From the NCBI GenBank assembly GCA_026129095.1, contig JAHCIT010000006.1, positions 1 through 64,000 of the forward strand: a stretch of 64,000 nucleotides of DNA, in the 5' to 3' direction. This document shows, one piece after another, positions 1 to 64,000 of this stretch. Source of the stretch: Deltaproteobacteria bacterium (GTDB lineage: Bacteria; JAGRBM01; JAHCIT01). A program made the position numbers and the translations under genes. Numbering within the stretch: the stretch's first letter is position 1; each line of letters begins with the position of its first letter. The notes below the pieces were generated by a model. The model saw only the letters and a list, made by a program, of their open reading frames with translations. It had not been told where the DNA came from and did not search any database.

Positions 1-46
1 GGCTTCTGCCTCCGTTGCCACCGAACAGAGGCTATCATTTTATATC

Positions 47-76
47 TTGACAAAAAAGCGCTAAAAAGAGTAATTA
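47..76 (+). promoter_or_regulatory. Candidate sigma70 promoter for the element gene cluster
   Basis: TTGACA at 47-52 is a perfect -35 box. It is followed after 18 bases by TAATTA at 71-76 as a weaker -10. The predicted transcription start, near 83, falls at the ATG at 85, so the first gene may be translated from an almost leaderless message. Confidence 0.35.
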
Positions 77-84
77 GAACTCTT

Positions 85-1131
85 ATGGACGATCCCTTAT
101 TCAGTAATCACATCAACCCCGTTGGCTACGCCTGGACGGCAACGGCCTTTAAACAGTTGGCTGTCCGGCAGAAGGTCCAAGGCCGGGTTCCCGAGATAAC
201 GATAGCGCGGGTGCCGGACTTCTCCGTCGAAAGGAATCCAGAAATCGCCGGGATCGAAAAGGGTGGAGGCCGCGCAGAGCCTCCCCGCTGGGTGCAGCCA
301 TTCAAGGATCATCCGGGCCTATTTCTGGATTTTGCTGACCTCAAGCGTCCGACCCCGGAAGAGACGGCTGACGCCATCAGGATTTTTGTCGGCCGTGTGG
401 GCCTCTTGGGCATTGGCGACGACGATGCGGCCGGAAAGGAACCCTTCTCTGGATGGTCACGTGAGTTGGACTATTTCACCCACGCTCTCGATGTATGGGA
501 ATCCCTGAAGGCGGGAGATCTGTCACGCCTTCAGAAGCTTGGCGGCGGGTGGGACGGCACCCAGAAACATCTTGCTCATGAGGAATTTCTCGACGCTCGA
601 CATTCTGATGACGACGAGGTTCTCGACAGCTTCGGCGCATGGATACTGAGGAGAGCGTCAATTGAAGACGGGCGCCGCGAACTGGATCTTGTCGGCCTGC
701 CGGGGGCGGCCAGGGATTACCTGGCCGGGGCGGTCGATAAAAAAGTGTCCGCCAATGTTCACGTCCGGTTCGCCGGGAAGGCGAGTGCGAATGTTCCGTT
801 CGAGATCCGGATGCTCTCCAAAAACCTGTTGGGCGGGATCTGGCTCCAGTTCGCGAGTTATGTGAGCGGAAAAACCGAGTTCCGGCGCTGCGACATCTGC
901 GAGACCTGGACACCTTATGCGGGCGAGGAGGGCGTTCGTAAGACGCGGCGCTACTGCTGCACCGGCTGCCGGAACCTGGCCGTCGTTGTTCGGAAGCAGG
1001 CGCTCGCTCTTCACCGCCGCCAGAAGAGCATCCGGGCAATCGCCGAGGAAACCGGTATCCGAGAAGAAGTTATCAACCGTTGGATTGAGGAGAATCCGCC
1101 GGAAATCCCGGCGAAACAGACGAAGGAGTAG
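85..1131 (+). CDS. Hypothetical protein with C-terminal Cys-rich (zinc-ribbon-like) motif, element-borne
   Basis: A 348-residue protein that I do not recognise as a whole. The N-terminal 260 residues show no clear motif. Near the C-terminus a Cys cluster (C269-x2-C272, then C291, C292 and C295) looks like a zinc ribbon. It is followed by a basic helical stretch (AIAEETGIREEVINRW) that resembles a short helix-turn-helix, so nucleic-acid binding is plausible. The stop codon is 5 bases before the start of the excisionase-like gene, and the AAGGAG of that gene overlaps the end of this one, so the two are co-transcribed. No Shine-Dalgarno is visible before the ATG at 85, and a downstream start cannot be excluded. 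Probably an accessory or regulatory protein of the integrative element. Confidence 0.6.
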   Translation: MDDPLFSNHINPVGYAWTATAFKQLAVRQKVQGRVPEITIARVPDFSVERNPEIAGIEKGGGRAEPPRWVQPFKDHPGLFLDFADLKRPTPEETADAIRIFVGRVGLLGIGDDDAAGKEPFSGWSRELDYFTHALDVWESLKAGDLSRLQKLGGGWDGTQKHLAHEEFLDARHSDDDEVLDSFGAWILRRASIEDGRRELDLVGLPGAARDYLAGAVDKKVSANVHVRFAGKASANVPFEIRMLSKNLLGGIWLQFASYVSGKTEFRRCDICETWTPYAGEEGVRKTRRYCCTGCRNLAVVVRKQALALHRRQKSIRAIAEETGIREEVINRWIEENPPEIPAKQTKE

Positions 1132-1136
1132 ACGCG

Positions 1137-1412
1137 ATGGAAGCAACAAACCCGCCTATCGACAAGGCCCTGATCGACCGCCTGATCCGCCAGATCAAAG
1201 AGGCGATTCCAGGCGACCCGTCACGTGAACTCGTCTCCGCAGGGCTGGTCACGATCGAAGAAGCATCGAAGTTCCTCGGGATCAGCCGGTCGAAGATCTA
1301 CGAAATGATGGCCGATGGCCTCATCAAATTTGTTAAACTCGGCCGAAGCAGACGAATTCCACAGAATGAACTGATCCGGGTCGCATCCGAGGGGCTTGTC
1401 GGCGGCGCGTAA
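1137..1412 (+). CDS. Excisionase-family / MerR-type helix-turn-helix DNA-binding protein
   Basis: A 91-residue protein with one winged helix-turn-helix of the excisionase (helix_turn_helix_17) type at roughly residues 40-85. Diagnostic stretches are TIEEASKFLGISRSKIYEMM followed by KLGRSRRIPQNEL. Proteins of this family bind near attachment sites and steer tyrosine integrases towards excision, or act as small transcriptional regulators. It has a good AAGGAG Shine-Dalgarno and lies 32 bases upstream of the integrase gene, in the usual xis-int order. The 40-residue N-terminal part (PIDKALIDRLIRQIKEAI) is probably helical and of unknown function. Confidence 0.8.
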   Translation: MEATNPPIDKALIDRLIRQIKEAIPGDPSRELVSAGLVTIEEASKFLGISRSKIYEMMADGLIKFVKLGRSRRIPQNELIRVASEGLVGGA

Positions 1413-1444
1413 ATTTCGGGCTCGACATACAAGGAGAGACGGTT

Positions 1445-2794
1445 ATGTCCAGAAAACGTGGCAATGGCGAAGGTACGGTAAATCGGAGATCTGACGGCCG
1501 ATGGGAGGCCCGCCTCCGCCTTGAGGACGCCAACGGCCGCATCGTCCGCAAGTCCGTTTATGGGAAAAGCCGTGACGAGGTGAACAGGAAACTCCACGAA
1601 CTCCAGTGCCAGAAACACGATGGAAGCTTCAATACCGATGCCAGCCAGAAAATGGCGGACTTCCTTGAAACCTGGCTGATCCAGCACGTCCAGCCGACGC
1701 GGGAACCCCGGACGGTCGAATTCTACGAGCGTACGGTCCGGAAGGACATCATCCCGGCCATCGGACATATCCCTCTTGAACGGCTGAAGCCCCCGATGAT
1801 CCAGAAGTTCTATTCCACACTCCTTTCCGCCGGCCGCTCAAAGCTCACCGTCAAGAAGATTCACATCACGCTTCACGCCGCGCTGGCTGTCGCCGAGAAG
1901 CAGCAGATCATCGCCCGGAACCCCGCCCACTTCGTCACGCCGCCGAAGCCGGACGCGGTGGAACCGCTCGCGCTCGATGCGGAGCAAACGAGGAAGTTCT
2001 GCCAGCAGATACGGAACCATCCCTTTGAGGTCATTTATGTGTTTGCACTCGACTCGGGCTGCCGGCAGGGAGAAATCCTCGGCCTCAAGTGGCACGACAT
2101 CAACTTAACCACTGGCGCGGTGAAGATCGACCGGGCGATGAAGCGAACGGCCAAAACTGTTTTTCTCGGCGCGCCGAAGACGAAGAAAAGCCGCCGCACC
2201 CTGATCGTTAATCCCGTCACGCTGGACCTGTTCCGGCTCCAGCAATCCAGGCAGGCGGAGATGCGAAGGCTGGCGGGCGACCTCTGGAAGCCGAAGGCCG
2301 GTTTCGAGAACCTCGTCTTCACGACCGAGACCGGCAATCCGTTCGATCCGTCCCGGCTGACCATCGAAATGAAGAAGATCTGCGCCCAGGCGGAGATTCC
2401 CTACGTCAAGTTCAAGGGTTTACGGAGCACGCACTCGACGCTGCTTGCGGTCAACGGCATATCGCCGCGCGTGATTCAGGAGAGACTGGGCCATGCGACG
2501 CTCGACATGACGCTGAGAATTTACACGGCGGTGCAGCCGTCGATGCAGGCGGAAGCGACGCGGGTGATCGAGTCCTATATCGTCAACCACAAACAGAATC
2601 TGGGAGGGGACTCGCCAGATGTCAGAATTCCGACGCAAGCCAGTGGTGGTCAAAATGGTGGTCAAATGGCCCAGAAATTCCGTTGGCCGCTGATCGTTTT
2701 TTCCAAGCCTGTGGAATTATTCGGAAGATTATGGTTCCCGATGATGGATTCGAACCACCACAAGCAGAGTCAGAGTCTGCTGTCCTACCATTAG
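1445..2794 (+). CDS. int: Tyrosine-type site-specific integrase
   Basis: A 449-residue phage-type integrase. An N-terminal arm-binding part (about 1-60) is followed by a SAM-like core-binding domain (about 70-165) and a catalytic domain (about 175-380). Visible catalytic residues are R207 (GCRQGE), a beta-hairpin lysine near KTKKSRR, R327 (KGLRSTH), H350 (RLGHA) and the nucleophile Y360 (LRIYTAV). The box-II position that is normally His (HxxR) is K324. After Y360 there is an unusual 89-residue tail. Its residues from about 431 are encoded by the tRNA-Gln gene in antisense, and the stop codon lies in the tRNA 5' half. The tail includes GGQNGGQ, encoded by an 11-bp direct repeat. GGAGAG precedes the ATG. 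It should catalyse integration and excision of the element at the adjacent tRNA. Confidence 0.93.
   Translation: MSRKRGNGEGTVNRRSDGRWEARLRLEDANGRIVRKSVYGKSRDEVNRKLHELQCQKHDGSFNTDASQKMADFLETWLIQHVQPTREPRTVEFYERTVRKDIIPAIGHIPLERLKPPMIQKFYSTLLSAGRSKLTVKKIHITLHAALAVAEKQQIIARNPAHFVTPPKPDAVEPLALDAEQTRKFCQQIRNHPFEVIYVFALDSGCRQGEILGLKWHDINLTTGAVKIDRAMKRTAKTVFLGAPKTKKSRRTLIVNPVTLDLFRLQQSRQAEMRRLAGDLWKPKAGFENLVFTTETGNPFDPSRLTIEMKKICAQAEIPYVKFKGLRSTHSTLLAVNGISPRVIQERLGHATLDMTLRIYTAVQPSMQAEATRVIESYIVNHKQNLGGDSPDVRIPTQASGGQNGGQMAQKFRWPLIVFSKPVELFGRLWFPMMDSNHHKQSQSLLSYH
2644..2666 (+). repeat. Two 11-bp direct repeats, candidate integrase arm-type sites
   Basis: TGGTGGTCAAA occurs at 2644-2654 and again at 2656-2666, one base apart, inside the int reading frame and about 65 bp from the tRNA 3' end. 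Short direct repeats at this distance from a core site are typical of arm-type binding sites for tyrosine integrases. The assignment rests on position and form only. Confidence 0.45.
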
Positions 2795-2805
2795 ACGAAT
2801 CGGGA
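2732..2805 (-). tRNA. tRNA-Gln (anticodon CUG), attachment site of the integrative element
   Basis: Reading the minus strand, acceptor TCCCGAT (2805-2799) pairs perfectly with ATCGGGA (2742-2736). The discriminator is A, and CCA is encoded at 2734-2732. The D-arm is GTC..GAC. The anticodon stem GCAGA/TCTGC encloses the loop CTCTGAC, giving anticodon CTG at 2773-2771, which reads CAG (Gln). The T-stem GGTGG/CCATC with loop TTCGAAT is intact. The 3' end faces the integrase gene, which overlaps the tRNA in antisense up to 2794. Confidence 0.95.
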
Positions 2806-2866
2806 ACGGGCCGGGGCGGTCTGGAGTGGCTCTGGAACCAGAGGCTCGCAGTCACCCGTTGGGTTA

Positions 2867-2895
2867 TATGTAAGAAGCCGGGGCGCGTCTGTCAA
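2867..2895 (-). promoter_or_regulatory. Promoter of tRNA-Gln
   Basis: On the minus strand, TTGACA (2895-2890), a 17-base spacer and TACATA (2872-2867) form a good sigma70 promoter. It would start transcription near 2860, about 55 bases before the mature tRNA 5' end. It lies on the chromosomal side, so element insertion does not separate the tRNA from it. Confidence 0.6.
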
Positions 2896-3013
2896 CCCTT
2901 GCGGACTAAAGGTGTCGTGACACGTCCTGACACGCGGTACGGCCATGATTTTCCCTTCAATCCGCCCGTTGCACGCCCCTGCGTGGCGGAGGTATTCAGT
3001 CAGGAGGCAGTTT

Positions 3014-4378
3014 ATGGAACTTGTTATCGCCACAATCGTGGGAGCCGCTCTTGGTCTGGCCGCTGGATTTTTCGCCGGTATTACGCTTGGCAAGAAAACC
3101 GGTACCGGCGAAGCCGAAAACCGCACAAAACTCGAAACACTGCTCGCCGAGCGCGACCGGGAACTGAAGGAATGTTTGGCCCGCCTAGACCAGTCCGAGC
3201 GGGAACGGGTGCAGGCACTGGCCCGGCTCGCCGACCTGGAGGCCCGGCTGGACAGCGAGCGAAGCAAACTGGCCGACTTTGAAAAACAGATCGAAGGAAA
3301 ACTCGGGAAACTTTCGCTCGATGCGCTCCAGAAGAACAGCCAGCAGTTCCTGGAGCTGGCCCGGCAGAATCTTGGGCAGACGCAGGCGGAAGCCAAGGGC
3401 GAACTGGAAAAACGCCAGCAGGCGATCGAAAATATCGTCAAGCCGGTGAGCGAGCTACTGGAAAAATACCACGCAGAAATCCAGAAGATCGAGAACTCGC
3501 GGCAAAAAGACTACGGATCACTCTCTGAGCAGGTTCAGTTCCTGCTCACCTCCAACAAGGAGTTGCGGGGCGAGACATCCAAACTCGTGGATGCGCTGAA
3601 AAAACCCCAGATCCGGGGAAACTGGGGTGAAATACAGCTCCGGCAGGTGGCCGAACTGGCAGGCATGATCGAGCACTGCAACTTCATCGTGCAGGAAACG
3701 GTAACAACCGAGAGCGGGCGGCTCCGGCCCGACATGATCGTCAACCTGCCAGGTGGCAAACAGATCGTTGTTGACGCCAAAGCCCCGATGGAGGCCTTTC
3801 TCAAGGCGGTAGAATCTCCTACCGACGACGAGCGGAACAAGTGGATGCTGGAGCATGCACGGCAAGTTCGGGACCACATCCGGAAACTGTCGGCCAAGAG
3901 CTACCAGGATCAATTCCCCAGCGCCCCCGATTTCATTGTCATGTTCATCCCCGGCGAGGGATTGTTCCGTGCGGCTATCGAGCATGATAGCGAGCTCATC
4001 CAGTCCGGCATCACGGAAAAGGTGATCACCGCAAGCCCCACAACGCTGATCGCCATGCTCAAGGCTGTCCATTACGGCTGGCAGCAGGAAAAGATCAGCG
4101 AAAACGCCCAGCGGATCAGCCGGCTGGGGAGTGAACTGTACGGCAGGGTAAGGAAACTCGCTGAGCATTTCTCCAAGATCGGCAGCGGACTCGACAAGGC
4201 CACCGAATCCTATAACGAAGCCGTCGGATCGTTGGAGCGGAGCTTTCTGCCATCAGCCCGGAAGTTCCGGGAACTGGGCGCCGGAACCGGCGACGACATC
4301 CCCGAACTGGACCCCCTGGACAAGACCACCCGCGAACCCACCGCCCCCGAACTCGCCGAGCCGCCTTCAGACGGATGA
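3014..4378 (+). CDS. rmuC: DNA recombination protein RmuC
   Basis: A 454-residue protein with the RmuC layout. An N-terminal membrane anchor (ELVIATIVGAALGLAAGFF, residues 2-20) is followed by a long charged coiled coil (about 30-170) and the conserved nuclease-like RmuC domain (about 180-420). Recognisable motifs are RGNWGEIQLRQVAELAGM, LRPDMIVNLPGGKQIVVDAK, MFIPGEGLFRAAI and IASPTTLIAMLKAV-like ITASPTTLIAMLKAV. RmuC is implicated in limiting DNA inversions and in handling damaged replication forks. The start at 3014 is chosen because AGGAGG (3002-3007) is ideally spaced; an in-frame ATG at 2945 lacks such a site. It stands alone, outside the integrative element. Confidence 0.93.
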   Translation: MELVIATIVGAALGLAAGFFAGITLGKKTGTGEAENRTKLETLLAERDRELKECLARLDQSERERVQALARLADLEARLDSERSKLADFEKQIEGKLGKLSLDALQKNSQQFLELARQNLGQTQAEAKGELEKRQQAIENIVKPVSELLEKYHAEIQKIENSRQKDYGSLSEQVQFLLTSNKELRGETSKLVDALKKPQIRGNWGEIQLRQVAELAGMIEHCNFIVQETVTTESGRLRPDMIVNLPGGKQIVVDAKAPMEAFLKAVESPTDDERNKWMLEHARQVRDHIRKLSAKSYQDQFPSAPDFIVMFIPGEGLFRAAIEHDSELIQSGITEKVITASPTTLIAMLKAVHYGWQQEKISENAQRISRLGSELYGRVRKLAEHFSKIGSGLDKATESYNEAVGSLERSFLPSARKFRELGAGTGDDIPELDPLDKTTREPTAPELAEPPSDG

Positions 4379-4439
4379 TTAACGCAGGTTTTTTCATCTC
4401 GGGGAGAAAGGCCGTATTGAGTCCGGCCACTGGCAGGTG

Positions 4440-4461
4440 ATACTGTCCTTCACTTCAGTAT
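4440..4461. promoter_or_regulatory. Inverted repeat overlapping the tetR start, possible autoregulatory operator
   Basis: ATACTG (4440-4445) and CAGTAT (4456-4461) form a perfect inverted repeat with a 10-base spacer, running into the ATG of the TetR gene. The left arm continues as TACTGTCCTT. This resembles one arm of the palindrome in the promoter of the neighbouring ferritin-like gene (TACTGTCTTTT at 6526-6536), which suggests a common regulator. Confidence 0.35.
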
Positions 4462-5239
4462 GGCAAGGAAAAATACAGGAAACGGTGCTGATTCCAGCAC
4501 GGCTCCGGCGCGGCCGCTCATGAACAAGGTGGCGGGTGCCGTTGCCGGCCGTGCCGGACAGATCGTGAGCGGTGTGGGGTCGTCAATTGCCGATGTGACC
4601 GGAGCGGTTATCGGCATGATCGACCGTGCCCCCAAGCGGGGACGCTATGACCGGAGCGTATCGGCTGCGGAGCGCGCACACGCCACCCGCCGCCGGCTGC
4701 TCCAGGCGGCCGCCAAGGTTTTCGCCGAAAAGGGTTATACCGAGGCAAGCGTCGCCGACATCATCGCCGAGGCGGGAACAAGCCGCCAGACCTACTACGA
4801 CCTGTTCGACAACAAGGAAGCCATCCTGCTGGCCCTCCAGCAGCGGGCCGTCCGGTTCATGATCCCCTATGTGAGTGGAGCGATGGACAAGGCCTCGACC
4901 GCCGAGGTGATGATCGACAACGGCGTGAGTGCGCTTCTCAAGCTGGTCGAGCAGGCCGGGCCGCTCGCCGAGATCGCGCTGAGAGAGATGGGCAATTCGC
5001 CGGCCGTGATCAGCGCCCGCGAGGAGATCATCGGCCTGTTCTGCGAGATGCTGAAAGAAGCAGCCGAGGCCGCCTACCGGGACGGGCTCACCACCCGGAA
5101 ACCCGATCCGGTCACGATCCGGGCGCTCGTGGGCGGTATCGAAACCGTCGCACTGGATTACATCCGTGCCGGACGGACCAAAGAGATCATGGAAACCAAA
5201 CCTGCATTCGTCAGGCTGCTCGAACGGGCTCTGACCTAG
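4460..5239 (+). CDS. TetR/AcrR-family transcriptional regulator with N-terminal extension
   Basis: A 259-residue regulator. The TetR DNA-binding domain lies at about residues 73-125 (RRRLLQAAAKVFAEKGY, then VADIIAEAGTSRQTYYDLFD), followed by an all-helical ligand-binding domain to the C-terminus. It has about 70 extra N-terminal residues containing a Gly/Ala/Val-rich stretch (VAGAVAGRAGQIVSG and GAVIGMID). Such a stretch is unusual for TetR proteins and could be an amphipathic or membrane-contacting helix, or a wrong start. No Shine-Dalgarno precedes the ATG at 4460. It converges on the ferritin-like gene (7 bases between stops). The palindrome in that gene's promoter and the repeat at its own start make that gene and itself the likely targets. 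The ligand is unknown. Confidence 0.85.
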   Translation: MARKNTGNGADSSTAPARPLMNKVAGAVAGRAGQIVSGVGSSIADVTGAVIGMIDRAPKRGRYDRSVSAAERAHATRRRLLQAAAKVFAEKGYTEASVADIIAEAGTSRQTYYDLFDNKEAILLALQQRAVRFMIPYVSGAMDKASTAEVMIDNGVSALLKLVEQAGPLAEIALREMGNSPAVISAREEIIGLFCEMLKEAAEAAYRDGLTTRKPDPVTIRALVGGIETVALDYIRAGRTKEIMETKPAFVRLLERALT

Positions 5240-5246
5240 GCTGTAA

Positions 5247-6494
5247 TTACGCCGCCTGGGCCTGGCGCTTCTCGTAGACGCGATCCATCTGCTTCTTGAT
5301 CGCCTTGTAGCGCCGTTCGCCAATGCCGCCGAACACGTCGTTCCCGTAGATTTCGCGCTCCAGCTTCTCCATCTCCGGATCAATCTCGCCTTCGCTGCGC
5401 ATCGTGTAGTCCACGAATCCCTTGTAGTTCTCGGGCTCGTAGCGCATGAAGTAGGTATTCACGGCGAGATTATAGGCCATGAGCAGTTCGTCACGCTTCT
5501 GCGGAAGCGGCATGCCCGACCGCTCGGCAAGGCGCGTCACCTTGGCAACAAACTTGCCGAAGAAACCGAATACATCCATCCCGAGGGCGGTGAAGTAGGG
5601 CCGGTAATCGAAGATTGCCCCCAGTGCCGGAGCGAGCATAAGCGCCCGGCTGATCTGGTAGCGCTTGTTCTTGGTTACATGCTCCGGGATGTTGCCTGCC
5701 TGGTTGTAGTTCTGAGGGAAACCCACATGCCGGGCCTCGTCCCGGTGGAACTGGTGCATGATGTCCTCGATGCCGGGAAAGTTGGCGAATGTCGAGAACG
5801 TGCTCGTGGCAAAGCTCTCCAGCATCACGTTCATCCCGAACAGCCGGTTGTAGGGTTCGGCACGGGCGACACTCTCGAACAGGAACCGGGCCGAGTTGTG
5901 CAGGGGCTTCAGGATCCCGAGCGTCTTCAGCATCTCGCGAAGGACCAGGAAGTGCTTGGCTTCCTCCATCACCTGAAGCGACATGCCCATGCGGGAGCCC
6001 GTCCCCTTTACATGCGGGATGAGCGTGGCCGAGGTGTAGAGGGCATACGCCTCGCCGTGGCAGATGAGCGAGAGAATCCAGCCGAGCGCATCGCGCTGCT
6101 CGGGTGTGGTGGCGGCCTCGAACCTGCGGCGGACGTCCTCGGACGTCGCCCGGCGCATCATCTCTTTCGTCTCGTCAATTTCGCGGATCGACCCGCCGCG
6201 CTTGTCGCCGGCGTTCTTTTCGACGGCGGTGGCATCCCGCAGCCCCAGGTATGGGGCAGCGACCTCCGCCTTCCAGATATTGGCCAGCGCCTTTTCGTAG
6301 TTCCGGCTGGTGAGGACTTCCATCTCGCCGCCCACGAAATTGGCGGTCCTGTCGTCATAGGTGTTGACGAGGTGGCCGTCCACGTAGTCGCGCGCCCGGT
6401 CCTCGTATTTCCGGTAAAGCCCGGAGACGCCGAAGAATGCCGCGTCTATTGCCTTGTCGAGGGTCTGGTATGCGAGCTTCCGAGCAGGGTTCAT
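5247..6494 (-). CDS. Ferritin-like di-iron carboxylate protein (putative oxygenase)
   Basis: A 415-residue helical protein with the complete class-I di-iron ligand set: E148 (CHGEAY), E178xxH181 (MEEAKH), E226 (MLESFA) and E253xxH256 (RDEARH). This E, ExxH, E, ExxH pattern is shared by ribonucleotide reductase R2-type proteins, AurF-type N-oxygenases and bacterial multicomponent monooxygenases. The substrate is unknown. It is longer than ferritins or bacterioferritins, so iron storage is unlikely. The start at 6494 is chosen because GGAGGTG (on the minus strand) lies just upstream and itself contains the alternative ATG at 6509. It is convergent with the TetR gene and has a promoter with a palindromic operator, so it is probably repressed by that TetR. 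Confidence 0.8.
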   Translation of the reverse strand: MNPARKLAYQTLDKAIDAAFFGVSGLYRKYEDRARDYVDGHLVNTYDDRTANFVGGEMEVLTSRNYEKALANIWKAEVAAPYLGLRDATAVEKNAGDKRGGSIREIDETKEMMRRATSEDVRRRFEAATTPEQRDALGWILSLICHGEAYALYTSATLIPHVKGTGSRMGMSLQVMEEAKHFLVLREMLKTLGILKPLHNSARFLFESVARAEPYNRLFGMNVMLESFATSTFSTFANFPGIEDIMHQFHRDEARHVGFPQNYNQAGNIPEHVTKNKRYQISRALMLAPALGAIFDYRPYFTALGMDVFGFFGKFVAKVTRLAERSGMPLPQKRDELLMAYNLAVNTYFMRYEPENYKGFVDYTMRSEGEIDPEMEKLEREIYGNDVFGGIGERRYKAIKKQMDRVYEKRQAQAA

Positions 6495-6517
6495 GGATGA
6501 CACCTCCATCAGCTAAT

Positions 6518-6550
6518 AAAGACACTACTGTCTTTTCATTGGATGGTCAA
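6518..6550 (-). promoter_or_regulatory. Promoter with overlapping palindromic operator for the ferritin-like gene
   Basis: On the minus strand, TTGACC (6550-6545), 17 bases and TAGTGT (6527-6522) form a plausible promoter ending about 30 bases from the start codon. A perfect 7-bp inverted repeat with a 4-base centre, AAAGACA-CTAC-TGTCTTT (6518-6535), covers the -10 box. This is the geometry expected for a repressor operator, and the adjacent TetR is the obvious candidate. Confidence 0.55.
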
Positions 6551-6654
6551 GTGAGAAATGGCCCGCCGCGTCAGGCTGTGCGAGCCATTTATAAGCGTGC
6601 GAAATGCCTGGGCTAGTTTAACGGCAGTCGGGGAATGGATAGACACTGGAGAGC

Positions 6655-7143
6655 TTAATGCTCCGATAGATATTGCATCCCTTTACCGACAGTCTGGCAA
6701 TCACGGCAGATGCCATACAGCTCAAGACGATGGCGGACCAGCCGGAAACCCTGGGCCCTGGCACTAGCCGCCTGGAGCTTTTCGATGTCGTCATTTTCGA
6801 ACTCGATAATCTTCCCGCAGGAGAGGCAAACCATGTGGTCATGGTGCTCGTCCCGCTCGTTTACCTCATAGCGGGCCACCTTGTCGCCGAAATACCGCTC
6901 ATTGGCGAGCCCCGCCTCGGTGAGAAGCTTCAGCGTCCGGTAGACAGTCGCATACCCGACCCGCTTGTTCTTCCTGCGGGCCAGTTCCAGCAGTTCTTCA
7001 ATGGAAAGGTGCGAGTTCGTCCGGAAGAAGGCATCCGCGATATCTGTGCGCTGGCGGGTCACCTTGAGCTGCTTCTCACGGATATATTCGCTCAAACGGC
7101 GGTGCCGCTCGTCCACGATCCTGTCTGTAACTTTGAATTTCAT
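6655..7143 (-). CDS. Fur-family metalloregulator
   Basis: A 162-residue protein with the Fur fold. An N-terminal winged helix (about 20-90) includes KVTRQRTDIADAFF and GYATVYRTLKLLTEAGLA. The C-terminal dimerisation and metal-binding part has HHDHMVCLSCGKIIEF and CRDCQTVG. The two CxxC pairs are the structural zinc site, and the HHDH cluster is the usual regulatory metal region. Family members sense Fe, Zn, Mn or peroxide, and sequence alone does not tell which. The gene has its own 134-base upstream region. The next gene downstream on its strand is the ferritin-like di-iron protein, 160 bases away behind its own promoter, so a functional iron link is possible but not shown. Confidence 0.92.
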   Translation of the reverse strand: MKFKVTDRIVDERHRRLSEYIREKQLKVTRQRTDIADAFFRTNSHLSIEELLELARRKNKRVGYATVYRTLKLLTEAGLANERYFGDKVARYEVNERDEHHDHMVCLSCGKIIEFENDDIEKLQAASARAQGFRLVRHRLELYGICRDCQTVGKGMQYLSEH

Positions 7144-7277
7144 TGGAAACGCCTGTTATTCCAGAGAGCTGCCGTGATTTTGAGTACGAAGATATCAGGG
7201 TCTCTTCCGCTTGGAAATACCCAATCGAAGGCGGTTGCCCCGACGGTTTTATCCAGGCCAGCTACTACCTGTCGCGA

Positions 7278-8075
7278 CTATTCGGCCAGACGCTCCGGCA
7301 GGGTTTGCTCAAACAGCAGGTGCCGCGCTGCGCCAGCAGGGTCGTCGGGGAGACGGCTGCAATACCGCATGAACCTCGGGACAGTGGAAAAGAGCCGCTC
7401 GGCCTTCAGGAACCGCGGGTTCTCAATCCGGAAGAATCCGGGCCGGGCAAGACTGGCCACCATCGGATCGGCACGGAACTGCCGGATCTTCTCCAGCAAT
7501 TCGTCGTAATAGGGTATTTCTTCAATTGTCGCCCGCAGGGTCTTCGCCCTGGCAGTCGTCCCCTCGATCGCCTCAATAGTCTGCTTTTCGAGGGCATCAA
7601 GCCCATCCGGGAACATGACCAGCAGTTGAAGATCGTACAGGGGATCGTGATGCACCACCTGTAGCAGGTGGCCGATGATCGTGTCCCGCTCGGACAGGAG
7701 TCCCGTGGGGTCCAGCATGGAGGCGGGGTCTTCCACCCAGCGCAGGAACTGATGGAACCAGAAGCCTATTTCGAGCTGGTCGTACATGTCCCGGCTGCCA
7801 GGAATCAGGAAGTAACGGAAGTTATCGATCGTCCCCTGAACGATCTGGAGCGGGGTTGGCATCCTGTCCACATATCCCGCGTCCTTCAGGGCGCGCACCC
7901 GGCGGGCCAGTTCGCGCCCGTTCCGCCAGCTCCCAAGGGTCACGGCAAAACGGCGGATCTTCTCCTCGACCGCCTCGCGGGGGCCGATGGCTGTGCGGAT
8001 CAGTTCCAGGGGATTATGGGTTTGCCGGAACGACTTGCTGTCTGGCTGAGCCTCGGACCTTCCCTGCATCTCCAT
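7278..8075 (-). CDS. Hypothetical protein, last gene of the lipid/Skp operon
   Basis: A 265-residue soluble-looking protein, with no signal peptide or membrane segment, that I do not recognise. It is rich in charged helices and aromatic residues (FRYFLIPGSRDMYDQLEIGF, FWFHQFLRWVED). It includes a His pair (VVHHDPLYDLQLLVMF) and a C-terminal Arg-rich part. The start at 8075 (ATG, with a G-run Shine-Dalgarno) leaves 16 bases after the Skp/OmpH stop; a TTG at 8102 would overlap it. Its position suggests a role with the upstream lipid and envelope genes, but nothing in the sequence specifies one. Confidence 0.65.
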   Translation of the reverse strand: MEMQGRSEAQPDSKSFRQTHNPLELIRTAIGPREAVEEKIRRFAVTLGSWRNGRELARRVRALKDAGYVDRMPTPLQIVQGTIDNFRYFLIPGSRDMYDQLEIGFWFHQFLRWVEDPASMLDPTGLLSERDTIIGHLLQVVHHDPLYDLQLLVMFPDGLDALEKQTIEAIEGTTARAKTLRATIEEIPYYDELLEKIRQFRADPMVASLARPGFFRIENPRFLKAERLFSTVPRFMRYCSRLPDDPAGAARHLLFEQTLPERLAE

Positions 8076-8091
8076 GTCTTGCCCCCCAACT

Positions 8092-8595
8092 TCAGCGGTC
8101 AAACCGCTTCAGCACTTCATCGGTAATATCCAGCGCAGGCCCTGCATAGATCACGTTGACAGAACTACGCTCGAATACCACGTCAATGTTTTTTTCCTTC
8201 GCAATCTGCTCGGTAAGCTCGCGCAGCCTGGACACCACTTCACCCGACAGTTGCTCGTCCTTGCGCTTGATCTCTTCCTCGTAGTCGGCCGAGCGGCGCT
8301 CGATCTGCCGCTGCTGGGCGCGGAGCTGGTCCTCGCGTTCAGCAATCTGCGAAGGAGTCATGACCAGCCGTTTCTGCCGGAATTCATCCATGTCCTTTTC
8401 CAGATCCGACTGAAGTTTCAGCAGCGCCTCGCGGCGGCGCGCCACCTCATCCTCGATTGCCTGCCGGTGCGTGCGGCCTTTTTTGGAAGTGCCGATCACC
8501 TTGTGGAAATCAACAATGGCAAAAGTCGTTGCCCACGCCGGCATGGCACCGCCAAGCACAACTGCCGTCATGGCCATCAGGAACAGCTTACGCAT
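8092..8595 (-). CDS. OmpH/Skp-family periplasmic chaperone
   Basis: A 167-residue protein with a cleavable signal peptide (cleavage expected after MPAWA, residue 22). A short beta strand (TTFAIVDFHKVIGTSKKG) is followed by a long charged coiled coil (about 45-130) and a C-terminal strand segment (IDVVFERSSVNVIYAGPALD IT). This is the OmpH/Skp layout. Skp chaperones unfolded outer-membrane proteins through the periplasm. The gene lies 15 bases after the lipid kinase, in the same minus-strand series. Skp is usually found beside bamA and lpx genes, so the setting here is unusual; this may be a specialised paralogue. Confidence 0.85.
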   Translation of the reverse strand: MRKLFLMAMTAVVLGGAMPAWATTFAIVDFHKVIGTSKKGRTHRQAIEDEVARRREALLKLQSDLEKDMDEFRQKRLVMTPSQIAEREDQLRAQQRQIERRSADYEEEIKRKDEQLSGEVVSRLRELTEQIAKEKNIDVVFERSSVNVIYAGPALDITDEVLKRFDR

Positions 8596-8610
8596 CAGGA
8601 ACTCCTCGGG

Positions 8611-9549
8611 TTAAAGACCCTTGAGCCGCAGGGCTCCGGGTATGATTTCAAAACTCGCCGGGCTTTCCCCGGCCAGTTCGCCGTCAATATCAATCAGAAC
8701 CCGGCCGGGCGAACTCACCTCGACCCGGCGGCCACGCCAGCATTTCACCTTCGGGATCGTTCCGGCAAGTCCGCGGTAAACCAGCCGTCCGAGCTGGACC
8801 GTTTCCAGGAAGGTGAGATCGCCAGTCACGACCACCTCGAACTGGCCGTCCGAGAGGGAGGCGTCCGGAGCGATCCTCATGCCGGCGCCAAAGCAGCGCC
8901 CATTAGCCACTGCCACCATGTATTGCGGGATTCCATCGGCAACGGTCTTGCCGTCCACGACGATCCGCATCGGCTGATTCCGGTAAGCAAGGCTGCCCCG
9001 GATACTACCCATGAGGAAACTGGCCTTGCCGCCAAATGCCTTCGTCGTCCGGTTTACTGCATCCACGACAAGACCGCCGACTCCCAGATCGGCGATGTTG
9101 ATGAAATACCTCTCGGCCGGCGCTCCCTCCGCCGGCTTCAGCCGAACCAGACCCACATCACAGGGGGAAGCGTCCCGGCCACGGAGCAACCGTGCGGCCT
9201 CGCGCACATCCTTCGGGAAACCATAGGACTTGATGAAGTCACAGCCAGTCCCGCGAGAAAGGACACCGAGGGCCATTCCCTCGCGCACCGGACGGCCATT
9301 ATCGAAAAATCCATTGACAACCTCGTTCAGGGTTCCGTCGCCGCCGACGGCGAGAATCATCTCCGCGCCCTCTTGTATTGCCCGGCGGGTGAGTTCGACA
9401 GCCTCCAGCGGCCGGGTAGTCATCTTCACCGCAATGGGCCCGAGTTCGGCTTCAAGCGCACTCCTGAGACTGTTCCACTCTTTCCCCGTCCGCCCGTTGG
9501 CGCTCCGGGGATTTACCACCGCGGCGGTGCGGAAATTTCCTCCCGTCAA
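8611..9549 (-). CDS. Diacylglycerol kinase-family lipid kinase (YegS/BmrU-like)
   Basis: A 312-residue protein of the DAGK catalytic-domain family. The nucleotide-binding signature GGDGTLNEVVNGFFD sits at about residues 63-77, followed by GVLSRGTGCDFIKS (the usual GTxNDF region) and a C-terminal beta-sandwich ending IDIDGEL. It should phosphorylate a lipid hydroxyl (diacylglycerol, alkylglycerol or similar) with ATP at the inner membrane. The start is a TTG overlapping the stop of the upstream Fe-S gene (TTGA), with a GGGGGTG Shine-Dalgarno, so translation is probably coupled. Together with the AGPS-like genes this suggests a role in phosphorylating ether-lipid intermediates, which is inference. 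Confidence 0.85.
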   Translation of the reverse strand: MTGGNFRTAAVVNPRSANGRTGKEWNSLRSALEAELGPIAVKMTTRPLEAVELTRRAIQEGAEMILAVGGDGTLNEVVNGFFDNGRPVREGMALGVLSRGTGCDFIKSYGFPKDVREAARLLRGRDASPCDVGLVRLKPAEGAPAERYFINIADLGVGGLVVDAVNRTTKAFGGKASFLMGSIRGSLAYRNQPMRIVVDGKTVADGIPQYMVAVANGRCFGAGMRIAPDASLSDGQFEVVVTGDLTFLETVQLGRLVYRGLAGTIPKVKCWRGRRVEVSSPGRVLIDIDGELAGESPASFEIIPGALRLKGL

Positions 9550-10655
9550 GCCTGCACCCCCAGCGAATGTGCCACGACATCAATCACGTCGAGCACTTCC
9601 ACGCCCGGACTGCTGGACTTGAGATGCTGTCCGCACAGTGGCGAAGCAGTTACCGTTTTCCGGGTTCCGGTTTCATAAAGCTCCTCCATGCGGCGGCGGG
9701 CCATCTTCTTCGCATCAGCAGGGAAAATGCGGGCGTACGCGCTGCCGGCCCCGCAGCAGCTCGTATCCTCGCCGCTCCAGGCGGGCTCACGTACCACAGC
9801 CCCGCACATTTTCAGCAGCTCCCGTATCCGGCCTGACGCACCCAGCTTCCGGGCTGCCTCACAGGGGTCATGGATGACGAGCGGCTCGGGAAACGCCCGC
9901 AACTCCCGGCCCGCGAGTTTTTCGCAGATCCAGTCCACCCACCAGACGACCTTGGGTGTCACCTTGATATTGACCCGGGGATAACCGTGCTGGAACATCA
10001 CGGCGTCCTCAGGCGCAACAGTAACGACCGTGTCGTAACCCTGGAGCGATGCCAGCACTTCAGACGCATGGGCACGGAGCCCTTCGCGATCACCGCAATG
10101 ATACAGTGCTGCACCGGTGTCGAGCCGTCCGGCGGCGATAACCGACACGTTTTCCGCTCCGACCGCATCGAGTATCCCCACCAGCTTCCGGATCCGCTCC
10201 CCGCCGGAGGCTATGAGATCCCCTCCCAGCCAGATGGCCGTACGGGCCTGCGGGCCACGATATTTTTCAGGGATGATCCCTGCGGCAACCGGCTCCAGCG
10301 GAACGTCATGGGGAGTTCCGGTCTCACGGACCTTTGCAGCCAGCTTCACGGCTGCCGGCAGCGTCTGCCCCGCCACGAACAGGTCGGCCCGTGCGGCCTC
10401 CAGAACCGGCCCCACCTTGATCTCGTGGTCACAGTACACCTTGCAATGGGCGCAGGCTGTACACTTGAAGAACGAGACGGCAAGATCCGGACTCGTCTCC
10501 ACCGAACCCTGCTTCAGCAGATAGGCCATCGTCATCTTGGCAGTGGGCGTATAGGTCTCGCGTGCGTCGGTTTCCGCCACCGGGCAGGCGAACCGGCACA
10601 TCTTCGGACAGTAGGTGCAGTAGTCGATTTCCCTTCGGAACGATTCGATCAGCAC
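9546..10655 (-). CDS. GlpC-like iron-sulfur protein (two 4Fe-4S clusters plus CCG domain)
   Basis: A 369-residue protein. Two N-terminal 4Fe-4S motifs are visible: CTYCPKMCRFACP (about residues 13-25) and CTACAHCKVYC (about 65-75). The C-terminal half carries Cys-rich CCG-type motifs (HDPCEAARKLG, then DTSCCGAGSAY, then SPLCGQHL). This matches the GlpC / GlcF / heterodisulfide-reductase HdrD family, which passes electrons from a flavoprotein to the quinone pool. In the same operon are GlpA, GlpB and two FAD oxidases, any of which could be its partner. Start is GTG. Length is close to E. coli GlpC, but the separation from glpAB by two AGPS-like genes is unusual. Confidence 0.85.
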   Translation of the reverse strand: MLIESFRREIDYCTYCPKMCRFACPVAETDARETYTPTAKMTMAYLLKQGSVETSPDLAVSFFKCTACAHCKVYCDHEIKVGPVLEAARADLFVAGQTLPAAVKLAAKVRETGTPHDVPLEPVAAGIIPEKYRGPQARTAIWLGGDLIASGGERIRKLVGILDAVGAENVSVIAAGRLDTGAALYHCGDREGLRAHASEVLASLQGYDTVVTVAPEDAVMFQHGYPRVNIKVTPKVVWWVDWICEKLAGRELRAFPEPLVIHDPCEAARKLGASGRIRELLKMCGAVVREPAWSGEDTSCCGAGSAYARIFPADAKKMARRRMEELYETGTRKTVTASPLCGQHLKSSSPGVEVLDVIDVVAHSLGVQA

Positions 10656-10684
10656 AGTTCTCGTTTCCTTTCGGCTTCCACCTG

Positions 10685-12109
10685 TTACAGCCCCAGCTTG
10701 CCGGGATTCAGTATCCCCGCCGGATCCACCGCCTGCTTGATGCCGCGGAATATCTCCTGAAACGGGCCATTCTGCCGGATGAGTGCATCCTGCTTGAGCG
10801 ACCCCACACCATGATGATGAGAGATCGTCCCCCCACTGGCTCCAACCGACGCCAGGAGATCATCCCAGAGCGTCCGGTACACCAGCAGGTCGTCCTCCGA
10901 ACCCGAATTGCCCATGAACGAGAAATACAGGCAGGCGCCTTCCGCATAAGCGTGAGAGAGGTGGCACAGCAGCATCGCACGGGCTCCGACGGTCCCCTTC
11001 ACCGCGGCATAGAGCTTCGGGATATCCTTCCAGAGGGCGGCCACCTCCATCGTGTCCAGGACCATTTTCGGATTGGGCAGGATGCGGCTGAGGTTGTAGT
11101 TAACGCCATAGCGGCGGCCGAACCAGTGTTCCACCGGCCCCGGACCCAGATCCACCGCGACGCCGCCGGCGAGTGATTCGATCTCGGCGAGATCAGCGTC
11201 GACCAGTTCGCTCTCACCCTCCACGGCCAGCAGCATCAGCGCTCCCTTGCCCACATTCAGCTTGAGGTGCTGGACCTGCAGGGCCGTGTCGGCTTCATCA
11301 TAAAGCCGAAGCAGCGACGGCCGGCAGCCCCGCTGGAGCAGTTCGCGGATGACCCGCTGGCCCGCGAGAAAGTCCTTGAAAAGGTACGCCTGGTATTCCT
11401 TTCGGGCCGGAAGCGGCCAGACCTCAAGCGTAGCCGCCGTAATCACCGCGAGCGTTCCCTCGCTGCCGATCAGGATCTGCCGCAGGTCAGGCCCCGCCGC
11501 CGAACGTGGGGCCGTCGTCGTGCGGAATATCTCGCCCGTAGGCAAAACCCCCTCCAGCCCCACCACCATATCCTCGATCTTGCCGTATTTCGTCGAGAGC
11601 TGGCCTGCCGAGCGGGCTGCAATCCAGCCGCCCACGGTGCTGCAGTATATGGACGACGGGAAATGGCCCATCGTGAACCCTTGGCGCTGGAGATTGCGCT
11701 CGAACCGCTCACCGTTCACACCGGCTTCTGCATGGACCGTGCTCGAAGTCTTCCGGACCGGAGCCATGCGGGAAAGCCGCTTGATGTCGAGCGTAATGCC
11801 CGCCTGCACCGGCACTGCCGCCCCGCACACACCGGAACCTCCGCCGTAAGTGGTAACCGGTATCTCCTCCTGCTGGGCCATCCGGAGCAGCCGCGAAATG
11901 TCGTCCACGTTCCTTGGGAACACCACCACATCGGGGAGTGAGGGCGGTAGCCCCCGGCGGAGTTCCAGCATCCCTCCCGGCATGCAGTCACGGCCGTAGA
12001 TGAGCCTGTCGTTCAGGTCAGCCGTGAACATCCCCTCGTCCCCCGAAAAAATGTCACGGATGAGAGCAAGGACACGCGATGAGGGTTCGGCGAACTCAGG
12101 CCGTCCCAA
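10685..12109 (-). CDS. FAD-binding alkyl-DHAP-synthase-like protein, copy 2
   Basis: A 474-residue flavoprotein of the VAO/PCMH family. The FAD-binding half has TYGGGSGVCGAAVP and the AGPS-like block HFPSSIYCSTVGGWIAARSA followed by KYGKIEDMVVG. The C-terminal substrate domain has CHLSHAYAEGACLYFSF and ISHHHGVGSLKQ. The His-triplet HHHGVG and the SHxYxxGxxIYFxF motif are hallmarks of alkyldihydroxyacetonephosphate synthase. GlcD-type glycolate oxidases lack them. AGPS swaps the acyl chain of acyl-DHAP for a fatty alcohol, making the ether bond. The start at 12109 (TTG) is preceded by an excellent GGGGAGGTGG and overlaps the upstream gene by 14 bases. It is clearly paralogous to the preceding gene. 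Confidence 0.82.
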   Translation of the reverse strand: MGRPEFAEPSSRVLALIRDIFSGDEGMFTADLNDRLIYGRDCMPGGMLELRRGLPPSLPDVVVFPRNVDDISRLLRMAQQEEIPVTTYGGGSGVCGAAVPVQAGITLDIKRLSRMAPVRKTSSTVHAEAGVNGERFERNLQRQGFTMGHFPSSIYCSTVGGWIAARSAGQLSTKYGKIEDMVVGLEGVLPTGEIFRTTTAPRSAAGPDLRQILIGSEGTLAVITAATLEVWPLPARKEYQAYLFKDFLAGQRVIRELLQRGCRPSLLRLYDEADTALQVQHLKLNVGKGALMLLAVEGESELVDADLAEIESLAGGVAVDLGPGPVEHWFGRRYGVNYNLSRILPNPKMVLDTMEVAALWKDIPKLYAAVKGTVGARAMLLCHLSHAYAEGACLYFSFMGNSGSEDDLLVYRTLWDDLLASVGASGGTISHHHGVGSLKQDALIRQNGPFQEIFRGIKQAVDPAGILNPGKLGL

Positions 12110-13850
12110 GGTCCACCTCCCCTTCCCCGCCAAACTCGCCAAAACCCAGTTTGCCGGGGTTCATCAGCATCTCCGGGTCCATTACCGCTTTCGCACCATC
12201 CAGTATCCGGGCCAGCGGCCCCATCTCGGTCCGCATGGCGTCGGCCTTCAGGATTCCAACTCCGTGATGGTGTGTGCAGGTTCCCCCGGCACGGTGACAG
12301 GCATCCAGCGCCAGCCGCCATGCCTGCCCGTAACGGGAACGGCAGTCTTCGAGATCGAAACCGCCTCCCATGAAAGTGAAATAAATCGACCCGCCGGTAC
12401 GGTAGGCATGGGAAAAATGCGCCATGACGATCGCTTCCCGGGAAAGTGCTTCCTTTACCCGCAAGTAGAGACCGAACAGGTGGTCCCAGTCGGCAGCGAC
12501 TTCCATCGTGTCCGCCCAGGCAAAATTGTCAAAAACGACCGACATCCGGTAGCTCACGGCATACCGTTTCTCGAACCAGTGCTGGGCGGGAGCTTCGCCA
12601 AGATCATGTCCGCCAAATTCGGCTGCGGTCCGCATGGCGATCTTGTGCTCAGCCTCGGTCCGCACCTGGCGGCCCTCGAACAGGTTGATGAACAGGCACT
12701 GCTTCGGAATAAACCCGGTCAGCCGGTTGAGGAGCGACGGAACCGAAAGCCCAAACCCCACCATGGTCCGCAACGGGCTCGGATACTGGACACGGGCAAG
12801 CGAAAGAACCGATTTGAACAGGCTATCGCGGGGAAGCGTCTCGGAATCCCGACCACGGTGGTCATCGGAAGCGCCTCCGCCGCCGGAGCGCCCCACCCCG
12901 CGTAGGGCAATAGCCGAATCCAGCTCGTCATAAAGGCGGGCCACGGCGGGCTTTACACCCTTCTGCATCAGCGCCCGCATGTAACCCATGCCGCTGGCGA
13001 GATCGGGGAACCTCCATCCCTGGAATATCCGGTGTTCAGGGAAGTGATGTACCCGGAGCCGGGCCGAGGTAACAAAACCGAGCGTGCCCTCCGAACCAGC
13101 AAACAGGTGGTTCCAGTCCGGTCCGGTAGCCGACCGTGGCACAGGGAGCGTGGACGCCAGTCGTCCGTCGGGAAGCACAAGGTCCAGCCCGACCATCATG
13201 TCCTCGATTTTTCCGTAGCGGGAACTCATCTGACCGGCAGAGCGGGCAGCAATCCAGCCTCCCACAGTGCTGCTATATATCGAGGACGGGAAATGACCGA
13301 GCGTATATCCCTGCTGGTTCAGCCACCGCTCAAGACGCTCGCCGTTTACTCCAGCCTCCACATGGACCACCTGGCTCTCACGGTCGAGGTCGAGAATGCG
13401 GTTAAGCCCCTTGATGTCCACCGGGATACTGCCCTCAAGAGGGACTGCGCCGCCACAGACACCTGACCCGCCACCATAAGGCGTCAGCTTCACCTTCTTT
13501 TCACGAGCGGCCTCGACGGCTTTCTGGAGCTTTTTCACCGAATCCACGAACAGGACTGCTTCCGGTGCCATACCCGGATCGCCGTCGCGGACGCCCATCG
13601 TGAGAAACGGCCAGCAGTCGCGGGCAAATGTAAGTGTGTCCGGCTTTGCTGTGGAGAGGCCGCCACGTCCTCCGGCCGTCCTGAGAGCGGCAACAGCCGA
13701 AGACGCTCTGGGCTTCTTGGCCCGTGAACCTGCGCGCCTGCGCGAGGGCTTAACACCCTCACCCGCGGCCTCCTGCTTTGGCGGCTTCCTACCTGCCAAT
13801 GGCCTGTTTCCCTTCCTGCTGTTTCCCGGCTGCCAGCTGTTCTCCGGCAA
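12096..13850 (-). CDS. FAD-binding alkyl-DHAP-synthase-like protein, copy 1
   Basis: A 584-residue VAO/PCMH flavoprotein. A basic, low-complexity N-terminus (about 1-65, RRRAGSRAKKPRASS) precedes the FAD domain (PYGGGSGVCGGAVP; HFPSSIYSSTVGGWIAARSA; RYGKIEDMMVG; LFAGSEGTLGFVTSARL). The C-terminal domain has AHFSHAYRTGGSIYFTF and CTHHHGVGILKADA. These AGPS-type motifs argue for ether-bond formation on DHAP rather than glycolate oxidation. It is about 110 residues longer than copy 2, with an insertion around residues 300-380 (VGRSGGGGASDDHRG) as well as the N-terminal tail. The start is uncertain: the first in-frame candidate is a TTG overlapping glpB by 62 bases, with no strong Shine-Dalgarno. 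Confidence 0.8.
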   Translation of the reverse strand: MPENSWQPGNSRKGNRPLAGRKPPKQEAAGEGVKPSRRRAGSRAKKPRASSAVAALRTAGGRGGLSTAKPDTLTFARDCWPFLTMGVRDGDPGMAPEAVLFVDSVKKLQKAVEAAREKKVKLTPYGGGSGVCGGAVPLEGSIPVDIKGLNRILDLDRESQVVHVEAGVNGERLERWLNQQGYTLGHFPSSIYSSTVGGWIAARSAGQMSSRYGKIEDMMVGLDLVLPDGRLASTLPVPRSATGPDWNHLFAGSEGTLGFVTSARLRVHHFPEHRIFQGWRFPDLASGMGYMRALMQKGVKPAVARLYDELDSAIALRGVGRSGGGGASDDHRGRDSETLPRDSLFKSVLSLARVQYPSPLRTMVGFGLSVPSLLNRLTGFIPKQCLFINLFEGRQVRTEAEHKIAMRTAAEFGGHDLGEAPAQHWFEKRYAVSYRMSVVFDNFAWADTMEVAADWDHLFGLYLRVKEALSREAIVMAHFSHAYRTGGSIYFTFMGGGFDLEDCRSRYGQAWRLALDACHRAGGTCTHHHGVGILKADAMRTEMGPLARILDGAKAVMDPEMLMNPGKLGFGEFGGEGEVDLGTA

Positions 13851-15165
13851 GATAGCCCGTCAGGAGTGCCGCACCGAGTCCCGTTCCGCCACGAAGGTAG
13901 TCATAACCCGAGAGGATATTCCCGCAAGCGACAAGATTGCGGGCGACCATCTGGCACCGGCCATCCAGCGGGCGTAAATCTGGTCCCACGGCCACGCCTG
14001 CCCGGAACGCCGGATGAGGGCCCTCCGGGGCGCGGCTGAACAGTTCCTCCGGCTGGCGAGAGAGTATTTCACGGCCATCCAGAAATACCGGGAGGCCGAA
14101 TACCGATTCCCGGAGCCGCTTTTCACGGATCATGCCACCGCCCGCGAACTTGCCCGTCGCCAGCACAAAATCATTGGCCCGGATGACTTCTTCCGGTTCA
14201 CCGGGGTTTTTCCTGACAGCAACGCCTGAAACCACCCCGCCCCCGATTTCCCCCTTCACGATATCGCAGTGGATCGTCTCCACTCCGGCTGCCGAAAGCG
14301 CCCGGTCCAGCGCCAGCTGAAGCCGCACACCGGGCACCGATGGGACAGACGAAACCGATTCCGCCACCCGGCATCCCAGTTTTTCGCCGGCCCGGCGTAC
14401 GGACTCCGCTGCCCGCATGAATCCGAATACTGGCGGAACGACAAGGATATCGAACGTCGCCGAGCCTACTCCCACCCGGATTTTCTCGATCACCCTGTCG
14501 AACATCCCGCTGTCTTCAAGAAGCGAGGCGCACCCCAGCGCGTTCGCATTGTACCCGGTTGATTCATCCAGTTCGATGTCGAACCCGCGCACACGCGGCG
14601 GATTGTAGGCCGACATGAGGTGCCCAAAGACCTGAGCGGCCCGTTCGCCGTCCCACCCGGGTATGCCCCGGATGCCGCAGAAACCGACCCGCTTCCTTTT
14701 CAGCACATCGCCTTCCGGCAGTTCCATGGACGCCTGCAGGAGGGCTGTCTGCTTGAGAGTACCCGCCTGCGTCACCGCAATCAGGTTCTGGCGGCCGTCT
14801 CCCGCAAACGGAAGACCTGTACAATCTTCCAGCGCCCGGCGCGCAAGGGAAAAAGCTGTCAGAAGCCGTCCGGCCCTTTGCCCCGGACTTTCGCTGCGGG
14901 ACGTCAGGAGGCTGAACAGGTGCGCCGGATTACGGGCGATCTCCCGCTCAACAAGCACTTCCAGTCCGGTTTCGTTCGGAAGCGGTGTCGCTGACGTCGT
15001 ATCCGGATCGGCAACGAGATCCAGCGCGCCGGAGGAAACCGCCGTAGCTGCCCCACCCCGGCGAAGCAGCACCACCCGGCGGCCTGAGCGGGCTGCGATC
15101 CAGGCGGCAAGCGAACCGGCCAGCCCGCCACCCAATACGGCGACATCGGCGTGCTTTTCAGCCAT
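13789..15165 (-). CDS. glpB: Anaerobic glycerol-3-phosphate dehydrogenase subunit B (GlpB-like)
   Basis: A 458-residue flavoprotein with an N-terminal dinucleotide-binding GGGLAGSLAAWIAARSGRRV (residues 11-30), the AVSSGALDLV motif typical of GlpB, and a C-terminal GNILSGYDYLRGGTGLGAAL. GlpB is the second subunit of the GlpABC complex, which oxidises sn-glycerol-3-phosphate to DHAP under anaerobic conditions. Its start overlaps the glpA stop by 8 bases, so the pair is translationally coupled. DHAP produced here is the precursor needed by the AGPS-like enzymes downstream. Confidence 0.85.
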   Translation of the reverse strand: MAEKHADVAVLGGGLAGSLAAWIAARSGRRVVLLRRGGAATAVSSGALDLVADPDTTSATPLPNETGLEVLVEREIARNPAHLFSLLTSRSESPGQRAGRLLTAFSLARRALEDCTGLPFAGDGRQNLIAVTQAGTLKQTALLQASMELPEGDVLKRKRVGFCGIRGIPGWDGERAAQVFGHLMSAYNPPRVRGFDIELDESTGYNANALGCASLLEDSGMFDRVIEKIRVGVGSATFDILVVPPVFGFMRAAESVRRAGEKLGCRVAESVSSVPSVPGVRLQLALDRALSAAGVETIHCDIVKGEIGGGVVSGVAVRKNPGEPEEVIRANDFVLATGKFAGGGMIREKRLRESVFGLPVFLDGREILSRQPEELFSRAPEGPHPAFRAGVAVGPDLRPLDGRCQMVARNLVACGNILSGYDYLRGGTGLGAALLTGYLAGEQLAAGKQQEGKQAIGR

Positions 15166-16873
15166 GTGCGGCGAGGTTCTCTCCGGATTCCGGCGCCACT
15201 GCTGCCCGGCGCCACTCTTCGAACAGTCCTGCGGGCGGGACGGCGGCGGTGAGATTCAGCGTGCAGTAGTGATTCGCCTGGTGAAGTTCTTCCTGGGCAA
15301 GTTGCTCCCCTTCCAGCACCGGGAACTTCCCTTTCCAGCGGTTGGCGACGAAATCCCGGAGTTCTTCAAGCTGCCGGGCGCCCGTTAGCCGGTGCTCCCG
15401 GGCGAGGATGCAGGAGGCCGCCTGCGAGCAGCGCATTCCCTGACAGGGGCCTGTACCAAGCCGTGTGCGGCGGCGGACGTCGGACAGCTTTGACGCCCAT
15501 TCGGTCCGGCAGGCGTAAGCAATTTCGGCACCTGTCACAGGCTCGCAGGGGCAGACCAGCGACTGAAGCCCCGGTTCCTCCTGCGAAATCTCCACGATCT
15601 TCTCCGCCCGCGCCCCGTGCCGGAAATGGATACGGCCGAGCGCGAATTCCGGTAGCGGCCCTTTTGCGGCAAGCTCGGAAAGATTCAGTTCCCGCTCGCC
15701 GCCAGCCAGCGGCACTTCATGTGTCCGGCAGGGAACATGGCCGCGGCCGATGGCTGCTTCCACCGCGTCCACGGCCTCCTCGCTCATGATCCGGTAAGCG
15801 GCGAGCTTTCCACCCGACATAGACAGCAGGTTTCGTGCACCGTCCCTGATGCCGTGATCCACGATCCGGTGGTCACGCGAGAGCTTGTCCTCGTTCTTGT
15901 GCCATGCCCACAAGGTCGGCCGGACACCCACCATTACGCGCGTCACGCGGGCTTCCCGCACCTGTGGAAACGAACGGGCGATACCCTCCAGCAGGTATTC
16001 GATTTCGTCCTCGGTAACGGTGAGGTTGTCGAGATCGCCGTAGAAATCATCGTCCGTGGTTCCGACGATCGCACCATTATCATGGGGGATGATAAAAATC
16101 TGGCGGCCGTCGGCGGCATCGCAGAGAATCCCCGTATTCACGACGCGCCTGTCGAGAATCAGGTGAACGCCTTTTCCCTTGCGGAGCCTCAGGCCGACCC
16201 CTGCCTTCGCCAGTACGTCCGGGTTCCAAGGGCCGCAGGCGATGAAAACCACCTTCGCCTTCTCCTCATAGATCCGGCCTGTGCGATGGTCCTCCAGCCG
16301 GACGCCAGTCACTGAATCGCCGTCTCTTAGGAATGTGAGCAGTTCCGTATGGTTCCGGATCACGGCGCCGTGCTCAGCCGCCGAAAGCGCGGTCGCCGCG
16401 CAAAGCCGGAAGGGATCGATACCGTATTCGTCCATCGTGACGGCCCCGTCCACCGACCGGGCAAGGCCCGGCTCGATCGCGAGCACTTCTTCACGATTCA
16501 GACGCGTATGCTTCTTGCCGTTCTTGTAGGGCTGGAAGAGGTCGTATCCCTCGAAATAGGTTTCCATCGCCTCGGCCATGACCCGGCTGGCGAAGCTCCG
16601 GCGCGAGACGGGAATGAGGAACGGTATGCGGAACAGCATGTGCGGGGCGCACTTCTGGATATAGCCGGAATCGACACAGGACTTTTTCGTCGTCTGGATG
16701 TCGTAGAGCATGTAACGTGCGCCACCGTGGATCATGCCACTGCAGCCGCCGGTGGCTCCGGACGAGAAATCGCGCTTTTCGACGAGCAGGACTTTCATCC
16801 CCCGGATGGCCGCATCCCGGGCGATGCCGCAGCCGTTTACGCCGCCACCGATGATGATAAGATCATAGGACAT
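15158..16873 (-). CDS. glpA: Anaerobic glycerol-3-phosphate dehydrogenase subunit A (GlpA-like)
   Basis: A 571-residue FAD enzyme. The N-terminal FAD site is IIIGGGVNGCGIARDAAIRG, followed by SSGATGGCSGMIHGGARY, characteristic of GlpA/GlpD. The C-terminal third contains a BFD-type [2Fe-2S] motif (CPCEPVTGAEI with a later GTGPCQGMRCSQ), which GlpA has and aerobic GlpD lacks in this form. It converts glycerol-3-phosphate to DHAP and hands electrons on through GlpB and GlpC. It is the first gene of the overlapping series glpA-glpB-AGPS-AGPS-glpC-like-lipid kinase. A 108-base gap separates it from the TPR gene upstream, so a promoter may lie there, but none is obvious. Confidence 0.9.
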   Translation of the reverse strand: MSYDLIIIGGGVNGCGIARDAAIRGMKVLLVEKRDFSSGATGGCSGMIHGGARYMLYDIQTTKKSCVDSGYIQKCAPHMLFRIPFLIPVSRRSFASRVMAEAMETYFEGYDLFQPYKNGKKHTRLNREEVLAIEPGLARSVDGAVTMDEYGIDPFRLCAATALSAAEHGAVIRNHTELLTFLRDGDSVTGVRLEDHRTGRIYEEKAKVVFIACGPWNPDVLAKAGVGLRLRKGKGVHLILDRRVVNTGILCDAADGRQIFIIPHDNGAIVGTTDDDFYGDLDNLTVTEDEIEYLLEGIARSFPQVREARVTRVMVGVRPTLWAWHKNEDKLSRDHRIVDHGIRDGARNLLSMSGGKLAAYRIMSEEAVDAVEAAIGRGHVPCRTHEVPLAGGERELNLSELAAKGPLPEFALGRIHFRHGARAEKIVEISQEEPGLQSLVCPCEPVTGAEIAYACRTEWASKLSDVRRRTRLGTGPCQGMRCSQAASCILAREHRLTGARQLEELRDFVANRWKGKFPVLEGEQLAQEELHQANHYCTLNLTAAVPPAGLFEEWRRAAVAPESGENLAAHG

Positions 16874-16981
16874 GGGGGCTCCGCGCAGGAATCCCGGCGG
16901 CTGACGGCACTGTCAGTCCTGGCGGTCCGGCGCTCCGACCGTTCTATGACCGGACGAACCGGCTGCATCAAGTGGGTGGGA

Positions 16982-17965
16982 TTACCTTCCCGGCTTGCAC
17001 TGGGAAGGGTCCAAGGCGCGGGCGCGAAGCTGCGCGGCCCTGGACTCCTCAGCAGCACCAATTCCCGGTAGAAAAGCGACACGCTGGGCGGCAGCCGCGG
17101 CCTCTTCGCAGCGGGTGGAAAGCAGTAGTGCCTCGGCAAGCGTCAGTTCCACCTGTGGATCCTGCTGGCGGGTCGCTGCCGAGGCAAGTTCGGACAAACT
17201 CGCCGCCCGGTAAGGGTCGCGGATATTTGGATCCTTCGCAGAGATAAGTAGCCGGGCCATGTCACCGAGAATCAGCGGATCGCGGGTATAGGCCTTTCGG
17301 GCCGCCTCGAAGGTGGAAAGGGCCTCGGTTTCCCGGCCGAACTTCATCTGGATGGCACCGAGCCGACGGAACGCCTCGGGCTGGGCACGTGGGAGTTCGA
17401 TGCACCGTTTCAGCAGAAGCTCGGCCTTTGCATCATCCCGGGTGTCGAGCCCCAGGTTGCAGTAGTCGATGTGGGCCTGCGAGACGGTTTCGGTCTGAAA
17501 GGTAGCGGCACGGAACTTTTCCCGCACACTATTAATGACCTGCGTATTCTTTGCCGGGAGCCCGGTCATGGCGAACATCATCGCGCCAGGTGCAACAGGC
17601 CGGCCGGCAAATACTCCCGCCATTTCACCTCCGGCCCCCTGATAAAGCACGACAGCATCGGCGAAGTCCGCACCCGACCGGGTATCGGACATCTTGGCAC
17701 CCTTCAGGGACGAGAGGTTCACCTTCAGAAACGTATCGAACTGTGCGGCGAGCGGGTTATCCTGCGACTGGCGCAACACCAGCAGGCGGCGGCCGTCAGC
17801 CCAAAGGATCAGTTCGGAACCCGCCCGCTTCGTCACCTTGCTGGTGTCAAAACCGGCAGGAATTTCCACGCTGAAACCGAGTGAATCTGAACTGTAGGAG
17901 ACCATCTGGGCCTGCACAGGAGCAACCAGCAGGATTACGAAGACTGCCGTCCACAGCAATCGCAT
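16982..17965 (-). CDS. Secreted TPR-containing hypothetical protein
   Basis: A 327-residue protein with a signal peptide (RLLWTAVFVILLVAPVQAQ; cleavage near residue 20). A first domain of about 130 residues resembles PsbP/DcrB-like beta proteins (YSSDSLGFSVEIPAGFD), followed by tetratricopeptide-type helices (about 170-320, for example AEALLLSTRCEEAAAAAQRV). The start at 17965 is preferred because TAGGAG lies 8 bases upstream; a GTG at 17974 lies inside that spacing. It is 11 bases after the diguanylate cyclase stop, so the two are probably co-transcribed. The exact role is unknown. Confidence 0.7.
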   Translation of the reverse strand: MRLLWTAVFVILLVAPVQAQMVSYSSDSLGFSVEIPAGFDTSKVTKRAGSELILWADGRRLLVLRQSQDNPLAAQFDTFLKVNLSSLKGAKMSDTRSGADFADAVVLYQGAGGEMAGVFAGRPVAPGAMMFAMTGLPAKNTQVINSVREKFRAATFQTETVSQAHIDYCNLGLDTRDDAKAELLLKRCIELPRAQPEAFRRLGAIQMKFGRETEALSTFEAARKAYTRDPLILGDMARLLISAKDPNIRDPYRAASLSELASAATRQQDPQVELTLAEALLLSTRCEEAAAAAQRVAFLPGIGAAEESRAAQLRARALDPSQCKPGR

Positions 17966-17976
17966 GCGGAACACTC

Positions 17977-20169
17977 CTATCGTGCCCGCGCCTGCGGCGC
18001 GGCCACTAACCCCAGGGCGGCTGGCGCATCCGTCAGTGCCTCAATCGCCCCGTACTCGACGAGCCGGTTCCGTCCCGTTCGTTTGGCATGGTACAGTGCC
18101 TTGTCAGCCCGGTCGATGATGTCCGCCTTCTTTTTTGCGTCCCGCGGATAAACGGCCAGTCCCAGCGAAACTGTGGCCTGGAAAGCTTCGCCGCCGGGTC
18201 CATAAAATGTTTCCTTCTGGAACTCGTTGCGTATCCGTTCGGCAACCGCCTTCGCCCCGGAGGCCGGAGTATCCGGAAGCAGCAGGACAAACTCCTCCCC
18301 GCCATAACGGGCGGCAAGATCGATCTGGCGAGCCTGATTTCGAAGCACGGCGGCCAGCCGCCGGATTGCCTCGTCTCCGCATGGATGGCCGTATGTGTCA
18401 TTCACCTTCTTGAAATGGTCTATATCAAGAAGGATTAGCGATAACGGCTGGGCCGACCTCTGGGCACGCTCCAGCTCCACCGTGATCCGTTCCTGGAAAT
18501 GACGGTGATTGCACAAGCCCGTGAGTCCGTCGGTCGTGGCGAGTTGCTCCATCCGCTTGTAAAGCCGGGCGTTCTCGAAAGCGTAGGCAGCCTGGCGGCC
18601 AAGCACTTCCACGAGGTGAACCTCATAGGGCTTCAGCCTGTCCCGGTTCCGGCAGCCAGCGACAAGGACACCGCCCACGCCATGCGGAGTCGGAAGCGGG
18701 ACACCGACCAGCACTTCGCAGGAAGGGAGTTTTTCCCTCCTGAAGGCAAGCGGCTGCGACGGATCGACGCCGCTTTTGCGGGAGTAGGCGAGCGTATGGC
18801 CGGTCTCGGCGATCCAGCCGAGACGCGACTGGGGCTCCACCTTGAGGCTTCCGAGCCCCGCCGCACCGGCCGCATGCACGATTTCGAGAATGCCGTCAGG
18901 CTCACGGCGCAGGGCCAGGATAAAAAGATCGGCAGGAATGATCTCCCTAATGGCCGCTTCCAGACGGACGGCCAATTCGCCTTCCTGTATGGTTGACCCA
19001 AGCGCGGTGCTGAACCGGTACAAACCCTCGAATTCGCGCTTCTGTTCCATCACTTTCCGAAGCGCCTGCGCCGAACCGATCACTTCCATCACCTGCGCGG
19101 CGCCCAGTTCCAGTATTTTCTGATCGTCCTCGCCAAAGGTATCGGGCTCCACCGCATCGGCGGCGATGACGCCGCAAACGGTGTCCCCGTCCAGCACCGG
19201 AACTGCGGCGAATGACCCGCAGGGCGTCTTCCCCGCGTAGTACGGGAGCGGTATGCGGGCCAGTTCCTGTGCCCCTACGCGAAGCGGTTTTCCGTACTGG
19301 AGCACCCAGCCCACAGGGCCGTCGCCCGGACGGACCTCCTTGGACGGATCGATGTCAACCACCGATACGGCCTCTCTCAGGCGCAACGTATCGCCACCTG
19401 GAGCCTTCAGGTACAGGGCAATAGTACGGCTTTTCAGAAGCCGGCCGACACGGTCACAGATGGAATAGAGGGATTCTTCGAGATCACGAGACAGCCCGCT
19501 GATATCACCGGCAAGCCGCGACTCAATACCCTCGGCCTCGGGAGCCTCGTCCAGCAACGAGCCTTTCACAAGTGCTTCCCGCCCTTGACGGAGACTCTGG
19601 ACAATGCCTTCCAGATGCTCGCGGCGGCGGCGCTCGAACCGGAGCAACGCCCCCAGCCCCGCCGTGGCGATCAGGATGAACAGCAATCTGCCGACGAACC
19701 GGTCCAGCTCGGCGGGAAAAGCTCCCGATCCAAAGCGCTCCACCGCATCCAGCCCCGCCACCGACAGGCCTGCCACGGTCGCCGCCAGCGGTGAGATCGC
19801 CATTGACATGCCAGCGAGCAGAAGCAGCAGGCCCGGTGCCAGCGGCGAGGCTGCCACGCCGCCAGTCCACCAGATGACGAGAAAATAGACCGAGGCGACG
19901 ATCGAACCCTGCAAGGCGTCAATTTTCCGGGGACCATATAGCCTGCCCGCCACGATCAGCGCGGCGGCCGCACCTACAAGCAGCGCAGGCACGCCCGGGC
20001 GGCTAGGGGCAATCCATCCCTTGGCGAGCAGAACCGCAGCAGCGGTGTAAAGCGCCACTGCTGCCAGCGGAATCGCCGGAACTCTGAGCCGTTTCAATGA
20101 AACCTGACCATCAGCAGCGCGGCCGTCGGGGAGCCCTCGACCAGAATCCGGAACAGCGCTGCCAAGCAA
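17977..20169 (-). CDS. Membrane diguanylate cyclase with two GAF domains
   Basis: A 730-residue protein. The N-terminus has about five hydrophobic segments (about 30-180). A helical linker, two GAF-type sensory domains (about 235-375 and 390-545) and a C-terminal GGDEF domain (about 565-710) follow. The active-site motif is GGEEF (RYGGEEFVLLLP), and RQID five residues upstream is a standard RxxD inhibitory site, so it should be an active, product-inhibited c-di-GMP synthase. Other GGDEF landmarks are DGLTGLCNHRHF and LDIDHFKKVNDTYGH. The start is unsure: TTG at 20169 has a poorly spaced G-run, and a downstream TTG (Leu25) is possible. Confidence 0.9.
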   Translation of the reverse strand: MLGSAVPDSGRGLPDGRAADGQVSLKRLRVPAIPLAAVALYTAAAVLLAKGWIAPSRPGVPALLVGAAAALIVAGRLYGPRKIDALQGSIVASVYFLVIWWTGGVAASPLAPGLLLLLAGMSMAISPLAATVAGLSVAGLDAVERFGSGAFPAELDRFVGRLLFILIATAGLGALLRFERRRREHLEGIVQSLRQGREALVKGSLLDEAPEAEGIESRLAGDISGLSRDLEESLYSICDRVGRLLKSRTIALYLKAPGGDTLRLREAVSVVDIDPSKEVRPGDGPVGWVLQYGKPLRVGAQELARIPLPYYAGKTPCGSFAAVPVLDGDTVCGVIAADAVEPDTFGEDDQKILELGAAQVMEVIGSAQALRKVMEQKREFEGLYRFSTALGSTIQEGELAVRLEAAIREIIPADLFILALRREPDGILEIVHAAGAAGLGSLKVEPQSRLGWIAETGHTLAYSRKSGVDPSQPLAFRREKLPSCEVLVGVPLPTPHGVGGVLVAGCRNRDRLKPYEVHLVEVLGRQAAYAFENARLYKRMEQLATTDGLTGLCNHRHFQERITVELERAQRSAQPLSLILLDIDHFKKVNDTYGHPCGDEAIRRLAAVLRNQARQIDLAARYGGEEFVLLLPDTPASGAKAVAERIRNEFQKETFYGPGGEAFQATVSLGLAVYPRDAKKKADIIDRADKALYHAKRTGRNRLVEYGAIEALTDAPAALGLVAAPQARAR

Positions 20170-20232
20170 CCCCTAAGGTACCCAAAATACCCGGATAAAC
20201 TCAACTAAAATCGGGAACTTAAATGACGGCGG

Positions 20233-21495
20233 TTATGGAAGTTCGCCAAGACGGGGACGTGCAGGTTCTGCCCGGAAGGTCAGCTTCCGGCGGAATACCC
20301 GTTGGGAAGAATAAATGCCGCGGTGCCCGGTCAGTATCCAGGCAAGGCCGCAAACAATCAGCACATGCGGGAACATATTGAGACCCAGCAGTTCGATACA
20401 CATCACCGACAGCGCAATCGGGGCGTTAGCCGCAGCAGCAAACACGGCGGCGAGTCCCACCCCGGCGGCCAGTTCCTGCGGAATTCCAAGCCAGCCCGAG
20501 GCCGCCGCGCCGAGTGTCGCTCCGATGAAAAAGAGCGGTGTCACCTCGCCGCCCAGGAATCCCGACGCAAGCGTGACTGCGGTGAAAAGGATCTTCAGGA
20601 GAAACACCTCCCAGCCGGGCGGCGGTGCCGAGAAGGCACTCACAATTCCCGGAATACCGAGCCCCAGATAGTCATCGGTCCCCACGAGTTGCCACAACAT
20701 GACCACCGCCACGCCGCCGGCGAACATCCTCCACGGAAGCAAGGGCAACCGCTTTTCCAGATTGGCCTTCAGCCGTTGGGTCAGTTCCACGAACAGGAGC
20801 GCCGCCCCCGCCATCAGCAGCGCAAAGAGCATCCACTTGCCCAGTTCCACCAGGCCCAAGGTCCACACCTCCGGACGCGGATAGTGGGTATGGGCGATGC
20901 CGAGCCAGTGAACCACCCGGTCACCCACCAGCGCAGCCACCAGCCCCGGCACCAGCGCGGCCCAGTGCAGACGGCCAATGGCCGCCGCCTCAATCCCGAA
21001 TATCGCGCCAGCCAGCGGAGTTCCGAACACGCTGCCGAAACCGCCGGCCATACCGGCAGCGATCAGTTCCGCCCGCACCGGTCCCCTTACCTTGAACCCG
21101 ATGGCGATCCGGTCGGCGAGACTTCCACCCATCTGTACGGCGGTACCTTCACGCCCTGCACTCCCGCCAAACAGGTGCGTCAGCACGGTTCCAACGAGTA
21201 CCATCGGCGCCATGCGGGTGGGGATTCCTGCCTCGGCCCCGTGAATGGTATCCAGAACCAGATTGCTGCCCGCCCGGACCCGCCTCCCCCACCGGTCGTA
21301 GATCCAGCCGATCCCAAGACCTGCCACCGGGAGCGTCCAGACTATCCACCGGTGGCCATTACGAAAATGGGTTGCAAGGTCCAGCAGCAACAGGAAAACC
21401 GCCGATGAGAGGCCGCAGGCAATCCCGATCAGCGTGCCGAAACCTATCCAGACCGCAACCCGGCGAGCGCCGAAACTGTCTGGACTGGTTTCCAT
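20233..21495 (-). CDS. ClC-family chloride channel/transporter
   Basis: A 420-residue polytopic membrane protein with ClC signatures: FGGSAGREGTAVQMGGSLAD (the GREGP-type filter with the gating Glu), FGTPLAGAIFGIEA, and FLGGEVTPLFFIGATLGAAA (the GxFxP region). The first selectivity motif is RAGSN instead of GSGIP, as in several bacterial sub-groups. There are no C-terminal CBS domains. It could be a chloride channel, a Cl-/H+ antiporter or a fluoride-type exporter; the motifs do not decide. It lies 63 bases upstream of the diguanylate cyclase on the same strand. Confidence 0.9.
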   Translation of the reverse strand: METSPDSFGARRVAVWIGFGTLIGIACGLSSAVFLLLLDLATHFRNGHRWIVWTLPVAGLGIGWIYDRWGRRVRAGSNLVLDTIHGAEAGIPTRMAPMVLVGTVLTHLFGGSAGREGTAVQMGGSLADRIAIGFKVRGPVRAELIAAGMAGGFGSVFGTPLAGAIFGIEAAAIGRLHWAALVPGLVAALVGDRVVHWLGIAHTHYPRPEVWTLGLVELGKWMLFALLMAGAALLFVELTQRLKANLEKRLPLLPWRMFAGGVAVVMLWQLVGTDDYLGLGIPGIVSAFSAPPPGWEVFLLKILFTAVTLASGFLGGEVTPLFFIGATLGAAASGWLGIPQELAAGVGLAAVFAAAANAPIALSVMCIELLGLNMFPHVLIVCGLAWILTGHRGIYSSQRVFRRKLTFRAEPARPRLGELP

Positions 21496-21516
21496 CCGGT
21501 GTGTAATCCCTTACGG

Positions 21517-22755
21517 CTACTTCTGTATCCAGCTGTTCGGCCGCCACAGGTCATAGGTCAGGTCCGCAGCACAGAAGTTTTCAATGGCCATGACTTCGCT
21601 CAGATCAGGATCAGACGTCCGTTTCGACCGGAGCGTGTAATCGAGATCTATCGCGCCGGGCCTTTCCCTGATCTGGCGGCACAGGTGCCGGGCGATACTG
21701 AAATGGACGACAGGATCGCAGCGGATCCGCCGGGCGAGCCTTCGCCCATATTGATTGACAGGTACTGGTTTCGTCTCGCCGTTTTCGAACCGGATGACGG
21801 CCGTCGCATCACACTCTACCAGCGCGTCGAACATGTGGAGCGCGAACAGGCGCCCTTCGCCCGTCACGGCCGAATCGCCCGGAAACGCGTAGGGTATTGC
21901 CTGGAAGAAGCCGAATCCGCCCAGCAGCATTACAGCGGCCAGTCGGTACTCCTTCGGAACCAGCGGCTTCAGCGTTGGCCACTGTCCGGCCGGCGACATC
22001 AGCCGGCCAAGCGGGAAGATGCTGATGAGACAGAACATGAGCATCGGGTAGAAAAGCCCGACAATCGGCCATGAGAAAATGTGAAAGACCACAAGCTGGG
22101 CGAACGTCACCCAGAAAAGCCATGCGCGCCGGGCGTATATCCCGAACACAAGAACCATCTCCATCACAACCACGTACACGCAGCTCGCCGGGATGAGCGC
22201 GTCGGGCACCCAGAGCTTGTCTTTCTTGTAGAGTGCCGCACCGGTGAACCATTCGCGGTCGAGCTTCAGGGCTCCGGCCCAGAAATAGATCCAGACCAGC
22301 AGATGAGGTATCAGCACCCGCCGGGCCGGGAACGCCAGATACGCCAGCGTCACCCAGTTGGCCATGTAGTGCTGGTTTGCCCTGAGCCGGAAATCCTGGA
22401 ACAGGATGAACAGCCTGAGCGCCGTCACCAGCACGAGGCCCCAGTACCCCCAGCGCACCTTGCCGGTCACAAAAAATGCGCCGACGGCCACGGTCAGGGC
22501 GGCATACCCCCAGAGCAGCAGATGCAGCGTGTCCAACTGAAAAGGTCGGAACTCATGACAGTTTTCCCAGAACGGCCAGCAGAGCGCCATGGCCTTGGGG
22601 CCCAGGGTGTCTTCCAGCCCCCGGCGCACAAAGGCCCAGTGAAACCAGGTAATGGTATTGGCAGATGCCAGCGCCGCGCCGTAATAACGCAGCACCCGGT
22701 CCCCTTCGATTTCCCCTATCTGCCGGTCATGCCATGACCGGATCGCCTGAAGCAT
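21517..22755 (-). CDS. HTTM/DoxX-like polytopic membrane protein
   Basis: A 412-residue membrane protein with about eight predicted hydrophobic segments (for example LVLVTALRLFILFQDF, LIPHLLVWIYFWAGALKLD, LMFCLISIFPLGRLM) and a soluble C-terminal domain of about 100 residues (RLFALHMFDALVECDATAVI). The overall look and the central WIYFWAGALKLDREWFTG block resemble the HTTM superfamily, which includes vitamin-K-dependent carboxylase relatives. The enzymatic role is unknown. The start at 22755 is chosen for the AAGGGGA just upstream. It lies 21 bases before the ClC gene on the same strand. Confidence 0.65.
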   Translation of the reverse strand: MLQAIRSWHDRQIGEIEGDRVLRYYGAALASANTITWFHWAFVRRGLEDTLGPKAMALCWPFWENCHEFRPFQLDTLHLLLWGYAALTVAVGAFFVTGKVRWGYWGLVLVTALRLFILFQDFRLRANQHYMANWVTLAYLAFPARRVLIPHLLVWIYFWAGALKLDREWFTGAALYKKDKLWVPDALIPASCVYVVVMEMVLVFGIYARRAWLFWVTFAQLVVFHIFSWPIVGLFYPMLMFCLISIFPLGRLMSPAGQWPTLKPLVPKEYRLAAVMLLGGFGFFQAIPYAFPGDSAVTGEGRLFALHMFDALVECDATAVIRFENGETKPVPVNQYGRRLARRIRCDPVVHFSIARHLCRQIRERPGAIDLDYTLRSKRTSDPDLSEVMAIENFCAADLTYDLWRPNSWIQK

Positions 22756-22937
22756 CAAATCCCCTTTCCCGGCGTTTCGGCGGCACCGTAGCATATTCCT
22801 GCCGGAAGGCCGCCCATCGCCTTTTCGCACCCGTGGTCCGGCACCTGTACATGCGTTATATTGGTAGTTGGCCGTGATTTCCCTATGGAATTGGGACGTT
22901 GCGGAGCCCCGGCCGGTGTGCGCGGGGACAGGACGCC

Positions 22938-25142
22938 GTGCTCAGGTTCAATGACATCGTGGAGAAGGTTCAGGCCTACCATCCAAAGGCCGACATCTCC
23001 CTGCTCCAGCGGGCGTACATTTTTACGGCCAAGGTTCACAAGGGCCAGGTCCGGGCGTCCGGTGAGCCGTACCTGACCCATCCGGTTGAAGTAGCCGGCC
23101 TGCTGGCGGATCTCCATTTCGATATACCGACCATTGCCACGGGATTGCTGCACGACACCGTGGAAGACACCCTCGCCACCATTGACGAGATACGGGAAAT
23201 GTTTGGCGAGGAGGTGGCCTATCTCGTCGACGGCGTGACCAAGCTCGCCAAGGTCCAGTTCCGTAACCGCGAGGAACGCCAGGCCGAAAGCTTCCGCAAG
23301 ATGGTCATGGCGATGAGCAAGGACCTGCGGATCATCCTGGTCAAGCTGTGCGACCGGCTCCACAACATGCGGACCATCGACTTCCTCCAGCCCGAAAAGC
23401 GCATCCGGGTGGCCGAAGAAACCATCGACATCTACGCGCCGATCGCCAGCCGGCTGGGTATCCAGTGGATCAAGTCAGAGCTGGAGGACCTCTCGTTCAA
23501 GGTGATGATGCCGGAGGTCTACGCGGAGCTGAAGACCCAGGTCGAGGCCAAGCAGAAGGAACGCTCCAAAATCGTGGACCGGGTGGCCGAACAGGTTCGT
23601 GCCAAGCTGACTGAGTCCAATATCACCGCCGATGTTTACGGCCGGGCCAAGCACCTGTACTCAATCTTCCGGAAAATGCACGACAGCCGCGTGGACCTTG
23701 ACGAGATCTACGACATCATCGCCATCCGGACCATCGTGACCACCGTACGCGAATGCTACGAAACCCTGGGTATCGTCCATTCCCTGTATACACCGGTGCC
23801 TGGACGGTTGAAGGACTACATCGCGCTTCCGAAACCGAACCTTTACCAGTCGCTGCACACGACACTCATCACGCCCGGCGGGCAGCCAGTCGAGATCCAG
23901 ATCCGCACCCAGCAGATGCACCAGGTTGCCGAACACGGTGTCGCCGCGCACTGGCTCTACAAGGAAGGCGGCACCGCGCAGGCGGGCGCGGCGGCGGCAC
24001 AGTTCTCGTGGCTCCGCAACATGGTCGAGGCGGGCAAGGACATTTCCGACTCCGGTGAGTTCATGGAGTCGCTCAAGTTCGACCTGTTTCCCGACGAGGT
24101 TTACGTATTCACTCCCAAGGGTGACGTCCGCATGCTCCCCAAGGGAGCGACGCCGATCGACTTCGCGTTCTCGATCCATACGGACGTGGGGCTGCAGTGC
24201 ATCGGGGCCAAGGTGAATGGCGCCATCGTGACGCTCGAAACCCCCCTCCGCGACGGCGACATCGTGACCGTGCAGACGCGTCAGAACCACCGGCCCTCGA
24301 AGGACTGGCTCCAGGTGGTCAAGACCGCCCGGGCACGGTCAAAACTGCGCGAGTATTTCCGGACCGAGGAGCGGAGCCGTGCAATCGAGATCGGCCGTGA
24401 CATTCTGGACCGTGAACTCCAGAAGCACGGGATTCCGCTCCAGTCCATGGACAAGGCCGAATTGGCCCGGACAGCCGACAAGCTGGGGTTCAGGGATGCG
24501 GACAAGCTGCTCATCGCCATCAGCTACGACACGATCGGCGCACCCCGCGTTGTCGAGCACCTGCTACCGCCCGACAAGCGGCCGGCGCCCCGGCCAGCCG
24601 AGAACTCGTTCAAAAAGCTGTTCAATGCCTTCCGGACTGTCGGCGGGACAGCCGAAGCCAAGGCTCGCGGTGTGCGCGTGCAGGGGCACGACGATGTGCT
24701 GGTCCGGTACGCCAAGTGCTGTTCGCCGCTGCCCGGCGACAAGATCACCGGCTTCATCACCCGCGGCCGCGGGATCACCGTCCACCGGTCCGACTGCGAG
24801 GCGGTCTATGAGATGATTCCGGAACGCAAGATCGCCGTCGAATGGGCCGACGGAGCGCGGCCCACCCGTCCGGTGCGTATAGAGGTAGTCTGCGTGGACA
24901 AGCCCGGCATGCTGGCCCTTTTTACCCAGACCATTGCGAATCTCGGGGTTAACCTGAACAGGTGCGAAGTGTTCACGACGATCGAGAAGAAGGCCGTCGC
25001 CACATTCGACCTGGAAGTCCAGAATCTCCAGCAACTCCAGAACGTCACCAAGGAACTGAGAAAGATCAAGGGAGTGCTGCAGATCCACCGGGTCGACATG
25101 AACTCCCGGTCCGATTCCCCTGCGGCCCGCCCCAGCGCCTGA
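22938..25142 (+). CDS. spoT: Bifunctional (p)ppGpp synthetase/hydrolase, RelA/SpoT family
   Basis: A 734-residue Rel protein with the full domain order. The HD hydrolase (about 35-190) contains the catalytic HDTVEDT. The synthetase domain (about 230-355) has YGRAKHLYSIFRKM and PGRLKDYIALPKPNLYQSLH. The TGS domain (about 385-450) has YVFTPKGDVRMLPKGATPID. A helical/zinc-finger region has YAKCCSPLPGDKITGFITRG, and the C-terminal ACT domain has VDKPGMLALFTQTIANLGVN. Both catalytic halves look intact, so it should make and degrade (p)ppGpp. The start is the GTG at 22938 (VLRFNDIVEKV), which matches family N-termini and has GGGGACAGG upstream; an ATG at 22899 adds a non-conserved leader. Confidence 0.95.
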   Translation: MLRFNDIVEKVQAYHPKADISLLQRAYIFTAKVHKGQVRASGEPYLTHPVEVAGLLADLHFDIPTIATGLLHDTVEDTLATIDEIREMFGEEVAYLVDGVTKLAKVQFRNREERQAESFRKMVMAMSKDLRIILVKLCDRLHNMRTIDFLQPEKRIRVAEETIDIYAPIASRLGIQWIKSELEDLSFKVMMPEVYAELKTQVEAKQKERSKIVDRVAEQVRAKLTESNITADVYGRAKHLYSIFRKMHDSRVDLDEIYDIIAIRTIVTTVRECYETLGIVHSLYTPVPGRLKDYIALPKPNLYQSLHTTLITPGGQPVEIQIRTQQMHQVAEHGVAAHWLYKEGGTAQAGAAAAQFSWLRNMVEAGKDISDSGEFMESLKFDLFPDEVYVFTPKGDVRMLPKGATPIDFAFSIHTDVGLQCIGAKVNGAIVTLETPLRDGDIVTVQTRQNHRPSKDWLQVVKTARARSKLREYFRTEERSRAIEIGRDILDRELQKHGIPLQSMDKAELARTADKLGFRDADKLLIAISYDTIGAPRVVEHLLPPDKRPAPRPAENSFKKLFNAFRTVGGTAEAKARGVRVQGHDDVLVRYAKCCSPLPGDKITGFITRGRGITVHRSDCEAVYEMIPERKIAVEWADGARPTRPVRIEVVCVDKPGMLALFTQTIANLGVNLNRCEVFTTIEKKAVATFDLEVQNLQQLQNVTKELRKIKGVLQIHRVDMNSRSDSPAARPSA

Positions 25143-25254
25143 CCGTCTTTCCCTCGCACCCGGACCGCCGATATGGCATATCTCCATCAAGCCTTTTGTG
25201 TCCTGAATCGACGTCGCGAATCCCGGATGTAAGGGAGCCCGGCGTGGAGACCCC

Positions 25255-25668
25255 ATGAGCCCCTCAACGCCGCCAGATTCGCTGCCGCTTCCGCTGATTT
25301 TGCTGCTTCTGGCAGTAGTAATGGGCGGAGCCGCCGAAACATACTGGGTCTTTCAAAGGGAAATCCGGCTGGTGGAGACTTATGCGGGTATGCCTCCCGC
25401 TGAAGCCGAAGTCGAATGGCATTTCCGGGGGCTGGACGCGCGCGAACGGAGCCGGTTCGACCAGTTCAGCATCAGCCGGAATGAGGGAGTGCGGGAGTTT
25501 CACTGGATCTATCCCGAGGAAAGCGCCACTGCCGAGCGCAATGTACCCCGTTACCTCACGGCCGCGCTCCTCTACCCACGGCCTGTATACCGCCGGACTG
25601 TCACCGACTGCCGCAAGGAGCGCCAGACTGAAACCGCGCCGGGAGTGATCAACGAATGCGCCGGCTGA
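25255..25668 (+). CDS. Hypothetical membrane-anchored protein upstream of GT-C-like gene
   Basis: A 137-residue protein with one N-terminal hydrophobic segment (LPLILLLLAVVMGGAAETYW, about 11-30). A periplasmic-type domain follows with a WHFRGLDARERSRFDQF stretch and two late Cys residues (DCRKE, NECAG). I do not recognise it. A GGAG Shine-Dalgarno lies upstream, and it overlaps the next gene by 13 bases, so the two are translated together. It may be an accessory of the downstream membrane protein. Confidence 0.65.
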   Translation: MSPSTPPDSLPLPLILLLLAVVMGGAAETYWVFQREIRLVETYAGMPPAEAEVEWHFRGLDARERSRFDQFSISRNEGVREFHWIYPEESATAERNVPRYLTAALLYPRPVYRRTVTDCRKERQTETAPGVINECAG

Positions 25669-26783
25669 ACATGCGGCTTCTCGCCGGGACCGGCCTTGCG
25701 CTTGTTCTTGCTCTGGTGGCAATCCACACGTGGTCGGCCGCCCGGCTGCCGCTCGCCTCCTACGACGGCCGCGTGATCTGGGCGTTCAAGGCACACGTGC
25801 TGTTCGAGCGCGGAACCCATGCCGACGAACTCCACAATCCGGATTTCCTGATACCGCATGCCGACTACCCTGCCCTGCTGCCGCTGCTGGCGGTCGAGGC
25901 GGCCACCCTTCTCGGATACTGGTCTCCGTCCATCCTCGCCTGGATCTGTATCTGCGCGTTCGCGGCGACCCTGTATGTCCTCTGGTGGCATGCCCGCCAG
26001 TCGCCCGTATCGTTGCTCGTAGTGGCCGCATGGGGACTGACACCGGCCTATCACCTGATTCATGAATCCTGCATACGGAGCGGCACCGCCGATATTCTTG
26101 TCGGGTTTCTGGTCCTGGTATCGGCCGTCTGCTCCGTGAGGGCTGAAACCGGCCAGCTCCGGCTCCTCTATCTCGCCGCCGGGTCGGCAACGCTGGGGCT
26201 GGCTGCCGCCACAAAATTCGACGGGCTCATGTGGGCCATCGCCTTTATTCCAATCGGCATGACTCTCGGTGGCAGTGACCGGGAATGGCTGAGCCGGGGA
26301 ATGCAGACCACCGCCGGCTGCGGGATTTTTGCCGTGGCAGTGGCGGCCCCCTGGCTCCGCATGACCATGGAATGGAGCGCCGAGGCCACCGAACCCTATT
26401 TCTACCGCCTCGTGACGGGAGCCGGGCTGTTTGATATCGGCCGGTGGCTGACCCATGCCGGACAGATGCTGGCCGAACTGCTGCTCCGGCCCGACCGCGC
26501 CTCAATACCCATCTGGATCACGATTCTGGCGGCCGGTTTTGCATGGCGGAGGGGCCAACTCGACCGGATGAACCGGGCCATCATGGCGACTACCGGGCTG
26601 TTTCTCCTCTGCCTCCTGGGCGCATTCCAGGTATCACCTTGGCCGACGGGGGAACAGGTGCCGGTGACGCTCTACCGGCTGATGTCCCAGATCGCACCGG
26701 TAATGGCGCTGGTATCTGTCCGGGCTGTTCTCGCCATGGAACAACCGGTGCCAGCCAAAGGCAACGCGCCTGTTACCGCGTAA
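25656..26783 (+). CDS. GT-C-like polytopic membrane protein (putative glycosyltransferase)
   Basis: A 375-residue membrane protein with about eight to nine hydrophobic segments. An N-terminal acidic loop, SYDGRVIWAFKAHVLFE, is followed by HADYPALLPLLAVEAATLLG. Such loops after the first membrane segment carry the catalytic Asp in GT-C enzymes (RgtA/ArnT-like, glycosyltransferase family 39 type), which use polyprenyl-linked sugars. At 375 residues it is shorter than typical members (about 500) and lacks an obvious C-terminal soluble domain. The 3' end overlaps the convergent lipoprotein-like gene by 11 bases. Specific donor and acceptor cannot be inferred. Confidence 0.65.
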   Translation: MRRLNMRLLAGTGLALVLALVAIHTWSAARLPLASYDGRVIWAFKAHVLFERGTHADELHNPDFLIPHADYPALLPLLAVEAATLLGYWSPSILAWICICAFAATLYVLWWHARQSPVSLLVVAAWGLTPAYHLIHESCIRSGTADILVGFLVLVSAVCSVRAETGQLRLLYLAAGSATLGLAAATKFDGLMWAIAFIPIGMTLGGSDREWLSRGMQTTAGCGIFAVAVAAPWLRMTMEWSAEATEPYFYRLVTGAGLFDIGRWLTHAGQMLAELLLRPDRASIPIWITILAAGFAWRRGQLDRMNRAIMATTGLFLLCLLGAFQVSPWPTGEQVPVTLYRLMSQIAPVMALVSVRAVLAMEQPVPAKGNAPVTA

Positions 26784-27321
26784 GCTCCGCCCCGGTCCAG
26801 AAAAAACGGACCGCTCTGCCGGTAGGCACGTCCGTGGCCTCCAGAACGGTATCCGCACTCAGGGTGTCCGCCCCCGGGAACCGGATGATCCACCTCCCAC
26901 AGTGGCGAGCATCATCGGCGGCCGGTGCCTCTGCCGGCTCAGGATCGATTCCGGCAGGCAATAACGGCCCATCCCGGTCCGTCAGCAGCCGCCACTCCAG
27001 ATCCTTTTCAGTCCGGCAGGCAATACCCGAAACATAGTGATCCACCCTGAATACCGGACCGGCAAAGCCGGACAGCGGCTCAACCTCGAACCAGAGATCC
27101 CTGTGGAGCCCACACTCGACAGCACCATCCGCATCGCAAAGCCTCGTGCTTTCGCCCCCTGCTGCCGGGGCGAACCCGCCCGTCCGGCGGATTTTTCCGC
27201 CAGGATACGGCGACCGGTCAAAGCAGGGGACATCCCGGCACAGTGACGGGTACGTCGGCACCAACGCCGCGCAGGCAGGTATCAGCAAAAGCCAGATTGC
27301 ACAAGCCCGGCAGGCGTTCAT
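26773..27321 (-). CDS. Hypothetical lipoprotein-like secreted protein
   Basis: A 182-residue protein beginning with a hydrophobic signal and a possible lipobox (LLLIPAC, Cys at about residue 17). The mature part is Cys-rich (CRDVPCFD, RLCDADGAVECG, HCGRWI) and ends with a beta-rich stretch. Not recognised. Its start overlaps the stop of the SH3-like gene by one base, so it is the last gene of the aldehyde dehydrogenase-Nudix-SH3 series. It is probably envelope-located. Confidence 0.6.
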   Translation of the reverse strand: MNACRACAIWLLLIPACAALVPTYPSLCRDVPCFDRSPYPGGKIRRTGGFAPAAGGESTRLCDADGAVECGLHRDLWFEVEPLSGFAGPVFRVDHYVSGIACRTEKDLEWRLLTDRDGPLLPAGIDPEPAEAPAADDARHCGRWIIRFPGADTLSADTVLEATDVPTGRAVRFFWTGAELTR

Positions 27322-27770
27322 TACTGACGCGGGGGGAGTCCCGTTCTCGCCCAGCAGAAACCGTCAACGCCACGGGGATTTGCACAGGCCATTTCCGCGG
27401 ACCGGAAGACACAGGCCCTGTGAACAAAGCCCTCCTGGCCATCACGGGTACGGACGAGGAACCAGTCCGCACTGTCCGGCTGGTTGCGAATGACGAGGAG
27501 CGGCGCGCCCCGGTCGATCACGGTACCCGCTGGACCGGTCTCGGCAGCTGTCTTGAGGCCAGCAAAACGTCCATCTGGGCCGCATTCGGGAATGACGCCC
27601 TGCGGTCCTCCGGCATAGAAGACATCGTTACCGACATAGGAGGCGGCTACCCGGCGCAGATAGATATTCCGGTATCCGAACCAGGCCACAAGCAGCGAGG
27701 CGAGCACGATCGGGACAAAAATCCACCGCGCCACACCGCTATTCGGATTGGACTTTGTGCTGTCGCTCAT
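27321..27770 (-). CDS. Membrane-anchored SH3-like domain protein
   Basis: A 149-residue protein with one transmembrane helix (WIFVPIVLASLLVAWFGY, about 16-33) and a C-terminal SH3b-like fold suggested by LLVIRNQPDSADWFLVRTR and GFVHRACVFR. Bacterial SH3b domains often bind cell-wall peptides, but this one could simply be structural. Its start overlaps the Nudix stop (ATGA), so the genes are coupled. Not assigned to a known family. Confidence 0.6.
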   Translation of the reverse strand: MSDSTKSNPNSGVARWIFVPIVLASLLVAWFGYRNIYLRRVAASYVGNDVFYAGGPQGVIPECGPDGRFAGLKTAAETGPAGTVIDRGAPLLVIRNQPDSADWFLVRTRDGQEGFVHRACVFRSAEMACANPRGVDGFCWARTGLPPRQ

Positions 27771-28375
27771 CGTGCTTTCGCCACATACAGGCGGGCCTTT
27801 TCCAGTCCCAGTCTCAGATTGGAATCCAGAGGAAGTTCAAATGCCTCGTCCCACGAGAACCACCGCACGCGCGGGGCTTCCCCGTCAGGAGCGGAAACCG
27901 GAACTCTCATGTCGCCCATGACCAGATAACGCAGGTCGTGATGTGCGTGAGCCGGCTCGCTACCGCGTGCCGGAATGTCGTGCACATCCAGATCGAACGG
28001 CCGGGGCGCATCCGCTGCCAGTTCGAGTCCGGCCAGGCCTGTCTCTTCGGCAGCCTCACGAAGCGCACCTTCAGCCGGACCGGCATCGCCCGGTTCCAGA
28101 TGCCCGCCCGGCTGAACCCATATCCCCAGTTTCACATGATGAAGGAGAACCGTCCCGCGTCCGCTGCGATCAACGAGAAACGCGCTCGCCGTGATATGGC
28201 CAGGAGCATATGTATCTCTTGAGAATGGCTGGTCCACGCCTGCCAGAAGATCAAGGATACGTTCCAGGGAACGTTCCTCGGCCGGATGGGCCGGCCGATA
28301 ACCCGCCAGCAGTTCCAGGAGCCCGGACACATACGGCCTCCCGGCCATCTCTCTGGCTGCCTTGACGCCGTTCAT
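27767..28375 (-). CDS. Nudix hydrolase
   Basis: A 202-residue protein with a Nudix box reading GGHLEPGDAGPAEGALREAA then EETGL. It differs from the textbook pattern by Asp at the first Glu position and one extra residue before REAAEETGL, as seen in a recognised sub-group (GGHxEPGD type). The metal-binding REAAEE residues are present. Nudix enzymes cleave nucleoside diphosphates linked to other groups; the substrate is unknown. It lies 15 bases after the aldehyde dehydrogenase stop, in the same operon. Confidence 0.88.
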   Translation of the reverse strand: MNGVKAAREMAGRPYVSGLLELLAGYRPAHPAEERSLERILDLLAGVDQPFSRDTYAPGHITASAFLVDRSGRGTVLLHHVKLGIWVQPGGHLEPGDAGPAEGALREAAEETGLAGLELAADAPRPFDLDVHDIPARGSEPAHAHHDLRYLVMGDMRVPVSAPDGEAPRVRWFSWDEAFELPLDSNLRLGLEKARLYVAKAR

Positions 28376-28390
28376 AGAAAAGGCTGCCGG

Positions 28391-29914
28391 TCAGGCTCCG
28401 AAGAGATCCCGCACCGCACGGACCCGATCGGTCAGTGACGAAGCGTATAGTGCCTTCGTCGCCCCGGAGATCATCCGGTATGCCTGCTTCGAATACGGGT
28501 AGGAGATCGGCAGCCGGTCGGGCATGGGTGTCCGGTCATAGTTCACGTGATAGGCCTCGCACAGGTGCCGCAAGCCGTCATCCCCATGCACCCGGCCAAT
28601 GCCTGACTCCTTGACGCCGCCCCACGGCGTTTCCGGTGCCGCGTGGGTCGGGAGCCAGTCATTCACCTGCACGGTGCCCGCATCGAGGCGTTCGGCAATC
28701 TGCCGCCCACGCTTGCGGTCACGGGTAAACACATAGGCGTCCAGTCCATAACGGGAGTTGTTCGACCTCTCGATGGCCTCGTCGATGCTTTCCACCCGCA
28801 TAACCGGTATGACCGGTCCGAAGGTCTCCTCGGCGATCACGTCCATTGTCTCGGTTACGTTCGTGAGAACGGTCGGGGGATAGAACAGGCCGGGACCGTC
28901 AGGACGCTTGCCACCGGTGTGGATCACGGCACCCTGCTCACGGGCACGGTCCACCTGCTGCTCGATGATCTTGAGCTGCCCCTCGTCGGTCATGGCCCCC
29001 ACGTCCACCTCGTCCAGCGGGTTCCCCTGCCGGAGACGTTTCACGCGCTCGACGATTTTCTCGACGAGAGGTTCGTATGTCTTGCCCACCGCGTAGACCC
29101 GTTCAATGGAAGCGCAGACCTGGCCCGAATTGGCCAGGGCGCCGAACACGATCGAGTTCGCCGCCTGATTGAGGTTGGCGTCTTCGCAGACGATCGCCGG
29201 ATCCTTGCCCCCCAGTTCCATCGTCGTCTCGATCAGGTATTTCCCCGCTTCCGCGGCGATGGCCTTGCCGGTCTCGGTGGAACCGGTAAACGAGACGAAG
29301 TCCACGCCCATCCCGACCATCTCCATGGCCGTGCGGCCCGGAGCCGTGACGACCTGGTAGATATCCGGCGGCAGTCCGGCTTCATCGAACAGCTTGCGCG
29401 TATGGAGCGCGATGAGCGGCGTGAGCGATGCCGGCTTGTGGACCACGGCATTACCCGCCATGAGTGCCATGATCACCTCGCCCGTCGGGATCGTGAACGG
29501 GAAGTTCCACGGGCTGATGAGAAGCAGCACCCCTCGCGGCTTGTAATGGACATAGGATGCCCGGTGGAGAAACAGGTGAAGCGGAATCTTCTTCGGACTC
29601 AGGATGCGTCCGGCATTCCTGGCGAAATAGGTTGCCAGATCGGCAATCGGCATGATCTCCATCATCACCGATTCCTGGAGCGTCTTGCCGTTTTCCTGAG
29701 ACAGGAGCCTTGCCGTCTCGTCAATCCGGTCGAGCAGTGCATCCCGGAACCGGAGCATGATCCGGCCCCGGTCCTCGTAGGACTTTTTCGCCCAGATCTT
29801 CTGTGCCGAGCGTGCGCGCTTTACCGCCTCGCGGCATTCTTCCACGGTCCGGGCGGGAACCTCACCCAGCCTGTTCCCTGTGGCCTTCTCGAAAACCTCG
29901 ATCACCTTTGCCAT
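28391..29914 (-). CDS. NAD(P)-dependent aldehyde dehydrogenase
   Basis: A 507-residue ALDH-superfamily enzyme. The cofactor region has ISPWNFPFTIPTGEVIMALM and VSFTGSTETGKAI. The general base is in MELGGKDPAIV (Glu), and the nucleophile is the Cys of ANSGQVCASIERVY. It oxidises an aldehyde to the acid, and the overall pattern is close to succinate-semialdehyde and fatty-aldehyde dehydrogenases. It carries a C-terminal extension of about 45 residues (PISYPYSKQAYRMISGATK). The start at 29914 has GGAGGAG upstream; an in-frame start at 29986 lacks support. It is divergent from the acyl-CoA dehydrogenase gene, and fatty-alcohol or fatty-aldehyde metabolism would fit the ether-lipid locus. That link is inference. 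Confidence 0.92.
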   Translation of the reverse strand: MAKVIEVFEKATGNRLGEVPARTVEECREAVKRARSAQKIWAKKSYEDRGRIMLRFRDALLDRIDETARLLSQENGKTLQESVMMEIMPIADLATYFARNAGRILSPKKIPLHLFLHRASYVHYKPRGVLLLISPWNFPFTIPTGEVIMALMAGNAVVHKPASLTPLIALHTRKLFDEAGLPPDIYQVVTAPGRTAMEMVGMGVDFVSFTGSTETGKAIAAEAGKYLIETTMELGGKDPAIVCEDANLNQAANSIVFGALANSGQVCASIERVYAVGKTYEPLVEKIVERVKRLRQGNPLDEVDVGAMTDEGQLKIIEQQVDRAREQGAVIHTGGKRPDGPGLFYPPTVLTNVTETMDVIAEETFGPVIPVMRVESIDEAIERSNNSRYGLDAYVFTRDRKRGRQIAERLDAGTVQVNDWLPTHAAPETPWGGVKESGIGRVHGDDGLRHLCEAYHVNYDRTPMPDRLPISYPYSKQAYRMISGATKALYASSLTDRVRAVRDLFGA

Positions 29915-30147
29915 GAGTCTTCTCCTCCGCAGCGGCGGGCCAGCCCCATCGCCAGTCCCAGCCTGACGCAATAGCCCGCCCGCCATAAGGCGGCAACCAG
30001 GCTCTCCCCGCAGCCGCAGGCCCTTATCATCAGGGGATTTCTATGGCTGAATCAGCCTCAGCAGGTGCCTTTCGCTTTGCCCTTTTCCATGGAAGCGGCT
30101 TAACCTCGCACCGCCCCGCAGCAGCCAATCCGGGAGGACAGACGCAC

Positions 30148-31299
30148 ATGGACAGCAGTTTTTTTGACCGTTACTTCAACGATTCTCATCGCCAGTTCCG
30201 GGCCACCTGCGCCCGCTTTGCCAAGGAAGAGATCGCTCCCCACGCCTACGAGTGGGAAGAAGCGGAGACCTTCGACCGCGAGCTGTACCGTAAAGCCGCC
30301 AAGGCAGGTCTTCTGGGCGCGATGCTGCCGGAACAGTACGGTGGCGGGGGCGGCGATATTTTCCACAGCATCGTGATGACCGAGGAACTGCTTCGGGGTG
30401 GAAGCACCGGAGTCGTTGTGGGGCTGGGCTCCCTCGGCATCGGCCTGCCTCCCATCCTGTATCTGGGAACTGAGGAGCAGAAAAAGCGCTTCATCCCACC
30501 CGTGCTCGCCGGCGACAAGATATCCGCCCTGGCGATCACCGAGCCAGGTACTGGCAGCGACGTGGCCGGGATCCAGACGAAAGCTGAAAGAGACGGCGAC
30601 CATTATGTCCTTAACGGCGCGAAGATATTCATCACCTCCGGCGTCCGGGCCGACTACGTATCTGTGCTGGCCCGGACGGGTCCCGATCCGCATGGTGGCC
30701 TTACCTTTTTCCTCGTCGAAAAGGGCATGCCTGGCTTCACCGTCTCGCGGTCCCTGAAGAAGACCGGCTGGCGGGCGTCAGATACCGGAGAGCTCTCATT
30801 CGACAATGTACGTGTTCCGGTGGCGAACCGCCTCGGCGCCGAAGGCACCGGTTTCGTCCAGCTCATGAAGAACTTCCAGGGCGAGCGGATCTCGCTCGCC
30901 GTGCAAGCCTATGCACTGGCCGAGATAGCCTTCGACGAGGCCTTTTCCTATGCGAGAGAACGCAAGGCGTTCGGCAAGACCCTCGCCGGTTTCCAGGTGA
31001 CGCGCCACAAGCTGGCCGACATGGCGACCCGGGTATTTACTGCGAAATCCATCACCTACCAGTGCGCCGACAGGATGCAGAAGGGCGAATACATCGTTCG
31101 CGAGGTCTCCATGGCAAAGAACTTCGCCGCCGAGATAGCGCAGGAAGTCTGCTACGAGGCGGTCCAGATCTTCGGTGGCATGGGGTACATGCGCGAGACA
31201 CTGGTGGAACGTATCTCCCGCGACGTACGCCTTATTCCCATTGGCGGCGGCACCCAGGAGATCATGAAGGAGATCATCGCCAAGGCGCTGGGGATATAG
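30148..31299 (+). CDS. Acyl-CoA dehydrogenase, long-chain/LCAD-like
   Basis: A 383-residue flavoprotein with the standard ACAD blocks: AITEPGTGSDVAGIQTKAE, YVLNGAKIFITSG, ERKAFGKTLAGFQ and IFGGMGYMRETLVERISRDV. The C-terminal motif is IGGGTQEIMKEI rather than YEGTxxIQ. As in long-chain and isovaleryl-CoA dehydrogenases, the catalytic Glu is then expected on an earlier helix, and AYALAEIAFDEAF supplies one. It performs alpha,beta-oxidation of acyl-CoA, passing electrons to ETF. The start at 30148 has GGGAGGA upstream; an ATG at 30043 adds 35 non-conserved residues. It converges on the SirB1-like gene with 5 bases between stops. Confidence 0.92.
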   Translation: MDSSFFDRYFNDSHRQFRATCARFAKEEIAPHAYEWEEAETFDRELYRKAAKAGLLGAMLPEQYGGGGGDIFHSIVMTEELLRGGSTGVVVGLGSLGIGLPPILYLGTEEQKKRFIPPVLAGDKISALAITEPGTGSDVAGIQTKAERDGDHYVLNGAKIFITSGVRADYVSVLARTGPDPHGGLTFFLVEKGMPGFTVSRSLKKTGWRASDTGELSFDNVRVPVANRLGAEGTGFVQLMKNFQGERISLAVQAYALAEIAFDEAFSYARERKAFGKTLAGFQVTRHKLADMATRVFTAKSITYQCADRMQKGEYIVREVSMAKNFAAEIAQEVCYEAVQIFGGMGYMRETLVERISRDVRLIPIGGGTQEIMKEIIAKALGI

Positions 31300-31304
31300 G
31301 ACGG

Positions 31305-32141
31305 TCAGTTCACCGTCTCCATCTGCCTTTTCACGCGGACCAGTTCCCGCTGGATCTGCGGCAGGTCGGGGGCGCCGGGCGAAAGCTCCAGATACCGGAG
31401 CAGGTCTTCGTAAGCGAGGCCATATTTGCCGAGCCGGGCGCGCAGCAGGCCCCGGTCGCGAATTTCGTTTCCCTGATCAGGCATCGCGGCGAGAATGAAC
31501 TCGACCGCCTTCAGGGCCGACTCCAGGTCGCCCCGTGAAAGGTACACGCCTTTCAGGTTACGGAGCGAGCGTTCGATGATGAGGCGATTGCTCCACGGCC
31601 GGAAGCAGTCGTCCGTCACCTCGAAGCCGGGCCCGAACAGCCGCTGGACGAGATTTACACATTCGTCGCGGGTAATCGTTTTCCATCCATGGAACGGATC
31701 GAAATAGAAAATGCGGCCAGCCGCCTCATGGCTGCATACGAAGTGTCCCGGCAGGCCCACACCCCTGATGGCTAGCCCCATACGCCGTCCGAGCTCGATC
31801 GAGATGATTGATAGCGAAATGGGAATGCCCTGCCGGGTTTCCAGAACACGGGGGAGAAAGCTGTTGTCGGTTTCGTAGTAGCGCTCGCGGTTGCCGCTGA
31901 ACTTTTCCTCTCCAGCCAGATACCGGGCGAGTATGCGGAGCTGGAGCAGGGGCTCGGACGTATTGCCCAACCGTTCGCGGAGGCCTTTTTCCAGCCGGTC
32001 CATTCCGGCCCGGCAACTATCCGGATCGAACTGGCAGCCGAGCCCTTCGGCCAGCAGCAGCGACAGCTCGAAAAGCGATGGCTCCGGGTGTTCCTGCCGG
32101 GCCAGCTTCGTGAACTTGTCGAGGGCGGGATGGACGAACAT
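31305..32141 (-). CDS. SirB1-family transglutaminase-like/TPR protein
   Basis: A 278-residue protein with the SirB1 (transglutaminase-like 2) core: RQGIPISLSIISIELGRRMG, then AIRGVGLPGHFVCS and IFYFDPFHGWKTITRDEC. A C-terminal TPR-like helical tail (about 195-275, LKGVYLSRGDLESALKAVE) follows. Homologues are widespread housekeeping proteins of uncertain function, often near transcription or envelope genes. The catalytic triad typical of active transglutaminases is not obvious here. Confidence 0.85.
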   Translation of the reverse strand: MFVHPALDKFTKLARQEHPEPSLFELSLLLAEGLGCQFDPDSCRAGMDRLEKGLRERLGNTSEPLLQLRILARYLAGEEKFSGNRERYYETDNSFLPRVLETRQGIPISLSIISIELGRRMGLAIRGVGLPGHFVCSHEAAGRIFYFDPFHGWKTITRDECVNLVQRLFGPGFEVTDDCFRPWSNRLIIERSLRNLKGVYLSRGDLESALKAVEFILAAMPDQGNEIRDRGLLRARLGKYGLAYEDLLRYLELSPGAPDLPQIQRELVRVKRQMETVN

Positions 32142-32273
32142 CGGCTTTCGGGCACCACGTTCCAGGTCGGAACTGCAATGGTCTAGTCACGAAACCGGGG
32201 ATCTGTCACCGGTTGCCGCGTTATTTGCGCCCAAACGTAGGGTCAGCAGCCGGGCTCCGCCGCCCTTCCCTGC

Positions 32274-33479
32274 TTATGCCTGCTTTCCGCTCTTGCTGTC
32301 CGTCGCGCCGACCAGCACCACCATCTTACCCTGATGCTTGTTTTCGTACATAAGCTGATGGACATGCGGAATCTTGTCGAAGTCGAACACATCGTCCACG
32401 ACCGGAACAATTTTCTTTTCCATGATGAGCTGATTTGCCCGGTGGCATTCATAGGCATTGGCGAAGTGTGAGCCCAGGATTTCCTTCTGGCGCATCCAGA
32501 GATACCGAACGTCGAAGTTCAGCTCGAAACCGCTCGTGGCGCCGCAAATCACGATTTTGCCAAACTTTTTGGCGACGAACACCGACGTGGAGAACGTCTC
32601 AGCGCCCACATGCTCGAACACCACGTCCACGTCCTGACCGCCGGTGATTTCGCGCACGGCCTTGCCGAAGGCGCGCATCATCGTGATCTCATCCTTCTTG
32701 GCTTCTGGCGTCGTGGCAATTCCCTGCGGGAACTTGAACTGCTTGCGGTTGATGTAACCAACGGCGCCCAGCTTCTTCACCATCTCACCCTTGGCATCGC
32801 TAGACACCACGCCAATGGCGTTCGCGCCGTAGAGCTTGCAGAGCTGTATGGCGAAAATACCAAGGCCCCCGGCGGCCCCCCACACGAGTACCCAGTCGCC
32901 GGCCTGTATCTTTGCCCGGGTAATGAGCATCCGGTAGGCCGTGCAGTAGGTCAGCGCGTAACTCGCCGCATCGGTCCAGGTAAGGTGTTTTGGCTTCGGG
33001 AGAAGCTGCTGTGACTGGACCTTGGTAAACTGGGCGAAGCTGCCCCAGTTCGTCTCGTATCCCCAGATCTGCTGCTGCTCGCAGGCCATCGGGTCGCGGC
33101 CGTTGCAGGCTGGGCACTGGCCGCAGGACTGGTTGCAGTGAATGACCACCTCATCGCCGGGCTTCCAGAGCTTCACCTCGGAGCCGACCTTCCAGACGAT
33201 TCCAGCGGCATCGGAACCGCCGATGTGGAAGGTGTCCTTGCGGGCCTTGATGATGGAAATGGGCTTTCCGAGTGCCGCCCACACGTTGTTGTAGTTGATA
33301 CCGGCAGCCATCACGAGGACGAGCACCTCGTTGGCCCCGATTTCCGGCACGTCAATCAGCTCCCGCTGGAAGGCAGTCTTGGGTTCGCTCTCGCGCTCCG
33401 GGCGAATCACATAGGCGTGCATCTTCTTCGGCAGTTCGCCGATCTTGGAGGGGACGGTTCCGATATCGAAGGTTTCCAT
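32274..33479 (-). CDS. ccr: Crotonyl-CoA carboxylase/reductase-family MDR enzyme
   Basis: A 401-residue zinc-independent medium-chain dehydrogenase/reductase. Diagnostic Ccr-type blocks are GGSDAAGIVWKVGSEV, IHCNQSCGQCPACNGRDPMA, IWGYETNWGSFAQFTKVQ and ASYALTYCTAYRML; the NADPH site is VWGAAGGLGIFAIQLCK. Family enzymes reduce crotonyl-CoA with NADPH, carboxylating reductases producing ethylmalonyl-CoA. The E of YETNWG corresponds to a CO2-pocket residue region in known Ccr, so carboxylation is possible. No other ethylmalonyl-CoA pathway gene is seen nearby. It could serve polyketide extender or PHB-linked metabolism. The gene is preceded by an 18-bp perfect palindrome. AAGGTGG precedes the ATG. 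Confidence 0.85.
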   Translation of the reverse strand: METFDIGTVPSKIGELPKKMHAYVIRPERESEPKTAFQRELIDVPEIGANEVLVLVMAAGINYNNVWAALGKPISIIKARKDTFHIGGSDAAGIVWKVGSEVKLWKPGDEVVIHCNQSCGQCPACNGRDPMACEQQQIWGYETNWGSFAQFTKVQSQQLLPKPKHLTWTDAASYALTYCTAYRMLITRAKIQAGDWVLVWGAAGGLGIFAIQLCKLYGANAIGVVSSDAKGEMVKKLGAVGYINRKQFKFPQGIATTPEAKKDEITMMRAFGKAVREITGGQDVDVVFEHVGAETFSTSVFVAKKFGKIVICGATSGFELNFDVRYLWMRQKEILGSHFANAYECHRANQLIMEKKIVPVVDDVFDFDKIPHVHQLMYENKHQGKMVVLVGATDSKSGKQA

Positions 33480-33525
33480 GCGGGATTACCACCTTGAAGA
33501 GAATTCCGGACTGGTTTTTGAGTTT

Positions 33526-33543
33526 GCCGAACCCCGGTTCGGC
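33526..33543. promoter_or_regulatory. 18-bp perfect palindrome between ccr and the methyltransferase gene
   Basis: GCCGAACC-CC-GGTTCGGC, two perfect 8-bp arms around 2 bases, lies 47 bases upstream of the ccr start and 105 bases upstream of the divergent methyltransferase start. Symmetry and place fit an operator for a dimeric repressor of ccr. A folded RNA structure is the alternative. Confidence 0.4.
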
Positions 33544-33647
33544 CCCTGCCCATTACCCACCACCGGGACGGCAAATCAAGGAGGGTGTTCCTCCCAATAA
33601 AACTCCACGTATTCCCACTGCGGCACCCGCATGACACATTCTCCCCG

Positions 33648-34301
33648 ATGCCCCTCTTCTCCCTCCAAGGCGCGTTCGATGAAACATCGGCCCGGCAGTA
33701 TGACCTCGTGGCCCGCAGGGCCCTGGAGCCGCTGTTCGACCTGACAGTGAAGGAGATCACCCGGCTGGGCGGCGGCAGTTTTGCCCCTGGATCGATCGTA
33801 GACCTCGGCTCCGGGCCGGGGGTGCTGACGCACAGGCTCGCCCGGCAGTTCCCCCAGGCGGAAGTCACGGGCATCGAACCCTCCACGCCCATGCTGAAGC
33901 GGGCCAACGCCACCCCCGCGCCGGGAGTGAGATTCATCGAGGGATCGGCGGAAAATATTCCGCTGCCGGATGCGAGCGCGGACCTCCTTGTCAGCCACAA
34001 CTCGATCAAGCACTGGCGGGACCGCACGAAAGGACTGCAAGAGATCGCCCGGGTGCTGAAACCCGGCGGTATCCTGTGGATGTGCGAAATCGACCGGGAC
34101 GCAAGGTGGCCTGACGCATGGCGTTTCATCCGGCAGACCGGCAAGCCACTGATGGTGCTCCCGTTCAAGCTGATCGTCGTCCGGAACGGCCTCAGCGCGC
34201 CGGAACTGGCCCGGCTCCTGAAAGACCTGCCCTTCGAATCGATCCAGGTGGCCCCGGCCGATGGGCTCCCCATGATCCGGGCGATGGGCCGCCGGGCCTG
34301 A
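33648..34301 (+). CDS. Class I SAM-dependent methyltransferase
   Basis: A 217-residue protein of the Methyltransf_11 type. Motif I is IVDLGSGPGVLTHRLARQF, the acidic residue ending beta2 is in VTGIEPS, and the later blocks are SADLLVSHNSIKHW and ARVLKPGGILWMCEID. The substrate cannot be told from the sequence; the C-terminal half is hydrophobic (LMVLPFKLIVV), suggesting a lipid or quinone-like substrate. The start at 33648 aligns with the domain beginning (MPLFSLQGAFDETSARQYD); an ATG at 33585 would add 21 residues without a clear ribosome site. Confidence 0.85.
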   Translation: MPLFSLQGAFDETSARQYDLVARRALEPLFDLTVKEITRLGGGSFAPGSIVDLGSGPGVLTHRLARQFPQAEVTGIEPSTPMLKRANATPAPGVRFIEGSAENIPLPDASADLLVSHNSIKHWRDRTKGLQEIARVLKPGGILWMCEIDRDARWPDAWRFIRQTGKPLMVLPFKLIVVRNGLSAPELARLLKDLPFESIQVAPADGLPMIRAMGRRA

Positions 34302-34341
34302 CAATTGCCCCCTGTCCGGCATCCCGCCACACTTCAGTCAC

Positions 34342-35253
34342 ATGAAGCGCGCCCGGTCATGTAGCATCCTGCTGGCAGCCATGCTGCTGGCGGCTCTGGC
34401 CGCGCCCCGCGGAGTCCATGCCGTGCCGTTTGAAGATGCGCTGATTTACTTCCCGAGCCGTTACCCAGACGGAATGTGGGATCTTGCCGGGCGCAGGTTC
34501 CCGGCAGGCCCGTGGGCCACCTCCGCGTCAGACCAGTGGATCACCACCGCCGATGGAGTGAAAATCCATGCCTGGTACGCCCGTCCCGAATCGCGTCAAA
34601 CCGGTGGGGCCACACCTGCGCCGGACAATCCGCTGACTATCCTCTATTTCCACGGAAACGCCGGAAGCATCGCCGACCGGCATGGCATCATGCTCAGTTT
34701 CGTGGAGCTGGGGGCTGCGGTGCTGGCCGTGGATTACCGGGGGTACGGCCGAAGCGAGGGCAAACCCGGCGAAAAGGGGCTTTATCTCGATGCCGAGGCA
34801 GCCTGGAACCATTTGACCGGCCCGCTTGGGGTTCCGGCCGAACGGATCATCCTGTTCGGCAAGAGTCTGGGTGGCGGTCCGGCGGTGGAACTCGCCACCA
34901 GAGTGCGGCCTGCGGGGCTGTTTCTCCAGTCCACATTCACGTCAATTCCAGACATGGCCAGGGAACTCCTGCCCTTCGTTCCCCGATTCCTGATCCGCAC
35001 GAAGATGGATTCACTGGCGAAAATCCGGAACGTCAGATGCCCGGTGCTGATCATTCACGGACGGCGGGATGAAATCGTCCCGTTCCGCATGGGCCAGAAA
35101 CTGTATGAGTCCGCCCCCGAGCCCAAGCGTTTCGTGGAAATTGCCCATGCCCGTCATAACGATACGGTCTTTTCGGGGCCGCACTACATCCGAGCCGTTC
35201 GGGAGTTTCTCGGCCAGGTTGACAGTTCGCAGGCTCCCGTGGCGGTGGACTGA
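34342..35253 (+). CDS. Secreted alpha/beta hydrolase (ABHD13/17-like)
   Basis: A 303-residue hydrolase with an N-terminal signal peptide (SILLAAMLLAALAAPRGVHA). Fold landmarks are LYFHGNAGSIADRHG (oxyanion region), VLAVDYRGYGRSEGKPGE, the nucleophile elbow FGKSLGGGPA, the acid in IIHGRRDEIVPF and the His in AHARHND. This is the BEM46/ABHD13 pattern of serine hydrolases acting on esters or thioesters. Probably periplasmic or membrane-associated; the substrate is unknown. Confidence 0.88.
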   Translation: MKRARSCSILLAAMLLAALAAPRGVHAVPFEDALIYFPSRYPDGMWDLAGRRFPAGPWATSASDQWITTADGVKIHAWYARPESRQTGGATPAPDNPLTILYFHGNAGSIADRHGIMLSFVELGAAVLAVDYRGYGRSEGKPGEKGLYLDAEAAWNHLTGPLGVPAERIILFGKSLGGGPAVELATRVRPAGLFLQSTFTSIPDMARELLPFVPRFLIRTKMDSLAKIRNVRCPVLIIHGRRDEIVPFRMGQKLYESAPEPKRFVEIAHARHNDTVFSGPHYIRAVREFLGQVDSSQAPVAVD

Positions 35254-35332
35254 CTTCTGCGTCATAAAGACACCATTATTTTTCTGAGGTCAGATTGGAA
35301 ACCAGCCCGTAATTCTGTCTAGTTTAGGTGGA

Positions 35333-36652
35333 ATGCGGGAACGGAACGGAATCTCGAACCTTTGCAAACTACTGGTCCTGACAATCGTCGCCGGGGTGGG
35401 TCCAGCCGCTGCCCAGAGCCGCCAGTCGATACCTGCAACCAGCCTTTCACCCCGCCCGGTCGTCATTACTGGGAAGCAGGTGTCCGGTGTTACCGGGCTG
35501 CCAATCGAATCCATCTCGCTCGCACGGTGCGTGCAAAACAGCCTCGCCGCCCTTCCGTTCCAGATCGATGAACGCAATGCGGACGGGTATATCGTTCCGG
35601 GCCAGCCGCATCCCTCCGTCAAGCCGGACGAGCAGCCGGGCATATTCGACGACAATGACGAGATCGTGTTCATGTTCCGCGAAATCACGCCGGGCTGCGA
35701 AACGCTGCCAGAGGGAATTGCGGAGAAGGTAATCCCGGTCAGGATTGAGAGCGAGTATTTCAATCCGCCGCGCTATATTTACGTTCTCGTCAATGCCGCC
35801 CGGAAGCCACCCGTTCCGGTTTATGTCCGCCACGATCCTGTGCGCGACCGGACTTCCAGCCCCTTTTTCGAATTTGGCTATGACCCGAAGAACGCGGCGA
35901 TTTTTGACCACCTGGTGATCTCCCAGATCCGGGGGCTGGAAAAGGCCAACATCATCGACCGGCTGAAGGTCCGGATCATCAGCCGGGCCGTGGCCGACCT
36001 CATCACGATCCGCCTGAACGAGGACCACCTGAAATCCACGCTTTACGGGTACCGCGCCGGTCCGCTCCGTGTGAGCCGGCTGGTGAATGTTGTCCTGACT
36101 CCGGTGCCGGGGTTCACAATTCCCGTCACGGTCGAAACTACCCAGTATGACCGGCTATGGGATGCGCGGGTATCATTCACGCTCCCCAGGTCCCTCACGG
36201 CGCTCATGTCGAGCCAGGAGATGTTCTTCATCGTCGATTTCCGTGACCTGCGCGGCACGACCTTTGTCACTGTCGCCAATCCGCAGGGGGCCGTCATTGA
36301 TGGCATCACACAGGACGAGGAAAAGCAGCTCAACCTTGGCGCCGAACACTGGTTTTTCATTACCGGCCGGGGAGCAAACGCGCTGATGATGATGGACACC
36401 TCGCCAAACCTGCAGCTCAAGTTCCGGGCCGATTTCGTGGACGACGCCACCTATGCCAACCCGCCAGAAAACGTCGTGGGCGGCCTGCCGTCTGCCGGGT
36501 TCCACCTGACCGGCTGGGAACAGATCAGGAGCGGCAGTTACTGGTTTTTTGGACGGTTCGTGACCCTCCCCGGCTTTCCTGAAGATGGCGGTGCCGGCTG
36601 GTATCAGGCTTTCAACAGCCCCATCAAGACCATTGCTGAACCCGCCCGATAG
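35333..36652 (+). CDS. Secreted hypothetical protein
   Basis: A 439-residue protein with an N-terminal signal peptide (LLVLTIVAGVGPAAAQS). The mature part is beta-rich. It contains FQIDERNADGYIVPGQ and DDNDEIVFMFREITP, then LNVTSR-free beta segments such as TVETTQYDRLWDARVSFTLP, with a basic C-terminal end. Not recognised. AGGTGG lies 3 bases before the ATG. It is followed 48 bases later by the Tat-exported subunit and the GMC oxidoreductase on the same strand, so a common envelope function is possible. Confidence 0.65.
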   Translation: MRERNGISNLCKLLVLTIVAGVGPAAAQSRQSIPATSLSPRPVVITGKQVSGVTGLPIESISLARCVQNSLAALPFQIDERNADGYIVPGQPHPSVKPDEQPGIFDDNDEIVFMFREITPGCETLPEGIAEKVIPVRIESEYFNPPRYIYVLVNAARKPPVPVYVRHDPVRDRTSSPFFEFGYDPKNAAIFDHLVISQIRGLEKANIIDRLKVRIISRAVADLITIRLNEDHLKSTLYGYRAGPLRVSRLVNVVLTPVPGFTIPVTVETTQYDRLWDARVSFTLPRSLTALMSSQEMFFIVDFRDLRGTTFVTVANPQGAVIDGITQDEEKQLNLGAEHWFFITGRGANALMMMDTSPNLQLKFRADFVDDATYANPPENVVGGLPSAGFHLTGWEQIRSGSYWFFGRFVTLPGFPEDGGAGWYQAFNSPIKTIAEPAR

Positions 36653-36700
36653 CCCCTTGATGAAATCCCCTTCGGCCGTCCATGATCCGTTCATCAGGTT

Positions 36701-37330
36701 ATGAGCGGAACAGAGACACCCGGGCCGGGAGCGGCGGGAATACCCCGGCGCAGCTTTCTCAAGGTGGGCGCCATTGGGACTGCCGCCGTTGCCGCGGGCG
36801 GAGTCGCCCTCGCGCTCCGTCAGACTGTTTTGCGCGATCTCCCCAAGGATGGCCTGATGGTCTTCACACCAAAGGAATACGCCATCTTCGCAGCAGTGGC
36901 GGATATTGTCTGTCCGCCGCGTGCCGAGGGTGTTCCGAATGCGACCGACCTCGACGTCGCCCGCACGGCCGACCGGCAGCTGGCCAAACTGGATGTTGCC
37001 GTCCAGAAAGAGTTCAAGATCCTTCTCAATCTGTTCGATAGCGCGCTCGCCGGTTTCCTGTTCGACGGCCGCCTGAAGCCGTTCACGCAGCTTTCCCCGG
37101 CCAAACAGGCCGAGGCTTTCATGGCGTGGGGAGATTCGGGAGTCCCCTTCCGTCGCACCGCTTTTGAAGCCCTGAAGCGGCTAGCTGGCGCGATGTACTA
37201 CATCCAGCCTTCCATCTGGGAACGGACTGGTTACAACGGTCCGCCGGACGTGAGCGGATATCGCGAAGCGATACGCCAGAAACGGGAAGCTGCCGCCCGC
37301 GAGGCTCCGGCCCCGGAGGAACCCCGCTGA
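36701..37330 (+). CDS. Gluconate 2-dehydrogenase subunit 3-like protein with Tat signal
   Basis: A 209-residue protein beginning with a twin-arginine signal (PRRSFLKVGAIGTAAVAAGG, about residues 15-34). The mature part matches the gluconate 2-dehydrogenase subunit 3 family (FTPKEYAIFAAVADIVCPP; LLNLFDSALAGFLFDGR; FTQLSPAKQAEAFMAW). In characterised systems this small subunit helps export or stabilise a partner GMC flavoprotein. The gene overlaps the GMC gene by one base (TGATG), so the two products should form a complex exported together by Tat. Confidence 0.88.
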   Translation: MSGTETPGPGAAGIPRRSFLKVGAIGTAAVAAGGVALALRQTVLRDLPKDGLMVFTPKEYAIFAAVADIVCPPRAEGVPNATDLDVARTADRQLAKLDVAVQKEFKILLNLFDSALAGFLFDGRLKPFTQLSPAKQAEAFMAWGDSGVPFRRTAFEALKRLAGAMYYIQPSIWERTGYNGPPDVSGYREAIRQKREAAAREAPAPEEPR

Positions 37331-38874
37331 TGGCCATTTACCGGGGCACGGAACTGGAGAAAGACCTCTCGCTGGAATGCGACGTCTGCATCGTGGGATC
37401 GGGAGCAGGCGGTGCCCATGTGGCGGCGCGGCTCGCGGCCGCCGGCAAGCGGGTGATCGTTCTGGAAGAAGGCGGCTACTACACCAGCGACGATTTCAAC
37501 ATGGACGAAGCGGAGATGTTCCATCATCTCTACCAGGAACACGCCAACCGGGCGACAGCCGATCTCTCCATCTCCATCCTTCAGGGCCGCTCTGTCGGCG
37601 GAACGACGACAGTCAACTGGACAACGAGCTTCCGGACGCCGAAGCCGGTCATGGACTACTGGGCCGGCCGGTTCGGCGTCGAGAACCTCACCTACGATGC
37701 CCTCGTCCCACACTGGGAACGGGTGGAGGAACGCCTCAATATCCGCGAAGTCCCGCTGGATTTCATGAACCGGAACAACCGGGTGCTCTGGGACGGCGCG
37801 ACGAAGCTCGGATGGGAGCCCCACCTCCTGAAACGCAACGTCCGCGACTGCGCCTCACTCGGGTACTGCGGCATGGGCTGTCCCTTGGATGCCAAGCAGT
37901 CGATGCTGGTAACCATGATCCCCGAGGCCGTGGACCATGGCGCGGATGTCTATGCGAACGTCCGTGTCCAGACCATCGAGTCCGAGGGAAGCCGGATATC
38001 GAAGGTGAACGGTGTTGCCATGCACCCGGACGGAAACCGGACCACCAGCCGGACGATTACGGTCCGGTCGAAGGTGACGGTGCTCTCCGGGGGGGCCATC
38101 AACAACCCCGCCCTGCTCCTCAGGTCGAAGCTGGGCAACCGCAACGGCCGGGTCGGGAAGCGCACCTTCCTGCATCCGGTTATCGCCTCGGCCGCCATAT
38201 TCGACGACCCGATCGAGCCCTTTTACGGCGCGCCGCAGTCAGTGGCATCGCACTACTTCCAGGATCGCGGGCCGGACAAAATGGGATTCTTCATCGAAGC
38301 GGCCCCGATCTTCCCTGTCTTCGGCGGATCGGCCTCCCCCGGCATCGGCAAGGATCTGCAGGAGATCATGGACGCCCTGTACCGGATGAACGCGACCGTC
38401 GCGATCGGTATTGACGGTTTCGACGACAAGGATCTGGACGAGGGCGCCACTGTGACGCTGAAGGACGGCGGCCATCCGAAAATCGACTACAAGTGGACGC
38501 CGCGCCTGTCGGAAATGCTCCGCGAGGGAAACAAGCGGGTCGTCGAGATCCAGCTTGCCGCCGGAGCGGCCTATACCCAGTCGTTCCATACTCGCGGGGT
38601 AAAGATCAGGTCGACATCCGAGCTGTCGAAACTGGATTCGGCACCCTATGAGCCCAACCGGGTCAAATGTTTCACCGCGCACCAGATGGGCGGCTGTATC
38701 ATGGGCAAGGATCCGAAGGTTTCGGTGGTCGATTCCCGGCTGAAGCACCATGAGTTCGACAACCTGTTCATTATCGACGGATCGGTGTTCCCCACCTCGC
38801 TGGGCGTCAACCCGCAGCTCTCCATCTACGGCCTGTCATCGTGGGCCAGCCAGCACGTCATTGCGGCGGTGTAA
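37330..38874 (+). CDS. GMC-family FAD oxidoreductase
   Basis: A 514-residue flavoprotein. The N-terminal Rossmann FAD site is CDVCIVGSGAGGAHVAARLA with the acidic VIVLEEGG. It continues with LQGRSVGGTTTVNWTTSFR, a Cys-rich SLGYCGMGCPLDAKQS, and the C-terminal catalytic and FAD block TAHQMGGCIMG with FIIDGSVFPTSLGVNPQLS. This is the pattern of the gluconate/sorbitol/long-chain alcohol dehydrogenase group of GMC enzymes. It has no signal of its own, so piggyback export with the Tat-targeted subunit is likely. The substrate is probably an alcohol or polyol; a cytochrome partner is not seen in the window. Confidence 0.9.
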   Translation: MAIYRGTELEKDLSLECDVCIVGSGAGGAHVAARLAAAGKRVIVLEEGGYYTSDDFNMDEAEMFHHLYQEHANRATADLSISILQGRSVGGTTTVNWTTSFRTPKPVMDYWAGRFGVENLTYDALVPHWERVEERLNIREVPLDFMNRNNRVLWDGATKLGWEPHLLKRNVRDCASLGYCGMGCPLDAKQSMLVTMIPEAVDHGADVYANVRVQTIESEGSRISKVNGVAMHPDGNRTTSRTITVRSKVTVLSGGAINNPALLLRSKLGNRNGRVGKRTFLHPVIASAAIFDDPIEPFYGAPQSVASHYFQDRGPDKMGFFIEAAPIFPVFGGSASPGIGKDLQEIMDALYRMNATVAIGIDGFDDKDLDEGATVTLKDGGHPKIDYKWTPRLSEMLREGNKRVVEIQLAAGAAYTQSFHTRGVKIRSTSELSKLDSAPYEPNRVKCFTAHQMGGCIMGKDPKVSVVDSRLKHHEFDNLFIIDGSVFPTSLGVNPQLSIYGLSSWASQHVIAAV

Positions 38875-38913
38875 ATCTCCCCGGCTCCTTGCGGCACCAG
38901 ATGAGCCGCGCTA

Positions 38914-38948
38914 GATAATCCGTTCCGCTGAATGACTGTTCATTCAGC
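38914..38948 (+). promoter_or_regulatory. Promoter and FadR-like operator of the acyl-CoA dehydrogenase gene
   Basis: A -10 box GATAAT (38914-38919) is followed by a perfect 9-bp inverted repeat, GCTGAATGA (38927-38935) and TCATTCAGC (38940-38948), with a 4-base centre. The core TGAATGACTGTTCATTCA matches the Bacillus FadR consensus TGAATGAMTANTCATTCA at all but one defined position. It would cover the transcription start. Repression lifted by long-chain acyl-CoA is the expected control. The -35 is weak. Confidence 0.65.
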
Positions 38949-38967
38949 ATGGAAGGGAGTCCGACAC

Positions 38968-40164
38968 ATGCCGCTCGATTTCACCATGCCCGACGAACTC
39001 AAGCAGATCCGCGCCTCGGCCGAAAAGATGGTCCGAAAGTTCGATCCCGTGATCGAGCAGATGCGGCACGACATTCATGTCAACCGCCGGTTTCCGCAGG
39101 AGCTGTGGGACGCCGCCGCCGAGGCGGGATTTCTCGGCGCGCTGGTGCCCGAAGCCTATGGCGGTACCGATATCGGCATCACGGCGATGGGCGTGGCGAT
39201 GGAGACCATGACCTCGCACGGCCTGGGCAATGTCCTGTTCGTGCTGACGCCGATGGACGCGCTCTGCATCCTCCGGCACGGCTCCGAGGAGATGAAAAAG
39301 GAGTACCTGCCGCAGATCGCCAGCGGAAAGCTCAAGTTCTGCTTTGCCATTACCGAGCCGGACGCGGGTTCCAACACCTTCCGGATCACCACGCACGCGA
39401 AGAAGGATGGCGACGACTACGTCATCAACGGCCAGAAGACCTTTATTACCGGTGCCGACGTGGCCGACTACATGCTGCTCGTGACGCGAACGACGCCGTA
39501 CGAGGATCTCAAGGCAAAGAACCTGCCCAAGACCCATGGTTTTGGCCTCTTTATCGTTCCGACGAACATCAAGGGACTGGAAAAGCGGAAAATCCCCACC
39601 CACGGCATCGAGGGAATGAACCAGTTCACGCTGTTCCTCGATAATGTGCGCCTTCCGGCCCGCAGCCTCGTGGGCCAGCACGACCAGGGCTTTCTCCCTA
39701 TGTTCGAGGCGCTGAACCCCGAACGCATCCTGGCAGGATTTTCGGCATCGGGCTCCATTGATTACCTCCTCTCACGGGCAGTGAAATACGCCAAGGAGAG
39801 GAGCGTGTTCGGCGGCAAGCCGATCGGGGCCTACCAGGGAATCCAGCACCCGCTGGCCGAGATCAAGATCGAGGCGGAAGCGATGCGTCTCATGACCTAC
39901 AAGGCGGCCTGGGCCTATGACGCCAAGCTCCCGGCTACCGAGGTCGGCACCTATGCCAACTACGCCAAATACCTGGCCGCCGAAATTGCCATCAAGGCGG
40001 CAGACCGGGCCATTCAGACCATGGGCGGATACGGATTCTCCGAGGAATACGGCGTCATCCACCACTGGACCGGGATGCGCCTGATGCGAACGGCGCCTGT
40101 CTCGAAGGAGATGATCCTCTCGTTCGTGAGCGAGCATATCCTGGGCCTGCCGCGCAGCTACTGA
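38968..40164 (+). CDS. Acyl-CoA dehydrogenase
   Basis: A 398-residue ACAD. Blocks are ITEPDAGSNTFRITTHA, YVINGQKTFITGADVAD, ERSVFGGKPIGAYQGIQHP and TMGGYGFSEEYGVIHHWTGM. The C-terminus reads TAPVSKEMILSFVSEHILGL instead of YEGTxxIQ, and I cannot point to a Glu at either classical catalytic position. Many FadE-like relatives share this ending. The start is set at 38968 because the earlier ATG at 38932 lies inside the palindromic operator and must precede or overlap the transcription start. AGGGAG is upstream. A strong terminator hairpin follows the gene. Confidence 0.9.
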   Translation: MPLDFTMPDELKQIRASAEKMVRKFDPVIEQMRHDIHVNRRFPQELWDAAAEAGFLGALVPEAYGGTDIGITAMGVAMETMTSHGLGNVLFVLTPMDALCILRHGSEEMKKEYLPQIASGKLKFCFAITEPDAGSNTFRITTHAKKDGDDYVINGQKTFITGADVADYMLLVTRTTPYEDLKAKNLPKTHGFGLFIVPTNIKGLEKRKIPTHGIEGMNQFTLFLDNVRLPARSLVGQHDQGFLPMFEALNPERILAGFSASGSIDYLLSRAVKYAKERSVFGGKPIGAYQGIQHPLAEIKIEAEAMRLMTYKAAWAYDAKLPATEVGTYANYAKYLAAEIAIKAADRAIQTMGGYGFSEEYGVIHHWTGMRLMRTAPVSKEMILSFVSEHILGLPRSY

Positions 40165-40196
40165 CCGCCTCCGGCCGCGGATTACCGGCACAGACG

Positions 40197-40227
40197 GAAA
40201 CGGGCCGCCCTTTGGGCGGCCCGTTTC
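40197..40227. terminator. Bidirectional hairpin terminator between convergent genes
   Basis: A perfect 14-bp stem, GAAACGGGCCGCCC (40197-40210) and GGGCGGCCCGTTTC (40214-40227), with a TTT loop sits between the convergent acyl-CoA dehydrogenase and thiolase genes. The A/T ends of the stem give a short U-run in both directions, so it probably ends both transcripts. Confidence 0.85.
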
Positions 40228-40246
40228 ATCTTGGCGGCTACAGCTT

Positions 40247-41425
40247 TCAGATCATTTCAATCGCCACGGCCACGCCTTCCCCGCCGCCGATGCAGAGCGA
40301 AGCAACGCCGCGCTTCTTCTTCTCGTCCTGGAGGGCATGGATCAGTGTCACGATGATCCGGGCGCCGGAAGCCCCGATCGGGTGGCCGAGGGCCACCGCG
40401 CCGCCGCGGATATTGACCCTCGCCGGGTCAATGCCGAGCTTTTTCACGTTGGCCAGCCCGACGATGGAGAACGCCTCGTTCAGTTCCCAGAGGTCAACGT
40501 CCTCTTTCTTCCAGCTGATCTTCTTCAGCAGGTTTTCACAGGCCGCAGCCGGTCCCATCGTGAACCACTCGGGGTCCAGCGAGGCCTCGGCCTGTCCCAC
40601 GATGCGGGCCAGCGGCTTCATGCCCAGTTCCCTGGCGCGCTTTTCGCCCATCAGGACCAGCGCGGCGGCGCCATCGTTGATGGTGCTGGCGTTGCCAGCC
40701 GTGATAGTGCCGTTCTTCTCGAACGCCGCCCGCAGTCCGCCCAGCTTGTCAATGTCGCCGCGGCCGGGCTCCTCGTCCTCGCTCACGATGACCGGGTCGC
40801 CCTTGCGCTGCGGGACGCTCACCTCGACGATCTCCCGCTTGAACCTGCCGCTCTTCACCGAGGTCTGCGCCTTGCGGTAGCTGTCGGCGGCGAACTGGTC
40901 CTGTGCGGCGCGGCCGAAGTCGTACTTCGTCGCGCACAGCTCGGCACAGCTTCCCATGTGCTTGTTGTTGTAGGCGTCCCACAACCCGTCGTGGATCATC
41001 GAGTCGATCATCTGGGCATGGCCCATGCGGTAACCCTCGCGGGCCTTGGCGAGCAGCATCGGCGCCTGGCTCATCGATTCCATTCCGCCCGCGACCATGA
41101 CACTGCGGTCGCCAACGCGGATCGCCTGGTCAGCCAGCATGACGGCCTTCATGCCGGAACCGCACATCTTGTTGATCGTATGGGCATAGGTTCCCAGGGG
41201 AAGCCCCGCGTGAATCGTCGCCTGACGGGCCGGGGCCTGTCCCTGACCTGCCATCAGCACGTTGCCCATGACCACTTCCTCGACCTGGGCGGCCTCGACC
41301 CCGGCACGGCGAACAGCCTCCTTGATGGCGGCAGCGCCAAGCTGGCTGGCCGGGACGTCCTTCAGGGAGCCCAGAAACGAGCCCATCGGTGTGCGGGCGG
41401 CGGAGACGATGACGGTGGATTCCAT
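40247..41425 (-). CDS. Acetyl-CoA C-acetyltransferase (thiolase)
   Basis: A 392-residue thiolase. The nucleophilic Cys is in INKMCGSGMKAV (about residue 88). The GHPIG motif is in GGAVALGHPIGASGARI, the NEAF motif in LWELNEAFSIV, and the second active-site Cys in SLCIGGGEGVAVAIE. It condenses two acetyl-CoA to acetoacetyl-CoA or runs in the degradative direction. Length and motifs fit the biosynthetic-type PhaA/AtoB group. It ends at the shared hairpin terminator and has a 260-base upstream region shared with the 3' end of the giant gene. Confidence 0.95.
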   Translation of the reverse strand: MESTVIVSAARTPMGSFLGSLKDVPASQLGAAAIKEAVRRAGVEAAQVEEVVMGNVLMAGQGQAPARQATIHAGLPLGTYAHTINKMCGSGMKAVMLADQAIRVGDRSVMVAGGMESMSQAPMLLAKAREGYRMGHAQMIDSMIHDGLWDAYNNKHMGSCAELCATKYDFGRAAQDQFAADSYRKAQTSVKSGRFKREIVEVSVPQRKGDPVIVSEDEEPGRGDIDKLGGLRAAFEKNGTITAGNASTINDGAAALVLMGEKRARELGMKPLARIVGQAEASLDPEWFTMGPAAACENLLKKISWKKEDVDLWELNEAFSIVGLANVKKLGIDPARVNIRGGAVALGHPIGASGARIIVTLIHALQDEKKKRGVASLCIGGGEGVAVAIEMI

Positions 41426-41685
41426 AACTGTTATCGAGCCTTTCGTGTGGATGTGTGGTGCCCGGGCGGCCTTGATTAGAACCTGACCGGGATCAGGCCG
41501 GACGAACCGGCCACGCCAGAGCGGTTATCACGCCCTGACGCCGGCTGGCAACGCGACCGGGCCGGTAAAATCCCCAAAAAACCCAATGAAAACAGGGTGT
41601 TTTTAATATTTGCCTGATCCGGCCAGCCGCGCCTCATCCGTGGTGAGGCGTGGTGAGCCGTGTTCAGCCGTGGCCGCCCTGCCTG
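41426..41685. other. Intergenic region between the giant gene and the thiolase
   Basis: No gene is visible. On the minus strand a weak stem-loop with a T-run (around 41573-41606, ACCC..GGGT followed by TTTTTT) and GCCTCA/TGAGGC (41631-41649) could end the giant transcript. Neither is a convincing terminator. The thiolase promoter must lie here, but no clear -35/-10 pair was found. An 11-bp palindrome ATAACTGTTAT (41424-41434) overlaps the thiolase start. Confidence 0.4.
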
Positions 41686-44600
41686 CTACCTGGGCAGCAG
41701 CACATGGACCAATCGGTCCTGTCCGAAGTTCCAGTCATTCGCCGTGATGAAGAGCGGGACGCCATGACTCCTCGCGTCATCAGCGATATTGTTCGGCATG
41801 GGGGCCGACGCAATACCGATCGGTTCGAACAGTGTCATGTCGCCATCGGGGTAAATCACCTGCGCGAGGCTCCAGCGGCCCAGCACACGGCCGCCAAGAT
41901 CCAACTCTACAACCTCGGCAAAATCTATGCTGTCGGAAACCAGAACAAACACGGTTCCGGTCATCGGGTGGTAGACAATCTCCTTGGGATCGCCGCCCAT
42001 CCAGGTGCCCGGCGGTATCATCGCCACGCTGCGGATGTCGCCCCCGCTTCCATTGGTATACTGGTCCCACACCATCAGTTTGTACTTGGAAGCATTGGCC
42101 GTCTCCGCTCCCAGCATTACCAGATCGCCGCTGTGAGCCGCACCGCTCAAGGCCGGCCCCGTCCAGGCGGAGATACGGACGTCAACATCATTGTGGAAGT
42201 TGAACGGAGGCCCCCCAAGGCTGAGTGCATTGAACAGCACATTACCGGAATTCGGAGCGGTCTGGTTCTCCGGCCACATATGCAATGTATTCGGGGAACC
42301 ACCGGAGTTGCATATGGCTGCAATCGCCCCTTGCGTGACCGGAGACGTGGTCTGATGGTTCCATGCGGTTTCTGTCACCGCAATGGATCGCATGTTCCCT
42401 CCAGTGCATCCGCTCAAGCCAGTAACATCCGTAGACTGCATGAGCGATACCGGGAACGCATTCGCCGTTACCTTGCGGATATCAGCCGAACGCAGGACGT
42501 AGCTGTGTCCAACCGTAAATCCCGGCTGGGACCGGAAGGCGACCGGACCGGCAACAAATGCGCCGAAGATCACGTTGCTGTCGGAATAGTTCAGCGGCGT
42601 CAGGTATTGCGCCTCGCGGGCAATGCCGATCGGCTGCACCATGGCGTTCAGTGACGAGTATCCGAGCTGGTATTCCTGCGTCTCACCCGCATTGTTCAGG
42701 ATGGCGCGTGATGTCAGGACTGGCCATGGATAGTCGGTATAAAGGAACAGCCCCTGGGTCGGCACCGCCGGATTCACCGATGTGATTGCCGACACAGCCG
42801 TGCTGGTCGAATCGACAAAATCCGCGTGATACGGCGGGAACATCCCGTTGAATACCGCTGGACGCGGGTCGTCGCCGAACCGGATCTTCGTCCCCCACCG
42901 CTCGCTTTCCGGAATGACCGGAACCGGACTGCGCGGGAAACCGCTGAAGTGGTAGCTGCTGCCAACCGCAACCTGGATATCCTTCATTCCCTTGCCGTCA
43001 AACTCGTCGCTGCCGACCTCCAGGAACAGCTCTACCGTCTGTTCCCAGGTCTGCGGATCGATGTTTCCGGAGATGGGGACCATCATGACATCCTGTTCCA
43101 TAAAGGAACCGCAGCCGGTCCCCACCCCGTTCACCTTCTGGGTGGTGCAGTTGCCCCCCACGAACTGTGGAAGGGTCAGGAAGACCGTATCCCAGGCTTC
43201 GCTGGCCTCAAGCACATGGAACTTGAGCGTCAGGTGAAGCTGGACCGGCTCTCCCACCGGGGCCGCGCGGCGGCTGAAGTAGGCCCGGATGCCGCTGCCA
43301 TCGTGACTGCCCCCGCCGCCCTGGGAGGTCTGGCTGTCCTGCCAGAAACCGGGCTCAGGCGCCACTACAAATTCAAGGAGATCGTCTCCATCCGGACTGG
43401 TTGAGAATGCGAAGTCCAGATCAAGATACTTGCTCGTACCGTTATAGCTGACCACCTTCCGCATCTCGCCATCAACGCAGCCGGTGCCTCCCACCCGGAT
43501 ACAGCGGAGCCATTTACCGGTGTAGTAGTCGATCTGGAAGCTCAGTGAATTGTGCCCTTCGATCCTGAGGCCGCCATTCAGGACATTGATGACCGGTGTG
43601 GCCTTGAAGATCTCGAAATGGTCACCGGGATCGAACGATACCGGCCCGGCGAAGTTGAACTCGCGGCCGGACCCGTCATACCAGCTGATCTGGCGGTATT
43701 GACCGGTACCGGCGCCGCTGGTGAAGCGGATCCACATGCCATCGTATCTGCCGCTTTCCGGGTGCAGTTCCGATCCGCCGCTAAACGAGGTTGTGGACCA
43801 GACGTCCCTCACCACAGAAGTCGCCGCCGTGGCAAGCCGGATGTCGGGCAGGTATTTCTCGATCTCCCGCAGGATCACCGGATTGGCGTCACCCAGGTCG
43901 AAATAGGGCGACGGATAGCTGGCGTCCAGTGAGAAATCCCCGGAAGCCTCATCCGCGAACTCCGGGGACTGGTTCCAGGGATAGGAGATCGAGTCGAGCG
44001 AGTTCTGCGTGCAGAAGTTCGGGGAACTATAGGCGATACAATCCGACCCATTGGCAATAAAAACGTTCGACGACGCATGGCTTGTACCCGGCGTAAATGC
44101 TGTTGGATGGAAGATCAGCGCTTCGTTCTGGCTGCCGGAGAAGATATTGTTTCGCAGGTCGATTCCGGGCGCATTTCCGGTTGGACTTGCCCATTCAATC
44201 GCGGGATCCATGTAAGCGAACGTATTGTTCGCCACGATGACCGTATTTGCCGGATCAGGGAACGAATTCCCCGTTGCCGCGCCGATAGCGACGTAAATAC
44301 CCTGTGCCGGAGTGGTTACCATCCCCCGGAACAGGTTTCCGGCAATCAGCGTGCCCGCAGTATTCGCACTGTTCATGTATATATGGTTGCCAGGGCTGTG
44401 GCCGCCGATAAACGTGTTGCCGACGATCTTGGTCAGTTCACCATCGTTCCATACGCCGTTCCCATCATGATCCGTCAGGTCAATACGGTTTCGGCGGATG
44501 ACCGTATTGCTGGCGGATCCCGTCAGGAAAATTCCGGTATCGTTGTACACCAGGTGATTATCCTCGATAACCGTATTTTCATCCTGGATCAGGAACCCGT

Positions 44601-47600
44601 TCTGGCAGCCAGAAACGGTGTTCCGGGCGAAACGGACATCATTCACGGAAAATTCCGTCCGGAAGCCCTGCACGTTCGTGGACCCCATGCAGGTTACCGA
44701 ATTGCCGGTGATATTCAGGGAACCGGGCATCTCCACCACCCGGACACCCATCGAGGTGCTGAAGGGATCGTACATCGTGATCCGGTTGTTCTCGATACGG
44801 ACATCGCCGGTCATGGCTTCCTGCCTGATAACCCCGCCGCTTCCGTCACGAACAGCGATATTGTTGTCCCGGACCTGCATCAGCCCATCGCCAGCAACAT
44901 ATACAATTCCGTCGCCGCGGAAGTTTGCGCTGACCCGGTTGCCATAAAAGTCGGTATTCGCGGATCCGAGCCAGATCGCCGGAGAAGTGCCCGACACCGG
45001 GACATTGAACCGGAAACTGTTGCCGTGGATATCCACGCCACTCGCCTGGCCACCAATATACACGACGATCAGGTTCCACGACGAAACGGCATCCAGTTCG
45101 ATCCCGCGTATGGTGATATGCGGTGCGCCCGATACCGGCTCTATGTACAGAGCATTGAAGGCACTGTCAGTCTTGGATATCTGTAGCTGGCCCATTCCAT
45201 CCAGCGTGAAATCATCTTCGTCGTTATAAGACGCGGTAACCGCGAGCACCACCTGCGAGACCGCCCCCGGCCGGACGGTCAGCGGCCCGGAAATCAGGCC
45301 AGGCAGTGTCTCCATGCCGAACCGCAACGTACCGGGACTGGTATCACCGCCACCGGACTGGATCGCGTAGCCGCTCACATCCAGGCTTAATTCATAGTCC
45401 GAGGGGGCAAAGCTGTTCCCCGGCGGAATCTGGTAGTACAGCGTGAGCGTGTAGTCCTGGTTGTCGTGGGGAACCTGGACGGTCCAGTTCCCATTCGCCT
45501 GGTCACCCGGCCCCGGAATATCCAGGATCATCCCCTCGGTGCTGTCCACGAGCTTCACGCCAACCGAGCCGGGTTCAAGCAACTGGACGTTAAGCTTCAC
45601 CACCTGTCCGGCCCTGAGGCCCTGCAGGTAGAAGGTGTCTATATCGCCCCTGGCATCGAACCGGCCCGTGTATTGGGCGACCGAATCGCCAGTCGTATCC
45701 AGATTGACGACGGCACCGATGTTGTCGCCGAACGGCTCGTTGAAAATCCAGGGATCGAGCGGATCGGGATCAAGACCCTGGCACCAGGGCGTGTTGACCG
45801 GACCGTCGCACTGTCCGTCGCCGTCGCTGTCTGACAGCGCCGGATCGGTGTAGTGCACGAACCCGGAAACAGCAGGTGGGGTGGCTGCTTTCAGTGCAGC
45901 CCCCATTTCGCCCGGATTGTCACCGCGGTGCTGCCAGTCGCCCACACCCAGCTGACCCTGGTTATTCATTCCCCAACACTTCACACGACCGTCCCGCAGT
46001 ATCCCACAGCTGGTAACACCTCCTGTGGACACCATGACCACCTCGCCATCCAGATCCACGTAGGGAAGGTTATCACCCATCTCGCCCGGACTATCGCCCC
46101 GGTTCTGTGTATCACCGATTCCGAGCTGCCCGAAGTGATTGCGGCCCCAGCATTTCACCTTGCCGTTGTCGAGGAGCGCACAGGTATGGGCACTAATTCC
46201 ACTGGCGGAGATGTGGCGGGCGCGCCGGCCGGTACCGAAATCAACATACGGCAGGCCGTCGCCCATCTCCCCGGCGTTATCACCCCGGTCATTCGTGTCG
46301 CCCTGCCCGCTGATTCCGTATGCATTGTAGCCCCAGCACTTGACCCCGCCATTATCCAGAAGCGCACAGGTATGGCCCCCACCCGCAACAATCTGAACCG
46401 CCGTCCGGCCGGTGCCGAGGTTCACAACCGGAAGATTGTCACCCATCTCGCCGGGTCCGTCACCGCGGGAAACTCCATCTTCATAGCCCAGACGGCCCTG
46501 CATGCCGAATCCCCAGCACTTCACCGACCCATCGTCGAGAATCGCGCACGTGTGATTGTTACCCGCCGAAACCTGAACGGCGGTCCGCCCTGTCCCCAGA
46601 TCAACGAATGGCAGGTTGTCACCCATCTCGCCGCCGTTGTCACCCCGATTGTTGACGTCACCCAGTCCGAGCTCGCCGGAAGAATTTATTCCCCAGCACT
46701 TCACCTGGCCACTCGCCAGGATCGCGCAGGTATGAGAACTCCCCGCATCAATGAACGTGGCCGACTGGCCTGTACCCAGGTTCGTAACCGGAAGGTTATT
46801 GCTCATCTCGCCAGGACCGTCACCCATGTGGTTGGTCGTGCCCTGCCCCAGTTCGCCACTGGTATTCCGGCCCCAGCACTTGACGCTGCCGCCCGGCCTG
46901 ATGGCGCAATTATGATACCCACCGGCCGTCACCATCTCCGATGTCGCACCGGAACCCAACAGCACGTTCGGCAGTGACGACATTTCCCCTGGGTCGTCAC
47001 CACGCGGTGTGGTATCACCGTAACCGAGCTGGCCGTAAAGATTACCGCCCCAGCACCACAGGGCACCGGGCCAGTCGCTCCGGTCAGTCTCGCGGGCACA
47101 GACGTGCTCGGCTCCAATGGAAATCATCTTGCTTTCACGGAAGTCGTTTTCGGCTCCGGCGCAGGCGCCCACAGCCACGTACCCGTCGCACAGGCCGTCG
47201 CCGTCGCTGTCCGCCAGCGCCGGGTCGGACCGCCGCGAGAACTGGGCTTCACCCAGCATGACGACCAGTTCGTTGTACATCCAGTTGGCGAGCGCGAGGT
47301 CTGGCACGCCGTCGCCATTGAAGTCGGCAACGGACACCCGGTCGAAATCATAGGAGGCCAGCTCATACTGGCGCGGGGAGATGTGGTAGTTGCCGTTCGG
47401 CAGGCCATAGGCCCCGCCCTGCTCATCCACATGACCGTAGAACACCTGCATTCTGGTTTCGCTGCTTCCACCCGGAATAATGATGTCCAGTGCGCCGTTC
47501 TGGTCGAGATCGGCCATGGTGAACCAGGAGGGCGTCACGGCCGGGTTCAGGTCGAGATCCTGGAATCCGGTGTTGGCGAACTCGAGGGTGCCCCGGCCAT

Positions 47601-50600
47601 TGATACCGCCCTGCATCCGTGTCTGCACCTTCTGGGAGTCGCGCATGAGACTCACGAGGTCCGGGACGAGGTCGGCATTGATGTCGGCCATCATCACATC
47701 GGCCAGCTCGTCGCTCACCGGGCGCGACTGCAGCGCGCCGAATGAATTACCCGGCTGTCCGGTACCGGCACTGCAGCCGGACACCGGCTGGACCGCGCCG
47801 CAAAGCGGCAGGGTATGGACATATCCGCTCTCGGTTTCGGGGAAGTAGATATCCTTGAGTCCGTCCCGGTTCACGTCCGCAACATACGCGAAGCCGAGCG
47901 GCTCGAAACCGCCATTATCATAGGGGGTAACCGGCGATCCCGGCCAGGAATTGAACCCCGTCGCCGTGAAGGTGCGGATCTGGCCAAGCACTCCGTAGGC
48001 CATCATGATATCCAGGTTGCTGTCGCCGTTCAGGTCAATGACACCGCCGCTCGTGATCCCGCCAGCTCCCGTGCTGTTGTGCAGCACCCCCGCCTCGAAC
48101 TGCCCAACGCCCAGACAACCAGCCAATGGGCTGCTGATACCCGCGCACCCATAGAACACCTGGAACTGGCCCGCCTGGTAGAACACGACCAGATCCATGA
48201 AGCCGTCGCGGTTCATGTCGGCCATCTCGATTCCGGCCGTTGTGGATGAACCCAGGGTATATTGCGCCGGACCCGTAAACTGGCCCGTGCCATCACCGCT
48301 GTAGACGAGCATGACGTTGTTGCCGCCCGCCACCGCGATATCCTGCCGGCCGTCCAGATTGAAATCGCCCGTGGCCATGTATCTCGGACCGCTCAGGGCG
48401 TGGGTGCCCGTGTTGTACTGCGCGGCCATTTCGAATTTCCCGTCCAGATTGCGGCGCACGACCTCTCCGCCGTCCGGCAACCCGTCGCCATCGGTGTCCC
48501 AAAGGTGCGGATTGATGCCGTAGTGAACCTCCCACCCGTCCGGCAGGCCATCGCTGTCAGTATCAGACAGCGCGGGATCGGTACCTACATCGCGGAAGTT
48601 TTCCATCGTGCCGGTATTGGTCTCGGCGAAGTCGGGGTACTGGTCGCCGTCGCTGTCCGGCCCGCCGATCACAAGCCCGATCGAGGTGAACCCGGCCATT
48701 TCATCCGCCTTCACCCAGGTGAACGCCATCGTCGGACGCCCGGCCGCATCGACGGCGACGCTCACGCCATTGCCGTATTGCCAGATATTGGGGCTCACCG
48801 ACTTGGTAAGCGCCCAGGTAAACCCGCCGTCATAGCTCCGGGCGAGATAGAAATCGGCTTCCTTTTCGTCCGGCACGTTTGAACGGCGCTGCTCCCAGCC
48901 GAGATAGAGCTGGTTGCGCGGTCCTACGGCAACGGAGGGGCCCCGGCTCTCGGTCTCAAGGGAGGGGGTCACCTCAATCTGGCCGGTAAAGGTGCTGCTG
49001 CATTCGTCACCAACTACCGCAAACCAGACCTCCGGTCCGTTGACGCCCACCCTGAGCCAGACAACGGCCCATCCGCCACCATTATGGAGGGCCGCAATCC
49101 TGGGTGAGGTGTGATTGGAAGCAGGATCAGCGGAAACGTCGAAAGCCGCAGTGTAGCCGCTTCCGCCATCAGTTGAGCAGGCGATTTCCACCTGGCCGTA
49201 TCCGCCATAGTTGGCAACATACACAACCGCGATATCGCCGTTTTCCGCAACAGCGATATCCGGCTGCGAGGCAGTTGACCCGCCCGAGAACCAGTAAGGC
49301 CAGCCGGTCGTAGTGAAAGACTGCCCGCGGTTATTCGATACCTGGACCTGTATGGCATCATCGGTCCCCGTGTCGTCCACTTCGTGGAAAGCCACGGCGA
49401 CGCGTGCGCCACTGGCAGCTACCGCCGGAGTATGGCCGCTCCATCCGCCCGAGTGGTTGGTCAGGTTCAGGGAGTCGAACGACTGGGCGCCATTCTGCGA
49501 GCGCAGGAACATGATGTCGTTGTCCCACGGAGAAGTGGGAGAAAGCGCCGTAAAGACCGCGTAGTAGTCGTTCAGGAAACGCGATGTGGCGGCGGCGACA
49601 TCAATCTCGCCATCGGGATCATGGGAACCAACCACATTGGCACTGAACACCACGCCGCCATTGAGCGAACGGCGGACCTGGGTCTCCGCGGGCTGCGGCA
49701 CACCGGCCAGGACTTCGTGGCGCGAGAAGGCAACGACCGGGACATCCTCTGACCTGGGCAGCCAGCGGATCACCGGATTAGTGACAACCACATTCCCGAA
49801 ATACTCCAGGCTCTGCGGGCTGGCCGTCAGCGAGTAGCCGGGGAGCAACGGATCCATTCCTTCGCCAGGCAGTTCCGCCCCGTCGGGCACCAGATCCCGG
49901 TCCGAGTCCGGGTCCGTTGGGTCGGTAAAGGTTATGTACAGCTCGTCAGAATCACTTAGCCAGTCACCATCGGTATCCGGGTTCAGCGGGTCCGTGTCCC
50001 AGCCGGATTCCGTGCCGGAGCAGATTCCGGTAACTACCGAGCCGTCACACAGGAAGTCACCATCCGTATCCTCGTTGTTCGGATCGCTGGAGTAGCCAAG
50101 ACCCACGGTATTCGCCGGGATGATCTTCACTCCCGAAGTGTCTGCGACGACCAGGTCGGCGGCTCCGTCCCCGTTGAAGTCCGCGAGCACGAAGCTCCGC
50201 GAATCGGAAGTCCCCGACAATGCATTATCGGAAACGAGTTCACCCGTCGGACGGCCAAAGATACCTTCTCCTCTGAATATCTCGGCCTCGAATGCCACAC
50301 GCCCCACAATGACGTCGGGGCGGCCATCGCCGCTCAGGTCTCCAGCGAAGATTCCCGTTGTTTCTGTAAGAGTGGGGGCCGTCCCAAGCTGGGCAACCCG
50401 CGCAAACCGTACCGGCACTCCCGGTCCTGACCCACCCGGCTGGTAGCCAGCGGCGACGAAATGGTTGACGCCAATCTGGCCGGTGAAGAGGACGTCCGGA
50501 CGGTCATTCCCGTCAAGACCGGCCACCCTGACATGGCCATGCAACGTCATTGGCGGGTTGAAACTCGCCCCTTCCAGGAGAGTCTGGACCGGACCGAACT

Positions 50601-53600
50601 GCCCGGAACTGTCATTCGCAACCCACTGGAGCCTGTTCGTGCTGCCATTAACAAGCAGGATATCCTCATACCCGCCATCGTCATTCAGATCAGCCACGGC
50701 CAGCCCCAACACCTGGTCTGACAGCGAAACCGTATGAACCGGAACCGGATCAAAGCAGTCATTCCCCGAGAAATCATAACCCAGAACAGTGATGCCAGAT
50801 GCCGACGAATGAGCCACTGCGAGGCCCGGATATCCCGAAACATCAAGCTGGGAGAACAGCGCAATGTGCACCACATTATCCGGGAGGGAATTGGTTCGCA
50901 TCGTTCCGAATTCGCCCTGCACGTCCGAGCTTCCCGGCCAGCACCGGAGCGTGTTCGAGTTTGTGTCGTTGACGACGATATCTTTCACAAAGTCGCCATC
51001 AATATCGGCCAGTATCATCTGGGTCGAATTCGGACCGGCATCCATGCTGTATCCTTCAGCAAAGCCGCCGCCGGACTGCCCAAGCATCACCTGGATACGG
51101 TTGTTGGGCGTATCGTCTTCGAGCAGGACCAGATCCAGCCGTCCGTCGGAGTCAACGTCGGTAACAGCCACGGCGTAGACATAACCGGGCCGGAAGATAT
51201 CTTCCGTCTGGCCCGTATCGAACGTGCCGTCTGGCCGTCCCACGGCCTCCTCACCGTCGTAGAGGCCGTCTGCATCGGTATCCGGCTCGAAGGGATTGGT
51301 ACCGGCGTTGCTGGGGCTGACCCAGGTTCCGGTCATCGTCTCCGCGCCATCCTTAAGGCCGTCAAAGTCGGTGTCAGGATTGTTCGGATCGGTGCCGGTA
51401 TCGAACGGTCCGTTGTAAACGCTCGTATTGGTTTCGACGCTATCCAGGAGTCCGTCCCCGTCCGAATCGGGGTTGAGCGGGTCGGTCCCCATGATGTTTT
51501 CCATATGGTCGGAAAGACCGTCGCCATCGGTATCCGGATTCCACGGATTCGTTCCATTCTGTATTTCAACGCCGTCCGGAACGGTATCGCCGTCACTGTC
51601 GCTACTGGTCGGATCGGTACCGAAAGCGATCTCCGCACTGTCGCTGAGTCCATCGCCATCCGTATCGGCATTGAGCGGGTCGGTCGTGGGAAGGATCGTT
51701 CCCACCACCGCGTAACTCGATCCGTCCGCATTTTCGCTTTCCCATGCAAGGAAGCGGCGGCCTGAACTGGACACCGCCACGGCCGGATTGTTCTGGGCCC
51801 CGGCAGTGATCTGGTTCACCTGGTATTGCGGTCCGTATGCGGTACCGGCACTGTCAAACTCGCGGGCGAAAATCCCGTAGAAATCGCCGTCGAGTCCGCC
51901 CAAATCCGCCCACAGCACGATGATCTCGTCGTCCCGGTTCATCCCGATGGCAGGCACACGCTGGAAATCGAACTCCTCGTTGTTCACGGCGAAATCCGGA
52001 CTCATCGGAGTGATGCTGTCATCGAATATCCGGGCGCGGATGCCGAGGCTGGCTGCGTCGGGGCTTGTCCAGGCAACGGCAAAGTTACCCGCCGCGTTCA
52101 TCGCAATGGCCGGATCATCCTGGGTCCCACCCGTGACCGAGTTGACCAAGTACATGTCCGTGTCGATCGCGCTTGACGGCAGCATCGTGCTGAGACGGAT
52201 GTCGGTATCAGAGCCGTTATGCGACGAGTAGACGATGAAGCTCAATCCCCATGAATCGACAGCCACATCCGGCTTGGTCTGCGCATTGGCAATTGTCCCG
52301 TGAACAACCACTTCGCCGGTCAATGGCGTGCCGTTCCGGTCAAACCGGCGGGCCACGACGTCCCACCCGCTGCCGCAGGTATTTTCACACTGCCACGCGA
52401 CAGTGAAGTCGCCCGTCTGCCGGTGGACACCAACCGAGGGGGCGCTCTGGTCGCCCGCAGTGGTCGCATTGACCTGGATTTCTCCGGTCTTTGGGGAACC
52501 ATCGCTACCGAATACCCGCGCATAGATTCCACCCAGGTCGCCGTCCTGTCCGTCGCTCATCCATACGACGACGAAATCCCCGTCGCCCGAAACAGCCACG
52601 TCCGGCTGGCTCTGGGTACCAGCGGACGTCGAATTGACGACGATTTCACCGCCCGTCTTCTCTCCGCTGTGCACAAGAAGCTGGGCACGGATGTCGGTCC
52701 CATCAACCCACGCGGCCACCCAGTTGCCATTCGGGCTTGCCGCCACGGACGCCAGTCCCTGGAAGCCTGCCGTCATTGTATTCACGACAAACTGCGTGCT
52801 GCCCTCTACGCCGGTGCATACCCCTGTCACCCAGGTGCCGTCACACAGACCATCGCCATCGGTGTCGGGGTTCAGCGGATCGGTACCGAGCGCCGTTTCG
52901 CTACCCGTGCAGATACCAACGACATTCAGGCCGTCGCACAGCCGGTCCCCGTCGGTATCGATATCAACGGGATTGGTCATGCGTGTCTGGCGCACGAAGA
53001 CGCCGTTTCCGTCTCCGTCACGGCCGGTGGTGTCCTCAAAAACGATCACCCAGTCGCCGCCAGCAAGGTAACCAGCCTTTACCATGTCACCGGAGGCACT
53101 CGGCTGCATCATCAGGAATTCCGGGCCCACGGACGTTCCGTTCCACTGGTAACGCTGCCCGTAAACCCTGAACATTCCGCTTCCGTCCTGGTCCCAGCTG
53201 GCCCAGGAAATCAGATAGTCCCCGCTGTTATGCTCGACAGAAACAGATGGCCGGGTCTGGTCGTACAGCGTATAGGAGTTGACCTGGTACTCACCGGCGT
53301 ACGGCGAACCGTTCATGTCGAACCGGCGGGCAAAGACGCCGCTGTTCGATCCGTCCTGGTTGCCACTCGCCCAGGCAACGACAAAATCCCCCGATACTGA
53401 TGTCGCCGAAATGGACGGATAGTTCTGGATATCCGCGGTGGTGGTGTTGGCCGTCAGTTCGGCGAATGCCTCGTTATTGGGCGCACTGAACCCGCGGACC
53501 CGGATATCCAGCGCATCGCCAGAATCATCCTCGAAGGCAATCGCCACCCGGCCCAGCCCGAGGGAAGCGATTGCAGGGCGCCCCTGGTTTCCGGCCGTCA

Positions 53601-56600
53601 CGCTGTTCACCTGGAACACCGGCGCAAAAGTTGTCTGCGACGGATAGGGCTGCCAGTACCGGGCGTAAATATCAGACCCTGTATCGCATCCGTCACAGCG
53701 CCAGGCGAGTACGAACTGGCCCGTCACGCTGGTTGTTGCAATGGCCGGCTGGTAACGGCTGTTTCCGTCTGGACCTACCGCCTCGACATCGTTATCAACC
53801 GGGTTGCCAGCGGCATCAAAGCGGCGGAGCCGGATCTGGTAAGTCCCGCTCCGGCTGTCGCTCCAGGCAACAACAAACCGGCCACTGTCGTCGACGGCTA
53901 TCGTTGGCTGAATCTGGTCGCCTGTATTGGTCGAATTAACAAGGATCTCCGTCGTTACCGGCCGGCCGGCGGAGTCGTACTTACGGGCATAAATGCCGCT
54001 CTGGTCACCGTCCGGGCCCGACCAGGCAACGACGTAACTGCCGTTACGCATGACCGCCAGCGCCGGGGCAAGCTGATGACCGGAAACAGTCTCGGTCGCA
54101 ATGAAGTCCAGTTGCCGTTCCGTGCCGTTGCAACTGCCGGTCATTTCATGCCCGTCGCACAGGCCGTCGCCATCCGTATCGGGATTGTTCGGGTCTGAAC
54201 CGGGATTGCCCGGACTGATGAAAGCCAGGCTCGCATTTTCGGCGCCGTCGAAATACCCGTCACCATCAGTATCCGGGACATTCGGATCCGTTCCGGTCAT
54301 GACGGCCGAGAAATAGGTTCCGCCGTTATCTTCATAGCCATCCCAGAGGCCGTCGAAATCGCTATCCGGCTCGTTTGGATCGGTACCGGGATCGGTCGCG
54401 CCGCCCCAGATGCCCGTGGCGCGTTCGATGAAATCAGAGAGTCCGTCACCATCCGAATCCTGGTTGCCCGGATCGGTGCCGGTATCGGTCGAACTCACCC
54501 AGATGCCGGTGTTGGTTTCGTACGCGTCCGGGATGCCGTCGCTGTCCGTATCCAGATAGCCCGCCGTGAAGGGGACCGTGTTCGAGTTCCACTCCGCCTC
54601 AACCAGATAGGTCGCCGGGTAGGTGACATCCAGTGTCAGGTAGATGGAACTCAGGCCGTCGCTGTCCGTGTAGTCAGGGATCGGTGCGCCCAGTATGCCC
54701 TCACCCAGGTTCGTCCAGGTAACCAGTTCGCCCGCGACACCGTTGCCAAACGCATCTGTCACGCGGACCACAAACGGGTCATCAAGTGTCAGGCCCGGAT
54801 CGCCCGTCTGTGCGTCTCCGCCCACATAGGTGACGTTCGACGCAGGACCCGGATTGACGTTCACCATGTAATCTGGCGGATCAAACGTAAGGCCCGGCAC
54901 GCTCAGCTCGACGTTCTTGCTTCCGGACACCGTCATGGAAATATCGTCAAAAGTGGCTTCGCCGTTTGTCGTGGGTTGCGTGACCGTGCCGTTCAGGCTG
55001 CCGGTTCCGCTGGTCAGTTCAACCGTGACGTCCAGGCCGTTGGTCGTGGACTGGTTGCCGTACTGGTCGGTGACCACACCCGTGAAGGTCGCCCAGTCTC
55101 CTCCGGCAGTTTCCGTGGGTGACGGGAACGTGCCGAACCGGACATAGGCGTCGGCACCTGGGGTCACGTCGAACGGATTGGAGATGGCCAGATCAAGCGG
55201 CGGGCTGGACGTCGCCAGCAGGGTGTAACCCGATGCTGCAATATCCACGTGTGTATTCAGGAAGAAAACAAAACCGCCAGTAACAGTCTTCGGATTGATC
55301 GTCGTACTCAGGACAGCCATTCCACCCGTAGGATCGTAATCGAAGGCCAGCGTCACCTCTGTCGAATAGTCATCAGCCACCAGGTTGCCATGCTGGTCAT
55401 GCACCTGGACCGCCACTGACTGGCTCTGGTCAGCCGTGCGGCTGATGGGACCGGAGGTGAACGCCAGCCGGGCCGGTGCGCCGGGCGTGACATCGAACAG
55501 ATTGGAGTCGTCATATGCCAGTCCCGGCGATGTCACCCTCAGCATGTAGTTCGACCCCACCTTGTCCAGATGGACCTGGTTGAAGACGGCGAGGCCGTTC
55601 GTCGCGAACACCGGATTTGTCCCGGCTGAAAGCGTTGCAGCACCGGGGTTCCATTCGATCGCCAGCGTCACGAGCGGCGGCGGCGGATTACCGGAGCCGC
55701 CAAGGTCCACGGCGGGCAGGTTGTCGCCCATTGTGCCGCCTGTTCCACCCCGACCGATCACATCGCCAAGGCCAAGCTGACCCCAAGCATTGTGACCCCA
55801 GCATTTGAGATCGTGATTATCCAATATGGCGCAATTACTCGAAAAACCCGATGCAAGGGCAAGAGCCGTCCGGCCGGACCCCAGATTCACCGCCGGAAGG
55901 TTATCGCCCATTTGACCAGGCGCATTACCGCGGGTTGTCGTATTACCAAGGCCCAGTTGGCCGGAGGCATTATCGCCCCAGCATTTCACGCTCCCGTTAT
56001 CCAGCAAGACGCAGGTGTGGGAGCCCGAAACGGCAAGTCCTGTCACTGTCCTGCCAGTGCCAAGGCTAACCACTGGCAGGTTGTCACCCATTTCGCCAGG
56101 TCCGTCACCACGAGTGACGGTATCCTCAAGTCCAAGCTGCCCAGAAGGAGACCGGCCCCAGCACTTCAGATTCCCATCGTTAAGCAGGGCGCAACTGTGA
56201 TCCTGTCCCGCGCCTACAGCAATCGCGGTCTTCCCGGCACCAAGGTCTACTGCGGGAAGATTGTCGCCCATTTCGCCGGGCCCGTCGCCACGATTGTCAG
56301 TATCGCCAAGACCGAGCTGGCCATAAAGGTTTATGCCCCAGCACTTGACCTGTCCGTTGTCCAGCAGGGCACAGGTATGATTGGTGCCCAGTGCGACATC
56401 AACAACAGTCCGGCCAGTCCCCAGATTTACCGCAGGCAGGCTGTCGCCCATGTGTGCAGGCGATGAACCGCGCTGTCCTGCATCGCCCAGCCCTAGCTGG
56501 CCGGACCCATTTGTCCCCCAGCATTTTAGGCTCTTGTCGTTCATCACGGCACATGTATGGCCGGCATTGGAAGGTCCGGCCGCAATCTTCACCGCCGTAA

Positions 56601-59600
56601 GCCCGGTCCCCAAATTCACGAATGGCAGCGCATCGCCCATATGGGCAGGACTCGTACCCCGGTGCGTCGTGTCCCCCAGACCGAGACGGCCCTGATTGTT
56701 CGTGCCCCAGCATTTGACAGTTCCATCAACAAACAAAACACACGAGTAGTCGGAACCAATGGCCGATTGCATAGCGGCCAATCCGGTTCCCAGATCCACG
56801 CCAGGCAGGTTATCGCCCATCTGGCCAGGACTACCACCTCGGTTCACTGAATCACCAAGCCCCAGCGCACCATTGGTATTGTGGCCCCAGCACTTGAGTG
56901 AATGATCACTCATTACCGCACAGGTTCTAACACCGCTTCCGCCTCCAGAAACCGCCACCTGCACCGGCATCGGGCGGAACGGACCCGTCACATCGTTCCC
57001 GTAGGCATCCCGTACCTGGGCGCTGACCATCTGGGTGTCGTCGGCCGTGACCGTGATTGGCTGCTGGACAACGGCGAGTGCCGCCGGATCGCCCGGCGTG
57101 ATGTCGAATGGATCGGAATCCGCCGTTCCGTAAGCGGGGACCGAGGACGCCCGCAGCGTGTAGCCAGACGACACCTTGTCCACCCACAGGCCGGTAAACT
57201 GGGCCACGCCGCCGGAAGCGGTCACGGGGTCGAAATCGTAGGAGAGCGTCGCGCCCACCGGGTTGTTCATCAGTGTGAGCGAAACCTGGGTCGAGCTGTC
57301 CGAAAGCACCGTGTTCCCGTAGTCGTCATGAATCTCGACCTCCACGGACTGCAACGCCCCGGCGGCGCGGTTCGCCGGATGACCCGTGAAGGCGAGACTG
57401 TTTGCCAAGCCGTGCGTCACGTCGAACGGATCGGAGATCGCCAGATCAAGCGGCGGGCTGGACGTCGCCAGCAGGGTGTAGCCGGTGGCCGCCTTGTCCA
57501 CATGGACATCCTGGAATACGGCGTATCCGCCGGAAACCGTCAGCGGATTCACAAGTGCCGTCAGGCTCGCAAACCCGCCCGTCGGGTCGTAATCGAATGC
57601 CAATGTCACTTCCGTCGTGGAGTCGTCGTCCACCAGATTACCGTACTGGTCGTGCACCGATACGCCGACGTCCGGATCCTGATCGGCGGTCCGGTTTGTG
57701 GGCTGCAGGAAGAACGCCAACTGGGCGGGAGCGCCGCGTGTAATGTTGAACAGGCTGGAGTCGTCATATGCCAGGCCGGGCGAGGTCACCCTCAGCATGT
57801 AGTTCGACCCCACCTTGTCCAGATGGACCTGGTTGAAGACGGCGAGGCCGTTCGCCGCATAGACCGGATTTTCCAGCGCCGTCAGAGCCGATCCGGCCGG
57901 GTTGACCTCGATCGCCAGCGTCACGAGCGGCGGCAGCGGATCACCCGAGCCGCCGAGGTCCACGGCGGGGAGAATGTCGCCCATGGTGCCGGGTGTAGCG
58001 CCACGAAGCAGCGCATCACCGAGGCCAAGCTGTCCGTTAAAATTGTATCCCCAGCATTTCACGGTCCTGTCGTCAAGAATCGCGCAACTGTGACCGGAAC
58101 CTGCGGCCAGCCGGATCGCCGTCCGGCCCGTGCCGAGATTCACAACCGGAAGATTGTCGCCCATCTCGCCGGGGCCGTCACCGCGGTCTTGCATATCTTC
58201 AAGACCCAGCGCGCCGTTGGAGTTGCTCCCCCAGCATTTTACGGTCTCGTTATCGAGAAGCGCGCACGTGTGGCTGTTCCCCGACGCCAGCCTGGCCACG
58301 GCCCGGCCGGTACCCATATCCACGGACGGGAGGTTGTCGCCCATTTCACCCGGTCCATCGCCGCGATTCTGCGTGTCACCGAGACCCAGTTCGCCAAACA
58401 GGTTGCTCCCCCAGCACTTCAGAACCCCGTTATCCAGGACAGCACAGTTATGGACAACTCCTGACACCAGCTTAAGCACCGTCCTGCCAGTGCCCAGATC
58501 CAGAGCCGGGAGGTTGTCACCCATCTCCCCCGGTCCGTCGCCCCGATCATCCGTATCCCCAAGGCCCAGTTGGCCCCGATCGTTACGGCCCCAACACTTG
58601 GCACTACCGTTGTCGAGAACCGCACACGTGTGGCTGTCTCCCGCTTTCAACTGCACCGCCGTCCGGCCGGTACCGAGGTTCACAGCAGGGAGGCTGTCGC
58701 CCATCTCGCCGGGGCCGTCACCACGATCCTGCATGTCTCCAAGGCCTAACGCGCCATTCAGGCTGCCTCCCCAGCACTTGACGGTCCCATTGTCGAGAAT
58801 TGCGCAGGTGTGGCCAAAGCCTGCCGCCAGTTGGACCGCCGTCCGGCCAGTGCCCAAGTCCACGGCCGGGAGACTGTCACCCATCTCGCCCGGTCCGTCG
58901 CCCCGGTTCTGGGTATCCCCAAGACCCAACTGGCCGCCAATGTTACGGCCCCAGCACTTTACGGTCCCATTATCGAGGAGTGCACAGGCATGGAAGTTGC
59001 CCATCGCCAGTTGGACCGCCGTCCGGCCAGTGCCAAGGTCCACGTCCGGGAGACTGTCACCCATCTCGCCCGGTCCGTCGCCCCGATCCTGCGTGTCTCC
59101 CAAGCCCAGCTGACCATGCTGATTGTGCCCCCAGCATTTCACGGCCCCGTTATCAATAATCGTACAGGTAAAGAAGCCACTTGCCGTCACCTGCGATGGC
59201 ACGGGCCGGAACGGACCGGTCACCTGGTTGCCGAAGGCGTCCCGTATTTCAGCGCTGACCATCTGGGTGTCATCGGCCGTGACCGTCACCGGCTGCTGGA
59301 TAAACAGGAGCTGGGCCGGATCGCCCGGCGTGATGTCGAACGCGGCGGAGCTCATCGTCCGCGGACCCTGCTGGGCCTGGAGAACCTTCGAGCCGGTGAT
59401 ATCGATGCTCAGGCTGTCCCCAGGCACCCAGGAGGCAACGCCCGCCACTGGTGCCACGGTGACCGTGCCCGACAGGGAACCTGACCCGCTCCAGAGCGAC
59501 AGCGTGATGTCGGCCACCGAATCCGGTCCGGTCGTGACCGTGTTGCCGTAGCCGTCACGCACCTCGACCACCGGCAGGAGCGGCGATCCGGCCTGCGTGG

Positions 59601-62600
59601 CTACCGGTTGCGTCGTGAAGGCCAGCGCCGACGCCACGCCGTGCGTGATATCGAAGGAACCGGAATCGGCGAAGGTCAGCCCGCCGGCCGTCGCCCGGAG
59701 GGTCTTCTGACCCGCCATGTCTATCGTGAGCGCATGACCCACCGACCAGGTAGCGACACCGGCTGTCGCGGGTATTGACGTGTTTCCATTGAGCGCTCCT
59801 GTACCCGACTGGAGCGCGAGCGCGACCGTCAGGGTCGAATCGGGACCGGTCGTCACCGTGTTGTCGTACGCGTCCCGTATCTCGACTTCCGGAAGCAGGA
59901 AGCCCCCGGCTGCCGTGTTCACCGGCTGGACCGTGAAAACGACGTGGTCACCCGGACCATGAGTAATGTCGAAGGGATCCGAAACATCCGGGACCAGCGG
60001 CGGAACGGATGTCGCCTCCAGCGTGTAGCCAATGCCCGTCTTGTTCACATGAACGCTCAGGAACTCCACTTCGCCAGCCGAAGCGATCTTCGAGGGCCCG
60101 CCCGCGATGCTCAGTGTCGAGCCGCCGGGGTTGTCGTAGATCGCCAGCGTGATTTCCGTCGCGTTGTCGGTGGTGACGAGGTTCCCGAATGTATCCTCTA
60201 TAAACACGGTGATGTTCTGGGTGATACCGGCCGAACTGTTCGCCGGCGGGAACGGGAATGCCAGCCGGCTTGCTGCGTCAGGAACAATCGTAACAGGCAG
60301 CGGGTCCGAATCGCCCCCCGGCAGCGCCGGGGAAGTGACCTTGATGGATATCCCCTCGGCCACTTCATAACTGATGTCCGTGAAGTCCACGACGCCCGCG
60401 GTGGCGATACCGGATGTGGTCCCGGTCAGGTTGCTGATGCCTGAGTCCAGTTCCAGCAGGACCGTTGCCGTCGAGAAGATGCCGGTCGTGACCGTGTTGC
60501 CGTACGCGTCCTGGATCGCCGCGCTGAAACTGTCCCAGGTGACGCCCGCCGTGATCGGACCCATCTGGCCGGGGGCCGGAGCGACAAACCCGACCTGCGC
60601 GGCCGCGCCGTGGGTTATGTTGAACAGGTCCGAGTCGGCATCGGTCAGGCCCGGCGAGGTCACCCGCAGCCGGTAGCCGGAAGCCACCCTGTCCAGATGG
60701 ACCTGGTTGAAGACGGCGAGGCCGTTCGTCGCGGGAACCGGATTTGTCTCGGCTGAAAGCGTCGAGCCGCCCGGGTTGTCTTGTAGAACCAGGGTAATGG
60801 CGGGAGCCGGAATACCCGTACCGCCAAGGTCCACGGCGGGCAGGTTGTCGCCCATCTCACCGGGCTGGTCGCCGCGATGGGCAGTATCACCGAGGCCCAG
60901 CTGGCCATTGGCGTTTGCACCCCAGCATTTCACATTGAAATTGTCGAGAATTGCACAGCTGGAGGCCGTATGCGCTGCCAATTTAGTCACTGTCCGGCCC
61001 GTGCCGAGGTCCAGGACAGGAAGGCTATCACCCATCTCCCCAGGACCGTCACCACGGTCCACCATATCCCCAAGACCAAGCTGGCCATTGGTATTGTAAC
61101 CCCAGCATTTTGTGGTCACATCATCAAGAACTGCGCAGGTATGGTAATAGCCCAATGACAGATGGGTAGCCGTTCGGCCGGCACCCAAATTCACGGATGG
61201 GAGACTGTCACCCATCTCACCAGGCCCATCACCTCGATTTGCCGTATCCCCAAGCCCCAGTTGTCCAGAGCTGTTCCACCCCCAGCATTTTACATCTCCG
61301 TTGTCGAGTATTGCGCAGGTATGACTTTGACCTGCCACCAGACTGATCGCAGTCCGGCCTGTGCCGAGAGACACGACCGGCAGATTATCACCCATCTCGC
61401 CACCGTTATCGCCCCGATGGGCCGTGTCGCCTAGACCCAACTGGCCGTTAGTGTTGTTACCCCAGCACTTGACAGTCTGATTATCGAGAAGTGCGCAGGT
61501 ATGGTATTGGCCTGCCACCAGACTGATCGCAGTCCGGCCTGTGCCGAGAACTACAGTGGGGAGGCTATCTCCCATTTCCCCCGGCCCAATTCCGCGATCC
61601 ACCGTATCTCCGAGACCAAGCTGGCCATTTCCAGCTTCTCCCCAGCACTTGACAGTCTGATTATCGAGAAGTGCACAGGTATGATAGCTGCCCGCCGCCA
61701 GATCCATTGCAGTTCGGCCCGTTCCAAGATCAACCGCGGGGAGATTGTCACTCATCTCGCCAGGGCCATCACCTCTGGTCACAAAATCACCGAGTCCCAA
61801 CTGGCCGAAGCTGTTATTTCCCCAGCATTTAAGGGCCCCGTTATCGAGTATCGCGCAGGTATGATCGCTACCGGAAGCAAGCTTGATCGCAGTCCGGCCT
61901 GTACCTAGAGACACGGTCGGGAGATTATCACCCATCTCGCCACCGTTATCGCCCCGGTGGGCCGTGTCGCCCAGACCCAGCTGGCCGTTAGTGTTGTAAC
62001 CCCAGCACTTGACGTTGCCGTTACTGAGAAGGACGCAATAGCGGTGAAAACCCGCCGCCACCTGCACCGGCACCGGCCGGAACGGACCGGTCACGTCGTT
62101 CCCGTAGGCGTCCTGAACCTGGGCGCTGACCATCTGGGTGTCGTCGGCCGTGACCGTGATTGGCTGCTGGACAAAGGCAAGCTGGGCCGGATCGCCTACC
62201 GTGATGTCGAACGCGGCGGAGCTCATCGTCCGCGGACCCTGCTGGGCCTGGAGAACCTTCGAGCCGACAATGGCGATGTTCAGGCTGTCCCCAGGCACCC
62301 AGGAGGCAATGCCCGCCGACGGCGCCTTGGTAACGGTGCCTGACAGCACACCCGAACCGCTCCAGAGCGACAGGGTGATGTCGGCCACCGCATCCGGGCC
62401 GGTCGTGACCGTGTTGCCATAGCCATCACGCACCTCGACCACCGGCAGGAGCGGCGATCCGGCCTGCGTGGTTACCGGCTGCGTCGTGAAGACGAGCGCC
62501 GATGCCGCGCCGTGGGTAATGTCAAAGTAGTCCGACGAGGCAGGCGTGAGCGGCGGAGATGAAAGTGCTTCCAGCGCGTATCCGGTAAATGCCTTGTCAA

Positions 62601-64000
62601 TATGGACGCTGGAGAACACCGCTATGCCCGCCGAAACCGTCACCGGATTTACCGCCACATCCAGCGTGGCCGCGCCGCCGCTCGGATCGATATCGAACCC
62701 CAGCGTGATCTCGGTCGCAAAGTCGGTATCCACAAGGTTGTCATGGAAGTCCCGGACCTCCACTTCCACGCTCTGGCTCTGGTCGGTCGTGCGGTTGCCC
62801 GGCTGGGTGACGAACGCCATCCGGTCCGGAACACCGGGAGTGATGTCGAAGGGATCGGTTACATCACTTCCGAGACCGGAAGCCGTTGCTTCCAGCGTGT
62901 ATCCGGAGCCTGTCCTGTTCAGTGCCACCGAGACGAAGGTCGCGCTGCCGCCCGTGGCCATCACCGGATTGGCGGACACACTGAGAGTTGAGCCGCCCGG
63001 ATTGTCGAAGATGGCGAGGGTGATTTCGGTCGTGTTGTCCGAGGAAGCCAGGTTGCCGTACCCGTCCCGCACCTCGACCGTGAGGGACTGGGAGTTGTCC
63101 GTCGAGCGATTAACAGGCTGTGAGAAGAAGACCAGGTGATCGGCCGCGCCGTGCGTGATATCGAAAGAACCCGATGTCGCGGGCAGCAGCAGCGGCGGCA
63201 CCGCATCGGCGCGCAGGGTGTAACCCACGCCCGCCTTATCCAGCCGGACATCAACAAAATCCACCAGACCGGCATCCGCCGTTTCCGGATTGACAATCAC
63301 CGAGAGCGAGGACGCACCGGGGTTATCCTGGATTGAAAGGGAAACCACCGTCGTGCTGTCGCTCGTTACCCGGTTACCCTGCTGGTCCTCGATCTGGACG
63401 GAAACACCCTGCACATTGTCCGCTGTTGAATTCGCCGGGCCGCTGAAGAAACCGAGCCGGAACGCCACGCCGTGCGTGATGTTAAACGGAGCCGAGACAT
63501 CGGGGGTCAGCACCGGAACCGAATCGGCCCGCAGCGTGTAGGCACTGCCCACCCGGTTCAGGTGAACATCCACGAATGCCACCACGCCAGCCGCTGCCGT
63601 CACGGGATTATCAGCCATGGTCAGCGTCGATCCGCCGGTATTGTCCTGGAAGGCGAGCGTCACCTGGGTCGTGCTGTCCGTGTCAACCACGTTGTCGTTG
63701 GCATCACGGATCTCGACCGTCACGTTCTGCACGTCGTCGGCCGTCACGCCGGCCGGACCGCTCACGAAGGCGAGCTTCGTGGCCGCACTGGCGGTAATGT
63801 CGAATGGATCGGAAACGCCGGGAATCAGCAGCCCGGAACCGGCTTCCAGCGTATAACCGGTCCCAGTCTTGTCCAGATTCACGCCGGTAAAGACCGCTAC
63901 ACCTCCCGTGGCATCAAGCGGGTTTTCATCGGCCGTGATGAGCGCGCCGCCGGGATTGTCAAAAATGAGCAGTTCGACGGTGGCGGTGGAATCCGGCCCG
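41686..64000 (-). CDS. Giant multi-propeller, Ig-like repeat surface protein (5' end outside window)
   Basis: The frame is open without a stop from 64000 to the TAG at 41686-41688: at least 7437 residues, with the N-terminus and any signal peptide beyond the window. From the visible N-terminal end the order is as follows. About 18 Ig-like modules come first, three holding an inserted seven-bladed RCC1 propeller. Then come thrombospondin-3-like Ca-binding repeats, two V-NS-T-GDQ repeat domains, an FG-GAP domain, a BNR/sialidase-like domain, a second FG-GAP domain and a fourth RCC1 propeller. A PPC-like domain, a right-handed beta-helix and an unassigned C-terminal part follow. Paired Cys in nearly every RCC1 blade imply an oxidising, extracytoplasmic location. 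No LPXTG, PEP-CTERM or autotransporter domain is seen at the C-terminus (ends FGQDRLVHVLLPR). Adhesion or cell-surface recognition is the likely role, and no enzyme activity can be assigned. Antisense frames are shadows. Confidence 0.9.
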   Translation of the reverse strand, partial: GPDSTATVELLIFDNPGGALITADENPLDATGGVAVFTGVNLDKTGTGYTLEAGSGLLIPGVSDPFDITASAATKLAFVSGPAGVTADDVQNVTVEIRDANDNVVDTDSTTQVTLAFQDNTGGSTLTMADNPVTAAAGVVAFVDVHLNRVGSAYTLRADSVPVLTPDVSAPFNITHGVAFRLGFFSGPANSTADNVQGVSVQIEDQQGNRVTSDSTTVVSLSIQDNPGASSLSVIVNPETADAGLVDFVDVRLDKAGVGYTLRADAVPPLLLPATSGSFDITHGAADHLVFFSQPVNRSTDNSQSLTVEVRDGYGNLASSDNTTEITLAIFDNPGGSTLSVSANPVMATGGSATFVSVALNRTGSGYTLEATASGLGSDVTDPFDITPGVPDRMAFVTQPGNRTTDQSQSVEVEVRDFHDNLVDTDFATEITLGFDIDPSGGAATLDVAVNPVTVSAGIAVFSSVHIDKAFTGYALEALSSPPLTPASSDYFDITHGAASALVFTTQPVTTQAGSPLLPVVEVRDGYGNTVTTGPDAVADITLSLWSGSGVLSGTVTKAPSAGIASWVPGDSLNIAIVGSKVLQAQQGPRTMSSAAFDITVGDPAQLAFVQQPITVTADDTQMVSAQVQDAYGNDVTGPFRPVPVQVAAGFHRYCVLLSNGNVKCWGYNTNGQLGLGDTAHRGDNGGEMGDNLPTVSLGTGRTAIKLASGSDHTCAILDNGALKCWGNNSFGQLGLGDFVTRGDGPGEMSDNLPAVDLGTGRTAMDLAAGSYHTCALLDNQTVKCWGEAGNGQLGLGDTVDRGIGPGEMGDSLPTVVLGTGRTAISLVAGQYHTCALLDNQTVKCWGNNTNGQLGLGDTAHRGDNGGEMGDNLPVVSLGTGRTAISLVAGQSHTCAILDNGDVKCWGWNSSGQLGLGDTANRGDGPGEMGDSLPSVNLGAGRTATHLSLGYYHTCAVLDDVTTKCWGYNTNGQLGLGDMVDRGDGPGEMGDSLPVLDLGTGRTVTKLAAHTASSCAILDNFNVKCWGANANGQLGLGDTAHRGDQPGEMGDNLPAVDLGGTGIPAPAITLVLQDNPGGSTLSAETNPVPATNGLAVFNQVHLDRVASGYRLRVTSPGLTDADSDLFNITHGAAAQVGFVAPAPGQMGPITAGVTWDSFSAAIQDAYGNTVTTGIFSTATVLLELDSGISNLTGTTSGIATAGVVDFTDISYEVAEGISIKVTSPALPGGDSDPLPVTIVPDAASRLAFPFPPANSSAGITQNITVFIEDTFGNLVTTDNATEITLAIYDNPGGSTLSIAGGPSKIASAGEVEFLSVHVNKTGIGYTLEATSVPPLVPDVSDPFDITHGPGDHVVFTVQPVNTAAGGFLLPEVEIRDAYDNTVTTGPDSTLTVALALQSGTGALNGNTSIPATAGVATWSVGHALTIDMAGQKTLRATAGGLTFADSGSFDITHGVASALAFTTQPVATQAGSPLLPVVEVRDGYGNTVTTGPDSVADITLSLWSGSGSLSGTVTVAPVAGVASWVPGDSLSIDITGSKVLQAQQGPRTMSSAAFDITPGDPAQLLFIQQPVTVTADDTQMVSAEIRDAFGNQVTGPFRPVPSQVTASGFFTCTIIDNGAVKCWGHNQHGQLGLGDTQDRGDGPGEMGDSLPDVDLGTGRTAVQLAMGNFHACALLDNGTVKCWGRNIGGQLGLGDTQNRGDGPGEMGDSLPAVDLGTGRTAVQLAAGFGHTCAILDNGTVKCWGGSLNGALGLGDMQDRGDGPGEMGDSLPAVNLGTGRTAVQLKAGDSHTCAVLDNGSAKCWGRNDRGQLGLGDTDDRGDGPGEMGDNLPALDLGTGRTVLKLVSGVVHNCAVLDNGVLKCWGSNLFGELGLGDTQNRGDGPGEMGDNLPSVDMGTGRAVARLASGNSHTCALLDNETVKCWGSNSNGALGLEDMQDRGDGPGEMGDNLPVVNLGTGRTAIRLAAGSGHSCAILDDRTVKCWGYNFNGQLGLGDALLRGATPGTMGDILPAVDLGGSGDPLPPLVTLAIEVNPAGSALTALENPVYAANGLAVFNQVHLDKVGSNYMLRVTSPGLAYDDSSLFNITRGAPAQLAFFLQPTNRTADQDPDVGVSVHDQYGNLVDDDSTTEVTLAFDYDPTGGFASLTALVNPLTVSGGYAVFQDVHVDKAATGYTLLATSSPPLDLAISDPFDVTHGLANSLAFTGHPANRAAGALQSVEVEIHDDYGNTVLSDSSTQVSLTLMNNPVGATLSYDFDPVTASGGVAQFTGLWVDKVSSGYTLRASSVPAYGTADSDPFDITPGDPAALAVVQQPITVTADDTQMVSAQVRDAYGNDVTGPFRPMPVQVAVSGGGSGVRTCAVMSDHSLKCWGHNTNGALGLGDSVNRGGSPGQMGDNLPGVDLGTGLAAMQSAIGSDYSCVLFVDGTVKCWGTNNQGRLGLGDTTHRGTSPAHMGDALPFVNLGTGLTAVKIAAGPSNAGHTCAVMNDKSLKCWGTNGSGQLGLGDAGQRGSSPAHMGDSLPAVNLGTGRTVVDVALGTNHTCALLDNGQVKCWGINLYGQLGLGDTDNRGDGPGEMGDNLPAVDLGAGKTAIAVGAGQDHSCALLNDGNLKCWGRSPSGQLGLEDTVTRGDGPGEMGDNLPVVSLGTGRTVTGLAVSGSHTCVLLDNGSVKCWGDNASGQLGLGNTTTRGNAPGQMGDNLPAVNLGSGRTALALASGFSSNCAILDNHDLKCWGHNAWGQLGLGDVIGRGGTGGTMGDNLPAVDLGGSGNPPPPLVTLAIEWNPGAATLSAGTNPVFATNGLAVFNQVHLDKVGSNYMLRVTSPGLAYDDSNLFDVTPGAPARLAFTSGPISRTADQSQSVAVQVHDQHGNLVADDYSTEVTLAFDYDPTGGMAVLSTTINPKTVTGGFVFFLNTHVDIAASGYTLLATSSPPLDLAISNPFDVTPGADAYVRFGTFPSPTETAGGDWATFTGVVTDQYGNQSTTNGLDVTVELTSGTGSLNGTVTQPTTNGEATFDDISMTVSGSKNVELSVPGLTFDPPDYMVNVNPGPASNVTYVGGDAQTGDPGLTLDDPFVVRVTDAFGNGVAGELVTWTNLGEGILGAPIPDYTDSDGLSSIYLTLDVTYPATYLVEAEWNSNTVPFTAGYLDTDSDGIPDAYETNTGIWVSSTDTGTDPGNQDSDGDGLSDFIERATGIWGGATDPGTDPNEPDSDFDGLWDGYEDNGGTYFSAVMTGTDPNVPDTDGDGYFDGAENASLAFISPGNPGSDPNNPDTDGDGLCDGHEMTGSCNGTERQLDFIATETVSGHQLAPALAVMRNGSYVVAWSGPDGDQSGIYARKYDSAGRPVTTEILVNSTNTGDQIQPTIAVDDSGRFVVAWSDSRSGTYQIRLRRFDAAGNPVDNDVEAVGPDGNSRYQPAIATTSVTGQFVLAWRCDGCDTGSDIYARYWQPYPSQTTFAPVFQVNSVTAGNQGRPAIASLGLGRVAIAFEDDSGDALDIRVRGFSAPNNEAFAELTANTTTADIQNYPSISATSVSGDFVVAWASGNQDGSNSGVFARRFDMNGSPYAGEYQVNSYTLYDQTRPSVSVEHNSGDYLISWASWDQDGSGMFRVYGQRYQWNGTSVGPEFLMMQPSASGDMVKAGYLAGGDWVIVFEDTTGRDGDGNGVFVRQTRMTNPVDIDTDGDRLCDGLNVVGICTGSETALGTDPLNPDTDGDGLCDGTWVTGVCTGVEGSTQFVVNTMTAGFQGLASVAASPNGNWVAAWVDGTDIRAQLLVHSGEKTGGEIVVNSTSAGTQSQPDVAVSGDGDFVVVWMSDGQDGDLGGIYARVFGSDGSPKTGEIQVNATTAGDQSAPSVGVHRQTGDFTVAWQCENTCGSGWDVVARRFDRNGTPLTGEVVVHGTIANAQTKPDVAVDSWGLSFIVYSSHNGSDTDIRLSTMLPSSAIDTDMYLVNSVTGGTQDDPAIAMNAAGNFAVAWTSPDAASLGIRARIFDDSITPMSPDFAVNNEEFDFQRVPAIGMNRDDEIIVLWADLGGLDGDFYGIFAREFDSAGTAYGPQYQVNQITAGAQNNPAVAVSSSGRRFLAWESENADGSSYAVVGTILPTTDPLNADTDGDGLSDSAEIAFGTDPTSSDSDGDTVPDGVEIQNGTNPWNPDTDGDGLSDHMENIMGTDPLNPDSDGDGLLDSVETNTSVYNGPFDTGTDPNNPDTDFDGLKDGAETMTGTWVSPSNAGTNPFEPDTDADGLYDGEEAVGRPDGTFDTGQTEDIFRPGYVYAVAVTDVDSDGRLDLVLLEDDTPNNRIQVMLGQSGGGFAEGYSMDAGPNSTQMILADIDGDFVKDIVVNDTNSNTLRCWPGSSDVQGEFGTMRTNSLPDNVVHIALFSQLDVSGYPGLAVAHSSASGITVLGYDFSGNDCFDPVPVHTVSLSDQVLGLAVADLNDDGGYEDILLVNGSTNRLQWVANDSSGQFGPVQTLLEGASFNPPMTLHGHVRVAGLDGNDRPDVLFTGQIGVNHFVAAGYQPGGSGPGVPVRFARVAQLGTAPTLTETTGIFAGDLSGDGRPDVIVGRVAFEAEIFRGEGIFGRPTGELVSDNALSGTSDSRSFVLADFNGDGAADLVVADTSGVKIIPANTVGLGYSSDPNNEDTDGDFLCDGSVVTGICSGTESGWDTDPLNPDTDGDWLSDSDELYITFTDPTDPDSDRDLVPDGAELPGEGMDPLLPGYSLTASPQSLEYFGNVVVTNPVIRWLPRSEDVPVVAFSRHEVLAGVPQPAETQVRRSLNGGVVFSANVVGSHDPDGEIDVAAATSRFLNDYYAVFTALSPTSPWDNDIMFLRSQNGAQSFDSLNLTNHSGGWSGHTPAVAASGARVAVAFHEVDDTGTDDAIQVQVSNNRGQSFTTTGWPYWFSGGSTASQPDIAVAENGDIAVVYVANYGGYGQVEIACSTDGGSGYTAAFDVSADPASNHTSPRIAALHNGGGWAVVWLRVGVNGPEVWFAVVGDECSSTFTGQIEVTPSLETESRGPSVAVGPRNQLYLGWEQRRSNVPDEKEADFYLARSYDGGFTWALTKSVSPNIWQYGNGVSVAVDAAGRPTMAFTWVKADEMAGFTSIGLVIGGPDSDGDQYPDFAETNTGTMENFRDVGTDPALSDTDSDGLPDGWEVHYGINPHLWDTDGDGLPDGGEVVRRNLDGKFEMAAQYNTGTHALSGPRYMATGDFNLDGRQDIAVAGGNNVMLVYSGDGTGQFTGPAQYTLGSSTTAGIEMADMNRDGFMDLVVFYQAGQFQVFYGCAGISSPLAGCLGVGQFEAGVLHNSTGAGGITSGGVIDLNGDSNLDIMMAYGVLGQIRTFTATGFNSWPGSPVTPYDNGGFEPLGFAYVADVNRDGLKDIYFPETESGYVHTLPLCGAVQPVSGCSAGTGQPGNSFGALQSRPVSDELADVMMADINADLVPDLVSLMRDSQKVQTRMQGGINGRGTLEFANTGFQDLDLNPAVTPSWFTMADLDQNGALDIIIPGGSSETRMQVFYGHVDEQGGAYGLPNGNYHISPRQYELASYDFDRVSVADFNGDGVPDLALANWMYNELVVMLGEAQFSRRSDPALADSDGDGLCDGYVAVGACAGAENDFRESKMISIGAEHVCARETDRSDWPGALWCWGGNLYGQLGYGDTTPRGDDPGEMSSLPNVLLGSGATSEMVTAGGYHNCAIRPGGSVKCWGRNTSGELGQGTTNHMGDGPGEMSNNLPVTNLGTGQSATFIDAGSSHTCAILASGQVKCWGINSSGELGLGDVNNRGDNGGEMGDNLPFVDLGTGRTAVQVSAGNNHTCAILDDGSVKCWGFGMQGRLGYEDGVSRGDGPGEMGDNLPVVNLGTGRTAVQIVAGGGHTCALLDNGGVKCWGYNAYGISGQGDTNDRGDNAGEMGDGLPYVDFGTGRRARHISASGISAHTCALLDNGKVKCWGRNHFGQLGIGDTQNRGDSPGEMGDNLPYVDLDGEVVMVSTGGVTSCGILRDGRVKCWGMNNQGQLGVGDWQHRGDNPGEMGAALKAATPPAVSGFVHYTDPALSDSDGDGQCDGPVNTPWCQGLDPDPLDPWIFNEPFGDNIGAVVNLDTTGDSVAQYTGRFDARGDIDTFYLQGLRAGQVVKLNVQLLEPGSVGVKLVDSTEGMILDIPGPGDQANGNWTVQVPHDNQDYTLTLYYQIPPGNSFAPSDYELSLDVSGYAIQSGGGDTSPGTLRFGMETLPGLISGPLTVRPGAVSQVVLAVTASYNDEDDFTLDGMGQLQISKTDSAFNALYIEPVSGAPHITIRGIELDAVSSWNLIVVYIGGQASGVDIHGNSFRFNVPVSGTSPAIWLGSANTDFYGNRVSANFRGDGIVYVAGDGLMQVRDNNIAVRDGSGGVIRQEAMTGDVRIENNRITMYDPFSTSMGVRVVEMPGSLNITGNSVTCMGSTNVQGFRTEFSVNDVRFARNTVSGCQNGFLIQDENTVIEDNHLVYNDTGIFLTGSASNTVIRRNRIDLTDHDGNGVWNDGELTKIVGNTFIGGHSPGNHIYMNSANTAGTLIAGNLFRGMVTTPAQGIYVAIGAATGNSFPDPANTVIVANNTFAYMDPAIEWASPTGNAPGIDLRNNIFSGSQNEALIFHPTAFTPGTSHASSNVFIANGSDCIAYSSPNFCTQNSLDSISYPWNQSPEFADEASGDFSLDASYPSPYFDLGDANPVILREIEKYLPDIRLATAATSVVRDVWSTTSFSGGSELHPESGRYDGMWIRFTSGAGTGQYRQISWYDGSGREFNFAGPVSFDPGDHFEIFKATPVINVLNGGLRIEGHNSLSFQIDYYTGKWLRCIRVGGTGCVDGEMRKVVSYNGTSKYLDLDFAFSTSPDGDDLLEFVVAPEPGFWQDSQTSQGGGGSHDGSGIRAYFSRRAAPVGEPVQLHLTLKFHVLEASEAWDTVFLTLPQFVGGNCTTQKVNGVGTGCGSFMEQDVMMVPISGNIDPQTWEQTVELFLEVGSDEFDGKGMKDIQVAVGSSYHFSGFPRSPVPVIPESERWGTKIRFGDDPRPAVFNGMFPPYHADFVDSTSTAVSAITSVNPAVPTQGLFLYTDYPWPVLTSRAILNNAGETQEYQLGYSSLNAMVQPIGIAREAQYLTPLNYSDSNVIFGAFVAGPVAFRSQPGFTVGHSYVLRSADIRKVTANAFPVSLMQSTDVTGLSGCTGGNMRSIAVTETAWNHQTTSPVTQGAIAAICNSGGSPNTLHMWPENQTAPNSGNVLFNALSLGGPPFNFHNDVDVRISAWTGPALSGAAHSGDLVMLGAETANASKYKLMVWDQYTNGSGGDIRSVAMIPPGTWMGGDPKEIVYHPMTGTVFVLVSDSIDFAEVVELDLGGRVLGRWSLAQVIYPDGDMTLFEPIGIASAPMPNNIADDARSHGVPLFITANDWNFGQDRLVHVLLPR
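41689..43880 (-). other. C-terminal part of the giant protein, unassigned
   Basis: About 730 residues after the beta-helix. Segments such as DNTHMWPENQTAPNSGNV-like LHMWPENQTAPNSGNVLF, AAHSGDLVMLGAE and IVYHPMTGTVFVLVSDSIDF suggest another propeller (NHL or SMP30-like), but no family motif is firm. It contains few Cys. No membrane anchor or sorting motif is visible at the very end. Confidence 0.45.
43880..45760 (-). repeat. PPC-like domain followed by a right-handed parallel beta-helix
   Basis: Residues after GDNIGAVVNLDTTGDSVAQY through RGDIDTFYLQGLRAGQVVKL form a pre-peptidase C-terminal (PPC)-like beta domain (about 45370-45760). It is followed by about 15 coils of a parallel beta-helix (about 43880-45365) with the repeating pattern xxIxGNxF / xIxxNxI (ITGNSVTCMG, IRRNRIDLTD, IVGNTFIGGH, IVANNTFAYM). 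Similar helices occur in polysaccharide-binding or -cleaving and adhesin proteins. Confidence 0.8.
45862..47130 (-). repeat. RCC1 propeller block 4 (seven blades), between calcium-repeat segments
   Basis: Seven blades from ISIGAEHVCARETD to GDWQHRGDNPGEMG. Unlike the first three it is not nested in an Ig-like module. It follows a TSP3-type segment (SDGDGLCDGYVAVGACAG) and precedes another (SDSDGDGQCDG). The first blade has a longer Cys-Cys spacing and reads LWCWGGN. Confidence 0.88.
48665..49840 (-). repeat. BNR/sialidase-like propeller domain
   Basis: A stretch of about 390 residues has Asp-box-like elements (RSLNGGVVFSANVVG, RSQNGAQSFDSLNL, SNNRGQSFTTTGW, RSYDGGFTWALTKSV) spaced between hydrophobic strands (VPVVAFSRHEV, TAVAASGARVAVAFHE). 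This resembles sialidase-type propellers. The full sialidase catalytic set was not found, so it is probably a structural or binding domain. Confidence 0.7.
50100..51195 (-). repeat. FG-GAP/VCBS domain 1
   Basis: Integrin-type FG-GAP blades: VAVTDVDSDGRLDLVLLED, ILADIDGDFVKDIVVND, LAVADLNDDGGYEDILLV, FAGDLSGDGRPDVIVGR and VLADFNGDGAADLVVADT. The DxDxDGxxD loops are calcium sites. About six blades would close one propeller. A second, similar domain with DFNLDGRQDIAVAGG and ADFNGDGVPDLALANW lies at about 47230-48430. Confidence 0.85.
51200..51690 (-). repeat. Thrombospondin type-3-like calcium-binding repeats (main cluster)
   Basis: Consecutive DTDGDGLSDxxE / DSDGDGLLDSVE units with GTDPxxPD linkers. 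The same motif occurs in further segments at about 54105-54560, 52805-52985, 49840-50093, 48440-48660, 47150-47225 and 45765-45850. Each joins two larger domains. Such Asp-rich repeats bind Ca and probably act as rigid, calcium-dependent joints. Confidence 0.88.
51695..54100 (-). repeat. Two propeller-like domains of V-NS-T-GDQ repeats
   Basis: Repeats of about 50-60 residues (EILVNSTNTGDQIQPTIAVD, then FVVAWSDSRSGTYQIRLRRF) are grouped in two sets, roughly 52990-54100 and 51695-52800, separated by a TSP3-type segment. Each set has six to seven units with the pattern xxVNSxTxGxQxxPxIAxxxxGxFVVAW, resembling beta-propeller blades of sialidase-like or cell-surface proteins. Confidence 0.7.
55692..56970 (-). 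repeat. RCC1 propeller block 3 (seven blades), inserted in Ig-like module 15
   Basis: Seven blades from GVRTCAVMSDHSLKCWG to NLPAVDLGGSGNP, between VTGPFRPMPVQVA and LVTLAIEWNPGAA. Same insertion point as in blocks 1 and 2; the blades are more divergent (for example TNNQGRLGLGDTTHRGTSP). Confidence 0.9.
57945..59195 (-). repeat. RCC1 propeller block 2 (seven blades), inserted in Ig-like module 12
   Basis: Seven blades from GFFTCTIIDNGAVKCWG to NLPAVDLGGSGDP, between VTGPFRPVPSQVT and LVTLAIEVNPAG. Blades here are more alike (TQDRGDGPGEMG repeated), suggesting recent duplication within the block. Confidence 0.9.
59199..62521 (-). repeat. Segmental duplication within the giant gene (offset 2871 bp = 957 codons)
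   Basis: About 450 bp at 62071-62521 recurs at 59199-59650 with high identity, including a perfect match of more than 60 bases starting at 62201 and 59330. The copy covers the Ig-like modules preceding RCC1 blocks 1 and 2 and their entry into the propeller. The offset is a multiple of three, so the frame is kept. Confidence 0.85.
60818..62067 (-). repeat. RCC1 propeller block 1 (seven blades), inserted in Ig-like module 7
   Basis: Seven 60-residue RCC1-type blades (HTCAILDNGxxKCWG, then NGQLGLGDTxxRGDGPGEMG, then DNLPxVxLGTGRTA). The block lies between VTGPFRPVPVQVA and IPAPAITLVLQDNPGG, so it replaces the loop SDNTTE of a plain Ig-like module. Confidence 0.9.

What the first reader, a model, noticed from the sequence alone, without database searches (positions are those of the whole stretch)
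8611..16873. Candidate ether-lipid locus built on an anaerobic glycerol-3-phosphate dehydrogenase
glpA and glpB are followed without gaps by two AGPS-like genes, a GlpC-like Fe-S protein and a YegS-type lipid kinase. GlpAB makes DHAP; AGPS converts acyl-DHAP to alkyl-DHAP; the kinase can phosphorylate lipid alcohols. The AGPS HHHGVG and SHxYxxG motifs are present in both copies. A glp-AGPS fusion of this kind would couple electron transfer to ether-lipid synthesis, which to my knowledge is not a standard arrangement.
Basis: partly seen in the sequence, partly recalled or inferred. Interest (0 to 1): 0.72.

Follow-up and report, generated by a model that had tools for sequence, protein, structure and literature searches.

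The report
AGPS-type enzyme operon with lipid kinase
A six-gene bacterial operon joins a glycerol-3-phosphate dehydrogenase, two relatives of the human ether-lipid enzyme AGPS, an iron-sulfur protein and a lipid kinase; close versions of it recur across bacteria and archaea, and it more likely breaks down or recycles glyceryl-ether lipids than makes them, though this is untested.

Summary
A tight minus-strand operon (16873 to 8611) encodes GlpA-like, GlpB-like, two AGPS-like flavoproteins, an Fe-S protein and a YegS lipid kinase. Both flavoproteins belong to the AGPS family, not GlcD, by sequence, tree (GlcD placement rejected, p-AU 1e-49), active-site residues and predicted fold. They lie outside the clade of the solved eukaryotic AGPSs and lack its Arg515.

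The arrangement is not unique. AGPS relatives in many bacterial and archaeal phyla sit beside a G3P dehydrogenase, an Fe-S partner and a kinase. The kinase is YegS or FGGY, never both, in 47 of 68 adequately covered loci. Some relatives lie in importer, aldehyde dehydrogenase and enoyl-CoA hydratase operons. Mycobacterial Rv2249c-Rv2252 has the same layout. The Fe-S protein is not GlpC; it belongs to an AGPS-partner type, often with a degenerate second AGPS.

I favour a pathway that phosphorylates a glyceryl ether or lipid, oxidises C2, then cleaves C1-O by AGPS chemistry (0.42). Ether-lipid synthesis (0.25) stays open: the assembly lacks GpsA and PlsY but has a PlsB-type acyltransferase. No enzyme activity or lipid was tested.

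The parts
15158..16873 (-). GlpA-like FAD glycerol-3-phosphate dehydrogenase with BFD-type [2Fe-2S] domain (P0006, 571 aa); first gene of the operon
   Evidence: Pfam DAO, DAO_C, Fer2_BFD; TIGR03377 389 bits, below cut-off; 33% to E. coli GlpA; keeps G3P-oxidase signatures against GlpO; only good G3PDH homologue in the genome
13789..15165 (-). GlpB-like flavoprotein (P0005, 458 aa)
   Evidence: NCBIfam GlpB models, best 189 bits, all below cut-off; 28.5% to E. coli GlpB
12096..13850 (-). AGPS-family flavoprotein, first copy (P0004, up to 584 aa; true start may lie downstream of 13850)
   Evidence: best solved relatives are AGPS 2uuu/4bby; AGPS active-site residues kept, Arg515 equivalent absent; in-frame starts listed
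10685..12142 (-). AGPS-family flavoprotein, second copy (P0003, 485 aa), intact active-site motifs
   Evidence: AlphaFold model pLDDT 87 matches AGPS structures best
9546..10655 (-). Fe-S protein with two [4Fe-4S]-type Cys motifs and one CCG domain (P0002, 369 aa), AGPS-partner type rather than GlpC
   Evidence: Fer4_8 and CCG; 41% and 30% to CCG proteins next to AGPS in other genomes, 22% to GlpC
8611..9549 (-). YegS/DgkB-type lipid kinase (P0001, 312 aa)
   Evidence: TIGR00147 136.8 bits, above cut-off 118.65; DgkB/YegS structures
8092..8595 (-). Skp/OmpH-like chaperone, 15 nt downstream; probably co-transcribed but not part of the function proposed
   Evidence: OmpH; also follows YegS in the same-order genome G001 (L037)

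Best explanation
The operon encodes an AGPS-based glyceryl-ether (or glycerolipid) cleavage and recycling pathway. YegS phosphorylates the free primary alcohol of a 1-O-substituted glycerol such as an alkylglycerol. GlpAB oxidises C2 to give the 1-O-substituted DHAP. The AGPS proteins then use the flavin-N5 chemistry known for AGPS to break the C1-O bond, releasing DHAP and the long-chain alcohol (or, if the step is oxidative, an aldehyde). The Fe-S protein takes electrons from the flavoproteins to the membrane. Shown here: gene content and order, AGPS-family membership, retained active-site residues, recurrent linkage to a kinase and a G3P dehydrogenase, and the Fe-S partner being of an AGPS-associated type. 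Inferred: substrate, direction, order of steps and electron flow.
For: AGPS fold and catalytic residues. In 68 loci with at least 3 kb on each side, 28 have YegS and 19 an FGGY kinase, none both. Kinase type changes 5 times on the AGPS tree, which suggests two kinases filling one step. G3PDH-type genes (GlpA/D or GlpB) lie near in 29 of 68. Relatives occur in import/catabolic operons: ABC importer + GlpD + AGPS + FGGY + aldehyde dehydrogenase + enoyl-CoA hydratases + Fe-ADH + thioesterase in Paracoccus; LacI + AGPS + FGGY + UgpC-type ABC importer in Labrenzia and Shinella; GlpK + GlpD in Microbacterium; GlpD + FGGY + MFS + LacI in Novosphingobium. The genome has 29 acyl-CoA dehydrogenase domain hits, and the window itself carries aldehyde dehydrogenase, GMC oxidoreductase, two acyl-CoA dehydrogenases and a thiolase. 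The Fe-S partner and the degenerate beta paralogue in 13 of 35 CCG loci resemble the GlcD-GlcE-GlcF plan, pointing to redox coupling that AGPS synthesis does not need.
Against: The catabolic contexts belong mostly to FGGY-type relatives outside the window's own clade, so the transfer is an extrapolation. No transporter, ADH or beta-oxidation gene lies inside this operon. Sorangium AGPS genes, which group with the window's relatives, sit next to phosphatidylserine decarboxylase, a lipid-synthesis sign. AGPS cleavage of alkyl-DHAP by water and GlpA acting on alkyl-G3P are not documented in anything I read. Kinase exclusivity is not corrected for shared ancestry beyond the tree count, and the loci are the 80 best matches plus chosen ones.
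Confidence: 0.42

Rival explanations
1. Ether-lipid synthesis, possibly DHAP-first. A PlsB-type enzyme acylates DHAP, AGPS swaps the acyl for an alkyl chain, and GlpAB or another enzyme reduces alkyl-DHAP to alkyl-G3P; YegS salvages alkylglycerol or diacylglycerol.
For: AGPS family and residues. The assembly has no GpsA (neither domain; 66 of 78 compared genomes have it) and no PlsY, but a PlsB-type 846-aa acyltransferase (G000:C4:7180-9720). M. xanthus AGPS homologue MXAN_1676 makes a minor contribution to ether lipids (PMC9131029). Sorangium AGPS lies beside phosphatidylserine decarboxylase.
Against: No acyltransferase or fatty acyl-CoA reductase is in the operon; the best PF07993 hits in the genome are short generic SDRs (at most 64.5 bits). 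GlpA is oxidase-like and DHAP is already available from glycolysis. The Fe-S partner and kinase have no role in this pathway. GlpK is present, so G3P can come from glycerol. GpsA could be missing because the assembly is 96.65% complete.
Confidence: 0.25
2. A GlcDEF-like dehydrogenase complex built on the AGPS fold. The two AGPS proteins plus the Fe-S protein oxidise a phosphorylated or lipid substrate that is not an ether, and pass electrons to quinone.
For: The AGPS / degenerate-beta / CCG order copies the GlcD-GlcE-GlcF plan. AGPS-CCG adjacency occurs in Myxococcota, Bdellovibrionota and several archaeal groups. Arg515 and Asp303 of AGPS are changed in this clade.
Against: The GlcD metal motif HxGDGNxH and its Glu are absent while AGPS residues R419, Y578 and H615-H617 are kept. 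In the window both copies are intact, so neither is a GlcE-like dead subunit.
Confidence: 0.23
3. Ordinary anaerobic glycerol-3-phosphate catabolism (GlpABC) with two unrelated flavoproteins and a lipid kinase that happen to share the operon.
For: GlpA and GlpB homologues, and a GlpK elsewhere in the genome.
Against: The AGPS-kinase-G3PDH association recurs far too widely for coincidence, and P0002 is not GlpC.
Confidence: 0.05

Closest known systems
Eukaryotic AGPS (guinea pig 4bby, Dictyostelium 2uuu), alkylglycerone-phosphate synthase
   Same: Fold (TM-score 0.86 by query), FAD domain, and residues H300, T309, R419, Y578, H615-H617
   Different: About 31% identity (P0003); Arg515 absent and Asp303 is Ser; separate clade; linked to kinase, GlpAB and Fe-S protein
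Mycobacterial Rv2249c (glpD1) - Rv2250c - Rv2251 (flavoprotein) - Rv2252 (diacylglycerol kinase)
   Same: G3P dehydrogenase, AGPS-like flavoprotein and YegS-family kinase together; same layout in Streptomyces and Tsukamurella
   Different: GlpD instead of GlpAB, a TetR regulator, single AGPS, no Fe-S partner; the actinobacterial AGPS groups with eukaryotic AGPS. I did not fetch the Rv genes themselves
M. xanthus MXAN_1676-1674 (AGPS, FAR-GNPAT fusion, epimerase)
   Same: AGPS-family enzyme with a minor, genetically shown role in ether lipids (PMC9131029)
   Different: Neighbours are synthesis genes (FAR/GNPAT) rather than kinase, GlpAB and Fe-S protein
Glycolate dehydrogenase GlcDEF
   Same: FAD subunit, degenerate FAD paralogue and CCG Fe-S protein in a row (as in the Myxococcota relatives)
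   Different: Window FAD proteins are AGPS-type and both intact; GlcD motifs absent; GlcD placement rejected
GlpABC anaerobic glycerol-3-phosphate dehydrogenase
   Same: GlpA- and GlpB-like subunits
   Different: Two AGPS genes where glpC would be; P0002 not GlpC-like

Membership tests
AGPS family (broad) | FAD_binding_4 plus FAD-oxidase_C domains with AGPS as the nearest solved relatives | tested here: met
AGPS family (broad) | Phylogenetic placement with AGPS, outside GlcD | tested here: met
   GlcD versus AGPS split 100/100; window inside GlcD rejected, p-AU 1.2e-49
AGPS family (broad) | Residues H300, T309, R419, Y578, H615-H617 | tested here: met
   both copies
Classical (eukaryotic-type) AGPS | Arg515 and membership in the eukaryotic AGPS clade | tested here: not met
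   L/M at 515; eukaryotic clade 100/100 without the window copies; a forced joint clade was not tested to the end
Classical (eukaryotic-type) AGPS | Alkyl-DHAP synthase activity | not testable with these tools
   needs enzyme assay
GlcD / D-lactate dehydrogenase family | HxGDGNxH and GEHGIG metal-site motifs | tested here: not met
GlpABC | GlpC-type membrane Fe-S subunit | tested here: not met
   P0002 22% to GlpC, E 1e-5; 41%/30% to AGPS-linked CCG proteins
GlpABC | GlpA and GlpB above curated equivalog cut-offs | tested here: not met
YegS/Rv2252/BmrU lipid kinases | TIGR00147 above cut-off | tested here: met
   136.8 vs 118.65 bits
Ether-lipid synthesis pathway | DHAP acyltransferase and fatty alcohol source in the genome | tested here: inconclusive
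   PlsB-type acyltransferase present, substrate unknown; no strong FAR
Ether-lipid synthesis pathway | Ether lipids in the membrane | not testable with these tools
   no lipid data

The most novel reading that the evidence does not exclude
A widespread, oxygen-independent pathway that cleaves glyceryl ethers: a kinase (YegS for lipids, FGGY for soluble glyceryl ethers), a GlpA/GlpD C2 oxidase and an AGPS-fold C1-O lyase, the last with its own Fe-S electron partner and, in Myxococcota, a dead second subunit. Eukaryotic AGPS would then descend from such a bacterial module. It would offer an enzymatic route for ether-lipid turnover in anoxic sediments.
Probability: 0.3. Interest if true: 0.85.

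Novelty: new variant of a known kind. Interest (0 to 1): 0.57.

Why it matters
AGPS homologues in metagenomes are being read as evidence for alkenyl/alkyl ether-lipid synthesis (e.g. PMC11868695). If most sit in kinase-dehydrogenase-AGPS modules that degrade or recycle glyceryl ethers, that inference fails. How ether lipids are turned over in nature is poorly known (PMC12718374 calls archaeal lipid turnover poorly studied). The layout match with M. tuberculosis Rv2249c-Rv2252 makes the question testable in cultured actinobacteria.

Tried and rejected
GlcD/lactate-oxidase identity: rejected by motifs, tree, AU test and fold search. GlpC identity of P0002: rejected. 'Unusual arrangement': rejected by neighbourhood survey. 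A test that window copies plus all GlcD form one side of a branch was uninformative (p-AU 0.345) because on an unrooted tree it only asks whether the window copies branch deepest in AGPS. The test joining window copies with the eukaryotic clade did not finish. The two window copies paired as sisters only in the quick tree (81) and not in the careful one, so a recent tandem duplication is not shown. PF07993 as a fatty acyl-CoA reductase marker was too loose: all 14 controls match. Literature searches for an AGPS catabolic role or an AGPS-kinase operon found nothing direct; papers outside the open-licence library could not be read. Sigma-70 promoter scan found nothing. MXAN_1676 itself was not recovered, so its place in the tree is unknown.
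Full report
WHAT IS THERE. The region holds six minus-strand genes from 16873 down to 8611: GlpA-like (P0006), GlpB-like (P0005), two AGPS-like flavoproteins (P0004, P0003), an Fe-S protein (P0002) and a YegS-type kinase (P0001). Neighbouring genes overlap or lie 29 nt apart, with a 108-nt gap upstream, so this is very probably one operon. A Skp/OmpH gene follows after 15 nt. In the only same-order genome (G001) the CCG, YegS and OmpH genes, and the end of an AGPS gene, keep this order up to the contig end.

THE FLAVOPROTEINS ARE AGPS-FAMILY. The best solved relatives of P0003 and P0004 are Dictyostelium and guinea-pig AGPS, far ahead of GlcD/LDHD. P0003's predicted structure (mean pLDDT 87) matches AGPS chains first (TM-score 0.86 by query), D-lactate dehydrogenase later. 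On a 65-protein tree the GlcD group is split from all AGPS-type proteins with 100/100 support, and forcing the window copies into GlcD is rejected (p-AU 1.2e-49). In guinea-pig numbering both copies keep H300, T309, R419, Y578 and H615-H617; GlcD proteins carry P, variable, E, H and (G/A)EH there. R419 and Y578 are the positions mutated in PDB entries 4bc7 and 4bca, which points to their importance. Arg515, kept in both eukaryotic enzymes and all 9 bacterial members of their clade, is Leu/Met in the window copies and mostly Gln in their relatives; Asp303 is Ser. So they are AGPS-family proteins of a different subtype, and I do not file them as classical AGPS.

THE ARRANGEMENT RECURS. Layouts include AGPS-CCG-YegS in Myxococcota, other deltaproteobacteria and Bdellovibrionota; GlpA-GlpB-CCG-AGPS-CCG with an FGGY kinase in Jordarchaeum; AGPS-CCG-GlpA-FGGY in Brockarchaeota and Thermoplasmata; GlpB-AGPS-YegS in Chloroflexi; and GlpD/TetR/AGPS/YegS in actinobacteria, which is the Rv2249c-Rv2252 layout listed in PMC4564863. 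Of 68 loci with at least 3 kb on both sides, 28 have YegS, 19 FGGY and none both (Fisher p 4e-6, not corrected for ancestry). Among kinase-bearing loci the type changes 5 times on the tree. This is what one expects if two unrelated kinases fill the same step.

THE IRON-SULFUR PARTNER. P0002 resembles the CCG proteins that follow AGPS (41% and 30%) much more than E. coli GlpC (22%, E 1e-5). In L057 and Jordarchaeum there are CCG genes both after glpB and after AGPS; P0002 matches the AGPS-linked Jordarchaeum one (E 5e-29) better than those after glpB. In 13 of 35 loci with a CCG gene downstream of AGPS, a second protein between them has lost the HHHG and SHxY motifs, and all but one also lost the GGGSG motif (Pfam finds a partial FAD domain or none in the two scanned). 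That recalls GlcD-GlcE-GlcF. In the window and in G036 both copies are intact.

GENOME BACKGROUND. The assembly (96.65% complete) has no GpsA by either Pfam domain although 66 of 78 compared genomes do, and no PlsY (Corynebacterium, Bacteroides and the archaeal controls also lack it). It has a PlsB-type acyltransferase at G000:C4:7180-9720, a bona fide GlpK, no other good GlpA/GlpD homologue and 29 acyl-CoA dehydrogenase domain hits. Fatty acyl-CoA reductases could not be settled. The window also carries aldehyde dehydrogenase, GMC oxidoreductase, two acyl-CoA dehydrogenases and a thiolase, 11-25 kb from the operon.

HOW IT MOST LIKELY WORKS. Known AGPS chemistry exchanges the group on C1 of a DHAP ester through a flavin-N5 adduct and involves no net redox change (established knowledge; mechanism paper not in the library). 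A kinase and a C2 oxidase next to AGPS make sense if the starting material is an unphosphorylated 1-O-substituted glycerol: phosphorylate, oxidise C2, cleave C1-O. Catabolic relatives support this direction: the Paracoccus operon has importer, GlpD, AGPS, FGGY, aldehyde dehydrogenase, enoyl-CoA hydratases, Fe-ADH and thioesterase; others add LacI regulators and sugar-type importers. In the window a lipid-type kinase replaces FGGY, so I infer a lipid substrate. Inference enters at the substrate, the direction and the role of the Fe-S protein. Confidence 0.42.

RIVALS. Ether-lipid synthesis stays possible (0.25): GpsA and PlsY are absent while a PlsB-type acyltransferase is present, which fits a DHAP-first route, and Sorangium AGPS genes lie beside phosphatidylserine decarboxylase. 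A GlcDEF-like dehydrogenase of another substrate (0.23) would explain the Fe-S partner. Chance neighbours (0.05) are unlikely.

NOVELTY. The family is known, homologues have been counted in metagenomes as ether-lipid markers (PMC11868695), and the mycobacterial layout exists in annotation. I found no paper that describes the kinase-dehydrogenase-AGPS module, its alternative kinases, the Fe-S partner or the degenerate second subunit, but the searchable library is limited to open-licence papers. I therefore rate it a new variant of a known kind.

Noticed in passing
window 41686-63882 (-): A 7,398-aa open reading frame; the two stretches scanned hold RCC1/RLD repeats. A giant repeat protein of unknown role.
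   Followed up: partly
G000 whole assembly: No GpsA (neither domain) and no PlsY in a 96.65%-complete bacterial genome; PlsB-type acyltransferase and GlpK present. How it makes glycerol-3-phosphate is unclear.
   Followed up: partly
window 37330-40164 (+): GMC oxidoreductase followed directly by an acyl-CoA dehydrogenase, thiolase next on the other strand.
   Followed up: partly
window 32274-33479 (-): Crotonyl-CoA carboxylase/reductase above its curated cut-off (TIGR01751 516 vs 378.55 bits), suggesting an ethylmalonyl-CoA pathway.
   Followed up: no
L108:6770-11968 and L084: In Sorangium an AGPS gene lies two genes after phosphatidylserine decarboxylase, with a methyltransferase-domain protein between.
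   Followed up: partly
L054, L058, L061, L062, L065, L074, L077, L078, L085, L094, L124 and others: Degenerate AGPS paralogue without catalytic motifs between AGPS and the CCG gene; a candidate pseudo-enzyme subunit.
   Followed up: partly
L165 (Paracoccus jeotgali plasmid pCBA4604-01): Self-contained importer-GlpD-AGPS-FGGY-ALDH-enoyl-CoA hydratase-ADH-thioesterase operon, an attractive model for testing glyceryl-ether catabolism.
   Followed up: no

What the first reader, a model, noticed from the sequence alone, without database searches (positions are those of the whole stretch)
55692..62067. Complete RCC1 beta-propellers nested inside Ig-like modules, three times at the same loop
RCC1 blocks 1-3 each interrupt an Ig-like module between VTGPFRP(V/M)P and (I/V)TLxIxxNPGG. 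Plain modules read DGYGNLASSDNTTEITLAIF at the same place, so about 410 residues replace a short loop. All three have exactly seven blades, a closed propeller. Nesting a whole propeller in an Ig loop, repeatedly at one site, implies a stalk carrying side-mounted propellers. I know of no described protein with this architecture.
Basis: partly seen in the sequence, partly recalled or inferred. Interest (0 to 1): 0.82.

Follow-up and report, generated by a model that had tools for sequence, protein, structure and literature searches.

The report
Propellers plugged into Ig stalk loops
A giant predicted bacterial surface protein carries three complete seven-bladed propeller domains, each inserted into the same loop of an immunoglobulin-like stalk module, so its likely binding heads stick out sideways from an otherwise continuous stalk.

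Summary
One ORF (41686-63999, minus, continuing outside the window; about 9,940 aa from a likely GTG start with a lipoprotein-like signal) has about 39 Ig-like modules. Modules 29, 34 and 37 (529, 530, 537 aa instead of about 106) are interrupted by complete seven-blade RCC1 propellers. A profile of 34 plain modules matches only their two ends. AlphaFold2 places all Ig strands on both sides of the insert, which lies between the second and third strand (B-C loop), with a closed UVR8/RCC1-like ring between them.

Two refinements. 'Three times' is one insertion plus copying: the nested frames form one clade (100/99). And the frames are near-copies while the propellers are not: synonymous identity is 0.69-0.74 in frames, 0.33-0.44 in propellers (chance 0.34), and blades 1-6 show no positional orthology. 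So the propeller seems to turn over while its frame is kept.

No match to this Ig profile was found in 57 other RCC1 ORFs scanned; junction searches, which were capped, found no second case. Domain insertion into surface-protein domains is known (integrin beta, RrgA); I found no propeller case. The function, a multivalent surface adhesin, is inferred.

The parts
41686..63999 (-). part inside the window of one ORF of 9,976 codons (frame open to about C6:71,616); about 9,938 aa from a GTG start that gives MNTYSRFHRRWMLALMAAAAMLAAPGC, a lipoprotein-like signal
   Evidence: start choice and lipobox by eye, not by a predictor
62086..62199 (-). nested module 29, Ig N half (first two strands, ends DAYGNDVTG)
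   Evidence: HMM 2-38, 33.0 bits
60799..62085 (-). insert 1: seven-blade RCC1 propeller with linkers, 429 aa
   Evidence: RCC1 and RCC1-like families over the Pfam cut-offs
60613..60798 (-). nested module 29, Ig C half
   Evidence: HMM 43-105, 74.9 bits
59215..59328 (-). nested module 34, Ig N half
   Evidence: HMM 1-38, 33.5 bits; pLDDT block means 84-95 in the model
57925..59214 (-). insert 2: seven-blade RCC1 propeller with linkers, 430 aa
   Evidence: superposes on UVR8, Z 34-35, within model residues 141-567 of 743
57739..57924 (-). nested module 34, Ig C half
   Evidence: HMM 44-105, 60.9 bits; pLDDT block means 88-96
56983..57096 (-). nested module 37, Ig N half
   Evidence: HMM 1-50 (weak after 38), 31.6 bits
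55672..56982 (-). insert 3: seven-blade RCC1 propeller with linkers, 437 aa
   Evidence: Pfam
55486..55671 (-). nested module 37, Ig C half
   Evidence: HMM 44-105, 68.7 bits
62839..63153 (-). plain Ig-like module 26, reference for the uninterrupted loop
   Evidence: AlphaFold2 pLDDT 97.2; Ig-type fold, intimin among the matches
59329..59643 (-). plain module 33, 90% identical in DNA to module 28 (62200-62514): left neighbour copied along with the Ig N half
45832..47211 (-). TSP3-like unit with the fourth RCC1 propeller (seven blades) in its variable loop
52960..54180 (-). TSP3-like unit with an insert of seven repeats of about 53 aa (the last one partial); propeller inferred from the repeat number
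51667..52866 (-). TSP3-like unit with an insert of seven repeats of about 53 aa; propeller inferred from the repeat number
50071..51282 (-). TSP3-like unit with an insert of FG-GAP (integrin-alpha-type propeller) repeats
48658..49908 (-). domain that follows a complete TSP3-like repeat (not in the slot); family unclear, only sub-threshold BNR and Reelin matches
47212..48498 (-). TSP3-like unit with an insert of FG-GAP repeats

Best explanation
This is a giant, probably outer-surface lipoprotein whose stalk of intimin/invasin-type Ig modules carries three side-mounted RCC1 propellers. SHOWN by sequence and prediction: each propeller is a complete seven-blade ring placed in the loop between the second and third Ig strands (B-C loop), and both Ig halves fold as one ordinary module (the fold was predicted for module 34 only). 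SHOWN by tree and DNA: the nested frame arose once and was copied twice with parts of its neighbourhood, and the frames are now much more alike than the propellers they hold. INFERRED: blades 1-6 turned over inside a kept frame; insertion is tolerated because a propeller's first and last strands meet, so its ends span a loop-sized gap; the stalk can carry load through the folded Ig sandwich while the propeller hangs off the load path; the propellers are binding heads (adhesion, prey or polymer recognition), and blade turnover changes what they bind. My estimates: nested architecture 0.95; single insertion plus copying 0.9; propeller turnover relative to the frame 0.7-0.8; ligand-binding or adhesive function 0.55.
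For: Split HMM match. MAFFT split. AlphaFold2 of modules 33-35: nested Ig halves have pLDDT block means 84-96, with strands at the positions of the plain module (4-9, 22-30, 43-50, 70-78, 82-90, 102-104; the nested module has 4-11, 22-30, then, after subtracting 425, 43-50, 70-78, 82-91, 102-105). Propeller: UVR8 rows Z 34.2-35.0 with 339-353 residues aligned, all within model residues 141-567. Plain module: GH2 C-terminal Ig Z 12.1, intimin D0 Z 10.8. Nested frames one clade at 100/99. Four-fold sites identical, frames against propellers: 35/51 v 79/178, 42/57 v 52/156, 40/56 v 57/170 (Fisher 0.0025, 1.7e-7, 9e-7; chance 0.34). Blade tree: by position 20 changes against 19.7 for shuffles; by block 12 against 16.1 (2 of 200 as low). 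A C-x9-C pair in 27 of 28 blades, which would fit disulphides and an extracytoplasmic site.
Against: No coordinates or PAE were available, so the orientation of propeller to stalk was not measured; the model's pTM is 0.54 and blade loops have pLDDT block means down to 33. The alignment given to AlphaFold2 contained plain modules already split around the insert, which favours a closed Ig. The Ig match is not exclusive: filamin, Runt and velvet domains score Z about 9-10, and some RCC1 rows (RPGR) start at model residue 105-106, inside the Ig N half. Frame four-fold counts are small, and unrelated neighbouring modules reach 7/20, 8/20 and 12/23, so codon usage explains part of the frame value. 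For blocks 1 and 2 the propeller value (0.44) is above chance. Blade 7 does group by position, but its segment includes the shared linker; most branches of the blade tree are weak. The adhesive function has no direct evidence: downstream neighbours are metabolic by Pfam; upstream ORFs were listed but not annotated.
Confidence: 0.8

Rival explanations
1. Three independent insertions of a propeller into a hot-spot loop.
For: Same loop in all three, and the propellers are close to chance identity at synonymous sites for two of three pairs.
Against: The Ig frames of the three form one clade with support 100/99 among 37 modules; they share GPFRP, which no plain module has; neighbours are co-duplicated (m28/m33 90% and m35/m38 70% DNA identity).
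Confidence: 0.05
2. The propellers are ordinary copies and the Ig frames only look recent because gene conversion has homogenised them.
For: Frame and propeller differ in synonymous identity; conversion between tandem Ig modules is plausible. It gives nearly the same pattern as propeller turnover.
Against: Blades lack positional orthology and cluster weakly by block, which points to blade turnover itself; the left neighbours m28/m33 are equally similar, as copying predicts.
Confidence: 0.3
3. The propeller simply sits between two partial or degenerate Ig domains, end to end.
For: End-to-end placement is the usual arrangement in the other RCC1 proteins whose flanks I read.
Against: The N half stops at HMM 38 (weakly 50) and the C half starts at 43/44 of one 105-position module, three times; all strands present and confident in module 34.
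Confidence: 0.04
4. Assembly or frame artefact.
For: Highly repetitive gene in a 23-contig draft genome.
Against: No stop in 9,976 codons; contig of 259,610 bases; longest exact repeat 98 bases in the gene and 70 in the nested region, short enough for ordinary reads.
Confidence: 0.03
5. The propellers are spacers or S-layer-like structural units, not binding heads.
For: No catalytic or known ligand-site signature was found; S-layer Ig domains are among the fold matches.
Against: RCC1/BLIP-II and FG-GAP propellers are usually interaction domains (established knowledge); the blades seem to turn over faster than the frame.
Confidence: 0.3

Closest known systems
Integrin beta subunit (hybrid domain with inserted betaI domain)
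   Same: A whole domain inserted into the hybrid domain of a surface adhesion receptor (PMC9856412, passages; that the hybrid is Ig-like is recalled).
   Different: The insert is the betaI (vWA/MIDAS-type, recalled) domain and occurs once; here the insert is a seven-blade propeller and occurs three times along one stalk.
RrgA, pneumococcal pilus tip adhesin
   Same: D3 inserted in D2 and D2/D3 inserted in D1; D1 and D2 are built from both ends of the chain (PMC5333627, passages).
   Different: That paper calls D2 non-Ig-like; isopeptide bonds and sortase anchoring; no propeller or tandem repetition is described in those passages.
Bacterial RCC1 propeller proteins (Myxococcota and others)
   Same: Same blade type, up to 68% identity over 226 residues of the query; commonly seven or fourteen blades. 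One RCC1 protein is listed among M. xanthus vesicle proteins (PMC4158809, passages).
   Different: In the ORFs whose flanks I read, the propeller is mostly C-terminal, end to end with the preceding domain; L106 and L117 have internal blocks that also look end to end.
Giant Ig-array surface proteins of nanohaloarchaea
   Same: 9,409 and 8,880 aa, tandem Ig-like domains and WD40 propellers (PMC10266531, passages).
   Different: The propellers follow one Ig-like domain in sequence; nesting is not mentioned in those passages; the protein ends in an ATPase domain.
Amplification of beta-propellers from single blades (Pereira and Lupas 2022)
   Same: A known process of blade turnover, with RCC1/BLIP-II as the third largest group (PMC9218822, passages).
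   Different: Its main text does not contain the terms 'inserted', 'insertion' or 'immunoglobulin'.

Membership tests
RCC1-like propeller (PF00415, PF13540, PF25390) | RCC1 repeats over the curated cut-off | tested here: met
   all three nested stretches over the cut-offs of the three families
RCC1-like propeller (PF00415, PF13540, PF25390) | seven blades closing into a ring | tested here: met
   seven blades each; the model of insert 2 superposes on the UVR8 ring, Z 34-35; inserts 1 and 3 were not modelled
Big_1 / invasin-intimin Ig-like domain (PF02369) | sequence match over the Pfam cut-off | tested here: not met
   no Big_1 match in modules 28-30, 33-35, 36-38; one stretch over the cut-off (36.8 bits against 34.9) in window 53401-55161; the other modules were not scanned
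Big_1 / invasin-intimin Ig-like domain (PF02369) | intimin-type Ig sandwich | tested here: met
   plain module pLDDT 97.2; intimin D0 Z 10.8, 94 aligned, 2.3 A; invasin Z 9.4; other Ig-like folds score similarly
Domain-in-Ig insertion (integrin-beta-like principle) | host Ig domain complete, with both halves in one fold | tested here: met
   (prediction, no coordinates)
Domain-in-Ig insertion (integrin-beta-like principle) | inserted domain is a vWA/MIDAS domain | tested here: not met
   the insert is an RCC1 propeller
Giant surface adhesin | surface location and adhesion | not testable with these tools
   only a lipoprotein-like N terminus by eye and cysteine pairs
TSP3_bac repeat (PF18884) | match over the cut-off in the linker region | tested here: met
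   52.2 bits against 25 in window 50401-53400; 17.4 (below) in 53401-55161

The most novel reading that the evidence does not exclude
A general slot-and-cassette design: stalk repeats have one fixed loop into which whole beta-propellers are plugged, the frame is kept by selection or copying, and the blades are rebuilt inside it to change specificity. In this one protein eight inserts of about 370-440 aa sit in stalk slots (three in Ig B-C loops, five in the variable loop of TSP3-like repeats), and all eight have RCC1, FG-GAP or seven-repeat signatures. An unrelated IMG/VR contig (L123) has two RCC1 propellers and two other long inserts after one motif of its cysteine-rich stalk repeats.
Probability: 0.3. 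Interest if true: 0.75.

Novelty: new variant of a known kind. Interest (0 to 1): 0.58.

Why it matters
It shows that a 430-residue ring can be carried in a 12-residue Ig loop and copied along a stalk, a natural template for side-mounted binding heads. It also offers, in one gene, a test case for how propellers may renew their blades while their setting stays fixed. The claim is directly testable with one expressed module.

Tried and rejected
Three independent insertions: rejected by the module tree. Plain end-to-end domains: rejected. Assembly artefact: unlikely. A second nested Ig case elsewhere: not found. In detail: (a) genome-contig scan of A1: 3 loci, Ig arrays in which no RCC1 was seen; (b) nested module against 60 genomes including the own, both genomes held of the own phylum and 195 genomes of one phylum that I take to be Myxococcota: RCC1 matches, but among the rows shown none covers both Ig ends outside G000; (c) junction query (blade 7 plus Ig C half) in 189 genomes of that phylum, 386 including the own and 2 of another phylum: among the rows shown only the three own places cover both blade and Ig half. 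One row, G174:C758, seemed to span; reading it showed a propeller ending at a stop. Stretches around rows that start inside the Ig N half (G250:C109, G029:C54 and C31) and one row on the Ig side only (G256:C84) were fetched and scanned with the Ig profile: G250 has RCC1 without Ig match, G256 has whole Ig modules without RCC1, the G029 stretches gave no ORF with three CWG-type motifs or an Ig match. Limits: only the best 7-24 candidates per genome were scored and the lists were cut, so rare cases can be missed. The C2 paralogue in the own genome (3,499 aa, 26 module matches) shows no nested insert. RCC1 ORFs scanned with the Ig profile, flanks read by eye: 40 (some are overlapping pieces of one gene), 14, 3; none has a match. 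For RCC1 nested in other kinds of module I looked only by eye.

Ten literature searches were made; six aimed at this architecture and four at background. The listings showed no description of a propeller inside an Ig loop; I opened only passages of a few papers, and subscription journals are mostly absent. Stevens and Paoli 2008 on RCC1-like proteins was seen only as a reference, not read.

The 'nesting' in the TSP3 region depends on where a repeat is said to begin: those inserts lie between conserved cores, so this may be ordinary linking. One of the six long units (48658-49908) is not in the slot at all: its domain follows a complete repeat.
Full report
WHAT IS THERE. One minus-strand ORF covers 41686-63999 and continues beyond the window to about C6:71,616 (9,976 open codons). 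A GTG start gives about 9,938 aa beginning with a lipoprotein-like signal (MNTYSRFHRRWMLALMAAAAMLAAPGC; judged by eye). The order is: 39 segments cut by a motif pattern, of which 34 plain and 3 long ones are the Ig-like modules used here (the first two differ and were left out); TSP3-like repeats with six long units; a beta-helix region and a C-terminal part.

THE NESTING. An HMM made from the 34 plain modules alone matches the long modules only at their ends: positions 1-38 on the left (2-38 in module 29, 1-50 with a weak end in module 37) and 43/44-105 on the right. MAFFT, given whole plain triples, opened a gap at the same place. In the AlphaFold2 model of modules 33-35 (743 aa, mean pLDDT 73.7, pTM 0.54) the nested Ig halves have pLDDT block means of 84-95 (residues 101-140) and 88-96 (571-640). 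A separate model of plain module 26 (pLDDT 97.2) gives strands 4-9, 22-30, 43-50, 70-78, 82-90, 102-104. The nested module shows strands at the same positions, with the insert between the second and third; I call this the B-C loop by the order of strands. The insert superposes on the seven-blade ring of UVR8 (Z 34.2-35.0, 339-353 aligned residues, all within model residues 141-567) and, with lower Z, on RCC1, RPGR, HERC and BLIP-II (RPGR rows start at residue 105-106). Only module 34 was modelled. The plain module's fold is Ig-like: the C-terminal Ig domain of GH2 enzymes (Z 12.1), intimin (10.8), invasin (9.4), but also filamin, Runt and velvet domains at about 9-10.

HISTORY. The tree of 37 modules with inserts removed puts the three nested frames in one clade (100/99). 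Modules 28 and 33 are 90% identical in DNA and modules 35 and 38 70%. So there was one insertion, then copying of [28-29] to [33-34] and of [34-35] to [37-38] or the reverse. The frames and their contents differ. Using domain boundaries, four-fold sites are identical in 35/51, 42/57 and 40/56 of frame codons but only 79/178, 52/156 and 57/170 of propeller codons (Fisher 0.0025, 1.7e-7, 9e-7); the chance level from the gene's own codon use is 0.34. With boundaries moved after inspection the contrast is 42/61 v 72/168, 52/68 v 42/145 and 48/67 v 49/159. Controls among unrelated neighbouring modules are 7/20, 8/20 and 12/23, so part of the frame value may be codon usage. Blade i of one block is hardly closer in amino acids to blade i of another than to other blades: blocks 1 and 2, 0.69 against 0.64-0.65; 1 and 3, 0.58 against 0.55-0.58; 2 and 3, 0.60 against 0.55-0.58. 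In a tree of 28 blades position explains nothing overall (20 changes against 19.7 shuffled) and block explains a little (12 against 16.1; 2 of 200 as low); only blade 7, whose segment includes the shared linker, groups by position (most branches weak). The simplest reading is blade turnover inside a kept frame; conversion of the frames would give much the same picture. Blade amplification as a process is known (PMC9218822, passages).

SURROUNDINGS. The plain TSP3-like repeats are 22, 23 or 31 aa. Six long units (400-460 aa) follow among them. Five carry a domain after the D-G-x-x of the repeat and before its (T/S)-(D/N)-P, where the plain repeats also vary in length: two domains of seven repeats of about 53 aa, two FG-GAP domains and a fourth seven-blade RCC1 propeller. 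In the sixth (48658-49908) the domain follows a complete repeat and its family is unclear. Whether the five are nested depends on the choice of repeat phase. 27 of 28 RCC1 blades have a C-x9-C pair.

RELATIVES. The own phylum has two genomes in the collection. RCC1-type matches occur in 156 of 195 genomes of another phylum (taken to be Myxococcota, names are not given). In the ORFs whose flanks I read, RCC1 propellers are mostly C-terminal, and none of the ORFs has a match to the Ig profile (40 ORFs, some overlapping; 14, of which L106 and L117 have internal blocks; 3). Junction searches showed blade plus Ig half together only at the three own places (189 genomes; 386 including the own; 2; capped lists). 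A viral-contig scan found one contig, L123, whose 2,227-aa ORF has two RCC1 propellers and two further long inserts after the CxxNEYV-like motif of 37-aa cysteine-rich repeats: a parallel in a different stalk. There the right parts of three of the four long units match the repeat profile (26.9-29.7 bits), and so does a 106-aa unit (23.7), but the left parts are only about ten residues (at most 5.1 bits, none in one unit) and the second RCC1 unit is not matched significantly, so this parallel rests partly on the regular motif.

MECHANISM. Shown: a ring in an Ig loop, three times, with frames more alike than rings. Inferred: the ring's meeting ends make it fit a loop; the stalk stays continuous; the rings are lateral binding heads. 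No binding or location data exist.

NOVELTY. Domains inserted in domains of surface adhesins are known (integrin beta hybrid/betaI; RrgA insertions). Six searches of an open-access library aimed at this architecture listed no report of a propeller in an Ig loop. I file it as a new variant of a known kind.

Noticed in passing
45832-54180: Five of six long TSP3-like units carry a domain of about 370-430 aa in the variable loop of the repeat; with the Ig cases this makes eight slot-mounted domains in one protein, all with propeller-type signatures.
   Followed up: partly
L123:296-6976: IMG/VR contig: a 2,227-aa ORF with RCC1 propellers and other long inserts placed after the CxxNEYV-like motif of 37-aa cysteine-rich repeats, a parallel to the Ig case.
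   Followed up: partly
L082:2631-13127 (G000:C2): Second giant Ig-array ORF of the same genome (3,499 aa, 26 module matches), without nested inserts, ending in other repeats.
   Followed up: yes
60799-62085, 57925-59214, 55672-56982, 45832-47211: 20 of the 28 RCC1 blades carry an RGD in a long loop such as RGDGPGEMGDNLP (22 RGD in the whole protein); meaning unknown.
   Followed up: no
L035, L036, L040 (N flank of RCC1): Domains before C-terminal RCC1 propellers end in stretches such as SDIHGATVTGP (L035), loosely recalling the Ig junction DAYGNDVTGP; a possible source of the left junction, not tested.
   Followed up: no
41689-44400: C-terminal 904 aa without a family match over a cut-off.
   Followed up: no
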